Positions 1 through 64,000 of a DNA stretch of 64,000 bases are shown in pieces. The translations under genes were made by a program, and so were the position numbers. Every line of letters begins with the position of its first letter. Position 1 is the first letter of the stretch. The notes under the pieces were generated by a model. The model ran no database searches. It was not told the DNA's origin and saw only the letters and a list, made by a program, of their open reading frames with translations. This stretch comes from Antedon bifida. Taxonomy: Eukaryota > Echinodermata > Crinoidea > Comatulida > Antedonidae. Where the stretch lies: contig OY727102.1 in NCBI GenBank assembly GCA_963402885.1, forward strand, positions 11,966,001 to 12,030,000, in the 5' to 3' direction.

Positions 1-3000
1 ATTCAAGTGGCCATTTGATGACGTCAAAACATTTTGTACGTAAAATGTGTACATGAATTCATATCTACAACTCAATGGCTTCCAGAATAAGTTAAAAAAA
101 TCGGGGGTCATCTTGCATTCTGAAGAATTATTTTCATTTTAAAAAAGACCTATTTTTCACCATTTTCAGAACTTTTGTAAAATAAATGTGCGCATTTTGT
201 CATTTTTAACGTGCTCGTATAGCGTTATTTTAAGTCGGAACTGACTCAAATTTGGTGAATGTACTAAGGATGGTGAGTAGAATGAGATTTGTAAAAAAAA
301 TTCATATTTTTTACGCTTTTTAAGTATCGCGCGCGCAAAAACGCATTTTTGCGCAGTAATTTTTTGAAACACGCAAATGGCCTAATTCATGCTCTAAATT
401 GATCAAAGCTTAATTTTGAGCGTTTTAAATTTTTAACGCGCGATATCACGCGCATGAACCTACGTGCGCGTGAGTTTTTATTTGCTAATATTTTTACCCT
501 TGATCTGAAGTTTACGTGTAGTGAATTTCATTAATATGTGATAATGAATTATGGAGATATGATTGATAATGTGATTTCGCAAAATGGCGTATAAATGTCG
601 TCACGGATGAGTGATCACGCTGGAAAGCTTATTAGGATTAAGTTGTATTATTTGAAAGATATTCTGAAATTTTTGTAATCATTGACATTAAACTTTTTGA
701 GATAATTGTTACACAAAATAGTGTACAGAAACAATAAAAAGAAAAAAAAAAATAAAAAAAAAAATAATAATAAAGATTTTATACAATAACAATAGGTGAT
801 CATTTTATTCTAAATGATCACCTAATTAAGCAGCAACGTTAAATACAACCTATCGGAGTTCGGATAAATTCTGCGCCTTTAATCCTTTACTTATGACTTC
901 ATAAAGTGCGTCAATTACAAGCCAGCTTAGGCTCATCTGTTTATGGTGTTGATACTTGCACTTCACTACTTCCTTCGGGAAATACCGCAATTACAAGCGG
1001 CATTACCAATAGTCACAACCCCCATTGATAATTATCCTTCCGCAAGGTAGGCCTAAGTTCATCACTCCTCATGAATCCTTATTTTCAAATTGACATTTTC
1101 GTGAAGACACGCACACAATGACATCATAGGCTCTGCTTTGTATTTTTTCATAGAAGGATGCGTTTTTCACATGTTATAAATATTATGTTATCATCTTGTT
1201 TGACGCGCAGCGTAAAACATTAATTATTACCGCGGTAACTCAAACTGTGTTTGACAGTCATGTTATTGTTTTCTCAAAACTGAATAATTCTAATAATAAT
1301 GAGATTTTGTAGACATCGGGCGTGAAGTTTAAAGACGCAATTTTGCAATTACTTGTTGTGTAGGCCTACTGCTGTCCATGGTATATGGCCAATTAGCCAG
1401 CTTTTGGTAACGAGCATATAGGCCTAAGTAGTTGTCGTGACTGCTTTATTAATATTAGGCCTATTTTAATGTTGCTTATATTATCCGGGGTTCTACAATG
1501 AATCACTAGGGTACGATGAGTCTATATCTAAACCTAATTTATAAAATACTATTAAATAACATATTTTCCCTTATTTACCAGTTCCCTATATAAATAAATA
1601 TTGAATTAAATATATTTATGTCTATAGGCCTATTAATCAGTACATTTTTACCTTTCATCCTCAAAGAATATTGTTTGCTTTTTATTTGGTTTATAATTCT
1701 TTCTTTTTGTTAAAACAAGGCATACAACTATGTTATATTAATACTACGAAACCCTATTAAGAGAACACATTTGGACCCAGGAATGTATCCCTTTAATAGG
1801 GTGTTCTGAAGCATACATTTCCATAATGTAAATCATTCCCCCCGTCTTCGTTTGACGGAAAAGTGTCCAATGAATAGGAGGGCTATACTTTATCCAATCT
1901 TTATTCCAGCCTGAATTGTATCCTTAGTTTTGTTGTAAATCTAACTGCAAGATGATGTAGGTTTAAATTAAAGAAGTTTCAGGAAGGGTGAACGAGTTTC
2001 GAGAAATATTATTTTGGGCAGGGCGTCACAATATGACATCTGGACTGACTGCTTTCGCTGAGCAACACCGATATCGCATATATTAGGTTAGTCCTCGCTG
2101 GGTTTAAATTTAATTATTTTGTCGGTTCATCGTTTAGAAATTAATACCCTAAGTGTTAGTTTTTCTCACGTGCTGTTTAAATCGGTCATAGGTGTTTATT
2201 AGTTTTTAATGATTGTATTTTTCATTAATTTAGGTCAAGTCTTTCTAATTAAGCAAAGACACCTTTTATCTGTTTCCCATCGCTACTGTCGACCTTCCAC
2301 TGTACCATGTTGTCCATATTCGGTCGTAATCCTTCTATCGTTTAGGCCCACCACATCAAACGTATCGAGGATCATATGCCTCCCCATTGTGCCTAGGAAA
2401 CGATATACTCGCTGGAAGAACGCAGTGAATAAATCCCCCAAGATCCAAATGGCGGAAACAATACAAAAGACAAGGCATCATCAAACTATAACTTGTGTTA
2501 GGCTGTTACACTGTAACTTATTGTCCTGCAATATTCGATGAGCACCCGTTTGTAATCTCCCGGGAAATACAATACAATAAATGCTTAGTATTACTGGATA
2601 TTCGATGGTACTTGAGTGGCGTGTTGTCTTTCCCGTATGTTCCTACTCACGTTTAGTTACGGGCCTTTGGAGAAATAATACAATACATTCAACCGCAGTT
2701 TTTAATACCTTTCGTAACTAGAATGGTCAGACGATGATGCTACTAAGTTTGATAACAATTGCGCCATTTATTTCGTTAATATTTAATCTCAGAGGAAAAG
2801 TTTTGTTGACACAGATCGTGATCGAAAAGGGCAGTGAAGGTCTCGAATATTGGTGCTATAAATGTTTCGATTGTATGGCTCAGTATTCGTATTTTTATCA
2901 GACTTTTTTGTGGAATGCAGAATAATTTTAGATGTTTCTTTCTAAATGTAGGCCAATACAAAAAGGGGGTTTCTATAATATAAACTTTTAAATTTGGTTT

Positions 3001-3649
3001 AGTGCCATTATTTATGCAAATTGCTAAATACAGCATCACATGTGACTGCTTTACCTAACTTAAAAAATAATTCCTATGATATGTCAATATTGTGACGAAC
3101 ACGTGTTTGTATCATCTGAAAAATTAAGATACAGTACGAAGAATCGTGTAAATTTATTATAACTTTCTTATCAACAATATTTTTGTCATTATTTTTCTTC
3201 GTCATTTTTATATGATCAGAGTTATTAATATATAAGACCAAACAACAAGCGTTCAATATCGTCTCGTTACAAGTATACCATTGTAACCTAGTTGTATGAA
3301 CTTTGTATTGTATTGACGACCTATAAAACAATACTCATTAAGTTGTGGTGTTATTTAAATATATTACGCATTATTCACTTTCGTAAATAGTTGTTTTGTG
3401 TTGACGTGATAGAACGTACGTAAGTCATGCCCTATGCAAATGTGTCTGTGTATACAGCATGTGTTCTGTTACGTCATTTCTTCACAACGATATAAAAAAA
3501 GTTGATATATCGTGGATTGTGGCTTATGATTTAATCAAATAATTAACCAAAAGACCAATCGGATATCGTGGACAACTGACGCATGTGGAACATTATCAAT
3601 GAAATCGTGCGCGCGACGGGTTGCGCCTTGGTGCAAACAGAGTCCACGA
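1..3649. other. Region without a recognised gene
   Basis: I see no convincing coding exon here. The first 700 bases mix AT-rich sequence with CG-containing words (GCGCGCGC, GACGTC, ATCACGCG), unlike the CpG-poor DNA around them; this may be an old dispersed repeat, but I cannot name it. A perfect hairpin lies at 793-824. A degraded inverted-repeat remnant resembling the element at 40609 may lie near 1745-1880. The open frame at 2209-2541 on the plus strand has no domain-like features and I do not treat it as a gene. Confidence 0.5.
793..824. repeat. Perfect 13-bp hairpin
   Basis: AGGTGATCATTT (794-805) is followed by the six-base loop TATTCT and the exact reverse complement AAATGATCACCT (812-823); T793 and A824 add one more pair. 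There is no adjacent coding exon. It could be the centre of a small foldback element. Confidence 0.7.
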
Positions 3650-3892
3650 TCATACCCCACTCAGCTCCCGTCTGACCATATATGGTTGGAGAGTTGGAAT
3701 GCCAGGGATGTCCAGGGTGCGTTCTTTGCGTTCTCGTACCGCCTTAAAGATGAGATAGAGGCCTAGGCTAAAACCAACGGTACTAGACACCGATGGAATT
3801 CCAGCATCTATGATTGGAATTATCACTGCTGACCCGTGCCAAATGGCTTCTCTAATAGTCAAATCAACAACATTAAATTCGGATGTGGTCAT
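3650..3892 (-). CDS. Candidate first exon of an unidentified membrane protein
   Basis: An open frame of 80 codons starts with ATG at 3892. The peptide has a short polar N-terminus (MTTSEFNVVDL), a hydrophobic stretch at about residues 20-50 that could be one membrane segment, and a basic stretch KAVRERKER followed by DIPGIPTLQPYM. Codon use looks more gene-like than in neighbouring frames. Near the end, GGG is followed by GTATGA, a possible splice donor at about 3653, so this may be a first exon reading leftwards rather than a complete gene. I do not recognise the family and found no second exon. The overlapping plus-strand frame at 3836-4108 looks like a shadow. Confidence 0.3.
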   Translation of the reverse strand: MTTSEFNVVDLTIREAIWHGSAVIIPIIDAGIPSVSSTVGFSLGLYLIFKAVRERKERTLDIPGIPTLQPYMVRRELSGV

Positions 3893-6800
3893 GAACTAAT
3901 TATCATGCATTCGTTCGTACGAAAGGCCGGCTATTATTTACGCTATTATTGCATTTGCCGCTTTATCGGTGTAAAAACTATTTCGGTTGCTCGAAAGGGG
4001 AGTGCAAGACAAAGAAACAGGGAGAGGAGTGTAGAGTTTAGGGTCATGATAAACAGTTCATGCATGATTACTGTAATAATGTATGCCATTATTGCATTCA
4101 GTAATTAAGATAACAAAAAAGAACATATAAAAAGAAAGTGATATTGGGAAGAAATTCATGTTAAATAACTATGTTTTGTCATTTAATGATATTCCTCTGT
4201 TTTATTGGGCCTATTTAAAAGTGAGTTAACATTTCTTTGTTAGCAACCTAAACATTCAGCACAGGGGAAAAACTAGGGGAAACACATTGTGAAATCCAAT
4301 GCAATAAATTTGTGCTAAATTATTACGATTTCAACTTATTTAACGCATGAAGTAAGATGTTATGTGCAACAACAAAAAAACTAGAAAGTAAAACCACTAT
4401 TGTCTGTCCTCCTTTAGTTTGAGTACACCCGCTTAAATTAGGCCTGACATCATAATTGCTCAAATAGCGCCGTGTTTTCCGGTTCGCGTACAAAAGGAGT
4501 GCTTAAAATGTGATTGTATCCCACATCACTTAACGGTATACAGCGCACTTGAGAACACCATAGTAACCCACAGTAATTTGCTTAGCTCAGTCGTGGAAAT
4601 ATCCTGGATTTATTACTGGCAAACCTATACACCATAATATCTTAGTGGACCATATAGCCTGCTAGCCTGCAAATGCGTAAGTCGTGCTTTGTTGTTTTTT
4701 TTAAATAATAATATAGAAATACTGTGTTCGAGTTTATTAAATTATTGGTTTAGCTGAAAATAAGTACGATGGGGCACAATTGCGATAAACAGTCATGAAT
4801 GTGTTATGCATTTTGGACTACTGAAGTATAATATTGCAATATGCCTTAATCCGAAAACGGGACATTTCGGAACTTAATAATAATAAACTCCGATCTTTAC
4901 CCCTTACCTTGATATTAATAATAATATTTAATAGACTCGGAGAGTACATAGAAGAGAGTTAATATGCTGGTAACTGAGTTTACATTAAACATTCGAAGTT
5001 GCATATATTAATGTGGTGAATAAAAAATACAGTAACTATAATTATTGAGTCGGTTCTATACCCGGAAAATAATGGTATACAATGTACTATGATACACGTC
5101 ATTGTATGCTGCTGTATTTCGCGATACAACACATGACTAAATCACATGTCATGGTATTGTTATGAATATGTACCGGTACGTCTTAAAATGATCCACGAAA
5201 AAGTGTTTCTTTATTTTAAAAGTGTAGGCCTTACTAAAACTAATCCAAGACTTGCACGTAATTAGAACCTTAACCAAGAAGGAACTGTTTCTAATTATTG
5301 TCAGAGTTGGTATCCTTAAGTGTTGATCTTTTTAGGTCTAATAACTGTTGGAATAATCTGATTGACCTAGAAATGGACATCCGTGTATAACGTACGTAGT
5401 ATATATAGCCTGCTATAATCTACAATGCGACTGTAATTCATGGTTTTCTTTGTTTAATTAATCAAAATTATTTATATAATCATTTTCTATGATTGCGAAT
5501 CAAAACTGTGATCTTCATTGATCGTCGGTATCACAATTTAATGGGCGTTGCCAAATACGGTTTTATTAATGGAGGTACCGTATGTTAATATCATCATTTC
5601 TCATCATCGGACCTCTGCTTCTTCAGTAAACTACTATCATATCATGATGGGCTGCAGGAGCGCGTGCACGCACATGCTTCATGGATGGGCACATTGTTAA
5701 CAGGCCTACTTAACGATGTCATTCATTTATCGAGGGACATGATAGGCCCCCTGTGTACATAGTGTCTCGTCTTGGTGTTCGCGGTTCGTACTTTGTTCTT
5801 CAGCAGTTTACATTCAATAAAACAATAATTTCCTGTTCTTAATTCACTCACTTGACACGTTTGAGTAACTACTCGTCGGATATATGATTCATAACACTTA
5901 CTTGGCAACACCCTTCTCTCAAAAAAAGAGGTAACCCTTTATAAAATGGGTAGATATACACTGTAAATTTAAGTTGCCACGCCCTCCCCCCTCTGTTATA
6001 ATCAAACGTGCGCCCTCTATTATTAATCAAAGTTGGCGTTAGACTTTCAAAGCGCGATTGTGCGGTTGTCGAAATGCTGTTTACTATCGTACTTTGTACC
6101 GTTGTGGCGGAAAAAGCTAAACTGCTTTACGTGTTTAACATAATCCTACGTGCACTATTAAATTACTATTCTACTCTGTAGTCAATTTAGGTGTATCCTG
6201 CAGTCCCGTCTGGTTCATGGTCCACTTATCTCTTGCGTTCATCAATCTTGTGAATATTAATTGGAAAAACGCGGATTCGTTTAAGTTATTCCCACGTCAG
6301 AAATGACAGCATTGACATACGAACTCCTGTTGTTGTGATAAATAATTTAACATTCAATACTTGATGTTCCTAACAAATACAGTAGTGCATCATTTATCTA
6401 TGTTGACTGTACAATTAGTTATGCTAAGCTACTTGTAACGTGGTGTGATGAACACAACATTCAATATAGCCTGTGATACAGGGCTTACAAAACTGGTAAA
6501 CTAACGTAAACACTTAGTATAGTACTAAAGTTCAACATTGGTTCATTCATTTTGTAAATTGTGTTATCTTTGATATTAGATAAAAGACCAACACGTATAA
6601 AACGTAAGTAGTTAAAAGGGAATATGAGAAAGTGTGTAAAGCCTAAAACTATACTGGCAATGATCATTGTAAAATAAATCGAAATGTTACTTCTCTTGGG
6701 TTCAGTGAAGATAAGGGGATTACATTAGCGTGATGGATGGCCAAGCTAACAAACGGATTAGACAATCTTGTTTATAGGCACGGTCGACGATTAATGATTT

Positions 6801-7556
6801 AGCAAGAATGGGCGCAATGACCAGCCCGAAGAAAGGGAACTATAAGTCATCAGTTTTTAAATCAACGCCTACAGGCGCAAAAGGAGCAGGTTTTAGCACT
6901 ATCGGATGCATCCGTAAATTGTATTGCGGCCGTGGGAAATTAGATTCTATCAAAATACTGTGAATTGTAAATGACCAAAAAGTGCGCCAATGGGGTTTTG
7001 TAATAAACTCAGAAGACTTTGCATAAATATTGGTACTGATTCTATAAATTACTTGTGCTTTACGTAAACGTCACTTGGGTGAGTTTTACAGCCTCTGGTT
7101 AAAAATCTCTCTCGAGGGATTCATAGGCTGATGATCTTTTGAGAACAGAGAGACACTCACGCGAACTAAACAGAGGCATACGTGTGCTGTGAAGGGTCAG
7201 CTTGCTAGGCTACTTCACTTACGCTATCAATTATTCATCTGAGTAGTGTGACAAAGCAGCCTGTATGTGTGTTGATGCTGGTAGGTAATAGGATGGTTCT
7301 GCACGCTACCGTAGCTCATTATGCATTATTTTGTTCATCAGATTTTTGTGTCGTATGTTGTACGCTGTTTCGCGTCACGACCTTTCACTCACAACGCGAC
7401 ACGTCTCTGAATATTCGAGCATTACTCAACATTTCAAACATTTTTCTTTATACAGTAGGCCTAGGCCTATAGACGCTGGTTTTATTTAAACTAATTGGTA
7501 TTTTCCCAAATAATTTTCTTTTTTTAAGTTTTGAAATATTTTATCTTCATTTTTAG
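3893..7556. other. Region upstream of the first visible NOL4 exon, no gene seen
   Basis: AT-rich sequence with no exon I can support. It is either a long NOL4 intron or the space between NOL4 and a neighbour. Only short frames without recognisable features are present. A run of repeated TAGGCCTA words lies at about 7455-7470, just before the first visible exon. Confidence 0.5.
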
Positions 7557-10500
7557 GACGATACCTCATTGTCAAGTGTTGATACAGAAATTAGCGATCC
7601 TAGCTTAACCTCTGACCCAACCCTTACTCCGGCAGGCGAGGCTAGCTTGACGCCAGCAGAGGTACGAAGCCTGAGTCCTCATCAACCCCTCGCACTGGAT
7701 CACCATATCAAAAAAGGTATGTTGTTGTTTGTCGGGAAATGTTGTATTACTAGCTTGTGGGTCTCTATTGTTTAAATACCTGTTTTCAAGTTAAAGAAAC
7801 CTGTCCCTGTTGTGCAATGAGGTGTGACATGTTTCAATGGAACTTTACTTTCTAGGAATTTGTGTTTACTTTGAGGGCGCGCGCCCGGTGTGGTGGAGTC
7901 CTCCTTTCTCTCTCCCCCACCCTTTGTTGGAAGAAAAAAAGACTAGGAGAACCAGCTCCATCAGTCCAGTCAACACTAGGAATATCTTGGGCCTAGGTCC
8001 GGTTGAAAAGATATCTTAAATAATACTACTACTACTACTTAATACTTAAGTAGGCCAAATACTGAGTGAGGTAATAAATATAGCTCATTTGATATTTAAT
8101 TCTAAAACTTAATGTGTTGATGTACTCCGGAAAACTTTTTTACCGTGTTTACTGTACACGTGGTTGGTGTGACGTCTTGGCGGTGCGTGTTGGTGGCTAT
8201 TTAATTTAAGCCCACTGTTGCCCCATTTAGGGGCTAGAGTAATAATAAATTCAGTAGGCTAAGGCCAAAAAAAGGGACAGACAATTTATGGTCGCATTTA
8301 AAAAAAAGTACAAACTAGAATTTGGATAGTGTTTTAATGAGTACTCTTTCCCCTCCTACATAAAAAGAAAGGATTTGGGGGAAATTTGAGGGTCATATAA
8401 TAACTGTACCCCACTTCCACTATATGGATGGGTGTGTTAGTGTTGTTATATACTATGATTGTTTTTTTATTTCATACATCCAACATGGATAAACTAAAAC
8501 AATAATGAAACAATTCCAAGAAACAACTACAATTAGATTTGATTTTCGAGGTGTACAGTAATTTATGTATGATAGGCCTAATGTTATTTAGCATTGAATA
8601 ACATATATGCCAATTTAAATTAAAACTATTAATTTTTTCTGTGTGTTTTTAGTGTATATAGTTATAAAAAAAAAATGTTTTCATTACAGAAGATTTAAAG
8701 TCATCAAAACCAAGCAGTGGGCAAGCTACACCTACACTTGAAGAAAGCCGTTCTCCAATGCCTACCGATCCCCAAGTTGCCTTGATTGAAGCCCGTAGAG
8801 ATATGAAGAGGGCTTCATCACCACAAGGTGTTGAGAGATTCACAGCTCAGAACATGGAATACAAAGGATATGTGGACAGCTATGCACCATCAATACGATT
8901 TGGGGTAAGTATTTTGTAGCTGATGGTAACTCTGATAAGGACTTAAAACTGGAGGTCCAGTGTACACATCTGGCTCGTGTGCACTTTAAAGAACCCAGTA
9001 CATATACCTTTCCAAAAAGTAGTAACTCTGGTTTACTGGTCCATGCAGCCCCTGTCGTTGAAGAAAGTTCAGCCCAGTAGGCTGCAAGTCGCGGTTATTC
9101 CCCCAATTTACATACTTAGTTCACATCACATTTAAGACTTTATATTTATCAACATGTACTGTAAATAGATAAACGTCATTCTTGTAGGGTCAGAGGGCGG
9201 ATCCAGGTGGGGGAGCACTAGGAAAGCCTGCCTCCCCTTTTAACAGGCAAAATTAAATTATGAACTACTTTTTAATATCTATTTTTGACAGAATGTAAAA
9301 TTATCAGTGCTCCACTGGATCCACCCTGAGGGTACACTTTCAAATATTTTAAATTATGGTGACAAATCAGAATTTTCACAGTCTGAGTGTGAATTGGGGT
9401 GCTAAAACATGCTGTAACCTGATGAGTGCTAATACTTTTATCGATATTGAATTTGTTATAACTTAAACTAAAAAATCAATGTTTTTTGTTCATTATTTCA
9501 GCAAGCACCGTCAAATGGTCACTTTCCTTACGGATTAACTCAACCACAGCAGGAAAGAGCGCACGAGGCACCGGAAGATCTGACCGTAACAAAAGATGAG
9601 GACGAAGATGATGACGGGGATGATGATAGCGACAAGCTGAATGAATCAACACCAGGAGTAGATCCTGAGAGACTCAAAGCCTTTAATGTACGTTAATCAA
9701 TCAGCATTTAGGCAACAATTTGTGATGACCTATGACCTAGTTATGTCATGTTAATTCATTTTGCGCATGCAAGGATGTGCTTCATGACTTGAGTACTCCA
9801 CACTGATGGTTCTATGTCTGGACGATGAGCACCACAATATGTCTCTGTCATAGGTCAACATAAATCATGAAAGGGCATCACAGTCATTAATGTGACTTCA
9901 GTCCAACAAAGACATATTAATGTGTACATGTTTTTACCTGCCAATCAGTAGTGATAAACAGTAAAGCTCTTCTTTAAGTCAACATCTTTCGGTCAGCTTT
10001 TCAGTAACGAAATGCTTGTCTACTGTACTTGGTCAGCCAATCAAAAAGTTGTTCGATCAGTTGGTCAAGTGGTTGGTTGTTGATTCAGTTGATTGGTAAT
10101 TTTGTCAACCATCTGTTAATTGGTTTGGTCAATCAGTTGGTCAGTCTGCCTGCTAGTTGGTCAATATAGAATGGTGGATCATTTGTAGTCCGTAAATAAG
10201 CTTGACCGGTCTACCAGTAAGCCTATAACAAATACATAAAATATGATGTTGATATTTATTTGGTTTAGCTATGTTCATCTTCCCATCCTTTATATAACAT
10301 GTATAGATTCTAACTATAAAAGAGTTTAATACATTGTTCAAAGTGTATTTGTTTGTAGGTATTACTCAGTTATCAATATTGTATTAGAATAATACTGTAT
10401 TTATATGTTCAAAATACTATAATTTACATTAATATATACTTTTACATTCATAGGTATGGAAGGCAATCAAGGCCAAAAATACAATTACAAACATATAAAG

Positions 10501-13500
10501 TATTTGCGAAAATACAGTATACAATGGTCATTTTCTGCGCATTCATTTTCGCGACTCGTACGTTTTTGTCTTGTGTTCATTGTATGTTTGTAATTGTATT
10601 TCTGGCGGTGATTGCCTTCCATACATATGATCTCACTGATAATAAGAATACAGCACAAGTTGAAGAAAGTCTGAAATTTAACCTATTACACCATCAAATT
10701 TTAAATGCACTAATAACAGTTCGTGTTTATTGCATTAAGTGAATCATTTTTAATGAGGCTAGACAGTGTTGGAGCTCAATAATAGGCAGTGTGTAATTCC
10801 ACAACATTATTTGTTTTTAATTTAACTGAATAATATATTTAGAGAAGAAGAGCGTTTGGGTTACTATAATTATATATTTCAGGCTAAAAATGTAATATAT
10901 AAAATACTTTGTGAATAATTTTTTAGAAGGAAATGAAAGATGAAAAATGATGGTTTTGGATTTGTTTATGGATTATAAGAATAAGAGGTACACCTGAGAG
11001 GACAAAACCACAATATTCAGGCATACACTCTGTTACCTGTTTGAAAGGTTCTTTCCCTTTTGTTAATAAATTATTTGACTTCCTGAATTAGTGATTAAAA
11101 CAATAACAAATTATTCCGTTTGTTTCTTTTTATTCTTATCATTAATAACTTTAATTATGTTTCATATCTTATAGATGTTTGTACGTCTTTTTGTTGATGA
11201 AAATCTGGACCGAATGGTACCGATCTCAAAACAACCTAAAGACAAAGTACAAGCAATACTGGAGGCATGCTACAGACAGTTTCCAGAGTTCCACGAAAGA
11301 GCTAGAAAAAGAATAAGAACATACCTCAAGTCCTGTAGAAGGATGAAAAGACAGAGAGACGCTAATGGATTAGATTCAGTAAGTAAATTATAAGATTAAA
11401 ACCATGATGGCACCGGAATTTTTCCAACAGAGGGGCTGCACAACGAGAGGTGCATAGTACCATCCAAAAAAGAAAAAATACATGCCACAACGGGAGATAT
11501 GATACCATATTTACCATGCAAAAAAATACATACCGCAATGAAAGTTATTATACCATATTTCCCATGCAAAAAAATACATACCGCAATGAAAGTTATGATA
11601 CCATATTTACCATGCAAAAAAATACATACCACAATGAAAGTTATGATACCACATTTCCCATGCAAAAAAATACATACCGCAATGAAAGTTATGATACCAT
11701 ATTTACCATGCAAAAAAATACATACCACAATGAAAGTTATGATACCATATTTACCATGCAAAAAAAATGCAGTACAGTGTCTGACTTAATATGTACTATA
11801 AATGATAGTAGTGGTACTCAAATGTACCATATTTATTTATAATTATATTATCCTGACAATTGTACATTTAACTCTTTTTTTAATTGTGTCTACCTGAAAG
11901 TCAGTTTTATAAATCTCCCGATTTTGGAGTTGACTATTTCTTAATAAGAATATATTTCATTCCAACCGCCTGGGTTTACTAGTTTAGCGGAACAAGATTG
12001 CTAAACTTGACGGAAAATCAATATTTGACTTGGTACTGTATGTATGTTTAAATTCAACTCACAAAGATACAGTTCGATAGTGGAAATTGTTAATTTTAAC
12101 TCTGAACGCATACAGTAAACGTGAAATAAGCTAACAAAACAGTTAACAGGAAATCTGGATTTAAAATTTTGAAAATATAACCTCCCAAAATGTAGTTAAA
12201 ATAATTATCAATAGAAATTTAAAACCTACCCTACCTTTTAAAACCAGGACAAATTTGGAATAATTTTATGCAAACTGATACATTGGTGGCACTCTCAAAC
12301 TTTCCAATCTTATATTATGCAAAAAGGTCAAAATGGGATTTTTTTTAGACTCGCTGTTTTAAGCAATTTATGTATAATGAAGCCACTTGCTTGGTAACGG
12401 TATACTGATCTCCATCCATCATTCTATGCTTTTAACGAGAAAATTTAATTATGGACATGCTAAAAATGCATTAGGGGAATTAGCCATGTTCAATTTATTG
12501 ATGGTAAATTGTAAGACACCCCTTTTTAATAGGGTGGGACTTCGGAAATGTAATTATTTTAAACACGGATACACTTTTTAACATGGTCATACTTTAGTTT
12601 GTCTTTTTAATTAACTTCCTTTAGATTCCAAGTATTTTCTAGAAAAGCTTTTCACCCATATTTGACAATTCATTGTCAGTTTTAACTTCTAAAATTTAAA
12701 ACGTTAATTTGATTTTTCTTCATGATAGTACATGATTTACACATTATGCCTAACAGAGAATCTTTCTTTCTGTGAATAGTAGTACAGTAGTAGTAGTAGT
12801 GGTCGAGAGTGTTTTAAGATCCATTAAAGATGATTTTCCAGCAACTTTTTTTAAAAGAGTCCATCAGGGACCGATTTCTGAAATGGAGAATACAGTGTGA
12901 ATAATAGACTTGCTGTGACAAAGCCCCCTATAATGTATATCAAAGGGCTCTCCATTGCGTAGTGCCGTTCTGACAATTATAGGCTGTGTTTGTACTCTTA
13001 TTATCATTTACAAATAAGTATGATTTAGGTTATGATAGATATATTTGCCCACCATTGACTGCCACTTATAAGAGATGTTTTCTTTTGACATGTAGTTTAC
13101 ATCACTCAAATTAGACAGCCTTTTATCTTTCTTTGGGACCTACAGGCTTAACATCTCTTAAATCATTTCCTTCGCTGCTGACTCATTTGTGTGTTTCTCC
13201 CCAATATTTTTTGAAATCTTGGTAGGTACTCAAAACACTTAAGCTGGGCTAAGCATACAGGGTCTGTGTCATCTGACCTGGCCAGGTTCATACCCTGCAT
13301 GAGGCCTGGTGCAGTACACATTTGAGGATGAATGACGGGCATATTTTTTTTTTATGTTGAAAGTGTTCTTTGGTACCAAACAGACAACCACCATTTTGTA
13401 AATTATTCCCTTACAAAATGTTATACGTTATAGCATGTGGAATAATTCAATAATAGTATTTCATGTCATTCAGTGGTGTAAAGATACCTTTAACTTTACA

Positions 13501-16500
13501 AATCTAAGCACAGTACTGTATATTCAGAAGTTGCTTGTGCACATAAGGCGTATTCAACTGGTCACTCACAACACCTCGCAGTGATCTCCTGCTACTCGCA
13601 TAAAAACAGTGAGGAGTTTAAAGAGATAGATCCGATTATCTGATTAACAGCCTGGTCGAATATACCTATTATTTAAGGTGGACAAATTAGAATTCTGTAT
13701 ACTGTAGTATACATAAATAAATTCAATTTAATCAAAAATTTCAAATTTGTATGGATTGTACAGTAAAAACTTTTACAAGAGACAATAATGCTTTTTTAAT
13801 CATATTATATTACTAGGCCGTGGATGTCGTCACTGGTTAGCTTTTCCATAGGGATCGGGTGCAGTCAACTCCCTTGGTTATTTAATATCCCAGACAAGGC
13901 TCGCCGTTTCACCACATTACAAAAAAAACGTATTTAATATTATGAAAAATAACATTCAACCCTTCTGTGCTATTAAGATAAGACGAACGGTCAAAATTCC
14001 TAGGCTCGATTGAGAATTGTATCTTGTGAAAAATTTAACAACGAGGGCAGCATTTAACCTTATGATGAACTACAAAATCATGTTTGTTTCAACGTAAAAT
14101 TCAACTACAATATGTATAATTGATTGAACATGCTATTCTGCTGAATAAATTATATTTTATAAATAGATTCAATCAATTTAAATCAATCTAGTCTCTTCAG
14201 TGACAAAAAATCCATATTTTTATCTTAAACAAAATGTTTATTTTAAATCCTGATATACGGTTCCGACTTGTGCCTGTTTTCATTTCTTTTAAAATAAATC
14301 TATCCTGCGATTGAAGAATTTTAATAAATTTTTTTTTTATAGAAACATTTCAATAATATACAGTTTAAGATGATCCTAAAATTCAATTTGTTTTTTTTAT
14401 ATAGGAACATTTCAATAATATACAGTTTAAGATGATCCTAAATTCAATTCATGATTTTTTTTAATAGAAGGATAATTTTAAAACAAAATGTACTACCATA
14501 AAATCCTCAGTAAAAATAGTAATTATTAAAAAAATAACAAAAATATTAATGTTAAATCTATAATACGAATTATGTTTAAAACACAAATGTCAACAATAAT
14601 GTAATGTCAATCATAATAAAAATTAAAAGAAATCCTTAAAAAATTGCCAAGTCATAAAAAAGTCAAAAAGTGTCAAACTGTCAGTCATCTTATGACGATC
14701 ACAGCAGGATTTTTTTTCCGTACTATAAGCCTTATGATCACTTCCTGTCTAGATGGCTACAACTATCTAGAGGGCTTCTAATTGATTCCTCAAGGTCAGA
14801 TGATTATTTACTAGCATCATGTTTTTCACCTCAAATTATATTTCATATTCATAAATCCAATTCAACGGCCGGTCGTTGAAGCTTAGCTAACAAAAAATCC
14901 TATTGTTCCACGTGTTGGACGAAGAATCAGATAAATTGCCACAAGAAATCAGGTAGTTTTTAAATACTTTATTATTTATAACTCGCTTGTTTTTATTGTT
15001 TTTTTGCTCGTTGGGTGATTATGTCGAGGTCCTTTGTCTTGCATTTGGCTGAGCTGTAACAAAGCAGTGCGTGGCTTGACCTCCCTATTGCATAGTCTCA
15101 TTCTTGACAATGTTAGTTCATTATGCTAGCAAGCAAGCAAGAGAAAATTGGAAATTATTGCAGCGTTTTAAATGTTCTTTAAGAACTGCATGCTTAAAAG
15201 TGATTTTGTTGCCTCCCTGTTTACTGGACAATATTACTAGGATTACTCATGTATAATAAACAGTGAGTATTGTAATCATCAAAGAATATGTTTACAGTAG
15301 AAAATAAATAATTTTTTTCAGGATAATTTATAATTACAGCCTTAATCTAAAACAATTCTTATCTATTATTAGCAATTGGTATTCTTATTACTTTGTATAC
15401 AGAGGCATACCTAACACTTTCTAAATATTAGACATAATGTGAATTACTTCATAAGCCTACTATATTTATATTTTTAAAACAATTTTTGTCAATTAATTTG
15501 TGTGATTTTATAATTTGATTATAGAATATAATTATTAATCATCATTAAGTCATTTACTTATTTTTTTGATTATTCAAAAACGTATATACTTTATTCGGTG
15601 TGTTATAACTACAGTAATAGCAATACTATTTGATTCTGTATTAAATTTATAAAACATCATGTTATTTGAAACTTTGAAAAAGAAGCTGACTAGATTTCAT
15701 TGTGTAATAAAATATTTTAGGGTTGTATTGCATAATGTTGTATTTCATTTCATACATTCAAAGGTTAGCGATTTCTTTATACAAATGTTGTATTAATATT
15801 TTATCTATTCAGTTGTTTTAAAAAATATAACCATATTGTCTAACATTTTCCCATGTGGACAAATTGATTAATGAACTTTAAGTTTGTGTGCTTGTATTTC
15901 TTGGATTGTTAAGCCAGATTGATGTCTTTATTTTGTAGTACAAAACTCATAAAGTGAGGGAGTCTATTCTTGTAATTTTTATTTGAATAATAGTGAAAAA
16001 GATTGAAAAAAATGATATAATTTTCTGTTTGGTATTGGTATGCAACTGAGATGTAGTGATTTAAAGTCAATATCATTAACTAACTTTGTTAGCTCGTTTT
16101 TATTTTTCCTTGTAATTAGATCTGGATTTGTTGTTGTATGAAGTGTTTTTTTTAATATAATGAGTGGTCAATATCTGTAGATCCTGAAATTGTGGTTAAA
16201 CTCAAATTGTTATTCTATTGAAGACCACACTAAAAATAGAATAAATATTGAAATATTCTATTTGATATCCGTTTGTTTTTCACAATTTAAAAATAATAAA
16301 TAATAAGTAATCTCTATATTGGTTTTAAATTAAAGTTAATGTTTATACTTATTTATTTTCTTGTAGACTTTGAGACCGACCCCACCTCATCTTACATCAG
16401 CCAGAGCCGAGCACATTCTGGCCGCAGCTTGCGAGAGCGAGAGCGATAACGCCAAAAGAATTAGGATGGAATTACTGCAACAACAAGGACATGTAAGTCA

Positions 16501-18263
16501 AAGTTCAAATTATATTTAAATTTATTTACTTTATTTACTTACTTACTTTATTTTTTGCAGAGACTACTATTTTTAATGTGTTTTTTATTATTATTATTAT
16601 TATTATTTTATTCATTCATTTTCACTCTTACAAATCTTATATTTTTGACACTGTGTAATGTAATTTGTGATCTTTATCCATTATTAAAAAAGAATTATTA
16701 TTGTGTCATATATCTAGCTTTCATACAATTTATTTTAACCCAGGCTGCTTGTTGCCTCATGGTTTAAATAAACCCTACATCTGGCCCAAAACAACTGTTA
16801 GCTAGGCTTAGCTTATTTCCTTTTCTTAAATATTCTGTAAGTTCATAGACAATTCATAATTGTTCAACTTTGTTTCATAACAGCCGGAAGTACAAGTTGA
16901 ACCTCAGCCACCTGCACCGACAACGCGTATATACGAGGAGCCAATGAAACCGTCACCTAGACCCCCACCGATGGATTACCGGTACTCAAATGGCGTATCC
17001 CACGAAGCATATTATCCCACGATGGTACCAGTCTCTCGTCAATCACCCATTATCAGTCAGCACACTCAGCATCCATCTCTTGCCAATGGTAAGACAATCT
17101 TTAATAATAATTTGAATATGGTGTTTCAAAAATGCAATTTAATTGTATAAAATATTACAGTATGGGTTCATTTTTTTTCATTTGGCCTTTCATAGATTTT
17201 TATGCAGCTCTGTATTATTTGTATGTTGAATTAAATTAAATTTGAATAATGTTGAAAAACACCTCTACAATCCTTAAATACCATTAAAACACATTGAAAT
17301 GCGACAGCAGGAAGATAACAGAAGGAGAGCTAAAATAAAAACATTAAAATAAAATAATTTGGCATGCATACTGTAGTGAACACACTGAAAGGGGAGCTAA
17401 GATATAAAAAAATTAAAATGATAATTTGGCATGCATACTGTAGCACAAAATAAATTGTATTCAATCCTTCATTCATGAACTAGTGTCAATATATTATCAT
17501 TTATTTGCAATACAATGTATATTTATTTATACACTAGGGGATTAAACATTATTACCTTTGAAGTTTAATAAGGAGATTATAAATGATATATTAAAGTGGC
17601 ATTGCCACACTGATGCAAGACAATTCTAGTTATGTGGTTGTTAGCAATATCTGTTGTTATACAGTAATAAAAATAAAACAATAAATGAAACGAAAACAAA
17701 ACAGTAGTTTGCGGTTAAGATATTTTTTCCTTATTTTACAACTGAAATCTGCTCTCCAAAATTACTCCAGTGAAGGAAAGAATTGGACATGATTTGTGCA
17801 GTGCCTACCATGAATGATAGGGGCTGAGATGGATCAGTAACCTTGGGTAACCCTATCCCACCAGAACAATAGTTGAGGAGAGCTTTGAATCTATGCCAAC
17901 TTTATAGATATGATTTGCGGCTCTCCTGTCTTAACCACTCGACCATAGGAAAAAAGATAAAACTAAAACTACTTCATATGCCGCATTTATATTTTACTAC
18001 TTTTTTTTACAGTTAGGCCTAGTATAACTAAATCATTTTGGAAGGAAACAAACTACAATTTAGCATTGCAAAAAGTGTAACAAAAAATGTTAATGTTTTG
18101 TTTTTCAGGGCCAACAGATCTTAGCATTAAGAAAGCGAAGACACAATTAAGTCCGTCAGAAATCACCAAAATACGCAACTTGATTACAAGCTACCGTGAA
18201 TCAGCTGCATTCCTCTACCGATCTGCCGAAGAACTCGAGAATTTACTTCTGCAGCAAAACTAA
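7557..18263 (+). CDS. NOL4: Nucleolar protein 4-type gene (NOL4/NOL4L), 3' seven exons
   Basis: Exons: 7557-7716, 8690-8904, 9502-9687, 11175-11378, 16367-16492, 16884-17088, 18109-18263 (TAA 18261-18263), together 416 codons. All junctions are AG/GT and keep frame. The first two exons are rich in Ser, Pro and Thr. The third ends with an acidic run ([14 protein letters not shown]) and ERLKAFN. The fourth holds the family hallmark [20 protein letters not shown] and the basic [18 protein letters not shown]. The last carries GPTDLSIKK and the C-terminus [20 protein letters not shown], near-identical in vertebrate NOL4 and NOL4L. Vertebrate NOL4 is about 640 residues; its N-terminal DNA-binding-like part (MESERD... 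in human) is not visible, so the gene probably starts left of the window or far upstream. The family is nuclear/nucleolar and linked to transcriptional control; the exact role is poorly known. NOL4 versus NOL4L cannot be decided, since invertebrates probably have one pre-duplication gene. Confidence 0.9.
9191..9328. mobile_element. Short non-autonomous DNA transposon (hAT-like MITE) in a NOL4 intron
   Basis: The ends form an imperfect inverted repeat: CAGAGGGCGGATCCAGGTGG at the left, and a right end whose reverse complement begins CAGGGTGGATCCAGTGGAGC. AGGGT occurs directly on both sides (9186-9190 and 9329-9333), consistent with a target-site duplication or part of one. The element is 138 bp and has no coding capacity. 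The CAGNGGCGGATCC-type terminus resembles hAT ends, but the family is inferred. Confidence 0.6.
9980..10170. repeat. Degenerate TTGGTCAGT-rich low-complexity tract
   Basis: Variants of TTGGTCA, CAGTTGG and TTGGTTG recur many times over about 190 bp of the NOL4 intron, without a fixed period. It looks like an old, decayed short tandem repeat. Confidence 0.5.
10455..10623. mobile_element. MITE with about 40-bp inverted repeats flanked by TA
   Basis: The left end TATGGAAGGCAATCA and the following ATACAATTACAAACAT are repeated in inverted order at the right end (ATGTTTGTAATTGTAT ... TGATTGCCTTCCATA). TA flanks both ends (10455-10456 and 10622-10623), which suits a Tc1/mariner-type insertion. The centre has no open frame of note. 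It sits in the NOL4 intron 9688-11174. Confidence 0.65.
11499..11770. repeat. 48-bp minisatellite in a NOL4 intron
   Basis: About five to six copies of a 48-bp unit containing CCATGCAAAAAAATACATAC and GCAATGAAAGTTATGATACC. Successive CATGCA words are 48 bp apart (for example 11515 and 11563). Because 48 is divisible by three, frames stay open on both strands (on the minus strand [16 protein letters not shown] repeats). It starts about 120 bp after the exon carrying the conserved NOL4 block. I regard the frames as by-products. Confidence 0.85.
13546..13672. mobile_element. Small inverted-repeat element (MITE-like)
   Basis: AAGGCGTATTCAACTGG at the left is matched by an imperfect inverted copy at the right, CCTGGTCGAATATACCT. 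Length is about 127 bp, with no coding capacity. I could not fix a target duplication. Confidence 0.45.
14331..14455. repeat. Tandem duplication of a 62-bp segment
   Basis: ACATTTCAATAATATACAGT followed by TTAAGATGATCCTAAA occurs at 14345 and again at 14407, 62 bp later, each copy preceded by a T-run and ATAG. The near-identity suggests a recent slippage or local duplication inside the NOL4 intron. Confidence 0.8.
17797..17952 (-). repeat. tRNA-derived SINE-like repeat, minus strand
   Basis: On the minus strand, TGGTCGAGTGGTTAAG (17945-17930) fits a tRNA-type A box. GATTCAAAGC (about 17891-17882) is close to a B box, at a suitable spacing. It lies in the last NOL4 intron. An old tRNA pseudogene is the alternative; the body does not fold as an intact tRNA that I can see. 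Confidence 0.5.
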
Positions 18264-21200
18264 CCATCAACAACCTTTCACTGTGATTTTTTAAGGATAG
18301 CAATTTTCACAAAATAACATTTCATATTAAGTGTTTTTGGTGTTGCTTGGGTTGAACCATTCAAAATCGTGAATACTTTGTGATTAACTTCTTCATACCA
18401 CCTTTCAGATTTTTTATTTTTTTCATTTCATCATTGATGGCAGCCTTGGTTACATCATGACACGTGCGACCATGTGACTGGAAGTCATCAGTGACAACTC
18501 AAGCGTATCAATATCGATACATATTTTGTCTTGTGTAAAAATCTTTCATTATTATTTAAATTTATAAAGATTTTTAGTTAGGATATTAAATAACTTCATT
18601 TCAACTCTCTAAGCTTGTGCAATTAAAACAATTAGATGTGGTAATTGTAGTGTGTACAAAAGCTATCATCACTGAACACATTTACTTGTACAGTCACACT
18701 CTTTCAGTTTTTATAGATGAGGTTAATTTAGTAATACTACTAAAATTGTAGAGCATTGGTAAAAACCTCATTAGAAATAAAATTTACTTTCAAACACTGT
18801 ATGAAATTTCAATGAGAAAATCTAAAAATTAATGAATATTTTTATTTTAACCTTTTAACCGCAGAGAATATTTAAAAGCAGTTTTAAGGTTGTATTTTTG
18901 TACTTTTTTTCCTTCAAACTTGTAGTTGAAAGATTAATTTTGATTTAAACTCAGAAATACATGATTATGTAGATCTATGTGGCTTTAGGTTTTAGGTCTT
19001 TGATTTAACTTTGTGCAATAAATGTACTGTTTTACCGCATTCACTCCACACAGTGTTTTGTTGCGGGGCATTGTTACGATTATGTGTGCTAATTGGCAAT
19101 TCATATTTCAATAAATTACGCATTTTAGTTTAGATAAATACATGTTGATTTCCACAAGAATTATATTTCATACATATCTTATTTATCAACTCAGTAATTT
19201 TTTATTAGTAATTTATAATTGTTGTTTTGTTTCTCAGTGATAATCTTATCCAACAGTAACTGATTAAAATGTACATAGATACAGTGACCTATGTCCCAAT
19301 ATTTTAAGTGCAAAAATATGTATTTAATGTCACTTATTGTCTGCTTATTTATTTGTATGCGTTGTGCTATTTAGAAATAATAATTTTAGTTTCGTACCAA
19401 AAAGAAATCATTTTATTTACCGAATATTTATTACTCATTGTGATATATGTAAAATGAGTATATTTTGGTGTTTTTAAATAGTTGGCCATAAGCTGTCTAA
19501 GACTGTAGTATTTATTGTTAGTTTTGTAGTCTTTTTTCAGGACAATCTCTTGCACATGCAAATATTTATATCTTTTAATTAATCAAATATTTATGCTTCA
19601 TTTTGTTGAATATATTGTTGTCTAATTTAAAGAAAACATTTAAAAAGAATATTGATAAATGAGACGTTGAATTTCCAACGCTACTTGCCACTTTCACAAT
19701 TAGAGGTACATTTACTACTGATAATATGAATATTCATGTATGGTTATGAATATTATAGTATGAATTAAAAGAAAGTACATCAACTATTATTTAATGAATA
19801 TTCATTAAAATGATGAATAATTCATTATGCCATTGAACATTGATTTTAATGAATACATAAATATTCATGTTTATCAATTGTTTGGCTATGAATGAAATAA
19901 TAAAGTGCATTAATGAACCAGTAATAGTAAACAACATTATGATGAAAATATGAATAAACATTGATGGGTAATGCATATTCATTAGAGAATATTAATGATC
20001 ACATAAATTTAGCAATATTAATGTTGAAAATAGATTTAAAAATCTAGGGAATTTTTTTGATGCATTATTTTAATAAAACACGTTTTGTAAATATAATTGT
20101 AAAGCGATACGTTTTAGCTCAAGAATTTATCCACATGTTCACAATAAATTTCATAGTAATAAATCATAAAAAAAATATATTTAATTCACAGAGACATGTG
20201 AAAACTAATGTGACTGTCATAATGTTGATAAGCATACATAAAACTGCATTTTCATCATGTGTTTGAACCTATTTAGTTATAAATATCAATTTTCAATCAA
20301 TATTTAATTATAAAAATCATAACGTAAATAATGTAATATGCTAAGATAATTTCTATAAACAAATTGTAATGTGTGGATAAATACTTGAGAGTAATATTAT
20401 TGATTAAAAAATTATACAAAAATTGTTAACAGATTTTGTTTCAGTGGAATAGATGTTAAGACACTGTTTGATTATTTATTTAAACTGTCCTTTGATGGTT
20501 TTTACACTGGAATAAATTTGTCTTGTCTTTAGACAGAAAATATGAAGAATGTCTTTTCTATGGTGTGTTTTTTTAATTGTTTATAGATATGTTTTTACAT
20601 GATCTACTCTATTGGAGTTAAATTTCTTCAGTATGAGTTAAATTGCAGTTTTACTTGTTCTGAGTTGAAATACAAACAATAATCTAATATTTTTTTCAAA
20701 TTCATACGCATCCATCAAACAGCGAGTAACTCTCCAATTAAAGCAGGATGGATAAACTATTTTATAATTGATTATGCTTATAAACTAAGTCTCATTTAAG
20801 GCTTAGAATCGTGAGTTAAAACCTTGGCACTACATCAGGATTTGAACCCTGGAATTTTCAAATGTTACTTTCTGAAACCCAGCAGAGTGAATGGAGGACA
20901 ATAATTAAATAGGACGATCAATTATATCAGAGTTGACACAGCATTGATGTCGTTTTTCAGTTCAGACACAAAAATATGTAAGCGTGTACATAACACTACC
21001 TTAACGCCATGAGTCTGAATAATTTTTTTTTCAATCTTTTTTGTGAAGGTCAGAGCAATAAATATGACAACCAAATATCATCAGAGAGGGGCCCAGAGGG
21101 TGCATCCCTCAAAAAGGGTGTTCCATGAATAGTGTCCCAATTTCTATTTCTAAAAAATTATATATATATATATATTGAAAATTCATTTTGTTTTATGTTG

Positions 21201-22609
21201 TAACCTTTAGATTTTACTGTTTTGACAGAATTGCCTATGAATATAAATTCCTGATTTCCCAGAAGGATAACTCTAATTTTATTTTCAAAAATGAATTTGC
21301 TTTTTCATACATTAAAATAAAAGGATAGCTTCTATGGTCAGGACAATCATAATACTTTTGTATCATTACAGTTATTTCACAATTTTATTTTTTATACCAA
21401 TTATAACACAGTATACACTTTTAAATTTGAATAATTCGTTTTTTTATGGGAAAATTTACCACCACAGTAATACAGTTATTATTTATAGATGCATTAAATG
21501 TAAAATTTAAATGTTCATTTATAGATCTTGTGAGACAACGACTGAGCTGAAAACGTAACGCCTTTACCTGACCATGACACGCACACTAATAATGTTCTTA
21601 TATGTGTCTGCAGATTGGATATTACGCTCCTCTACATTCCACTATATATATTATGTAGTTTTGTAGAGAATTCTTTTTTCGAAACAGTGCATTTTTGTTG
21701 TGAATACTATTAGCATTTTACAAAGCATGCTTTGTACACTCTTTGTGTTCTTTGTGCCAGTTCTGCGGTACATATTTCAAAACCTGAGCTGCACTGACGA
21801 GATCTAATAAGATCGAAACAGTACTCTGCAGACTGGATATACACAATATGTATACACAATATAATATTCTTATTACTATTGTTATAAATACCATTTATAT
21901 ATTGTATGTATACAATATGATCCATTGACTATGATATTCTTCAGAAATATGAATTAATATCAACCTTCATTATTTGCTTGCCATCATGTTTTCATAAAGA
22001 GTCATTAAAATAGACATTTTTTCAGTGCCAGATTTGTTTTTCTTGGATTAGGTGTAATATTTTTTTAATGGAGAAATGGAGACTCACTGTTGATATTGAT
22101 TTTTGTTCTCATAGTATAAATATCCAAGGTAAAATAAACACAAGATACTCAAATAAAAGAATGGAATAATCCAAATGTAAGAGGCACCTTTTCACATGAT
22201 AGTTTATAATATTTGCGCACGGTTTTGTGTTGATTGTGGATAAATATACATCAGACACGACAGTGACTAATACATTCATACAATGGTTGTATTTCATACT
22301 AAGCACATTAATAATGAATTACTGAAATGATCATATGATGACTTGTGTGGCTAACACCTGTTTTATGATGGTTTCTACAGCCAGAATTCAATTATACAAC
22401 GGGCGTCGCCAGGATTTTTGGAAGCGGGGTCAAGCTAGCAACCTTGGTTGGAGCCCAAGGGTTAGAAAGTTAAAATACACTTTTATAAATATTTGTTTAT
22501 GACAGAACACCTCTTTGTAAGTTATGATAATTTTTTTTGCCTGACGTTTACACCAGTTCTGCTTACCTGGATAAACTCTATATTTTGTATAAATATAAAT
22601 AGTTTTTAT
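18264..22609. other. NOL4 3' untranslated region and convergent intergenic space
   Basis: AATAAA occurs at 19017-19022 and 19110-19115, plausible poly(A) signals for NOL4. Beyond this is AT-rich DNA with many ATTCAT/ATGAAT words (19720-20000), a SINE-like repeat at 20700-20875, and a short AT dinucleotide run near 21160. NOL4 and MECR converge on this region. I see no additional gene. Confidence 0.55.
20700..20875 (-). repeat. SINE-like repeat, family A, minus strand
   Basis: Reads as the reverse complement of the repeat at 34894-35109. Shared words include ATACGCATCCA, AACAGCGAG, AACTATTTTATAATT, GCTTATAAACTAAGTCTCAT and AACCCTGGAATTT. Two diverged copies in one window define an interspersed family. 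The tRNA-like head is clearer in the other copy. Confidence 0.75.
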
Positions 22610-25600
22610 TCATTTATCAAAAACAAGGATTTGTTTCTCAGTTGTAAAATCTGCCATAGCACCCTCAATAGCGGTCTTGTAATCTAATATGTTGACCAGA
22701 CGATGTCGAGGAATTTGAAGTCGTCCTTCTTTTGCCCACTGACATAATTCATCAAACATTTGTTCAGCTTCTACACCTTAAAAACAAATTTAGTTTAATT
22801 ATTTTTTGTTTAAACCAACCACCGTCGCAAGACGAGATGGTAACTGATGATACTTTTCTAAAGAAAATGTTTCAATATTTCTATTCAGAGTTTTGTATTA
22901 TAAACATTTAAGCAGAAATAATTGCAGAATCAGTGTGGTATTTTATTTTGAATACAGTATTTCTGAGAGGAAAAAAGATTTGAAACCAAGATCTTTGGAT
23001 CAGTAGGCAAGAATCTTAACAACTAAGTTAAAAATTCACTCTTATGAAGTAAACTGTGAGAATACACAGAGAGCACTCTAGACACCAACCAACCATTAAT
23101 TCTAAATCAAAAAGGATGTTACTGTGTGTTACTATGATCAACTGGCTAGCAAACCATACCGGTCTTTTCCTCTGACAACCTAAACAGAACTGTTTGTTTT
23201 CTTTTCATTCATCACCAAAATCTATTTCTATTAGACCACATAGGCCTAATAAATCAGCCAATCACATCCAATATGAGAGTGTTGCCTAAACCATTATTTT
23301 CAGTAGGGGAAACCCACTACAAAGTGTTATATGTTAGGATATAAAGTAAATATTTCCCCTACTATTTGGGTTGCGGTCATGCCATCTTGTCATCCAGTAT
23401 CCTACTACTTTGATGTTGTTAAATATCAGCATTCCTGTTGGTACGGTAACCGGCTGTTTTGACATTCCACCATACGTAACCATAGTTCCACCATTCCTAC
23501 AAGAAAATAATTTATCTTTTCCTAATTACTATACTGTACTAGATACTATATATAGAGTATCACGGTGCTGACGTCACGACAGTAGGTGGCGCTGCATGGT
23601 TGCTAGCCAACCAAAAAATGAGTTCAACTTGCCTGAGTGATTCTCAGGTCACCAATGGTTTGGAATAGGCTTATTGAAGTAGTCATTTTAAAACTTGATA
23701 ATTTTAAATAAAAACAAACTAAAATTTCATTATTTGTTTTTAATAATCTATTTATTCTTCAACTACAGTTTAAGCTTAAAAAAATCAAGCTAAGATACAT
23801 AATTTGATATAAATGAGGCCTGGCATCACAAAAGCGGCGCAGAGTCGCAACCCGAACTTTTGAGATATTTAGCCTTGAAGTTCAGAATGTGAAAAACGGC
23901 CTAACCTATCCAATTTAAAATTTCAATAAAAAACGATACTATAGACACTTATCTTTAACATATCAAACTCTTGTTCATAAAAAAATATCACAAGTATGTG
24001 TATTTTGCAATTATTTAAGTCGTTTCCATTGAAAATCATTAGGAAATTGTATTTTTGTTCACTCAAAAATCAACTTTCTTTACGGCGCTTTTGTAAACAA
24101 ACCGCTAACCCGAAGCATGTCATGTTTGGTACCTATCTGTTCGAAAATATATCAGCTACCATAATTTTTAACAACCTAAGGGATTATTTTAAATCTAGCC
24201 AATGGAAATTGGTTTTATTAAGGTGTTAGGCTGATGAAATTTCTAACAAGAATTTGTGAATCATTGACTGTGATTGGCTATAGAAATAAATTACGCTCTC
24301 TCATTGGCTGACGCTTTTGTTTACGATGAAAAAGCATGGCTTCCATCGTAGTTTCTCGAATGAACGTTTCAACATTTTGTGAATATTTAGGAAGTTAATC
24401 GTTATTTTTATCCATATATTTTTAAAAAATAACAAAAAATATAATATTATGTACCATATTTTCGACTAGTTTGCCGTTATTGAGAAGAAAATAGTGAGTT
24501 TTGACAGAGAGTCTTGTCGCGTTGATCGGCGGGCTAGGCTAGGCCAAGCTAATCGCTAAGCTACTTCATTGTTGATTTTCTCAAAATGAAGATTTCCTGA
24601 GCTAGAAAGTGACTCGTATGTTTTCATTAATAACTCTTCATATAATAATTCAATTTTAATAAACAACGGCTCATTTTAAAGCTTATTAAATATAGATTAC
24701 GAATATATAAAAATCTAAAAAATTATTATTTTCAACACTACGCCGATTTTGTGATGCCATGCCTCAAATACAGACCTATACAGTTTATCAACATAGTAGC
24801 GTTGAACGCATTTTTGGTTGCGCTAGCAACCATGCAGCGCCCTCCATCATTGTTACGTCACACCGTGATACTCTATTGAATGTTGAATACATAAGTGTTT
24901 ACTTGCATATTCTACACAAAAGCTAAAGCACTTTTAGACTAAACTTTCAATGATATTTTTAAATGCATACATTGTACTTACTGGAGATATTTCATAAGAC
25001 TTATTGCACTCTTTCCTCCAACAGCATTTAAACCTAGCTTAGGCCTTGGTAGACCCTGAAACAAAATGATTTAAAATCAATAATTATTCATAGGAGTAGG
25101 CCTATGTCTTAATTAGGCTACACACTTTAGGTGTCATTTACTTGAACTAGACATCTAGACTCGCTGTCATATGTAGACCATGTAATGAGTCTAGTGCTGG
25201 GAACCAGTGAGCGGTATGGCATAATGGTAAGAATTCGCCTAGCATTTGAGAAACATGGGTTCAAGACATATCTGTGCCATACTGATTGTATTCATAACTA
25301 GATGCTTTAATTGCACTCATCCTTTGGATGAGACATAAAATAGTTGGTCCTGAATACATAAAATGTGCATAATAATGATGAGTAGGGAATCATCTCTTAT
25401 GGTAGGTACTACACTGTGCTGTCCATAGTGGTTCACACAGTTTAAGTTGAGGACCATTAATACATTTATATATACATTCATATATAGGTTTGTTTCTTAC
25501 CGCTAGAAGTTTTTCTGGTGATGACATTCTCAATTCAGAATCTGTGACAACAATATTAGCACCAAGACTGTACAAATGATCTTTCAATTCATCAATGTTA

Positions 25601-28337
25601 GGTCTGCATAAGAAAACCAAACTATTAGCAAATCTGTCTCTGCCTGGCTTGGCCAATCGACTTGACTTATGGCTATTCAAATTCTTACCTGTCTCGTACA
25701 ACATTGATAGTTTTTAACCCCCTAGCTGCTGCAATTTGGATAGCCATCTGACCAGCACCACTATTAGCAGCATTTTGAATCACAGTATCACCTACAATAG
25801 ATAAAAGAATCAACATTTATTTTATTTTTGCCCTAGGATTTAAGTCATAATATTCCATCATGTAAACCATTTTAAAAACAGTGTTTCCTGTAATTAGTTA
25901 TAAAAAGCTTGAGAGCTGTAAAGCTAGAAAATTGAGCTATTAAATGTATTTATTTTATTGTTGTTGCATGTACTGTTACACACAAGAGCCATTGTTTGTA
26001 TAATTGTTATTTTTTCGACTGAAAATTATTATTACTAAAGAGACTGGATTAGGAAACAAACTAAAGAGACTGGATTAGGAAACAAAAATTTACCTGCTTC
26101 AAGATCTTGGAAATCCGCCAACATCCTGTATGACGTGCATGTGTTAACACGTAGTGTGGCAGCAAACAACAAGGGCGTTCCTTCTGGTATGACTGAAACG
26201 TGTTCAGCTGGGCAGACAACCTGGCTTCTCCATGTTCCTAAGAAATTGTAAAGTTCTGTCTACACTATCAAACTAGTGTGATGTGCCCAAATATATTGGC
26301 AATATGCACAAATACGATAGTGATATGACGTCATCATGTTCATATATGGGCATATCACATTTTTGTCAAATCAAGTTTGATAGTGTAGACAGATCTTCTG
26401 AATTGAATATTAATAATATTCTAAGATGAAGAGTTATCAACAAAGCCATTGCCATGATTAGTACAATAATTATGCATCTTCGTCAATTGATACGAACGTT
26501 GGCAGCATATACTTTGCAGAATGGGAGACATATAAAACTTACCTAATGAATTAATAGCTGGTATTACAAGATCTCCTATCTTAATATTTGATGTTCTTTT
26601 CCCCATTTCTATGACCTTTCCAACACCTTCAAAGCCACCCACAGCAGGTAGAGGCGGTTTAACTGGATAAATTCCTGCAGTTGAATTGAAAAAGTAAAGA
26701 AAAAATCTTGAAGCACATGAACATAATATCTTCTTCTTATTAAAACACAATAAAAATATTAAACCTTGTAATGTATGATTTCATGTTAATGATTTGAGAA
26801 CAAACCTTGAATTGTGTTGATATCAGCGGGGTTGACTGGAGAAGCAAGCATTTCAATCCACAGGCAATTTTCATCCAATGTTGGGATCTTATTGTCTGTT
26901 TGCAACCTGAAACATTTAGATGAAAAATTATAGTTAATCTCGTTTTCTCTTGATGTTAAAAATGTTTAAAGGGAATAGGAAACATTTATCACTTTATATG
27001 CTTGCAATAAGAATTAGATAAATTTAATGACTAGGCTAACTACTACTATTCATCAATGATCATAAACTGTAAATAGGCCTAAACTAAATATTAATACTAG
27101 GCCTATATAAGGTTGTGTTGTTGTAGTCATTTAGGCCTTTTAGTTAATTAGTATGCATACCCACGGGCCACAACAAAAAATTGGACAAATATTAAAGACA
27201 CCTTCCCTACAATTTGTGACGTTTTGAAAAATAATACATATATACTACTTTAAAAACATTAAAACCAGGTCATTCCTTGTCTTAAATGTACGTTTTATGG
27301 TAAATTATGATAAAAAGTGAGAAACAATGCACTACCCAAGTAGCTCGCAGCGACTGACCTCTTGTGGACGGTCTTTAGGCCTAGCCTAGCTAGGCTTAGT
27401 TTCGTAGGCCTAACTGGTAAACATCGGTAACGTACGAACATCGTACGCTAGCTATATACCTAGCCTGACGTTGTATAGTTGCTGCATTAATTGTCTTTCT
27501 ATTTTTGCCAGACTCCGTTGATACAAATTGGGGAAAACCTGGTATTTGTTTTGGCCTCACGATCGATCGAAAAGTGGGTGAATTACAGAAGAAAAACAGA
27601 AATATCAATCCATGCGCAATGCATTTTGGGATTTATAGCGGGCCGCTATAATTATTAGAATCGACTTATTTTTCACATTTTTAACCATTTAAAGACGAAA
27701 AAAGTTATCACAATAGGACCATATAGTATTATTTTTAATTAATTATAGTTTGTGATCTTAAAATAGATCTAAAAAACGTAGGCAAGGTGTCTTTAAATAA
27801 TATTATTTGTTAATTGTTACATCATTCATAATTATTATAATAAATAAAAATGCTTATCTTATTTTTGCTAAGACTTAGGCCTATACTTAACTGGTTGCCT
27901 AGTATTATAATTATAATTATATTACTTTTACTTTAGTCTAGCCTACCTATTATGGCCTAGCCTGTACGACCTAGCTGGTAGGCAGGGCAGGAGGACCTGC
28001 TGGCCGCCTAAAATCTTCGTCGTTCTCCTCCTACACCAGATCCCTCACAGGCCTACCTAGTCTACATAGAGTATTATCTCGCTCGCTGTGTCAGCCAGCC
28101 AGGCAGCGCAGGCAGGCTGCATGCCATGGTGGGGGGTTTACCATCGTTCGAACTGACTAAGCCTAGATTAGAATTAAGTACGCACTGAATAACATTGTTC
28201 GGGTCTCCATATTCACTATATATAAGGGAATTAATTCCTGAAGCAAATCTCTTTTTAATAGGTATGGTTTTATTACAAAACGCTTTGTGAACGAATGTCA
28301 ACTTTCTAAACATCATGTGCGCTGCGGCTGCTGACAT
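22610..28337 (-). CDS. MECR: Mitochondrial enoyl-[acyl-carrier-protein]/enoyl-CoA reductase
   Basis: Nine exons in transcript order: 28337-28186, 26906-26806, 26674-26543, 26237-26094, 25791-25689, 25603-25501, 25055-24982, 23496-23363, 22776-22610 (TGA 22612-22610). All junctions are GT-AG and in frame, giving 369 aa against about 373 in human. MECR uses NADPH to reduce the trans-2 double bond in the last step of mitochondrial type II fatty-acid synthesis, which supplies octanoate for lipoate. Visible: a basic presequence-like N-terminus ([13 protein letters not shown]), [22 protein letters not shown] with the probable catalytic Tyr at about 87, the GroES-like part up to PAINSLGTWRSQ, the Rossmann motif [26 protein letters not shown] and [15 protein letters not shown] chose the ATG at 28337; an in-frame ATG 69 bases upstream would add a less typical leader. 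AATAAA overlaps the stop region. The gene is head-to-head with PRIM2. Confidence 0.93.
23555..24873. mobile_element. 1.3-kb DNA transposon with TA target duplication, no transposase seen
   Basis: Ends are GAGTATCACGGTG...TGACGT at the left and ACGTCACACCGTGATACTC at the right. The inverted similarity extends inwards through GGCGCTGCATGGTTGCTAGC. TA flanks both sides (23553-23554 and 24874-24875). The interior is AT-rich with no long frame, so the element looks non-autonomous or decayed. It occupies most of the intron between MECR exons 7 and 8. TA duplication and GAGTATC-type ends suggest a mariner-like origin, which is inference. Confidence 0.75.
25209..25390 (+). repeat. tRNA-derived SINE-like repeat in a MECR intron
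   Basis: TGGCATAATGG (25217-25227) fits an A box and GGGTTCAAGAC (from about 25257) a B box, at tRNA-like spacing. An unrelated tail with CATCCTTTGGATGAGAC follows. It is not an intact tRNA. It lies between MECR exons 6 and 7. Confidence 0.55.
26255..26393. mobile_element. MITE, family B, copy 1
   Basis: Terminal inverted repeats: TCTGTCTACACTATCAAACT at the left and its exact reverse complement AGTTTGATAGTGTAGACAGA at the right. The interior has GTGATGTGCCCAAATAT and ATATGGGCATATCACAT, themselves an inverted pair. About 139 bp, non-coding, in the MECR intron between exons 3 and 4. A related copy lies at 35383-35532. Confidence 0.85.
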
Positions 28338-28504
28338 TTTGAAAATGTGTTTGTTTTTGTTATTTTCGCCAGTAAAATTGCCTTTTGCGCATGAGCAAGC
28401 ACACAAAATTCCGCGCGAAAGGAGTCCTAGATAGAGAGATAAAGACTAGCCTAGAGTCTAATAATACTTAATAGTAAATACCACATATCATTTAACTTTA
28501 TAAT
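28338..28504. promoter_or_regulatory. Shared divergent promoter region of MECR and PRIM2
   Basis: Only 167 bp separate the two start codons. CGCGCGAAA at 28412-28420 reads TTTCGCGCG on the minus strand, matching the E2F consensus TTTSGCGCS. TGCGCATGAGC at 28386-28396 is one base from the NRF1 palindrome TGCGCATGCGC. No TATA box is clear. PRIM2 is a known E2F-type S-phase target in animals and NRF1 often drives nuclear genes for mitochondrial proteins, so both sites suit their genes. Function is inferred from sequence match only. Confidence 0.6.
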
Positions 28505-31500
28505 ATGAATTTTGCAAAAAGAACTAAACGACAGAAAAAGATAAAGGTTGAGGATGGTGATCCTTCAGAGAAAAAATACGCACATACCATCCAATTTTAT
28601 AAAGAACCTCCGACAGATAATATCTCTCTCCAGGAATTTGAAGACCTTGCTATCCAGCGGCTGAAAGGTGAGTAAAGCTGCCTGTCTATTCTTCAGTACT
28701 CTGGGCCTAACTAAGGACGTCTATGCCTACTGTCAGTACTCACCTAGCCAATATGCAAACAGCACTAGGCCTATAATTATACTCATACTAGGTTAATTTC
28801 TTGTTTCAGTTTTAAAGGTGATTGAGTCGATGTCATTTAAAGAAAAGAAAGGTTCCAAACAGTTCCAGAAAGCTTTAGAAACTGAATTTAATAAAGATAA
28901 ATTTTTGCCAAAATCTGAGGTAAAGTTTTAAAATTAATGCACTAGGCCTAGGCCTAGCTCTAGGCTACTAGTAGCCTAGTAGAAGGTCGACAGATATATA
29001 AGCTCAAGCAAGTCTGGTGTTTTTAGATTCAGATGCATTCATAAGCTTTATCGCAAATAGCGTGAGCGACGCATGGTGGGAAGGGTTTGGGAGCAAACGT
29101 CACGACGCGTACGTACGTGATTTGTTGCTTGTACGTATGCGCCATGACGTTTGCTCCCAAACCCTTCCCATCATGCATTGTGCAATGACGTTCCTCACGA
29201 AATCAAGCTATTTGCAATAAACCTTATTATACTGTACAAAATATATCGAATATTGTGTCCTTGTTGCCAATTGATTTGCCAAAGGAGAAAGTAAAAATCT
29301 ATGTATTTTATTTTTCTAAATTTGTATTTTTATTATTGATGTTTTTTCTATTTTTTAGTCCATGGGAGGAGTTGCAACTGCTGAGATTCAGAAAAGAAGA
29401 TCAGATCACATTTCTCATTTTATTCTCCGATTAGCATATTGCAAATCGTAAGGCTATATGCATCTATAACCTATTGTTTTATTATTGTTTATAAAGATTC
29501 TAATTCCAAATATGTGGAATGGCAAAACTTTATTTAAAATGTTAAAGAAGAACAAAAAATTATTTTGTTATTGATAATAGGCCTAGTGGAACCAGGAATA
29601 TTTAAATGATACACACCTACATTCATGTTAAAAAAAATTTTTTTTGTAGAGAAGAGTTGCGTCGATGGTTCATAACTCAGGAACTTGAGTTGTTTCGTTT
29701 TCGATTTCTTGATGAAAGGACGTCTTTTAGAACACAGTTTTTAATTGACAATGATCTTCACTATGAACCTGTAAGTAGAAAGCATATTTTAGTTTTGCCT
29801 CCAAGGAGTAAATTTCTTTCTCAAAAAATTCTATTGTTCCCTCAGAAATGTTGTCTTATATTTCTAAAAGAAAATGCTAAATTTATATTATACCAGTTTA
29901 TTTTGTTTGGTTAGCAAACAAGTAGTTCACTAAATATTCTTTTTTCAATATAATTCTTTAAATGCATGAAAATTGTGGATGAAAACCTACTATTGTTTAC
30001 TGTTCATTCGGCTCTCCCAACTGGACTCTCTGAAAAGCAGAACCACTCCCAATAATAGACTGTCCTTGAGGTCCCAAATTATTTGATATTACTAAAAGCA
30101 CATTTGAAATATAGGATTTAAGGAAAACCAGACCTAGTGTCCAGTATTGGTAGAGTGGACTAAAGTACATTGCTCAGGTGAAACAAGAGTTTTTGCAATT
30201 TTTACATTTTGATCAGAGTAAAATAAGAAAAACTCCCAGATTCAAACAATCCATAAAAATATTGAAAAAGCCACTCGCCACAAAATATTATATTCATTAT
30301 TCTATTATTAAACAGTATTATTACACTTAAAATTCTGTCCTTGAATAATAATTTTTTTTTTTCAAGATTGACGTGAAAGAGAAGGAAGCACTTAAGAAAC
30401 AGTTGGTTGACTCAAGTTACAACTTGACAGAGATGAGCATTGAAGGAATTGAATTCTATAAGGTCTTTATAATTTGTTTTTATTACATTAAATATTAATT
30501 GGTCAGTTTCTAGCCATTGTCCTAATTAACAACAGGTGTTATTAGTGAGTATCATTATTAGGTTTATTTTATTTTATGTTGAGATGATGAATGTTTACTC
30601 ATAGGCCAGACAGTATTATTTTAAGGTCATCAAAGATTATTGAATATGAACCAATCATAGATATACGGTATGTCACTCGTATATATGTTTGTTAATGAAT
30701 TGATTTACTAATTTTTAACATTATCCAATAGTTTGCATTACCGTATCGTACAAGGTTGCCACGGTGAAATAGGCACACCAATATATTAAGAGTTGACTAA
30801 TAATATAATGAATTTTAAATAATTCATTTATCACTGCCATTATTGTATATATAACTTTAAAGCATTTTTTTTTTAATCATTTTAGTTTCATTCCTTCTTT
30901 TTTAAATTTCATTATATTACTTGTTCTCTTTTCAAAGGTTCCTTTTACTGAAGCCCTTGATCTGGTGAGAAGTAGAAAAATATATGTTCACAAGGTAATT
31001 ATTATATAGAATTTAAATGTATCATACATGGTTGAAATGAAGTATATAATAGTAGATTTATAATGTTTTTTAAAACGTTTTATTATGACAATTAATAGAA
31101 ACAATCAATTTATGATTTTGTTTTTTTCTACAGGGATATGCATATGTACCCAGTAATGATCTTGTATCAATCGTAATTAGTGCATACCGTGCTCACCTAT
31201 CCCACGCACTAGCTCTGACGGCGCGTGCAGTACCGCAGCTTGAAGAAGACAACCGGCTTCTTCCTCTGCTTAACAACCTGAGCAAGCAGTATCTTGGACA
31301 AGATTATGGAGGAAAGCAGACAAATGCTGGCAAGGTTTCAATAGGAGAGTTAGATGGTGTAAGTTATTTAGGCTAGTAATGATGTAGTTGTTTTTGTTCC
31401 CACGTTTCAGCTTTGTAAACAGGGCTGAAAATAGCGTTGTTTTGTTATTTTTCTACTACAAATCTTTTTTCTAATTCAAATTCTTTTAGAAGTGCATATC

Positions 31501-34500
31501 GATTAAAATTCTATTGTTTGGATTACTTAAAACAGCACCTACCTAGAAAACTTCTATTATTATATCTAGTAGAAGTATTTGTCACCCAATCACCCTTCAA
31601 TTTTTTAACACCCCATAGAGACTATCTACATCCCTGAGCTGTGTACACACAATAACAATAAGCTTTTTAGTAGTTTGTTTTAAAAATGAATTTTTAACTT
31701 TTGTTTGATTTGATGCCTTTGTTATACCATGATTGATTATTTCCCAAACTCATTTTGCTTAAATTTCTTTCTGATTTCCAGCTGTCGCGTAAGTCGTTCC
31801 CTCTTTGCATGAGGCACCTACATTCTGCCCTCAAACATGACCATCATCTTAAATACTGGGGACGTATGCAGTATGGTCTCTTTCTCAAAGCTATCGGAAT
31901 CACTCTGGAACAAGCACTCATATTTTGGAGATCAGAATTTAGTAAGACGATGGATGTAGATAAGGTATGTGATTTAAAAAAAACAGCTTTCCCTTTGATG
32001 AGGCTCTTATCAGAATATACTTACCTATTAGATTAGATACAGGTCCGCAGTAAATAAAAAAATGATTTACAGGCACAATGGTCAGTAATTTTAATAATAA
32101 AGATGACCCAAATTTGTTTTGGGAGAACCTACCAGTTCCATCCTAGCTGATTGTGTCCTTTAAAAAAGCACCACCACTATTATAGCCATTGCCTATCCTT
32201 CTGTACTCTACCTGCCCTTCTTACAATGCGTGGTGGAAACACAAAATCCCTGAATGATCAGAGATTGTACATTCACTACAACACTGAAACAATAAATTCA
32301 CCATAATTGCCTGCTAACTTTAGATGTTGTTGGATGTAGATAAGTGCATTCTACATTCCTGTTCTTTATCCTGTCTAAATGGTTCCCAGCGATGCTTATA
32401 ACACTAATTTGTATTTTTTATATTTAGTTCGACAAACAGTATGCATACAACATTCGGCACAACTATGGCAAAGAGGGTAAGCGTGTTGACTACACACCAT
32501 ACAGTTGTATGAAGATCATTACGTCAAATGCTCCTGGCGCTGGTGACCATCATGGTAAGAAAAGCAACTTACTTCACATTATTTAGTAGTTTATATTTGT
32601 ACTACACTATACCAGATCATTTTAAATAGGTTTTACTGTTTTTATTGCTTATACTTTCTGTAATGTATGTATTTTGTGAATTAAAGTGGGTATAATCTAC
32701 CATAGGTGAATGTTTGTAATTTTTTGCTATTCAAATTTTCATGTCTGATTGGTTGATATGATCCCATATTCTGTCTCTCCATGCTGGCTCGCTTTTTCTA
32801 AAATAACTTTACACTTAAATGTTTATGAATTATGCCTTTCACAGCCATGGTAAACACTGTATATCCAACAAACAACTAAAATTTATAAAAACTAACTTCA
32901 TCGTAACCCATTAGATATTTCATTTTTTTAGGCTGTCCTTTTCGACATTCTGATGCCACAATCCTGAAACAGCAGATGTCATCTTATGGTGTCTCACAAA
33001 CCAGTATTGATTCTGTAAGTAGAATAGCAATCTTTATTTATTCTGTATATTCATTCACCTAGTCCATAAGTATTCTTACAGTACCTAGCATTAACCAAAT
33101 ATAAAAATGATGTACTATAGATGTACTTGGCACCATAGCATAGTATTTTGGCCATATTTGCCATCTTTGAGAAAAAGATTATTTAGCTTACATTGGCAGC
33201 GTTGCCTACTAAAGCATTTAAAGTTCTGGAACCATTTCTTAAAGCAATTTCATATACAGTAGCTTCTTCAAATGATTTCCTGAATGATTGTAAATCAATG
33301 TGGTATTGGTGTTGAAGCAATTCCATTTTTTTCCCTTAAATAGTCATAACATAAACCGAGGCTCTATGATCATGGTAGCTTTTCAAATCAAAACTACTAT
33401 GAATTAAAGAATACATACAGTGTATATTATTAACATGTAGTGATTTGGAAAGAAACAATGCTTACTTTCTGTTTCAACTTCCTACACTCACACTGACTGC
33501 CTCTCCCTTATGTATGAATAAGTGCATTGATTTCTATGTCTATTCCAGATCATGACGTATATGAATGGTGGACATTGCCAGCTGGCATGCTCCAGATATT
33601 TTGACGTCACCCATCAGGTTAGTATTATTGATTGTATATCTGTTTCTTGTCTATAATAATAATAAAAATGTATATAGCGCACTGGAATTTCCCATACAGG
33701 AATTTCCTATACTCAGCATTTACTAATTTCATAGAATTTTAACAAGGTACATATAATATATGATTGATACCGTATGTGTATGGATGCATTGCAATAGCAA
33801 AAATGTGCTAAATGAACAACCATACAAACTCTCTCCCTTATAGTTGATTATGACTTAATGCTTTTGTACCAGTAGTATATTAGAAATAGAAAAACCTATA
33901 TAGTTAGGATATTGGAATATAATGTATGCAATAATGTAATCCTTGTTGTATTGTTTATACATAGCTACCTGAAGGAACAACATCTATCCAACATCCAAAT
34001 CACTATTTTGAAGAAAGTAGAAAAGTTTTAACAGGGGTAAAACCAACAAACGGAGGTAAGAATCTGACATAATAGTGGGATTGGCTATGTGATTTCAAAT
34101 GCAAAGAACATTCAAAACTGCACATAAGAACAGTTATGTATGAGTAGGACCTACATTTTATGTACCCTGATTTTACGTTCCCTGTATTTTACATACACAT
34201 GAAATGATGTGATCTTTTCTAATCTAATACATTATAGTATGTTGGTTTCTGTGTATTTTCCATTCATTTTTGTACATTTCTAGGCCTAGCTGTATAGAAA
34301 ACAAATCATTACTGCATCCTATTTTCATATATACCAAATATAGGTCCTTCTGTAATAATAAGAACATTTGTTTTATAACATTTTAAAAATCATATCCTGT
34401 TCATTTGCTTGTTTCATAAAGAAGTATTAAGATCTACAGTAATCCTAATTCTTCTACCTTATAAATATTTTACATGTTTTAATACACTGAGGGGGTGTTT

Positions 34501-37500
34501 ACTGTATTCTATCAAACAATTACAGACAACTCAAGGCAAATCTAAGCATGTCCTATTTTATTCAATATAAAGTGAAAAAGATCTTCACTAATATATAAGT
34601 AATATTATTTGATATATTGCATGTGATACCAATGACAAGCGAAACATATTAGATTGTCAAATTGAAAGCAAAACAAAAATTAGAAATATAATAGTACATT
34701 TTATTAAAATAGATTTAAATATAATAGAAAGAAAATGAAGACCTATTTATTTTTTTTCTTTAATGAGCCTTTGTTAGTATATGTTTAGAGTCTACAGTGT
34801 GTACTAACACTATAGTGTCTTATAAACTCTTTCTAATTTTCATTCACTTTTTATTCCATATACGGTACTCATTTTTCCATCAATAGTAGTATAGTGGAGC
34901 TGTAGCTTGGTGGTTAACATTGCCTTCAAATTCCAGAGTTCACTCCTGACCAGTGCCAGGGTTGTAACTCACGACTCAACTTCACTCCCTAAGCCTCAAA
35001 TGAGACTTAGTTTATAAGCATGATAAATTATAAAATAGTTTGTCCATCCTGTAATTGGCAAGCTTGTGCTCGCTGTTGGATGCGTATAAAATAAAAAAAA
35101 TAAATAATAGTTCTTCTTCCTTCGATTGTGTTATGTTAGTAGTTAAACTTTTCACACATTGGTAGACAATGACATCGTTTTATTTTTGTGACATTTACGT
35201 AATACTCAATATTCATAACAGTAGTGTAGTTCTCATTAAAATAGTATAATTATCATTTTAATATTAGTAATTTGTTAGGCTTTATATATATAGCAACAGA
35301 ATAGATGAAAAGTGTTTACAATGTAATGTTTTTAAATAAAGCTGGCTGGTGCCATTTTACTTATTATTTGATAAATGTCAAATACTCTACCAAACTAGTT
35401 TGACGACAAAAAAAGTGTGATGTGCCCAAATATGGTAGTGATATGCTTAAATATGGTAGTGATATGACATTATCATGTCCATATGACCACATCACATTTT
35501 GTTGTCCCATAAAGTTTGATAGTGTAGGCAGAGCTTAAGATGTTTAAGGACACCCAACCTAGAGTATGCTACAAGATGCTTCTTGGGGAGGGGAGTGGGG
35601 GTAGGGCGATGCTAGTGATAACAATTGCCGAAATGGTCTTCAGAATACACTTTATACTAGCTAATCTTTTTCCAGCATAAATATAAATAAAATATATAAA
35701 TAGATACTGATTGTTGATTCAAAGGTACAGCATATCTCCTTTGCAGTATGTATCTTTTCCTATTTAATAGACATGTTACCAGTTGACACGCACACATACA
35801 ATTCAAATTACATTTGCTATAATTTAAGGAGACCATTGTGTCCAGTTTGATGTGTCCATGTACCAAAAATCAATTATCCTTGCATTCAATTTGTAAATAA
35901 AACATTATGGTACTAATAATAGTACTACCCTACTACCAGCCACACAATGACATTTAAATTGAAATAGAAATACCACAAAATGTACCACAAATAATGTTCA
36001 TTATACTCTGGTAGCTACTTAGCCATTTCTCTAGCCCACAATCCATAATTGTTATTTACAGTATAATAGCGTGAATTGATATTGCCAAAAAGGTCAAGCA
36101 TATCTAATAAAACTGGACCAGATTTTTATTTGTGACAATAATATGAGTTCACAGTTTTGTGTCTCACTACAAAGAAATTATAATAAAAATTGTTGAGATA
36201 GAGTCCAAACAAATGAAAAATAAAATTGCGTAAGAGCACCTTTCATTCACACATACTATTCTATAAGAAATAAAATCAAGTAAGAACACAACAAAAATAT
36301 ATAAATGAATAAAAATAGCTCAACCTCTTGTTATTGCTTATATAATACTGTATTTTACAGTTTCTACCAGTTCCTATTAACTGCTGTTCTTTATTTCTAA
36401 AAAAATAAGCACTCATTTACAACAAAAATAAATTGTTTGACATACCTAAATTTTTATATTATAACAATACTGTATACTGTACATTTAATAGTTAGTTGTT
36501 TTTTTTACTTATTATGACTTTGGTGCATCTAGTTGCTAAAACCATTTACATCCTGAACTGATATAAACACATTAACATTACATCATAGAATTTGGCATTC
36601 ATGAACATGAAATTCAAAGAAAATGAAAGTAAACATGGCAAGAAATTGATATTCTCCTCGTGTATCAAAACAAATTATAAACACTTTTGTCAAAAATAAT
36701 ATTATTTATAACACATATCTTTGCAATTTGATTGGTCGATTTTGTATCACATGGTATTGCTAATGTCATTCCATTCAATGGAAAAGTGATATTTAGTGGC
36801 CAGGTTGGTAAATAGGGACCTTTCGATTTTAAACTGTCAGTTCATTGTGCATGCGGAAATATTGGGACCTGTTACCGATACCAGTTCTTGGTTCATAAAA
36901 TGGCCTGCCTTCATGGTTTCTGGTGCATAATGGTTAACAGTTTCTATACAGTAGCAGTCACTTTCGTGACTGTCAGTTTTATTTCTGATTTTTATGCATA
37001 TAATTCTAAATAATCTGAATTCTTTTATTTCCTGTATCACATACTGCAAATCTTCCATTGTGTACAAACCCGATACCAGTGGGTTCATCAAATTGACCCT
37101 CCCCGCTACCATGAGTACCAAAGCAAGTCTCCATTGTTCCTGATGCATAGAATATTTGTATACGATGGTTACCGGTGTCTGCAACAATCACATATCCTTG
37201 CGGATCCACCGCAATGCCTGTTGGACTGTTCAGCTTTCCTGGTTCAGTACCCCAACCGCCAAATTTATAGAGAAATTTACCATCCGGCGTAAATACCTGC
37301 ACTAAATGTTTGAGAGAGTCTGTTACCATTAACTGGTTACCAGGAGTGAATGCGATGTGAGATGGTTTTTTAAACTGACCATCACCATCTCCACCTTGAC
37401 CAATCTGGCGTAAGAAAGTTCCATCTGATTTATATACCTTTACACATTGATTATTAGCATCGCAAATGTAGATATTCTCAAGACGGTCACTTACAATACC

Positions 37501-40500
37501 AATGGGGCTGCTAAGTTGTTGTGATGGATGTCCAGCACAACCAAATTCATTAACAAAATCACGTCCTGTATCCCATATTTGCACCCGATTATTCCCAGAG
37601 TCTGAAACTACAAATTGATTCCGTTTATTTAAGAAGAATGACTTTGGTTTTGAAAACTGGCCAGGTTTATTTCCCGTTGTGCCATAAGATTTTAATATTT
37701 GTCCGTCTGCAGTCAAAATGGCAATGGAATTATAATTCTCGTCAAGAACAGCAAGATTTGTGTTTGGAAGCGAAAGTAAAGCAACCGGTTTTGAAAATTT
37801 GATACCTCTTGAAGGACCCTCACCTAACACTTTGCAAGGATTGCCTCTCAGTCGGTAGTTAGGAGCAGCTGATGGTGAAATTGCAGATGCATTTGTTGTA
37901 GAGGTAACATGTGAAAGTTGTACATTTTGAGGGTCGTTTCTAACAAAAGTTTGGTGAGCTGGCAAACTTTGTGCAACAATGCTAACTGCTCCAGTTGACT
38001 GATGCCTTTGTAATGGACTAGAACTTCTTCTGTTTGTAACTGGGGGTGGTGGATTCAAAGCTGAACCAGCTGATGTGCGTCGTGAAAATGGATTAGTTGC
38101 TTGTGTTTGAAGATTAGGTTTTATCTGTGGCATCTGTCTTGAAACCTGAGGATTACTTTGATTAAATGATGGAGAACTTTGCAAGTGTTGTTCACTTGAG
38201 AAAGATTCCGATCGCCTTCTAGAATCAATCCCAGAGTCAAAGGATTGACTAGCACCAATACTGCTTAAAGAATTGCCAGAATCCCTGCGAGGTATTCCAA
38301 CAATTGTAGGGCTGTTAAAAGGATTTCCTGCAGACAGAGGTGATATTGATTGCTCAGTGTTTAAACTAGTATGAAGGCGATTAGCCAACTGTTCTGTTTG
38401 TATGTCTGACGTTATAGTGTGCATTGTTTGACCAGACAATCTGCCATCTGTGTTAGTGTGTGACTGATTTGATGTCACTGTTGCACTCCTGTTACTGTAA
38501 ATTTGTCCAAAGTTTGCAATTTCCTGAACAAGTTGCTCTTTTGAATCCTCGGTGTAACTCCATGACCATGACCCTTGACCCCTCATCTCCAGATTGTGTA
38601 ACTGCTGTAGATAATTCTTGCATTTTGCAACAATATTGTCCAAGTCTTCCTTTGAAGGCTGCTGATTGGCAGACATGACCGCTTGAATCTCATTCTGGAA
38701 ACTCTTCAGTAATTCCTGTGCTTGTTTGCTTTGTACCTGAAGGTGGCGCTTACCATCCTGTCTTTGCGCTTCTAACTGTGATACAAGAATGTTCTTCCGC
38801 GCTCGTACCTCGTTTACAACTTTTTCAAGTGAAGAATCAATCTGCCCTTTTGCGTACTGATAACTTTGTTCTAGTTTGTTCTCTTGAACATTTGTTTGGC
38901 TCAATGTGTTTACTTTTCCTTTCAACTGACTGATCAACGCAGAAATAGTCTGTCTTGTCTGAAGATTCACAGATTGTTGTGCCGTTAATGGTGATTCGGG
39001 AACTTGTTGCATGTTACTGCTCTGTTCACTCTTTCCTTGCAAATCAATCAGAGCAAACATAGTCAAGTTATTTGGAAATCCCTCAACACCTTTTCCAGCT
39101 ACAGGCAGAGGGACCTGTACACGACAGTTTGGACATTCAATGGCGTTGTTCTTTATTATCATATCCAGGCATGGCACACAGAATGTGTGTTGGCATGGTA
39201 GAAGTTTTGGTCGATGTCGGGTTGAGTCAAATATTTCAAGACACATTGGACATTCCAGGATATGAAGTATATCATCTGCCATCTTTCCAGATATCTAAAA
39301 AGATTAAAAAAAAGTAAATTATAATCTACTGTAAAATTCCCATAATACTACTGTGCTGACATACTGTCTATGATAAAATAATGTTAGTGTATACAGGGAG
39401 TATCACCTTATTTGCACAATGAACATAGCATTAGGTAATACCTAGTGTATAATACAGAAAACAGCGAAATGAAATTCCAAAATGAAATGTTATTCCCAAA
39501 GTACAGTGAAACTCACTGATCTGTATAATTTTCCTATAAACCATGTGGATGGCTCCCATGTGCAGTTGATGCGTTTAGTTAGTGATTGTACTGTACACTT
39601 GGTAAATTCATTATCCAAATATTTTAATTTATTTTATTTACTATTATCTATAGCCGGCCAGGAGTTTTCAAATGGTTAAAATCTTCTCTTTGCAAGCTTA
39701 AAAACCAAGTCTTTATTTTTGTTTTTTTAATTTAATTCTTCATTGTGTCTTGTCAAAGGAAATAAGATATTTAAAAATAATTTGAAGTAATTCCTTCATG
39801 TTATTATTATGTACAGTAGGATGTACTTTATATTTATGCTAATTATACAGAGTTGAAAGTGAAACAGATGAATACTGTAAACTCTGACATTTACTTACGT
39901 TTCATACAGTAGGCTACTACTGACAAAGTAAGTACGGTAGTAGGCTAAAATAATAATTAGTAAGGTTAGCGATACACCATGTGTTTCCAAGAAGGAAATC
40001 AGTAAAGTTGAGAATGTGACGTTTCAGTTCTTATTCTACAACTGTCTTCTGAAGTAATATCTAACAATCATATTATCGTTTTACAAATCAAGTGATTTCA
40101 ATCACATTCACAACTGATTTTTAGATTTTCCCCTCTCAAGGAAACAGGAAGTCATGCACTTCCTTCTGTGACCCAGGTCAATGATAAACAAGGTAACCAA
40201 GGGGAAAACAGTGACTTTATTTCATCATAAATTGTCTTTCGATTTCCTATGATCTTATTATATAGGTTCTTAATTCTACTAACTACAGTACTAAACTGCT
40301 GTATTTGGTGTAAATACCATTGTAAAATTAACTGACATTTCTATTTTACCTGCCAATACCATATCATGAATGAATTAAATTATTATGAAGAATTTATTTT
40401 CCCTTATTATACTGTATTACTGCAACCATTATTCTTATTTTCTTTCCTACAGTATACTCAAAATATGTTTTGACTTAATTACAATGCCCTATTCACCATA

Positions 40501-42247
40501 ATTTAGGCTTTTAGTGTTAGGTGTAATCAACAAGCAACTTAAAAGGGATATTGTTGTTCTCAAATACATACTGGTACTTTGATTAAAATTCTAATTTAAA
40601 CCTAAATACAGTAGAACCCCTATTTAAGTGTACCTTAATAGGGGAGATGTCCTTTAAATAGGGGTTATTGGCTGTATTGTTAAAACATATATTTCCCCTC
40701 GTTCATTTAATGCAAAAGTGCCTTAAAAGGTGTGTTGTTCCCTTATTAGGGGTGCCATGTTCCAAAGAAGGGGTTCTACTGCATTCCTTTATGTTATTAC
40801 ATGACGTTAGTAAAGCTTTTTATGTGCATCGTATATGACTTGAGTATATGGAATGGAGGGGAACTCACTCAGTTGGTGATCAGTTATATTGTTATTTGTT
40901 TTGTATAAAATACTTTCTTAACAATGGACAAATATGTTGAATTAATTTCCTTTATTTCTGACATTACAGTCCTTTACTTTAACAGTTGATACATAATGTG
41001 CTTAATTTTACCTTAAATTATGCCAATACAGTAGATCATAGTCTGACAGCATAATACAATACTTGGTATCTCTATATGAATGAGTCTGGCCAGGTTAACA
41101 AATGTGGGACTTACTCAGTTACTGTACTCTCTTCCCACATACACGTCAGAATGACATAATAACTGTAAGATTCTCATGATCAGATTTCATAGTACTTTGT
41201 TACTGCCTAATATTAATACTCTAACTTACCTAAAAACCTATAAATCCAAATATTATGTTAGATCCTTGTGTACATGCTCTTTACAGTTTGAGTAGTTTAG
41301 CCTGGTACAGTGCGTAGGCCCACTCACTAGCCACTTGGTATTTAACGGTTGGTGGTGATTCATAACACAATATAATCTGTATGCTTTTTGAACATTCCAT
41401 GCTTCAGTGATTTTGAATAGATTGAAATTGTTTTTGGAGGCCATGAATATTCATTATTATGTTTCTTTTTATTGTAGCTACACTACTCATTTATGGTTTT
41501 ACATTTATTTAATTATGTTTACATATGTTTTTAATTAATTTATTTATTTATGAGTGTTTAGTTAATTTGTAAATTATTGAGTGTACTGTATTTGTGTCAA
41601 GAGTCCTTCAGTTGGGCCATGACATTCATCCTTATCAATAATCCGTATTAAGGATTTTTATGTTTTATTTGTTTTATCATAGAACTTGGCTTATGAAAAC
41701 AAAATGTAAACATAAAATTTGCATCACTAAACTACATTATAAGAAAAACTCAAACATGGTACATAACTACTGTATTTACTGTACCATGGAGCTATAAAAT
41801 TATAGCTTTATGACTGTACTATAACATAATACTGTACAAAATACAAACAAAAGTGTTGATGAAATACAGCTAATAACTCAAAATATAGACTTAAGAATAT
41901 CAAAGAAAACCTGGGTATTTAATGATGAATTAATGTGACTCCCCCATATTCTTAATTTCTGAACATGGAGCTATAAAACCACACCTAACAATTCATGAAA
42001 TGAATCTTTTTTTCTTCAATACAGAAATAATAAGAACTTAGTGCTTGCTAATTGTGACCCATGTTCCTTCATTATTCACACATAATTTATTATATTTTCT
42101 TTAGCATATCGTTCACCATCGTCACAGATCAGTAATCCTGTTCAAGCCTCAAAAGACAGCCAGCCTATCGGAGATGGTGATGACTTTAATGATGAGACTG
42201 GTATCTCAATGGACGATTTAGATAAGATGGAAGCAGGAGCTGTGTAA
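28505..42247 (+). CDS. PRIM2: DNA primase large subunit
   Basis: Thirteen exons: 28505-28667, 28810-28919, 29359-29447, 29650-29770, 30367-30462, 30938-30994, 31134-31358, 31782-31964, 32428-32554, 32932-33014, 33549-33617, 33965-34055, 42105-42247 (TAA 42245-42247). They join in frame to 518 aa, against 509 in human. The protein is the regulatory subunit of the primase in the nuclear DNA polymerase alpha-primase complex. It holds a 4Fe-4S cluster and helps start RNA primers. Visible: the N-terminal match (ENIS-type core [15 protein letters not shown]), the [20 protein letters not shown] block, and the C-terminal Fe-S domain with Cys 296 (FPLC), 375 (YSC), 392 (HGCPFRHSD) and 432 (LACSRYF). 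Their spacing fits human Cys 287, 367, 384 and 424. [20 protein letters not shown] is strongly conserved. The exon 5 donor (GTCTTT) is weak. The C-terminus is acidic ([15 protein letters not shown]). The last intron is 8.05 kb and contains another gene. Confidence 0.95.
29046..29223. mobile_element. Foldback (long hairpin) element in a PRIM2 intron
   Basis: GCATGGTGGGAAGGGTTTGG with GAGCAAACGTCACGACGC and GTACGTAC is followed, after a spacer of about 14 bases, by its near-perfect inverted copy. Outer inverted matches (TTTATCGCAAATAGC and GCTATTTGCAATAAA) extend the arms to the element ends. The arms are unusually CpG-rich for this DNA. It is non-coding and lies in intron 2 (28920-29358). It is either a MITE or a foldback transposon. 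Confidence 0.75.
34894..35109 (+). repeat. SINE-like repeat, family A, plus strand
   Basis: A tRNA-like head with A box TAGCTTGGTGG and B box-like GAGTTCACTCC is followed by a body shared with 20700-20875. It ends in an A-rich tail (ATAAAATAAAAAAAATAAATAA). The head, body and A-rich tail order is that of a tRNA-derived SINE mobilised by a LINE. Confidence 0.8.
35383..35532. mobile_element. MITE, family B, copy 2
   Basis: Shares GTGTGATGTGCCCAAATAT and the right end AAGTTTGATAGTGTAGGCAGA with 26255-26393. The left end is degraded (ACTCTACCAAACTAGTTTG). GGTAGTGATATG occurs twice inside, a small internal duplication. Non-coding, in the last PRIM2 intron. Confidence 0.8.
37006..39282 (-). CDS. 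RING / coiled-coil / NHL-repeat E3 ubiquitin ligase (TRIM32-like), intronless CDS
   Basis: One open frame of 758 aa. A C3HC4 RING lies at residues 11-53 (Cys 11, 14, 30, His 32, Cys 35, 38, 50, 53), so E3 ubiquitin ligase activity is expected. I see no B-box after it. Residues about 100-235 are Gln/Lys/Leu-rich and probably coiled coil. Residues 240-475 form a Ser/Asn/Gln/Pro-rich, probably disordered linker. From about 478 to the end lie about six NHL repeats (such as [20 protein letters not shown]), which form a beta-propeller binding RNA or protein. [12 protein letters not shown] and [10 protein letters not shown] resemble the start of TRIM32, but family expansion in invertebrates makes orthology unsafe. 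No filamin domain is seen, unlike TRIM2, TRIM3 and TRIM71. A good splice acceptor (TTTTTAG, exon from 39294) sits 12 bases before the ATG, suggesting an upstream 5' UTR exon. The gene is nested antisense in PRIM2. Confidence 0.9.
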   Translation of the reverse strand: MADDILHILECPMCLEIFDSTRHRPKLLPCQHTFCVPCLDMIIKNNAIECPNCRVQVPLPVAGKGVEGFPNNLTMFALIDLQGKSEQSSNMQQVPESPLTAQQSVNLQTRQTISALISQLKGKVNTLSQTNVQENKLEQSYQYAKGQIDSSLEKVVNEVRARKNILVSQLEAQRQDGKRHLQVQSKQAQELLKSFQNEIQAVMSANQQPSKEDLDNIVAKCKNYLQQLHNLEMRGQGSWSWSYTEDSKEQLVQEIANFGQIYSNRSATVTSNQSHTNTDGRLSGQTMHTITSDIQTEQLANRLHTSLNTEQSISPLSAGNPFNSPTIVGIPRRDSGNSLSSIGASQSFDSGIDSRRRSESFSSEQHLQSSPSFNQSNPQVSRQMPQIKPNLQTQATNPFSRRTSAGSALNPPPPVTNRRSSSPLQRHQSTGAVSIVAQSLPAHQTFVRNDPQNVQLSHVTSTTNASAISPSAAPNYRLRGNPCKVLGEGPSRGIKFSKPVALLSLPNTNLAVLDENYNSIAILTADGQILKSYGTTGNKPGQFSKPKSFFLNKRNQFVVSDSGNNRVQIWDTGRDFVNEFGCAGHPSQQLSSPIGIVSDRLENIYICDANNQCVKVYKSDGTFLRQIGQGGDGDGQFKKPSHIAFTPGNQLMVTDSLKHLVQVFTPDGKFLYKFGGWGTEPGKLNSPTGIAVDPQGYVIVADTGNHRIQIFYASGTMETCFGTHGSGEGQFDEPTGIGFVHNGRFAVCDTGNKRIQII
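39283..42104. other. Last PRIM2 intron, 3' part, with probable 5' UTR intron of the nested gene
   Basis: Non-coding sequence between the nested gene's start codon and the last PRIM2 exon. The promoter of the RING-NHL gene should lie here, after a 5' UTR intron whose acceptor AG is at 39296-39295 on the minus strand. I could not place the donor or transcription start. A hAT-like MITE (40609-40786) is included. Confidence 0.5.
40609..40786. mobile_element. MITE with CAGTAGAACCCC inverted repeats
   Basis: The left end CAGTAGAACCCCTATTTA is matched by the right end AAGAAGGGGTTCTACTG. The interior repeats AATAGGGG-type words in both orientations. Non-coding, about 178 bp. CAGTAGAACCCC ends are typical of hAT-class MITEs, but no clear 8-bp target duplication is visible. 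A similar left end (CAGTAGAAAACCTATTAAGG) occurs near 43921, probably a related remnant. Confidence 0.65.
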
Positions 42248-43689
42248 AAGAGGGGATACGCATTGGATGAGCTTTGGTAATTAAACTACAATATTAACAA
42301 TCTAGGTCATTTCCTGTCAGATTTGCTATAAATTATTGTAATTGATATGCAACTTATATGTAGGTTGAAATTGTTTCAAATATAGACAAATTAAAGATGA
42401 TAAATACTGTAGGATAAGTTATTAGGGAGCTTTCGATTTGCGATCACTGACCAGGTCAATCGTTGTCTGGACCTAGAATATTTGTTTGATTGAGGACACA
42501 TGTCCCAATATTCCTTTGCTAACATGACATAGTAGTCGGGTTGTTGCAAATCAAAAGCTCTCAATTGTCATTGGAGTCAACATACTTACTGAAATATGTT
42601 GGTAAAATGAAAAAGAAATAAACAGCTTGCAATCTTTATTAATGATATTTGTATTATATTGTAATTTGATATACTATTTACAATGCATTTGTTTTTAACA
42701 TTTAACCATCCATGCAAACATAGGAAGAACAATTGAAAAATATTGTGGAGTTTTAATTGTGTAATGGAAAATTTTTGCTTCAAGCTAAGCCATACAAACA
42801 TGACAAACTAATGTTATAGTGAAATTTAAATGTTTTCATTAAAAAAAATATCACATTAACATAATTTATGCAATGTAAAATGTTCATTAAAAACCTCATA
42901 AAAATGTATATATTATATAATAACAAAATTGTTACTTTTTGGAACTGTAAAAATACTATGGATTTTGTAATACTAAAATAATGTTGATATTTTGTTTTAT
43001 AAATAAGTATAATAATTTACTAGTAGTGTGGCCATTACCTATAGATCAATAATAATGTGCAGTGGTCACGGAGGGATGATCATTTTGTATGAAAATTACT
43101 CCAAATACTGAAGAGAATATTATTTTATTGACTCTTCGATGCTATCATGACTCAAATACGTACGCAATATTTATTACATAATGACTACACAATCAAATCT
43201 GTTTGCTCTATTGCTGGTTTTAAGCCATTTACAATACAAAGTGTAGTATAAAAGTTGCCCCTAGTGTTAAACAATATATTGTTATACGTTTCAAGGGAAA
43301 GTATCCTAATGAAGGGTTGTGTATGCAAATGTAAGGTAGCTCAGCCATAACATGGACAGATGAGAGAGACTACTGCCGTGGCAGTTGGTGAAGTAAATAA
43401 ACTTTATTTGAACGCAATTTGAAATTGTTAGTGCCATAATTAAAGTGCTCAATCAATATATCCAACCCAGACCAAACCAATGACAAGTCTTGTATGTATA
43501 TATCAAAGATACAACTAAAATATTCTTATATTATTTACAATTGAAAATAATAAATAATGCTCTACTGCAGCTATAAGTATATTAGTAGTATATATACAGT
43601 AGTTTAGCTAGAACTAGAATATTTGAGGTCTAACAAAAGGTGGGGAGATACATGCTTTTACAATGAATAAGAAATGTTTTTTAAGAGTT
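42248..43689. terminator. Convergent 3' regions of PRIM2 and BSDC1-type gene
   Basis: PRIM2 (+) and the BSDC1-type gene (-) face each other across 1.4 kb. AATAAA on the plus strand occurs at 42617-42622 and 43396-43401. On the minus strand one lies at 43408-43403 (TTTATT on plus), 282 bp past the BSDC1 stop. The pair at 43396-43408 is almost palindromic and could serve both strands. A MITE lies at 42425-42562. Otherwise AT-rich and non-coding. Confidence 0.5.
42425..42562. mobile_element. MITE with GGGAGCTTTCGATTTGCGA-type ends
   Basis: GGGAGCTTTCGATTTGCGA at the left pairs with the inverted right end TTGCAAATCAAAAGCTCTC. About 138 bp, non-coding, in the 3' flank of PRIM2, possibly within its 3' UTR. 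Target duplication not resolved. Confidence 0.65.
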
Positions 43690-46600
43690 TTATTCCCAGT
43701 TTTCCCAGTCATCTAAATCATCATCTGCTGTCATGCTTGCGGCAGCTTTTACATCCTCCTCTGTAACTTCTATGTCATCAAAATCATCCCAATCGTCACC
43801 CAGGCTACTTGAATCTGAGGAAAGAGATTTTAAATGAAATGACCCTTCACTATTTCAATTAATATCTTTCTAAGCGTACATGTTTTAAAAACGGATATAT
43901 TATATGTTAGTACATGGATACAGTAGAAAACCTATTAAGGCCCAGCAAAGTGTTGCCCCTTTAAACAGGTGTTTTCTATGTGTCAAATATTTTGTACTGC
44001 AATACTTTTTAAAGGATATACAATATAGATACATTCAACAGTTCACTAAACGTGGTTTAGTTTTAACACCTTAAAACCTTGGTTAATTTTGTTTGTTTGC
44101 TGGTGCAAGATTACCTTTTTACTTGATATCTGCATAGTTGAGTGGTGATTCATGATTGTTGAATTATTCTCACGGAGCCTTCAGATTTAATAACATGAAT
44201 ATTTAATAACCATAATGCATATTACAAACCTTTTGGATCTGAAGATACAGGTGAGGTTTTTCCATTGTCAATTTCTACATCGTTACTTTCCAGTTCATTG
44301 TCAGGTTTATTCTCTATTGTTTGTTTCAGTTCTATATGTGGTTCATTGTTTGAGGTACTTTCCAAAGTTTTTTCATTGCCTACATTACTCTCTTCATTTG
44401 ATATACACGGTTTAACATCACATTCAGTACTCAATATATATTCCTCTGGTGTCAATCGTCCAGATGGCTGTTCCGGCTCATTTTCATCTTCCTTTTGTTC
44501 ATCATCTTGAACTGTTAATCTTTCCATAAATGCTGTCACAACTGGTTCTTCTTCTTTTGTTGCTCCTGAAGATGTTACTGATGTTTTATCATCATCTGTC
44601 TGTTTGTCCGTCTGTTCCTTGCAAGTTTTTGCATCGGGCACTGTATCCCATGAATCATCTAAAATAATATGAAACATCAATTAATAAAAATGAAATTGTG
44701 TATTGTTGATTGCCAAAATTTAGGGATTTACCCAATGGTCTAATGTAGAGACCTGAGGCCCCTGCTTTAGGAACCCTAAGTGGCCCTCCAATGCTAGAGG
44801 CCTCTGGCATATTTTAATGTCTGTTTTTCCCTATTGGCACTGCTCAAGGGCCCCCATTAAGCTCCAAGGCCCCTGGGTTTAGCCGGTGAACGCTCTTAGC
44901 CGTTATGCCACTGGATTTAGCAATAGGTATTTTAACTGGGGACAACCTATGAAGTTATTAAAGGTATATTTTTGAAGCACAGAACTCGCCTTCTTCGTCA
45001 CCCCATCCAAGATCATCATCTTCTTTTGTTGATGATGTCATGTCAGCCCTTTCCATTAGCGCCGCCTTCCTTGCCTCATCTTGGTCGAGTTGATAAATTT
45101 TATAGAAGTAACGGTTCCAGAAATCATCATGAGACACAACTGCAGGTACCTTAAAAATATAATATTTCATAAATTTACTAAAATTTCTATGGAAGAAATA
45201 AAATATATTATATAAATGATGAATGTTTAGTGCGATGGTGGTACACATAATTTTATGAGGTGAAAAATTAAATTCTATTTTCACAAGGTGTAACATTTAT
45301 TTATCTCAAATTATGTTAATTAGTAATGTTTGTAAATTTGAAAATTAGGCTCATATTAAAACTTACCATTTTGGTGTACAATGATCGTACGTTGGTGTTG
45401 ACTACAAGTAATTCTGATATTTCTCCTTTGTTATCTTCTAGGCTAAAGGCTTGGCACCACTTCTCATAATGATCCAGTGGACCATCAGGCTCATTGCAGT
45501 AAGTTCCAGGCTCTGTCTGAATTGCATGCAACTTAGCCTAAAAAGCAAAACAAATATTTTACAATGAAATATAACTGGGTAATGTTTTCAGCAGGAAACA
45601 CATTCGCCATGATGTGAGCTGTAGTTTGTTGGTTAGGATGTTAGGCGACCCCGCGTTCAACTCCTCCCAGTTGTTTTTTCTCACGACAACACAACTCCTT
45701 TCCAACTTTGTTTATGTAGAGTATCTTGTGTGTATATTTGGATTGCCACTAATATCAGGACAGTGAAACCAAATTAAAAGTCCTTGGCAATGTGTCTAAA
45801 AAAAATAATAATGTGCTGTATAAACATGTGCCTTTCCAACTCTTGCCTACCAACAGTTAAAAATTTACCTTTTTTCTATCAAATATGTGAGCTCCATCTT
45901 TTGTTATTAGAACACTTTGTTTGTCATCCTCTTCAAGCCCATAATCTCTTGGGGATAGAGTTTCTGAGATTCCCGATAACAACCGGGAAAAGCCCTCTGT
46001 CACTCTACTTCCGCTTGAAGATGCGTCATCCGTCTAATTTTAGAAAAATAATAGATGAGATTATTAAGATTATTATCAAATGACTTGGATGGTAAAAACA
46101 AAAACGAAACATGTATAATGAATTGTTTTACCTTAATCTGATCTTTGATGTTAGCAGCTCCGCTAGCTACGGTTGCTTGAGTATCTCGTTTAACAGTTAC
46201 GCCAAATTCAACAAGATCTTTTTTCATCATGTCCCATGCTGATGATGACTAAATTAATATGAAAGAAAATAAAACAAGTTAGGTCTCTATTATAATTTAT
46301 ATATATAAATTATTATTAAATTGTATATTATTGGATTATTTCATTATACAGACCTAGCTTAACACTTAACAGCAGTAGTTAATTTTTTTTTTTATTTATT
46401 AAATTCAATTTATTATTTAATAATGCACTTGTCAATTGTATGACCCACTATACGACCCCCAGGAAATGTGCGTCATTTGTCTGATGTGCGTCATACCTTA
46501 TGAATACCATGACTCACCTGTGCGTATAAAATGTGACCCATTTTGACGCATTATGACCATGTTGTTTATGATATGGTGGGTGGTAAAGTGATGGACATTG

Positions 46601-47026
46601 AGTCTTGACACATCATCGTGTGTGTATGGGCCTACCTACCTAGTGTAGGCCTAACTAGTCTGGCTAGCCTAGTACTAGGCTTACTATACTAAGACCTCTA
46701 GGCCTACTATATACACTAGAGGCCTTCTAGCTAGGCCTAGCCTAGACCCTGCTACTACAACTAGAGCTAGCTAGGCTATTAATTATGCTAGGCCTACTTA
46801 GAATAGGCTAGGCCTAGAGGTAGGCTAGGCCTAAGAAAGGATCAACAAAATACGTACCTGTTCTTTAGCAGTTTGTAGCCAACCACCCCACCAGCTACCA
46901 CCATCTTTACCTTCACTGAAAAATAAACACACATTGTTAACCAGAATAGTCGAATGAATGTTTTTAAAAGTACGATTTTGTTAAAAAATGACAATAAAAA
47001 CAAATTGCTCACCTTTCGTCAGACAT
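43690..47026 (-). CDS. BSDC1: BSD domain-containing protein 1
   Basis: Eight exons in transcript order: 47026-47013, 46915-46858, 46248-46132, 46033-45869, 45537-45367, 45149-44981, 44658-44230, 43814-43690 (TAA 43692-43690); 415 aa against about 430 in human. Visible: the N-terminal GGSWWGGWLQTAKEQ (human has GWWRSWLQQ), AWDMMKKDLVEFGVTVKRDT, the block YCNEPDGPLDHYEKW, and the BSD domain at about residues 140-205, with GEISELLVVNTNVRSLYTKM and the FW...YFY signature (residues 185-191). A long acidic disordered region and a Trp/Asp-rich C-terminus (DDLDDWENWE; human ends VEWEDWE) follow. The biochemical role is not well defined; BSD domains are helical modules found in TFIIH and synapse-associated proteins. 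The donor after exon 6 is the least certain: I used a non-consensus GTGCTT because other choices break the frame. Confidence 0.9.
44735..44930 (-). repeat. GC-rich SINE-like repeat in a BSDC1 intron
   Basis: Read on the minus strand it begins CCAGTGGCATAACGGCTAAG, which contains an A-box-like TGGCATAACGG. A GC-rich body with GGGGCC and CCCAGGGG words follows. It differs clearly in base composition from the surrounding intron. It could instead be the end of a DNA transposon; B-box evidence is weak. Confidence 0.4.
45612..45780 (+). repeat. tRNA-derived SINE-like repeat in a BSDC1 intron
   Basis: TAGTTTGTTGG (45622-45632) resembles an A box and GCGTTCAACTCC (from about 45653) a B box, with suitable spacing. 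The head resembles that of the 34894 repeat (AGCTGTAG.TTG.TGGTTA) but the body differs, so it may be a related family. It lies between BSDC1 exons 4 and 5. Confidence 0.5.
46615..46835. repeat. Cluster of TAGGCCTA / CTAGGCCT words
   Basis: Over about 220 bp of BSDC1 intron 2, AGGCCTA and its variants (CTAGGC, GCCTAG, TAGCTAGG) recur a dozen or more times in both orientations with no fixed period. The same word is scattered through the window (for example near 7455, 27100, 27375 and 28945). Confidence 0.7.
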
Positions 47027-48010
47027 TGTTTTGATGAGTTTTGATCTATGACGTTGTGCTTAAGGACAAATGAGGGCGCTATGTTAATTGAATTTTGATG
47101 ATAGTTTTTTTAGTAACTTAGGCAGGTACTTAGCTAGGTAGGCTGTACCTGTATTTCTCAGCATGTACTAAATAGTATGAGATATAAGTAACTTTTAATG
47201 TTTAAAGAATGCACTAAAATAATACTTTTGATGTATGTCCAACATGAATTTAATTGTTAATAGAAAAAGATAATATAATACAATTAGTTCATTTAACAGA
47301 GATAACAAAAAGAGAGTACTGTACTGTAAATGAAGGGTGCTCAATTACTAATTAAAAATAGTTATAAATAGAAAAAAAAAATAAATTTGTTTAAATGTAT
47401 GCTTTTAGGATGTAGTGACCACCAGTGAGTAGGTTGGCCGATGAAGTATTGAAGTAGGCTATCTGGGAGTCAAACATTATGACCAATCAGATTGCTTTTA
47501 AGTGGAGAAGTACATGAACATCTTCATTCATTCATCAGTGGAAAATTACTTCCATTTATTGTCATATGCATATTATACATAGAACTTATGTTTTCTCTGA
47601 GATATACAAAAAAAAATTAAAAAATTACAAATGAAAACAACGAGGCTGTATTTAAGTAAAGTACGCAATTATTTAGCAAACTTTTTTATACACGCTGTTT
47701 ATTACAACTAAAACATATGTTACTTTGGTAAATATATGAACATTGTAGAATCAATTACTTACTGATTTGCATTGGTGTGCACTTTTTGGTATCTTGTTAT
47801 CATGCATATACTCATCTTTTAATTCTATTTAGAACAAGAAAATTTAATACTAAAAAATATTACGTTATTTTGTATCAGATGGATTTAATTAATTTGTTAA
47901 CAGAAAATTACAATTTTTGTTTTTTGTTTTGAAACTTACTTTGATCATGGAGGAACTTTGATTGTCCTTCCATGTGTAAAAAAAACGGAATCTTCCAATG
48001 TATCCGGTTT
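47027..48010. other. 5' flank of the BSDC1-type gene
   Basis: AT-rich sequence upstream of the start codon at 47026. The promoter is presumably here, with CpG-containing words and a GACGTTG near 47050, but no definite element can be named. No other gene is visible. Confidence 0.45.
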
Positions 48011-48039
48011 TTCCTGATATTCCACTCTGAATGTCCAGT

Positions 48040-48610
48040 ATTCAAGTGCTGCACATGTATCTCTGCTGGTCCTGATCTCAACGGGCTGGTCCTGATCCAG
48101 GCAGGCTGGTCATATAATCTCTGCTGGTCCTGATCCAGACAGGCTGGTCCTGATCCAAGACAGGTTTGTCCGGATATAATCTTCTATACCCATGTCCATG
48201 TGCTGCACATATATCTCTGCTACTGATCCAGACAGGCTGGTCCTGATCCAGACAGGCTTGTCCTGATCCAGACAGGCTTGCCGGGATATAATCTGCTATA
48301 CCCATGTCCAAGTGCTGCACATGTATCTCTGCTAGTCCGGATATAATCTGCTATACCCGTGTCCAAGTGCTGCACATGTATCTCTGCTGGTCCGGATATA
48401 ATCTGCTATACCCGTGTCCAAGTGTTGCACATGTATCTCTGCTGGTCCGGATATAATCTGCTATACCCGTGTCCAAGTGCTGCACATGTATCTCTGCTGG
48501 TCCTGATCCCGATGGGCTAGTCCTGATCCAGGCAGGCTGGTCATATAATCTCTGCTGGTCCTGATCCCAATGGGCTGGTCCTGATCCAGGCGGGCTGGTC
48601 ATTATAATCT
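48040..48610. repeat. 55-bp minisatellite and TCCTGATCCAGACAGGCTGG-type repeats
   Basis: Units with GTCCGGATATAATCTGCTAT, then CCCGTGTCCAAGTGCTGCAC and ATGTATCTCTGCTG, are exactly 55 bp apart at 48335, 48390 and 48445. They are interspersed with about 20-bp repeats built on CTGGTCCTGATCC and CAGGCTGGTC. Two unit types are mixed in one array. Frames on the minus strand are not credible genes. Confidence 0.85.
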
Positions 48611-48625
48611 GCTATACTCGTATAC

Positions 48626-50100
48626 AAAGATATAATGCTACCTTACACATTATATAAAATGTATTTACCAAAAAATAACCTTATTTAATACCAAGATATA
48701 ATGTTACCTTACACATTATATAAATGCATTTGCCAAAAAATAACCTAATTTAATACCAAGATATAATGTTACCTTACACATTATATAAATGCATTTGCCA
48801 AAAAATAACCTGATTTAATACCAAGATATAATGTTACCTTACACATTATATAAATACATTTACCAAAAAATAACCTGATTTAATACCAAGATATAATGCT
48901 ACCTTACACATTATATAAATGCATTTGCCAAAAAATAACCTGATTTAATACCAAGATATAATGTCTTCCACATTATATAATACATTTACCAAAAAATAAC
49001 CTGATTTAATACCAAGATATAATGTTACCTTACACATTATATAAAATGCATTTACCAAAAAATAACCTGATTTAATACCAAGATATAATGCTACCTTACA
49101 CATTATATAAATAAATTTACCAAAAAATAACCTGATTTAATACCAAGATATAATGTTACCTTACACATTATATAAATGCATTTGCCAAAAAATAACCTGA
49201 TTTAATACCAAGATATAATGTTACCTTACACATTATATAAATGCATTTGCCAAAAAATAACCTGATTTAATACCAAGATATAATGTTACCTTACACATTA
49301 TATAAATGCATTTGCCAAAAAATAACCTAATTTAATACCAAGATATAATGTTACCTTACACATTATATAAATGCATTTGCCAAAAAAATAACCTGATTTA
49401 ATACCAAGATATAATGTTACCTTATACACATTATATAAATGCATTTGCAAAAAAATAACCTGATTTAATACCAAGATATAATGTTACCTTATACACATTA
49501 TATAAATGCATTTGCCAAAAAATAACCTGATTTAATACCAAGATATAATGCTACCTTACACATTATATAAATGCATTTACCAAAAAATAACCTGATTTAA
49601 TACCAAGATATAATGTTACCTTACACATTATATAAATGCATTTACCAAAAAAATTACCTGATTTAATACCAAGATATAATGCTACCTTACACAAATGCAT
49701 TTGCCAAAAAATAACCTGATTTAATACCAAGATATAATGTTACCTTACACATTATATAAAATACATTTACCAAAAAATAACCTGATTTAATACCAAGATA
49801 CAATGTTACCTTACACATTATATAAATGCATTTGCCAAAAAATAACCTAATTTAATACCAAGATATAATGCTACCTTACACATTATGTAAATACATTTAC
49901 CAAAAAATAACCTGATTTAATACCAATATATAATGTTACCTTACACATTATATAAATGCATTTGCCAAAAAATAACCTGATTTAATACCAAGATATAATG
50001 CTACCTTACACATTATATGAAATGCATTTACCAAAAAATAACCTGATTTAATACCAAGATATAATGTTACCTTACACATTAGATAAAATGCATTTACAAA
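48626..50100. repeat. 65-bp minisatellite array, about 22 copies
   Basis: The unit contains CCAAGATATAATGTTACCTT, then ACACATTATATAAATGCATT and TGCCAAAAAATAACCTGATT. CCAAG words at 48691 and 48756 give the 65-bp period. Copies differ by a few substitutions (T/C in ATGTTACC, A/G in TTTACC) and one-base A-run changes. It passes directly into the 75-bp array at its right end. Non-coding. Confidence 0.92.
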
Positions 50101-51300
50101 AACAATAAATATTATGCTAATAAGGAAAACAAACATGTAAATCATTATCATATTAAATAATAAAATACATACAAAAACAATCAATATTATGCTAATAAGG
50201 AAAATAAACCTGTAAATCATTAGCATATTAAATAATAAAATACATACAAAAACAATCAATATTATGCTAATAAGGAAAATAAACCTGTAAATCATTAGCA
50301 TATTTAATAATAAAATACATAGAAAAACAATCAATATTATGCTAATAAGGGAAAGAAACCTGTAAATCATTAGAATATTAATTAATAAAATACATAGAAA
50401 AACAATCAATATTATGCTAATAAGGAAAATAAACCTGTAAATCATTAGCATATTTAATAATAAAATACATAGAAAAACAATCAATATTATGCTAATAAAG
50501 GAAAGAAATCTGTAAATCATTAGCATATTAAATAATAAAATACATAGAAAACAACCAATATTATGCTAATAAGGGAAAGAAACCTGTAAATCATTAGCAT
50601 ATTAATTAATAAAATACATAGAAAAACAATCAATATTATGGTAATAAGGGACAGAAACCTGTAAATCATTAGCATATTAATTAAAAAAATATATTGAAAA
50701 ACAATCAATATTATGCTAATAAGGGAAAGAAAGCTGTAAATCATTAGCATATTAAATAATAAAATACATAGAAAAACAATCAATATTATGCTAATAAGGG
50801 AAAGAAACCTGTAAATCATTAGCATATTAAATAATAAAATACATAGAAAAATAATCAATATTATGCTAATAAGGGAAAGAAACCTGTAAATCTTTAGCAT
50901 ATTAAATAATAAAATACATAGAAAAATAATCAATATTATGCTAATAAGGAAAAGAAACCTGTAAATAATTAGCATATTAAATAATAAAATACATAGAAAA
51001 ACAATCAATATTATGCTAATAAGGGAAAGAAACCTGTATATCATTAGCATATTAAATAATAAAATACATAGAAAAACAATCAATATTATGCTACTAAGGG
51101 AAAGAAACCTGTAAATCATTACCATATTAATTTAAAAAATATATTGAAAAATAATCAATATTAAGCTAATAAGGAAAAGAAACCTGTAAATCATTACCAT
51201 ATTAATTAATAAAATACCTAGAAAAACAATCAATATTATGCTAATAAGGAAAAGAAACCTGTAAATCATTAGCATATTAATTAATAAAATACATATATCT
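50096..51300. repeat. 75-bp minisatellite array, about 16 copies
   Basis: The unit contains AAAACAATCAATATTATGCT, AATAAGGGAAAGAAACCTGT, AAATCATTAGCATATTAA and AATAAAATACATAG. Since about 75 bp equals 25 codons, the minus strand has long frames (50520-51125 and 49948-50526) with a hydrophobic 25-residue period containing IYRFLSLISIILIVF. Frame breaks and one- to three-base length changes occur between copies. I treat it as a repeat, not a gene. Confidence 0.9.
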
Positions 51301-51304
51301 ATGC

Positions 51305-51435
51305 TACATTCTCTCGATTTATCCAAGTGGACCAACAAGCAAGAGAAGCATACCTAAGAGAACATCTGTGGTCCATTTGGCCATCTCTCCTACAAAGTAT
51401 ACAAACTATATGCTCGCTAAGTGAGAGAGAATGTA
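51305..51435. other. Unique module with 11-bp perfect inverted ends between two arrays
   Basis: TACATTCTCTC (51305-51315) and GAGAGAATGTA (51425-51435) are exact reverse complements, with an inner imperfect pair (CCAAGTGGACC and GGTCCATTTGG). The module follows the last 75-bp unit. It may be a small MITE, possibly flanked by decayed target sites. Confidence 0.45.
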
Positions 51436-51700
51436 CCATGTATCGTGTCAATAGGGAGCCAAGAATTTAATTTTAGTCTACTATTTTTAGAAAATTGTTG
51501 TTTAAGGATATTCATCTTGTGACACATTTATTGTGTTGAATTATTTGATGATTATTGTTAGGTTATGTATATAAAATATTCTTTACCAATGATGGAACAT
51601 CATACTTACCCAACATAAATACTTACGAAATAGTGTCCTATCCAGTAGGAATTGTTTACAAAACAAACCATAGCTATCCAGCAAAAACTGTACAGAAAGA

Positions 51701-52026
51701 ACTGGATGAGTTAAATGTTGGATGCATCAATTGTCTTGTTATTGGGTGTACATCTTTACTGGATGAGTTAAATGTTGAATACATCACTTGTCTTGTCATG
51801 GGGTGTACATATTTACTGGATGAGCTGAATGTTGAATACATCACTTGTCTTGTCATGGGGTGTGCATCTTGACTGGATGAGTTGAATGTTGAATACATCA
51901 CTTGTCTTGTTTATGGGGTGTACATCTCGACTGGATGGTAATGTTGAATACATCACTTGTCTTGTCATGGGTGTACATCTTTACTGGATGAGTTAAATGT
52001 TGAATACATCACTTGTCTTGTCATGG
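51701..52026. repeat. 57-bp minisatellite, left segment
   Basis: About six copies of the same unit as in 55245-64000 (ACTGGATGAGTTGAATGTTG, AATACATCACTTGTCTTGTC, ATGGGGTGTACATCTTG). The segment is cut off at its right by the inverted-repeat element at 52027 and resumes beyond it. Confidence 0.92.
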
Positions 52027-52129
52027 TAGTTCGGTGGCAGGAGGGGGGAATCACCACCCGAAAGGGGACAAATTGCCATCCAACTTTTCTAGACCAGAAT
52101 TTTCCGTAGATTACGAATATGGAAGGTAA

Positions 52130-53150
52130 TCGATCAGGATAGGAAGCGTTTTCGAGATATAAGGGGTCAAAGTTCAAAATTGACCAATTTCAACAATGTA
52201 TTATGTATAATAACACATTTATTGAAGCCCAATTTGGTCTTTTATTACATTTTTATGATTATAAGTGTCTATTCAATCACCTTATAAAAAAAAATCCTTT
52301 GTAATTAAGGGTCAAATGTCAATATTGCCCAATCATAGAATGCACCTATAAAACCAAATAAAAACTTATATTTAATACAAATTGGATGTTTTCTCATCCT
52401 GTTAATCAATCATACGCAATGTAAAAGAGCGAATACATCATTTCATCAGTTGACATAAGGTCAATTTCATCAGTTGACCTAAGGTCAAAGGTCAACATTT
52501 TAATACACGTATTAGTTAACAAATAAATGCAAAGTTGTCCAAACTATGATATTGATGGTTTTACAAGTAATCAAATTATTTGATTAGTAAAGTTATGTTA
52601 TTTCATTATAATTTTGATTAATATAATTATAATACTGTATTTAATCAAATCAGACTTTGATCAGGATAGGAAGCGAATAGGAAGAGATAAGAGGTCAAAG
52701 TTCAAAATTGACCAATTATAACAATGTATTATTATATTATAACCAATTTATTGAAGTTCAATTTGGTCTTTTAATACATTTGGATGGTTATAGGTATCTA
52801 TTCAGTCGCCTTATAAAACAAATACTTTTCAATTAAAGGTCAAATGTCAATATTGACCAATCACACAATTTGCATATAAACCCAAATAAAAACTAACATT
52901 TAAGGCAAAATGTTATGTTTTATCATTCTGTTAATTAAGACATCTATCAATCATACACAATCAAAAGAGCACATTTATCATTACACAAGTTGACATAGGT
53001 CAAAGGTCAACATTTGAACAAGTGATATACTAAATAATGCAAAGTTATTCAAACTATGAGATCGATGTTCATAAATGTAATCACGTTATTTGATCAGTGA
53101 AGTTATGGTATTTTTATATTTTTTCTAGTGCGCATTATTTTAAATGTATT
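52130..53150. repeat. Internal diverged repeat, two units of about 540 bp
   Basis: GATCAGGATAGGAAGCG, GGTCAAAGTTCAAAATTGAC and CAATGTATTAT appear near 52132-52200 and again near 52668-52735. Similar downstream order (GGTCTTTTA, GGTCAAATGTCAATATTG, TTGACATAAGGTCAA) follows in each. The first unit includes the inner end of the left terminal inverted repeat, so the terminal sequence has been copied inwards. Confidence 0.7.
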
Positions 53151-53479
53151 AATATAATACTGTAAAATAAATAATAAAATTATTAATATTATTAATATTA
53201 TGACGGTTAAAATGTTATGATGTTAAAATGTTACGCTGACCTTCAATGATTTGCCACTATACAGGTGCATATATTAGGGCTACAATATTCGTTTTTGGAA
53301 AATAAACTACTATTCATCAGAACCAGAGAATACCAATTCGTACAGGATAGGGCATAGGCAGATCCAGGTGGCCAAACTCAATCCACAACTCACTACACAG
53401 ACAGACCACAATTTTTATATAGTCACAGATAGTTTGGCCGATACAGGAAAGGTTTCCTGTACACAAAAGATTCTAAAAT

Positions 53480-54330
53480 AACCCATATGGATTTGCCCGA
53501 ATGAACCCTCTAAGGACCCTTTTGGGATCTCTATGTGGTGTGCTACATAAGGCCCTGTATTAGAAATTAATATGGGGTAAATAGTTCATAGATGAACTAT
53601 GGAATAAAACTAAAATGTTCACCCTCAATCTTTAAATAACATTTATGGATTTGCCCAAATGAACCCAAGGGCCGATCCTTCATGGACCTTTCGGGGTTCT
53701 CTATGTGGGTCTACAAGAGACCCTATATTGGAAATACTGTATGTGGGGTGAAAATGTGGGTTCATAGAGATATAATAAATATCCCTGTGCGCCCTCGATC
53801 ATCCATAAGGAACATTTTATGGATTTGCCCAAATTAACCCAAGGGCCGGTCGTTCTCCATGGATGAACATTAAGCCCCATAATGGAAATATAAGGGGTGA
53901 CACTGCGAGTTCATATAGACAGGCGCGGCCCATGGAATAAAGCTGCCTGTGCACTCTCGATCCTTAAGGAATACTTATGGATTTGCCAAAATTAACCCCC
54001 TAAAGGCCGGTCCTCCATGGATGGACATTAAGCCCCATAATGGAAATATAAGGGGTGACAATGTGGGTTTATATAGACAGGCACATGGAATAAAGCTGCC
54101 TGTGCACTCTCGATCCTTAAGGAACCGATTTGGATTTTGCCTAAAATGAAACAACAGCAGGTCATCTGTATGTTCAGTTCTACATTTGGCCCCTATATCG
54201 GATCAATGCATTTGGCTACATAACTAAAACTGTGGGTTCCAATATTAAGCCATGGGGAAAGCCTGTCTGTGCACCCTCAATCCTTTTAAAAGGAACCCAT
54301 ATGGATTTGCCAAAATGAACCAAGGGTAAT
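53480..54330. repeat. Internal diverged repeat, six units of about 155-175 bp
   Basis: ATGGATTTGCC or a near match occurs at about 53487, 53645, 53819, 53977, 54131 and 54301. Each is followed by AATGAACC-type and CCATGGA-type words, and most by GGGGTGA and TGTGCNCTCGATCCTTAAGG. Units are much more diverged than those of the flanking minisatellite. Confidence 0.75.
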
Positions 54331-55244
54331 TTCTGAATTCTCTATGAACCGTACATTCCGTTTATTGGACATACATGGATACCTGAATGACATTTCTCAA
54401 ATGTTTCTGAAAGACATTGTACTGTATAGTAGTAGTATTCCCCTTCCACACCTCTTTGAATTAAATCCACCCCGATAGGCTCTTATGTACAGGATTTCAA
54501 AGCAATAATCACACTTGTATTTTTCAAGCAGTATAATCTATTAGATTGAATAAAAATATCTATTATAAACAATTTGCCGTTAGAAATCTCTATGCCATGT
54601 CGTTATTTAGATGAGAAAAACAGGTCAAAGGTTAAAATTACAAAAAAATAGTGTTTCAGTCACTTTTTGAAAAAAATGTTGCATTATGGCAAGTATAAAC
54701 ATATATATTGTGAACAATTTGATACCAAAATTGGCTCCTTACGACAAATATTTATTAATTTATGTTTTTATAACCTTATTCAATTATGTCAAAGGTTAAT
54801 AACCACACTTCCGGTCATTTTCAAGCAATATCATCTGTTACACTGAATATAAATGTATATCTTGGGAACAATTTGCTCCTATTTTTAATTCTCTCCGACC
54901 TGCCATTACTTAGATATAGCAAAAATAGGTCAAAGGTCAAAATTGCTAAAAATGGGGTTTCCGGTCAATTTTACAAAGAAAGTTCTGTTAGAGCTAATAT
55001 AAACATATACATTGTGAACAATTTGACACCAAAATTATCTCACTAGGTCCAGAATTTCCAGAGATATAGCATGTTTTTATATTGGTCAATTTTGAATTTT
55101 GACCCCTTATATCTCGAAAACGCTTCCTATCCTGATCGATTACCTTCCATATTCGTAATCTACGGAAAATTCTGGTCTGGAAAAGTTGGATGGCAATTTG
55201 TCCCCTTTCGGGTGGTGATATCCCCTTCTGCCACCGGACTATGG

Positions 55245-58200
55245 GGTGTACATCTTTACTGGATGAGTTAAATGTTGAATACATCAGTTGTCTTGTAATG
55301 GGGTGTACATCTTGACTGGATGAGTTGAATGTTGAATACATCATCTGTCTTGTTATGGGGTGTACATCTTGACTGGATGAGTTGAATGTAAAATACATCA
55401 CTTGTCTTGTCATGGGGTGTACATCTTTACTGGATGAGCTGAATGTTGAATACATCATCTGTCTTGTTATGGGGTGTACATCTTGACTGGATGAGTTGAA
55501 TGTTGAATACATCACTTGTCTTGTCAAGGGGTGTACATCTTTACTGGATGAGCTGAATGTTGAATGCATCACTTGTCTTGTCATGGGTGTGCATTTTGAC
55601 TGGATGAGTTGAATGTTGAATACATCACTTGTCTTGTTATGGGGTGTACATCTTTACCGGTTGAGTTGAATGTTAAATACATCACTTGTCTTGTCATGGG
55701 GTGTACATCTTGACTGGATGAGTTGAATGTTGAATACATCATTTTTCTTGTTATGGTGTACATCTTTACTGGATGAGTTGAATGTTGAATACATCACTTG
55801 TCTTGTCATAGGGTGTACATCTTTACTGGATGAGTTGAATGTTGAATACATCAGTTGTCTTGCTATTGGGTGTACATCTTGACTGGATGAGTTGAATGTT
55901 GAATACATCAATTGTCTTGTTATGGGGTGAACATCTTGACTGGATGAGTTGAATGCATCAGTTGTCTTGTCATGGGATGTACATCTTGACTGGATGAGTT
56001 AAATGTTGAATGCATCAATTGTCTTGTTATGGGGTGTACATCTTTACCGGATGAGTTGAATGTTGAATACATCACTTGTCTTGTCATGGGGTGTACATCT
56101 TGACTGGATGAGTTGAATGTTGAATACATCATTTTTCTTGTTATGGGGTGTACATCTTTACTGGATGTGTTGAATGTTGAATACATCACTTGTCTTGTCA
56201 TGGGGTGTACATCTTGACTGGATGAGTTGAATGTTGAATACATCAAGTGTCTTGTTATGGGGTGTACATCTTGACTGGATGAGTTGAATGTTGAATGCAT
56301 CAATTGTCTTGTTATGGGGTGAACATCTTGACTGGATGAGTTGAATGCATCAGTTGTCTTGTCATGGGATGTACATCTTGACTGGATGAGTTAAATGTTG
56401 AATGCATCAATTGTCTTGTTATGGGGTGTACATCTTTACTGGATGAGTTGAATGTTGAAATCATCACTTGTCTTGTCATGGGATGTACATCTTGACTAGA
56501 TGAGTTAAATGTTGAATGCATCAATTGTCTTGTTATGGGGTGTACATCTTTACTGGATGAGTTGAATGTTGAATACATCACCTGTCTTGTCATGGGGTGT
56601 ACATCTTGACTGGATGTGTTGAATGTTGAATACATCAATTGTCTTGTTATGGGGTGAACATCTTGATTGGATGAGTTGAATGTTGAATACATCACTTGTC
56701 TTGTCATGGGCTGTACATCTTCACTGGATGAGTTGAATGTTGAATACATCAGTTGTCTTGCTAATGGGGTGTACATCTTGACTGGATGAGTTGAATGTAA
56801 AATACATCACTTGTCTTGTCATGGGGTGTACATCTTTACTGGATGAGCTGAATGTTGAATGCATCACTTGTCTTGTCATGGGTTGTGCATCTTGACTGGA
56901 TGAGTTGAATGTTGAATACATCATCTGTCTTGTTATGGGGTGTACATCTTGACTGGATGAGTTGAATGTTGAATACATCACTTGTCTTGTCAAGGGGTGT
57001 ACATCTTTACTGGATGAGCTGAATGTTGAATGCATCACTTGTCTTGTCATGGGTGTGCATTTTGACTGGATGAGTTGAATGTTGAATACATCACTTGTCT
57101 TGTTATGGGGTGTACATCTTTACCGGATGAGTTGAATGTTAAATACATCACTTGTCTTGTCATGGGGTGTACATCTTTACTGGATGAGCTGAATGTTGAA
57201 TACATCATTTTTCTTGTTATGGGGTGTACATCTTGACTGGATGAGTTGAATGTTGAATACATCATTTTTCTTGTTATGGGGTGTACATCTTTACTGGATG
57301 AGTTGAATGTTGAATACATCACTTGTCTTGTCATAGGGTGTACATCTTTACTGGATGAGTTGAATGTTGAATACATCAGTTGTCTTGCTATTGGGTGTAC
57401 ATCTTGACTGGATGAGTTGAATGTTGAATACATCAATTGTCTTGTTATGGGGTGAACATCTTGACTGGATGAGTTGAATGCATCAGTTGTCTTGTCATGG
57501 GATGTACATCTTGACTGGATGAGTTAAATGTTGAATGCATCAATTGTCTTGTTATGGGGTGTACATCTTTACCGGATGAGTTGAATGTTAAATACATCAC
57601 TTGTCTTGTCATGGGGTGTACATCTTGACTGGATGAGTTGAATGTTGAATACATCATTTTTCTTGTTATGGGGTGTACATCTTTACTGGATGTGTTGAAT
57701 GTTGAATACATCACTTGTCTTGTCATGGGGTGTACATCTTGACTGGATGAGTTGAATGTTGAATACATCAAGTGTCTTGTTATGGGGTGTACATCTTGAC
57801 TGGATGAGTTGAATGTTGAATGCATCAATTGTCTTGTTATGGGGTGAACATCTTGACTGGATGAGTTGAATGCATCAGTTGTCTTGTCATGGGATGTACA
57901 TCTTGACTGGATGAGTTGAATGTTGAATGCATCAATTGTCTTGTTATGGGGTGAACATCTTGACTGGATGAGTTGAATGCATCAGTTGTCTTGTCATGGG
58001 GTGTACATCTTGACTGGATGAGTTGAATGTTGAATACATCAAGTGTCTTGTTATGGGGTGTACATCTTTACTGGATGAGTTGAATGTTAAATACATCACT
58101 TGTCTTGTCATGGTATGTACATCTTGACTGGATGAGTTGAATGTTGAATACATCACTTGTCTTGTCATGGGCTGTACATCTTCACTGGATGAGTTGAATG

Positions 58201-61200
58201 TTGAATACATCAGTTGTCTTGCTAATGGGGTGTACATCTTGACTGGATGAGTTGAATGTTGAATACATCACTTGTCTTGTCATGGGGTGTACATCTTTAC
58301 TGGATGAGCTGAATGTTGAATGCATCACTTGTCTTGTCATGGGGTGTGCATTTTGACTGGATGAGTTGAATGTTGAATACATCACTTGTCTTGTTATGGG
58401 GTGTACATCTTTACCGGATGAGTTGAATGTTAAATACATCACTTGTCTTGTCATGGGGTGTACATCTTGACTGGATGAGTTGAATGTTGAATACATCATT
58501 TTTCTTGTCATGGTGTACATCTTGACTGGATGAGTTGAATGTTGAATACATCACTTGTCTTGTCATGGGGTGTACATCTTTACTGGATAAGTTGAATGTT
58601 GAATACATCAGTTGTCTTGCTATTGGGTGTACATCTTGACTGGATGAGTTGAATGTTGAATACATCAATTGTCTTGTTATTGGGTGAACATCTTGACTGG
58701 ATGAGTTGAATGTATCCGTTGTCTTGTTATGGGGTGTACATCTTGACTGGATGAGTTAAATGTTGAATGCATCAATTGTCTTGTTATGGTGTGTACATCT
58801 TTACTGGATGAGTTGAATGTTGAATACATCACTTGTCTTGTCATGGGATGTACATCTTGACTGGATGAGTTAAATGTTGAATGCATCAATTGTCTTGTTA
58901 TGGGGTGTACATCTTTACTGGATGAGTTGAATGTTGAATACATCACTTGTCTTGTCATGGGGTGTACATCTTGACTGGATGAGTTGAATGTTGAACATAT
59001 CAGTTGTCTTGTCATGGGGTGTACATCTTGACTGGATGAGTTGAATGTTGAATACATCACCTGGCTTGTCATGGGGTGTACATCTTGACTGGATGAGTTT
59101 AATGTTGAATACATCAGTTGTCTTGCTATTGGGTGTACATCTTGACTGGATGAGTTTAATGTTGAATACATCACTTGTCTTGTCATGGAGTGTACATTTT
59201 GACTGGATGAGTTGAATGTCAAATACTCAGTTGTCTTGTTATGGGGTGTACATTTTTACTGGATGAGTTGAATGTTGAATGCATCACTTGTATTGTCATG
59301 GGGTGCACATCTTGACTGGATGAGTTGAATGTTGAATACATCAAGTGTCTTGTTATGGGGTGTACATCTTGACTGGATGAGTTGAATGTTGAATGCATCA
59401 ATTGTCTTGTTATGGAGTGTACATCTTTACCGGATGAGTTGAATGTTGAATACATCACTTGTCTTGTCATGGGGTGTACATCTTCACTGGATGAGTTGAA
59501 TGTTGAATGCATCACTTGTCTTGTCATGGGGTGTGCATTTTGACTGGATGAGTTGAATGTTGAATACATCACTTGTCTTGTTATGGGGTGTACATCTTTA
59601 CCGGATGAGTTGAATGTTAAATACATCACTTGTCTTGTCATGGGGTGTACATCTTGACTGGATGAGTTGAATGTTGAATACATCATTTTTCTTGTCATGG
59701 GGTGTACATCTTGACTGGATGAGTTGAATGTTGAATACATCATTTTTCTTGTCATGGGGTGTACATCTTGACTGGATGAGTTGAATGTTAAATACATCAC
59801 TTGTCTTGTCATGGGGTGTACATCTTGACTGGATGAGTTGAATGTTAAATACATCACTTGTCTTGTTATGGGGTGTACATCTTGACTGGATGAGGTGAAT
59901 GTTGAATACATCATCTGTCTTGCTATTGGATGTACATCTTTACCGGATGAGTTGAGTGTTGAATACATCACTTGTCTTGTCATGGGGTGTACATCTTTAC
60001 TGGATGAGTTGAATGTTGAATACATCAGTTGTCTTGCTATTGGGTGTACATCTTGACTGGATGAGTTGAATGTTGAATACATCAATTGTCTTGTTATGGG
60101 GTGAACATCTTGACTGGATGAGTTGAATGCATCAATTGTCTTGTTATGGGTTGTACATCTTTACTGGATGAGTTGGATGTTGAATACATCACTTGTCTTG
60201 TCATGGGATGTACATCTTGACTGGATGAGTTAAATGTTGAATGCATCAATTGTCTTGTTATGGGGTGTACATCTTTACTGGATGAGTTGAATGTTGAATA
60301 CATCACTTGTCTTGTCATGGGGTGTACATCTTGACTGGATGAGTTGAATGTTGAATACATCAGTAGTCTTGTTAATGGGGTGTACATCTTGACTGGATGA
60401 GTTGAATGTTGAATACATCAATTGTCTTGTTATGGGGTGTACATCTTGACTGGATGAGTTGAATGTTGAATGCATCAATTGTCTTGTTATGGGGTGTACA
60501 TCTTGACTGGATGAGTTGAATGTTGAATACATCACTTGTCTTGTCATGGGATGTACATCTTGACTGGATGAGTTGAATGTTGAACATATCAAGTGTCTTG
60601 TTATGGGGTGTACATCTTGACTGGATGAGTTGAATGTTGAACATATCAGTTGTCTTGTCATGGGGTGTACATCTTGACTGGATGAGTTGAATGTTGAATA
60701 CATCACCTGGCTTGTCATGGGGTGTACATCTTGACTGGATGAGTTTAATGTTGAATACATCATCTGTCTTGTTATGAGGTGTACATCTTGACTGGATGAG
60801 TTAAATGTTGAATACATCACTTGTCTTGTCATGGAGTGTACATTTTGACTGGATGAGTTGAATGTCAAATACTCAGTTGTCTTGTTATGGGGTGTACATT
60901 TTTACTGCATGAGTTGAATGTTGAATGCATCACTTGTATTGTCATGGGGTGCACATCTTGACTGGATGAGTTGAATGTTGAATACATCAATTGTCTTGTT
61001 ATGGGGTGTACATCTTGACTGGATGAGTTGAATGTTGAATGCATCAATAATTGTCTTGTTATGGGGTGTACATCTTTACTGTATGAGTTGAATGTTGAAT
61101 ACATCAGTTGTCTTGTCATGGGGTGTACATCTTGACTGGATGAGTTGAATGTTGAATACCTCACTTGTCTTGTCATGGGGTGTACATCTTTACTGGATGA

Positions 61201-64000
61201 GTTGAATGTTGAATACATCAGTTGTCTTGCTATTGGGTGTACATCTTGACTGGATGAGTTGAATGTTGAATACATCAATTGTCTTGTTATGGGGTGAACA
61301 TCTTGACTGGATGAGTTTAATGCATCAGTTGTCTTGTCATGGGATTTACATCTTGACTGGATGAGTCAAATGCTGAATGCATCAATTGTCTTGTTATGGG
61401 GTGTACATCTTTACTGGATGAGTTGAATGTTGAATACATCAATTGTCTTGTTATGGGGTGAACATCTTGACTGGATGAGTTGAATGCATCAGTTGTCTTG
61501 CCATGAGGTGTACATCTTGACTGGATGAGTTGAATGTTGAATACATCTCTTGTCTTGTTTATGGGGTGTACATCTTGACTGGATGAGTTGAATGTTGAAT
61601 ACATCAGTTGTCTTGTTATGGGGTGTACATCTTGACTGGATGAGTTGAATGTCAAATACTCAGTTGTCTTGTTATGGGGTGTACATCTTGACTGGATGAG
61701 TTGAATGTTGAATGTATCAATTGTCTTATGGGGTGTACATCTTGACTGGATGAGTTGAATGTTGAATACATCAGTTGTCTTGTTATGGGGTGTACATCTT
61801 GACTGGATGAGTTGAATGTTGAATACATCAGTTGTCTTGTTATGGGGTGTACATCTTGACTGGATGAGTTGAATGTTGAATGCATCAATTGTCTTATGGG
61901 GTGTACATCTTGACTGGATGAGTTGAATGTTGAATACATCAATTGTCTTGTCATAGGGTGTACATCTTGACTGGATGAGTTGAATGTCAAATACTCAGTT
62001 GTCTTGTCATGGGGTGTACATCTTTACTGATGAGTTGAATGTTGAATACATCACTTGTCTTGTCATGGGGTGTGCATTTTGACTGGAAGAGTTGAATGTT
62101 GAATATATCAGTTGTCTTGTCATGGGGTGTACATCTTGACAGGATGAGTTGAATGTTGAATACATCAGTTGTCTTGTTATGGAGTGTACATCTTGATTGG
62201 ATGAGTTGAATGTTGAATACATCAGTTGTCTTGTTATGGGGTGTACATCTTGACTGGATGAGTTGAATGTTGAATGCATCAATTGTCTTATGGGGTGTAC
62301 ATCTTGACTGGATGAGTTGAATGTTGAATACATCAGTTGTCTTGTTATGGGGTGTACATCTTGACTGGATGAGTTGAATGTTGAATACATCAGTTGTCTT
62401 GTTATGGGGTGTACATCTTGACTGGATGAGTTGAATGTTGAATGCATCAATTGTCTTATGGGGTGTACATCTTGACTGGATGAGTTGAATGTTGAATACA
62501 TCAATTGTCTTGTCATAGGGTGTACATCTTGACTGGATGAGTTGAATGTCAAATACTCAGTTGTCTTGTCATGGGGTGTACATCTTTACTGATGAGTTGA
62601 ATGTTGAATACATCACTTGTCTTGTCATGGGGTGTACATCTTGACAGGATGAGTTGAATGTTGAATACATCAGTTGTCTTGTTATGGAGTGTACATCTTG
62701 ATTGGATGAGTTGAATGTTGAATACATCACTTGTCTTGTCATGGGGTGTACATCTTGACTGGATGAGTTTAATGTTGAATACATCATCTGTCTTGTTATG
62801 AGGTGTACATCTTGACTGGATGAGTTAAATGTTGAATACATCACTTGTCTTGTCATGTGGTGTACATCTTTACTGGATGAGCTGAATGTTGAATACATCA
62901 CTTGTCTTGTCATGGAGTGTACATTTTGACTGGATGAGTTGAATGTCAAATACTCAGTTGTCTTGTTATGGGGTGTACATTTTTACTGGATGAGTTGAAT
63001 GTTGAATGCATCACTTGTATTGTCATGGGGTGCACATCTTGACTGGATGAGTTGAATGTTGAATACATCAAGTGTCTTGTTATGGGGTGTACATCTTGAC
63101 TGGATGAGTTGAATGTTGAATGCATCAATTGTCTTGTTATGGAGTGTACATCTTTACCGGATGAGTTGAATGTTGAATACATCACTTGTCTTGTCATGGG
63201 GTGTACATCTTCACTGGATGAGTTGAATGTTGAATGCATCACTTGTCTTGTCATGGGGTGTGCATTTTGACTGGATGAGTTGAATGTTGAATACATCACT
63301 TGTCTTGTTATGGGGTGTACATCTTTACCGGATGAGTTGAATGTTAAATACATCACTTGTCTTGTCATGGGGTGTACATCTTGACTGGATGAGTTGAATG
63401 TTGAATACATCTTTACCGGATGAGTTGAGTGTTGAATACATCACTTGTCTTGTCATGGGGTGTACATCTTTACTGGATGAGTTGAATGTTGAATACATCA
63501 GTTGTCTTGCTATTGGGTGTACATCTTGATTGGATGAGTTGAATGTTGAATACATCAATTGTCTTGTTATGGGGTGAACATCTTGACTGGATGAGTTGAA
63601 TGCATCAATTGTCTTGTTATGGGGTGTACATCTTTACTGGATGAGTTGGATGTTGAATACATCACTTGTCTTGTCATGGGATGTACATCTTGACTGGATG
63701 AGTTAAATGTTGAATGCATCAATTGTCTTGTTATGGGGTGTACATCTTTACTGGATGAGTTGAATGTTGAATACATCACTTGTCTTGTCATGGGGTGTAC
63801 ATCTTGACTGGATGAGTTGAATGTTGAATACATCAGTAGTCTTGTTAATGGGGTGTACATCTTGACTGGATGAGTTGAATGTTGAATACATCAATTGTCT
63901 TGTTATGGGGTGTACATCTTGACTGGATGAGTTGAATGTTGAATGCATCAATTGTCTTGTTATGGGGTGTACATCTTGACTGGATGAGTTGAATGTTGAA
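55245..64000. repeat. 57-bp minisatellite, main array (runs off the window)
   Basis: About 150 copies of a 57-bp unit: CATGGGGTGTACATCTTGAC, TGGATGAGTTGAATGTTGAA and TACATCACTTGTCTTGT. Because 57 equals 19 codons, the minus strand is open over many stretches with the periodic peptide MYSTFNSSSQDVHPMTRQV. Common variants are Y/H, Q/K, M/I and V/L, all from single-base changes. Frames are broken repeatedly by shortened units (for example TTGAATGCATCA, lacking about 18 bases, and one-base losses in the G run), the longest frame being 288 codons (59219-60085). No signal peptide, splice site or unique flanking domain is seen, so I call this satellite DNA. Larger duplicated blocks are visible. Confidence 0.93.

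Follow-up and report, generated by a model that had tools for sequence, protein, structure and literature searches.

Satellite-like repeats carried by transposons are well known, as the descriptions of Tetris (PMC4079207) and Cg_HINE (PMC7492417) and a table of further elements (PMC9659126) illustrate. Tetris, a foldback element of Drosophila virilis, is described as non-autonomous, with inverted arms and internal units of variable number, and its internal repeat and outer arm have a stretch of 37 bp in common (PMC4079207). For Galileo and Tetris, the authors of that study put forward the idea that the repeats act as extra binding sites (PMC4079207). The Cg_HINE elements of Pacific oyster are non-autonomous Helentrons with satellite-like central repeats; related repeats are common to several of these elements, and two types of array are sometimes present in one element (PMC7492417). 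Pearl, Xstir, miDNA4 and other MITEs with internal repeats are listed as non-autonomous elements of class II, with a connection between their repeats and satellites (PMC9659126). Furthermore, HNF4 (DR1) sites are reported in Alu, a mobile repeat that multiplies receptor sites (PMC3252374).

In this study, we analyzed an element from Antedon bifida in a stretch of 64,000 nucleotides (hereafter, the window). This element resembles Tetris in being non-autonomous, in its inverted arms and in its internal units of variable number; the stretch common to the internal repeat and arm is ~62 bp. In contrast to Tetris, for which duplications of 8–10 bp, repeats inside long arms and free satellite arrays are described (PMC4079207), it has 3-bp duplications and repeats between short arms, and no free array was seen for its zone B (see below). 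As in Cg_HINE, satellite-like repeats lie within a mobile element and related repeats occur in several elements; however, Cg_HINE is described with subterminal inverted repeats, a 3′ palindrome and a microsatellite (PMC7492417), whereas long terminal inverted repeats (TIRs) and 3-bp duplications are found here. The DR1 consensus is the same as that described in Alu (PMC3252374). Alu is a human retrotransposon, whereas here the box lies in tandem modules of DNA transposons. In the open-licence literature (Repbase lay outside this scope), we met neither this family, nor the combination of TAGTCC ends with 3-bp duplications, nor a DR1 module common to different families. The element bears on an open question, namely the exchange of parts between tandem repeats and transposons.

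The element and its insertion site

An insertion of 3215 bp is present at positions 52027–55241 of the window. Its ends are TAGT...ACTA, and its arms are inverted and nearly identical: in a BLAST comparison, element positions 1–167 matched positions 3215–3050. The features of the insertion site are as follows.

52027..52193, forward strand: left arm, starting with TAGTTCGGTGGCAG (family majority, TAGTCCGGTGGCAG); 94.6% identity with the inverted right arm
55076..55241, reverse strand: right arm, ending with CTGCCACCGGACTA; its tip is that of the 158 exact occurrences in the genome
52024..52026, no strand: left copy of the target duplication, TGG; joining the empty site restores the 57-bp array
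55242..55244, no strand: right copy of the target duplication, TGG; joining the empty site restores the 57-bp array
51701..64000, no strand: host 57-bp minisatellite, broken by the element and running on to the window end

When the element and one TGG were taken out, the joined 240 bp matched themselves at a period of 57 bp by 70%, and at the 14 other periods tested (50 to 64 bp) by 19–36%. Copies of the host array at 51970 and 55245 are spaced by 3275 bp, which is 3218 + 57 bp. Thus, the original prediction of nearly identical arms of about 160 bp, bounded by TGG on both sides in a host array that resumes in register, was borne out. When the remainder of the window was searched with the element by BLAST, nothing matched at E < 1e-3. 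Therefore, the host minisatellite did not arise from the element. This minisatellite is the last of four successive tandem arrays at 48065–64000 (a mixture of 20-, 55- and 58-bp repeats, and then arrays of 65, 75 and 57 bp); it is longer than 12 kb and runs off the window.

No open reading frame of at least 100 amino acids lies wholly within the element in the window. Ten of the 21 listed frames of at least 50 amino acids were compared with Pfam, and no match was obtained at E 0.01. The expected lack of a transposase inside the element agrees with these results. Elsewhere in the window, the reverse strand at 37006–39294 contains an open frame of 762 amino acids with matches to RING and NHL repeats, which is TRIM-NHL-like.

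The family, its target duplications and the search for a transposase

The genome searched comprises 315.6 Mb in 27 contigs, and the window lies on contig C15. The arm search gave 378 candidates, and all of the 40 that were scored showed 98–100% identity. The 14-bp tip occurs 158 times exactly (76 + 82), and its reversed sequence, used as a control, once (1 + 0). In only 6 of the 158 tips is the base after position 14 other than G; one of these (L082) resembles a degenerate arm with an insertion. Among 20 tip singletons, 17 are accompanied by the arm, or an inner part of it, of the family or a subfamily. At L064, L067 and L070, the likeness extends only 17–23 bp beside the tip. Therefore, not all of the 158 tips belong to whole elements. 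L064 rejoins the family match further in, and in L070 an interior stretch of 45 bp matches. Because the same ends are present in many independent copies, it is unlikely that the element is an assembly artefact.

Twenty copies were fetched, and both arms were found in 19 of them. Identical 3-bp flanks were present in 18 of these 19, and also at the window copy and at two longer copies (L051 and L052). L044 was left out of the count because its right arm is without the outer ~29 bp. Overall, 21 of the 23 copies read at both ends have 3-bp duplications, and the duplicated sequence is varied. Two elements are without a duplication: L034 (flanks TAT/TGT) and L076 (TAC/ATA), a diverged relative with both ends.

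A majority sequence of 3282 bp was derived from the 20 copies. In 19 of the 20 rows, the divergence from it is 0.5–1.7%; L045 (6.4%) was left out of this range because a misaligned deletion inflates the figure. The median pairwise divergence is 1.88% without L045 and 1.91% with it. Given this small difference among copies, the burst of the family was recent, in line with the real and fairly recent insertion that had been predicted. Among the checks that the original prediction had named, the arm was found elsewhere in the genome and 3-bp duplications were found at many copies, and the search for an autonomous relative with these arms gave none, as described below.

Two of the longer copies have further features. 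L051 (C10:7620900–7627600) is a family copy within a gag-like retroelement frame with a zinc knuckle, as judged by eye; its duplication is CAC, and it holds an internal insertion of ~2.4 kb. L052 contains two nested insertions (1490–3086 and 4961–6791 of the locus), the second of which is bounded by 32-bp perfect inverted repeats, and the copy sits in a 65-bp minisatellite. Among the 31 sites with flanks tested by TRF (L001–L030 and L052), an array adjoins two.

Among the flanks of 50 non-redundant insertions, 45 have A/T at the center of the triplet (background 65%, P = 5e-5). There are 23 different triplets, and TWA accounts for 8 of the 50. Around the site (n = 50), C is found at −4 in 20 cases, T at −3 in 28, A/T at −2 in 45 and A at −1 in 25. 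Inverted terminal repeats with precise ends and a target duplication of constant length (here 3 bp in 21/23) are features of class II TIR transposons. The duplications of Harbinger are TWA, those of Academ are of 3–4 bp, and Helentrons and HINEs are not known to possess terminal inverted repeats together with a target duplication. Helentron/HINE was rejected on the long TIRs and 3-bp duplications. A foldback element was rejected because the arms are only ~165 bp and the repeats lie between the arms rather than in them. The length of the duplication is compatible with Academ; we know of no profile for the Academ transposase, and the DUF6589 profile, guessed for Academ, gave one match, which was below the cut-off and separated by about 98 kb from the closest of the listed tips. 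CAC...GTG ends are reported for Chapaev (CMC) and TWA duplications for Chapaev3 (PMC4079192); the ends TAGT...ACTA differ from the former, and both were rejected. Zator is described with an ISAzo13-like transposase and 3-bp duplications (PMC10045372). In the Zator test, PF07592 gave 0 matches in the genome and 0 in the 14 controls.

A further candidate is a PIF/Harbinger (PHIS) derivative with a relaxed target and a C|TWA|G-like preference, which would be moved by a DDE_Tnp_4 transposase of the genome. The bases favored around the site (C at −4, T at −3, A/T at −2 and A at −1) are consistent with such an origin, and DDE_Tnp_4 is abundant: 150 matches were scored out of 215 candidates, many of them in open frames of 200–400 amino acids. 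However, the new PHIS groups are described with patterned target duplications (ANT, CWG or TNA) and start with AG, GG or GGG (PMC4482050), whereas this element starts with TAGT, TWA is found at only 8 sites and the 23 different triplets show no such pattern. Moreover, on five contigs with 98 listed tips, only 1 of 105 DDE_Tnp_4 matches is less than 10 kb away from a tip, and it lies on the outer side of that tip. Membership of PIF/Harbinger or PHIS as defined by a patterned duplication was rejected, and we consider the relaxed derivative quite improbable. As in the original prediction, no known superfamily could be assigned; Chapaev, PHIS, Helentron and foldback each failed on a tested feature, and Zator and Academ are still candidates.

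Sixteen DDE_Tnp_4 matches at C8:21.52–22.20 Mb have near-equal scores and one TAA inside each, and two further matches of the same kind are present at C8:11181838 and C22:35569. The match list indicates that, in the C8 cluster within 0.7 Mb, a single transposase relic was amplified locally.

Tip pairs, singletons, further loci and profiles gave no autonomous relative with these arms. Among the first 100 places listed, the exact tip pairs of greatest length (6.1 and 6.7 kb) proved to be members of the same family with nested insertions. In seven loci that were read further, no transposase was seen by eye among the frames of at least 110 amino acids, and several of the loci contain frames that are retroelement-like. 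The profiles PF07592, PF20231 and PF13359 gave no link to the family. No transposase source was found, so that mobilization in trans is an inference. The element is very probably a non-autonomous class II DNA transposon of ~3.2 kb, presumably mobilized in trans, which is built from tandem modules and leaves 3-bp duplications with a weak site preference. A transposase supplied in trans by another element would bind the tips of the arms.

Internal tandem zones and changes in unit number

The original prediction of three internal zones, each made of diverged tandem segments, holds for the window copy as well as for the majority sequence of 20 copies. The features of the window copy are as follows.

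52132..53123, no strand: zone A, segments 52132–52615 and 52659–53123 of ~530 bp each, 77.6% identity by self-BLAST
53436..54346, no strand: zone B, tandem units of ~158 bp, their number differing among family copies
54494..55094, no strand: zone C, two segments of ~300 bp built of units of ~141–164 bp
52482..52494, forward strand: DR1-like box in zone A, exact AGGTCAAAGGTCA
52997..53009, forward strand: DR1-like box in the second segment of zone A, exact AGGTCAAAGGTCA
54927..54939, forward strand: DR1-like box in zone C, exact AGGTCAAAGGTCA

The corresponding features of the majority sequence are as follows.

1–172 and 3109–3282: arms
106–1107: zone A, two segments of ~530 bp at 77%
1420–2386: zone B, units of ~158 bp
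2533–3133: zone C, two segments of ~300 bp, of ~141–164-bp units

Together, the three zones make up about 78% of the majority sequence. As predicted, one of them copies the inner end of the arm: in the boundary alignment of the majority sequence, the second segment of zone A opens with a copy of the inner ~62 bp of the arm. Zone C extends about 19 bp into the right arm at its inner end. When the box was cut out, the pairs of zone C units gave z-scores of 4.8–12.7. In the subfamily of L044, L045 and L083, zone A is joined straight to zone B, and about 980–1650 of the majority sequence is missing; members of this subfamily are present at several sites.

The length of zone B changes among the copies. 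Compared with the majority sequence, L032 and L048 have an additional 155 bp, and L046 and L049 are shorter by 158 bp. An identical stretch of 174 bp is absent from L037 and L041, which differ from each other by only 0.23% and lie on C9 (duplication CTC) and C7 (duplication AAA), respectively. Because these two copies are alike at different places, either an array that had already changed was carried to another site or a changed source gave rise to both. A triplicated stretch of ~120 bp is common to L018 and L030. Counted with one anchor motif, zone B has from at least 3 to at least 8 units per copy; these counts are lower bounds because wide gaps show that the motif misses units. Unequal exchange or slippage may alter the number of units. 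Thus, a young family shows both a change of array length within the element and a changed array common to copies at different sites.

The original prediction also held that such an element could spread satellite seeds through the genome. If this were the case, units would leave the element and grow into satellite arrays of their own, for which Tetris of D. virilis is a precedent (PMC4079207); the changes of unit number within copies speak in its favor. The zone-B unit search gave 143 matches around 40 loci, which were scored out of 130 candidates. Of these matches, 107 had E < 1e-30; they stand singly at 1 locus and in runs of 2 at 22 loci, 3 at 10 loci, 4 at 3 loci and 5 at 4 loci, and no long zone-B satellite was seen at these 40 loci. 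Strong-run scoring leaves out weaker units (L051 has at least 8 units and a strong run of 5), the search skips very common words, and arrays can collapse in assemblies. At 35 of the 40 loci, a listed family tip or arm lies within 4.5 kb, and on the five contigs for which the tips are fully listed this was the case for 25 of 25 loci. Therefore, as far as the search reached, the zone-B units stay within the transposon. Tandem cargo is indeed carried to new sites, but the seeding of free arrays is very unlikely in view of the short runs of zone-B units at the 40 loci scored.

A module with a DR1-like box in other repeats, one of them with TAGTCC tips

Zones A and C contain ten boxes like AGGTCAAAGGTCA with two or fewer mismatches, some of them at the inner ends of the two arms; in 200 shuffles, the mean was 0.055 and the maximum 1. 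In the genome, AGGTCAAAGGTCA occurs 1962 times exactly (960 + 1002) and the reversed control 18 times (10 + 8), a difference of 109-fold. Zones A and C have the box in common, and no other similarity between them was detected. The box is that of the DR1 consensus AGGTCAaAGGTCA, to which HNF4 is reported to bind (PMC3252374). The repeated inner segment of the arm and the boxes of zones A and C may serve as extra binding sites or as sites for host factors.

From the listed exact-box matches on C1, we reached L086, L087 and linked loci. L086, the best other TAGTCC element, is a near-perfect palindrome of 1566 bp with the ends TAGTCCATGGG and three box-bearing units of ~141 bp per arm; its flanks are TTG/TAG, without a duplication. 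L087 contains three boxes spaced by 141 and 180 bp, and no inverted arms were found in its 1.1 kb. With the box included, zone C shows 67–69% identity with L086 and L087 (E 1e-16 to 7e-18). A third family with TAGTCC tips was read only at its ends, L090 and L091, where TAGTCCAGTTCCCTATGT is found on both sides with the flanks TTA/TTA; between these ends there are box pairs. Because L086 has no duplication, the link between the families rests on the six letters of the tip, the modules and the single TTA/TTA case.

One explanation of these matches is that an older tandem module of ~145 bp was captured by several transposons, so that the cargo predates the elements and rides on them. Related modules in L086, L087 and sequence that was not selected by the box are consistent with such a capture, as are box triples with the 141/180-bp spacing, of which C1 has several. 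However, the TAGTCC-ended families could equally derive the module from a common ancestor, and no free long array was seen in the zone-B search, in which 40 of 130 candidates were scored. Capture is therefore possible, although we regard it as somewhat doubtful. The recurrence of one of its repeat types in other repetitive sequences of the genome, in one case with the same tips, suggests that tandem repeats may move between elements as spare parts; TAGTCC-tipped elements would have exchanged or inherited these modules.

Because the exact box was the selection criterion for loci of the L086 type, only sequence chosen in another way bears on the conservation of the box. When the box was masked, module matches were found in L077, L081 and L084, the sequences of which had been fetched for other reasons, and the reversed-sequence control gave 0. 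These results, like the likeness of zone C to L086 and L087, show that internal units match tandem units elsewhere; the original prediction had named a check of this kind, for satellites. In five units that were found through a different stretch of the module, the box has 2, 1, 1 and 2 mismatches in four and is absent from one. The identity of the whole module with zone C is about 58–74%. That the box was kept in four of five unselected units is suggestive of conservation; the units are too few for a test.

The element may also be an ordinary MITE-like element in which the repeats are passive and the 13-bp box reflects common descent only. Internal repeats are listed for many non-autonomous elements (PMC9659126), the box was lost from one of the five anchored units, and other blocks of the module, for example that around GAGATAT, appear by eye to be conserved as well. 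Against passive repeats, the four units, although few, keep the box with two or fewer mismatches in 13 positions at a module identity of about 58–74%, and the box is the sole likeness detected between zones A and C. On balance, passive repeats are quite possible, falling just short of being probable.

The boldest reading, which we consider unlikely, is that a group of transposons, marked by TAGTCC tips and duplications of 3 bp, is built from a portable ~145-bp module with the DR1 box AGGTCAAAGGTCA. This module would cross between families and would be retained because the box is bound, whether by a transposase that the families share or by an HNF4/RXR-type host receptor, and the transposons might thereby have spread much of the ~1960 exact DR1 sites of the genome. 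A module that carries a nuclear-receptor box across different repeats offers a concrete test of whether the cargo is passive, aids transposition or alters host regulation.

A fourth family with inverted arms, read short of its ends, is represented by L088/L089 and L092/L093. The masked module match in L077 lies inward of a family arm, and those in L084 and L081 lie in the outer flanks. A further module match of 39 bp, found in L074 and L081, corresponds to one place in the genome.
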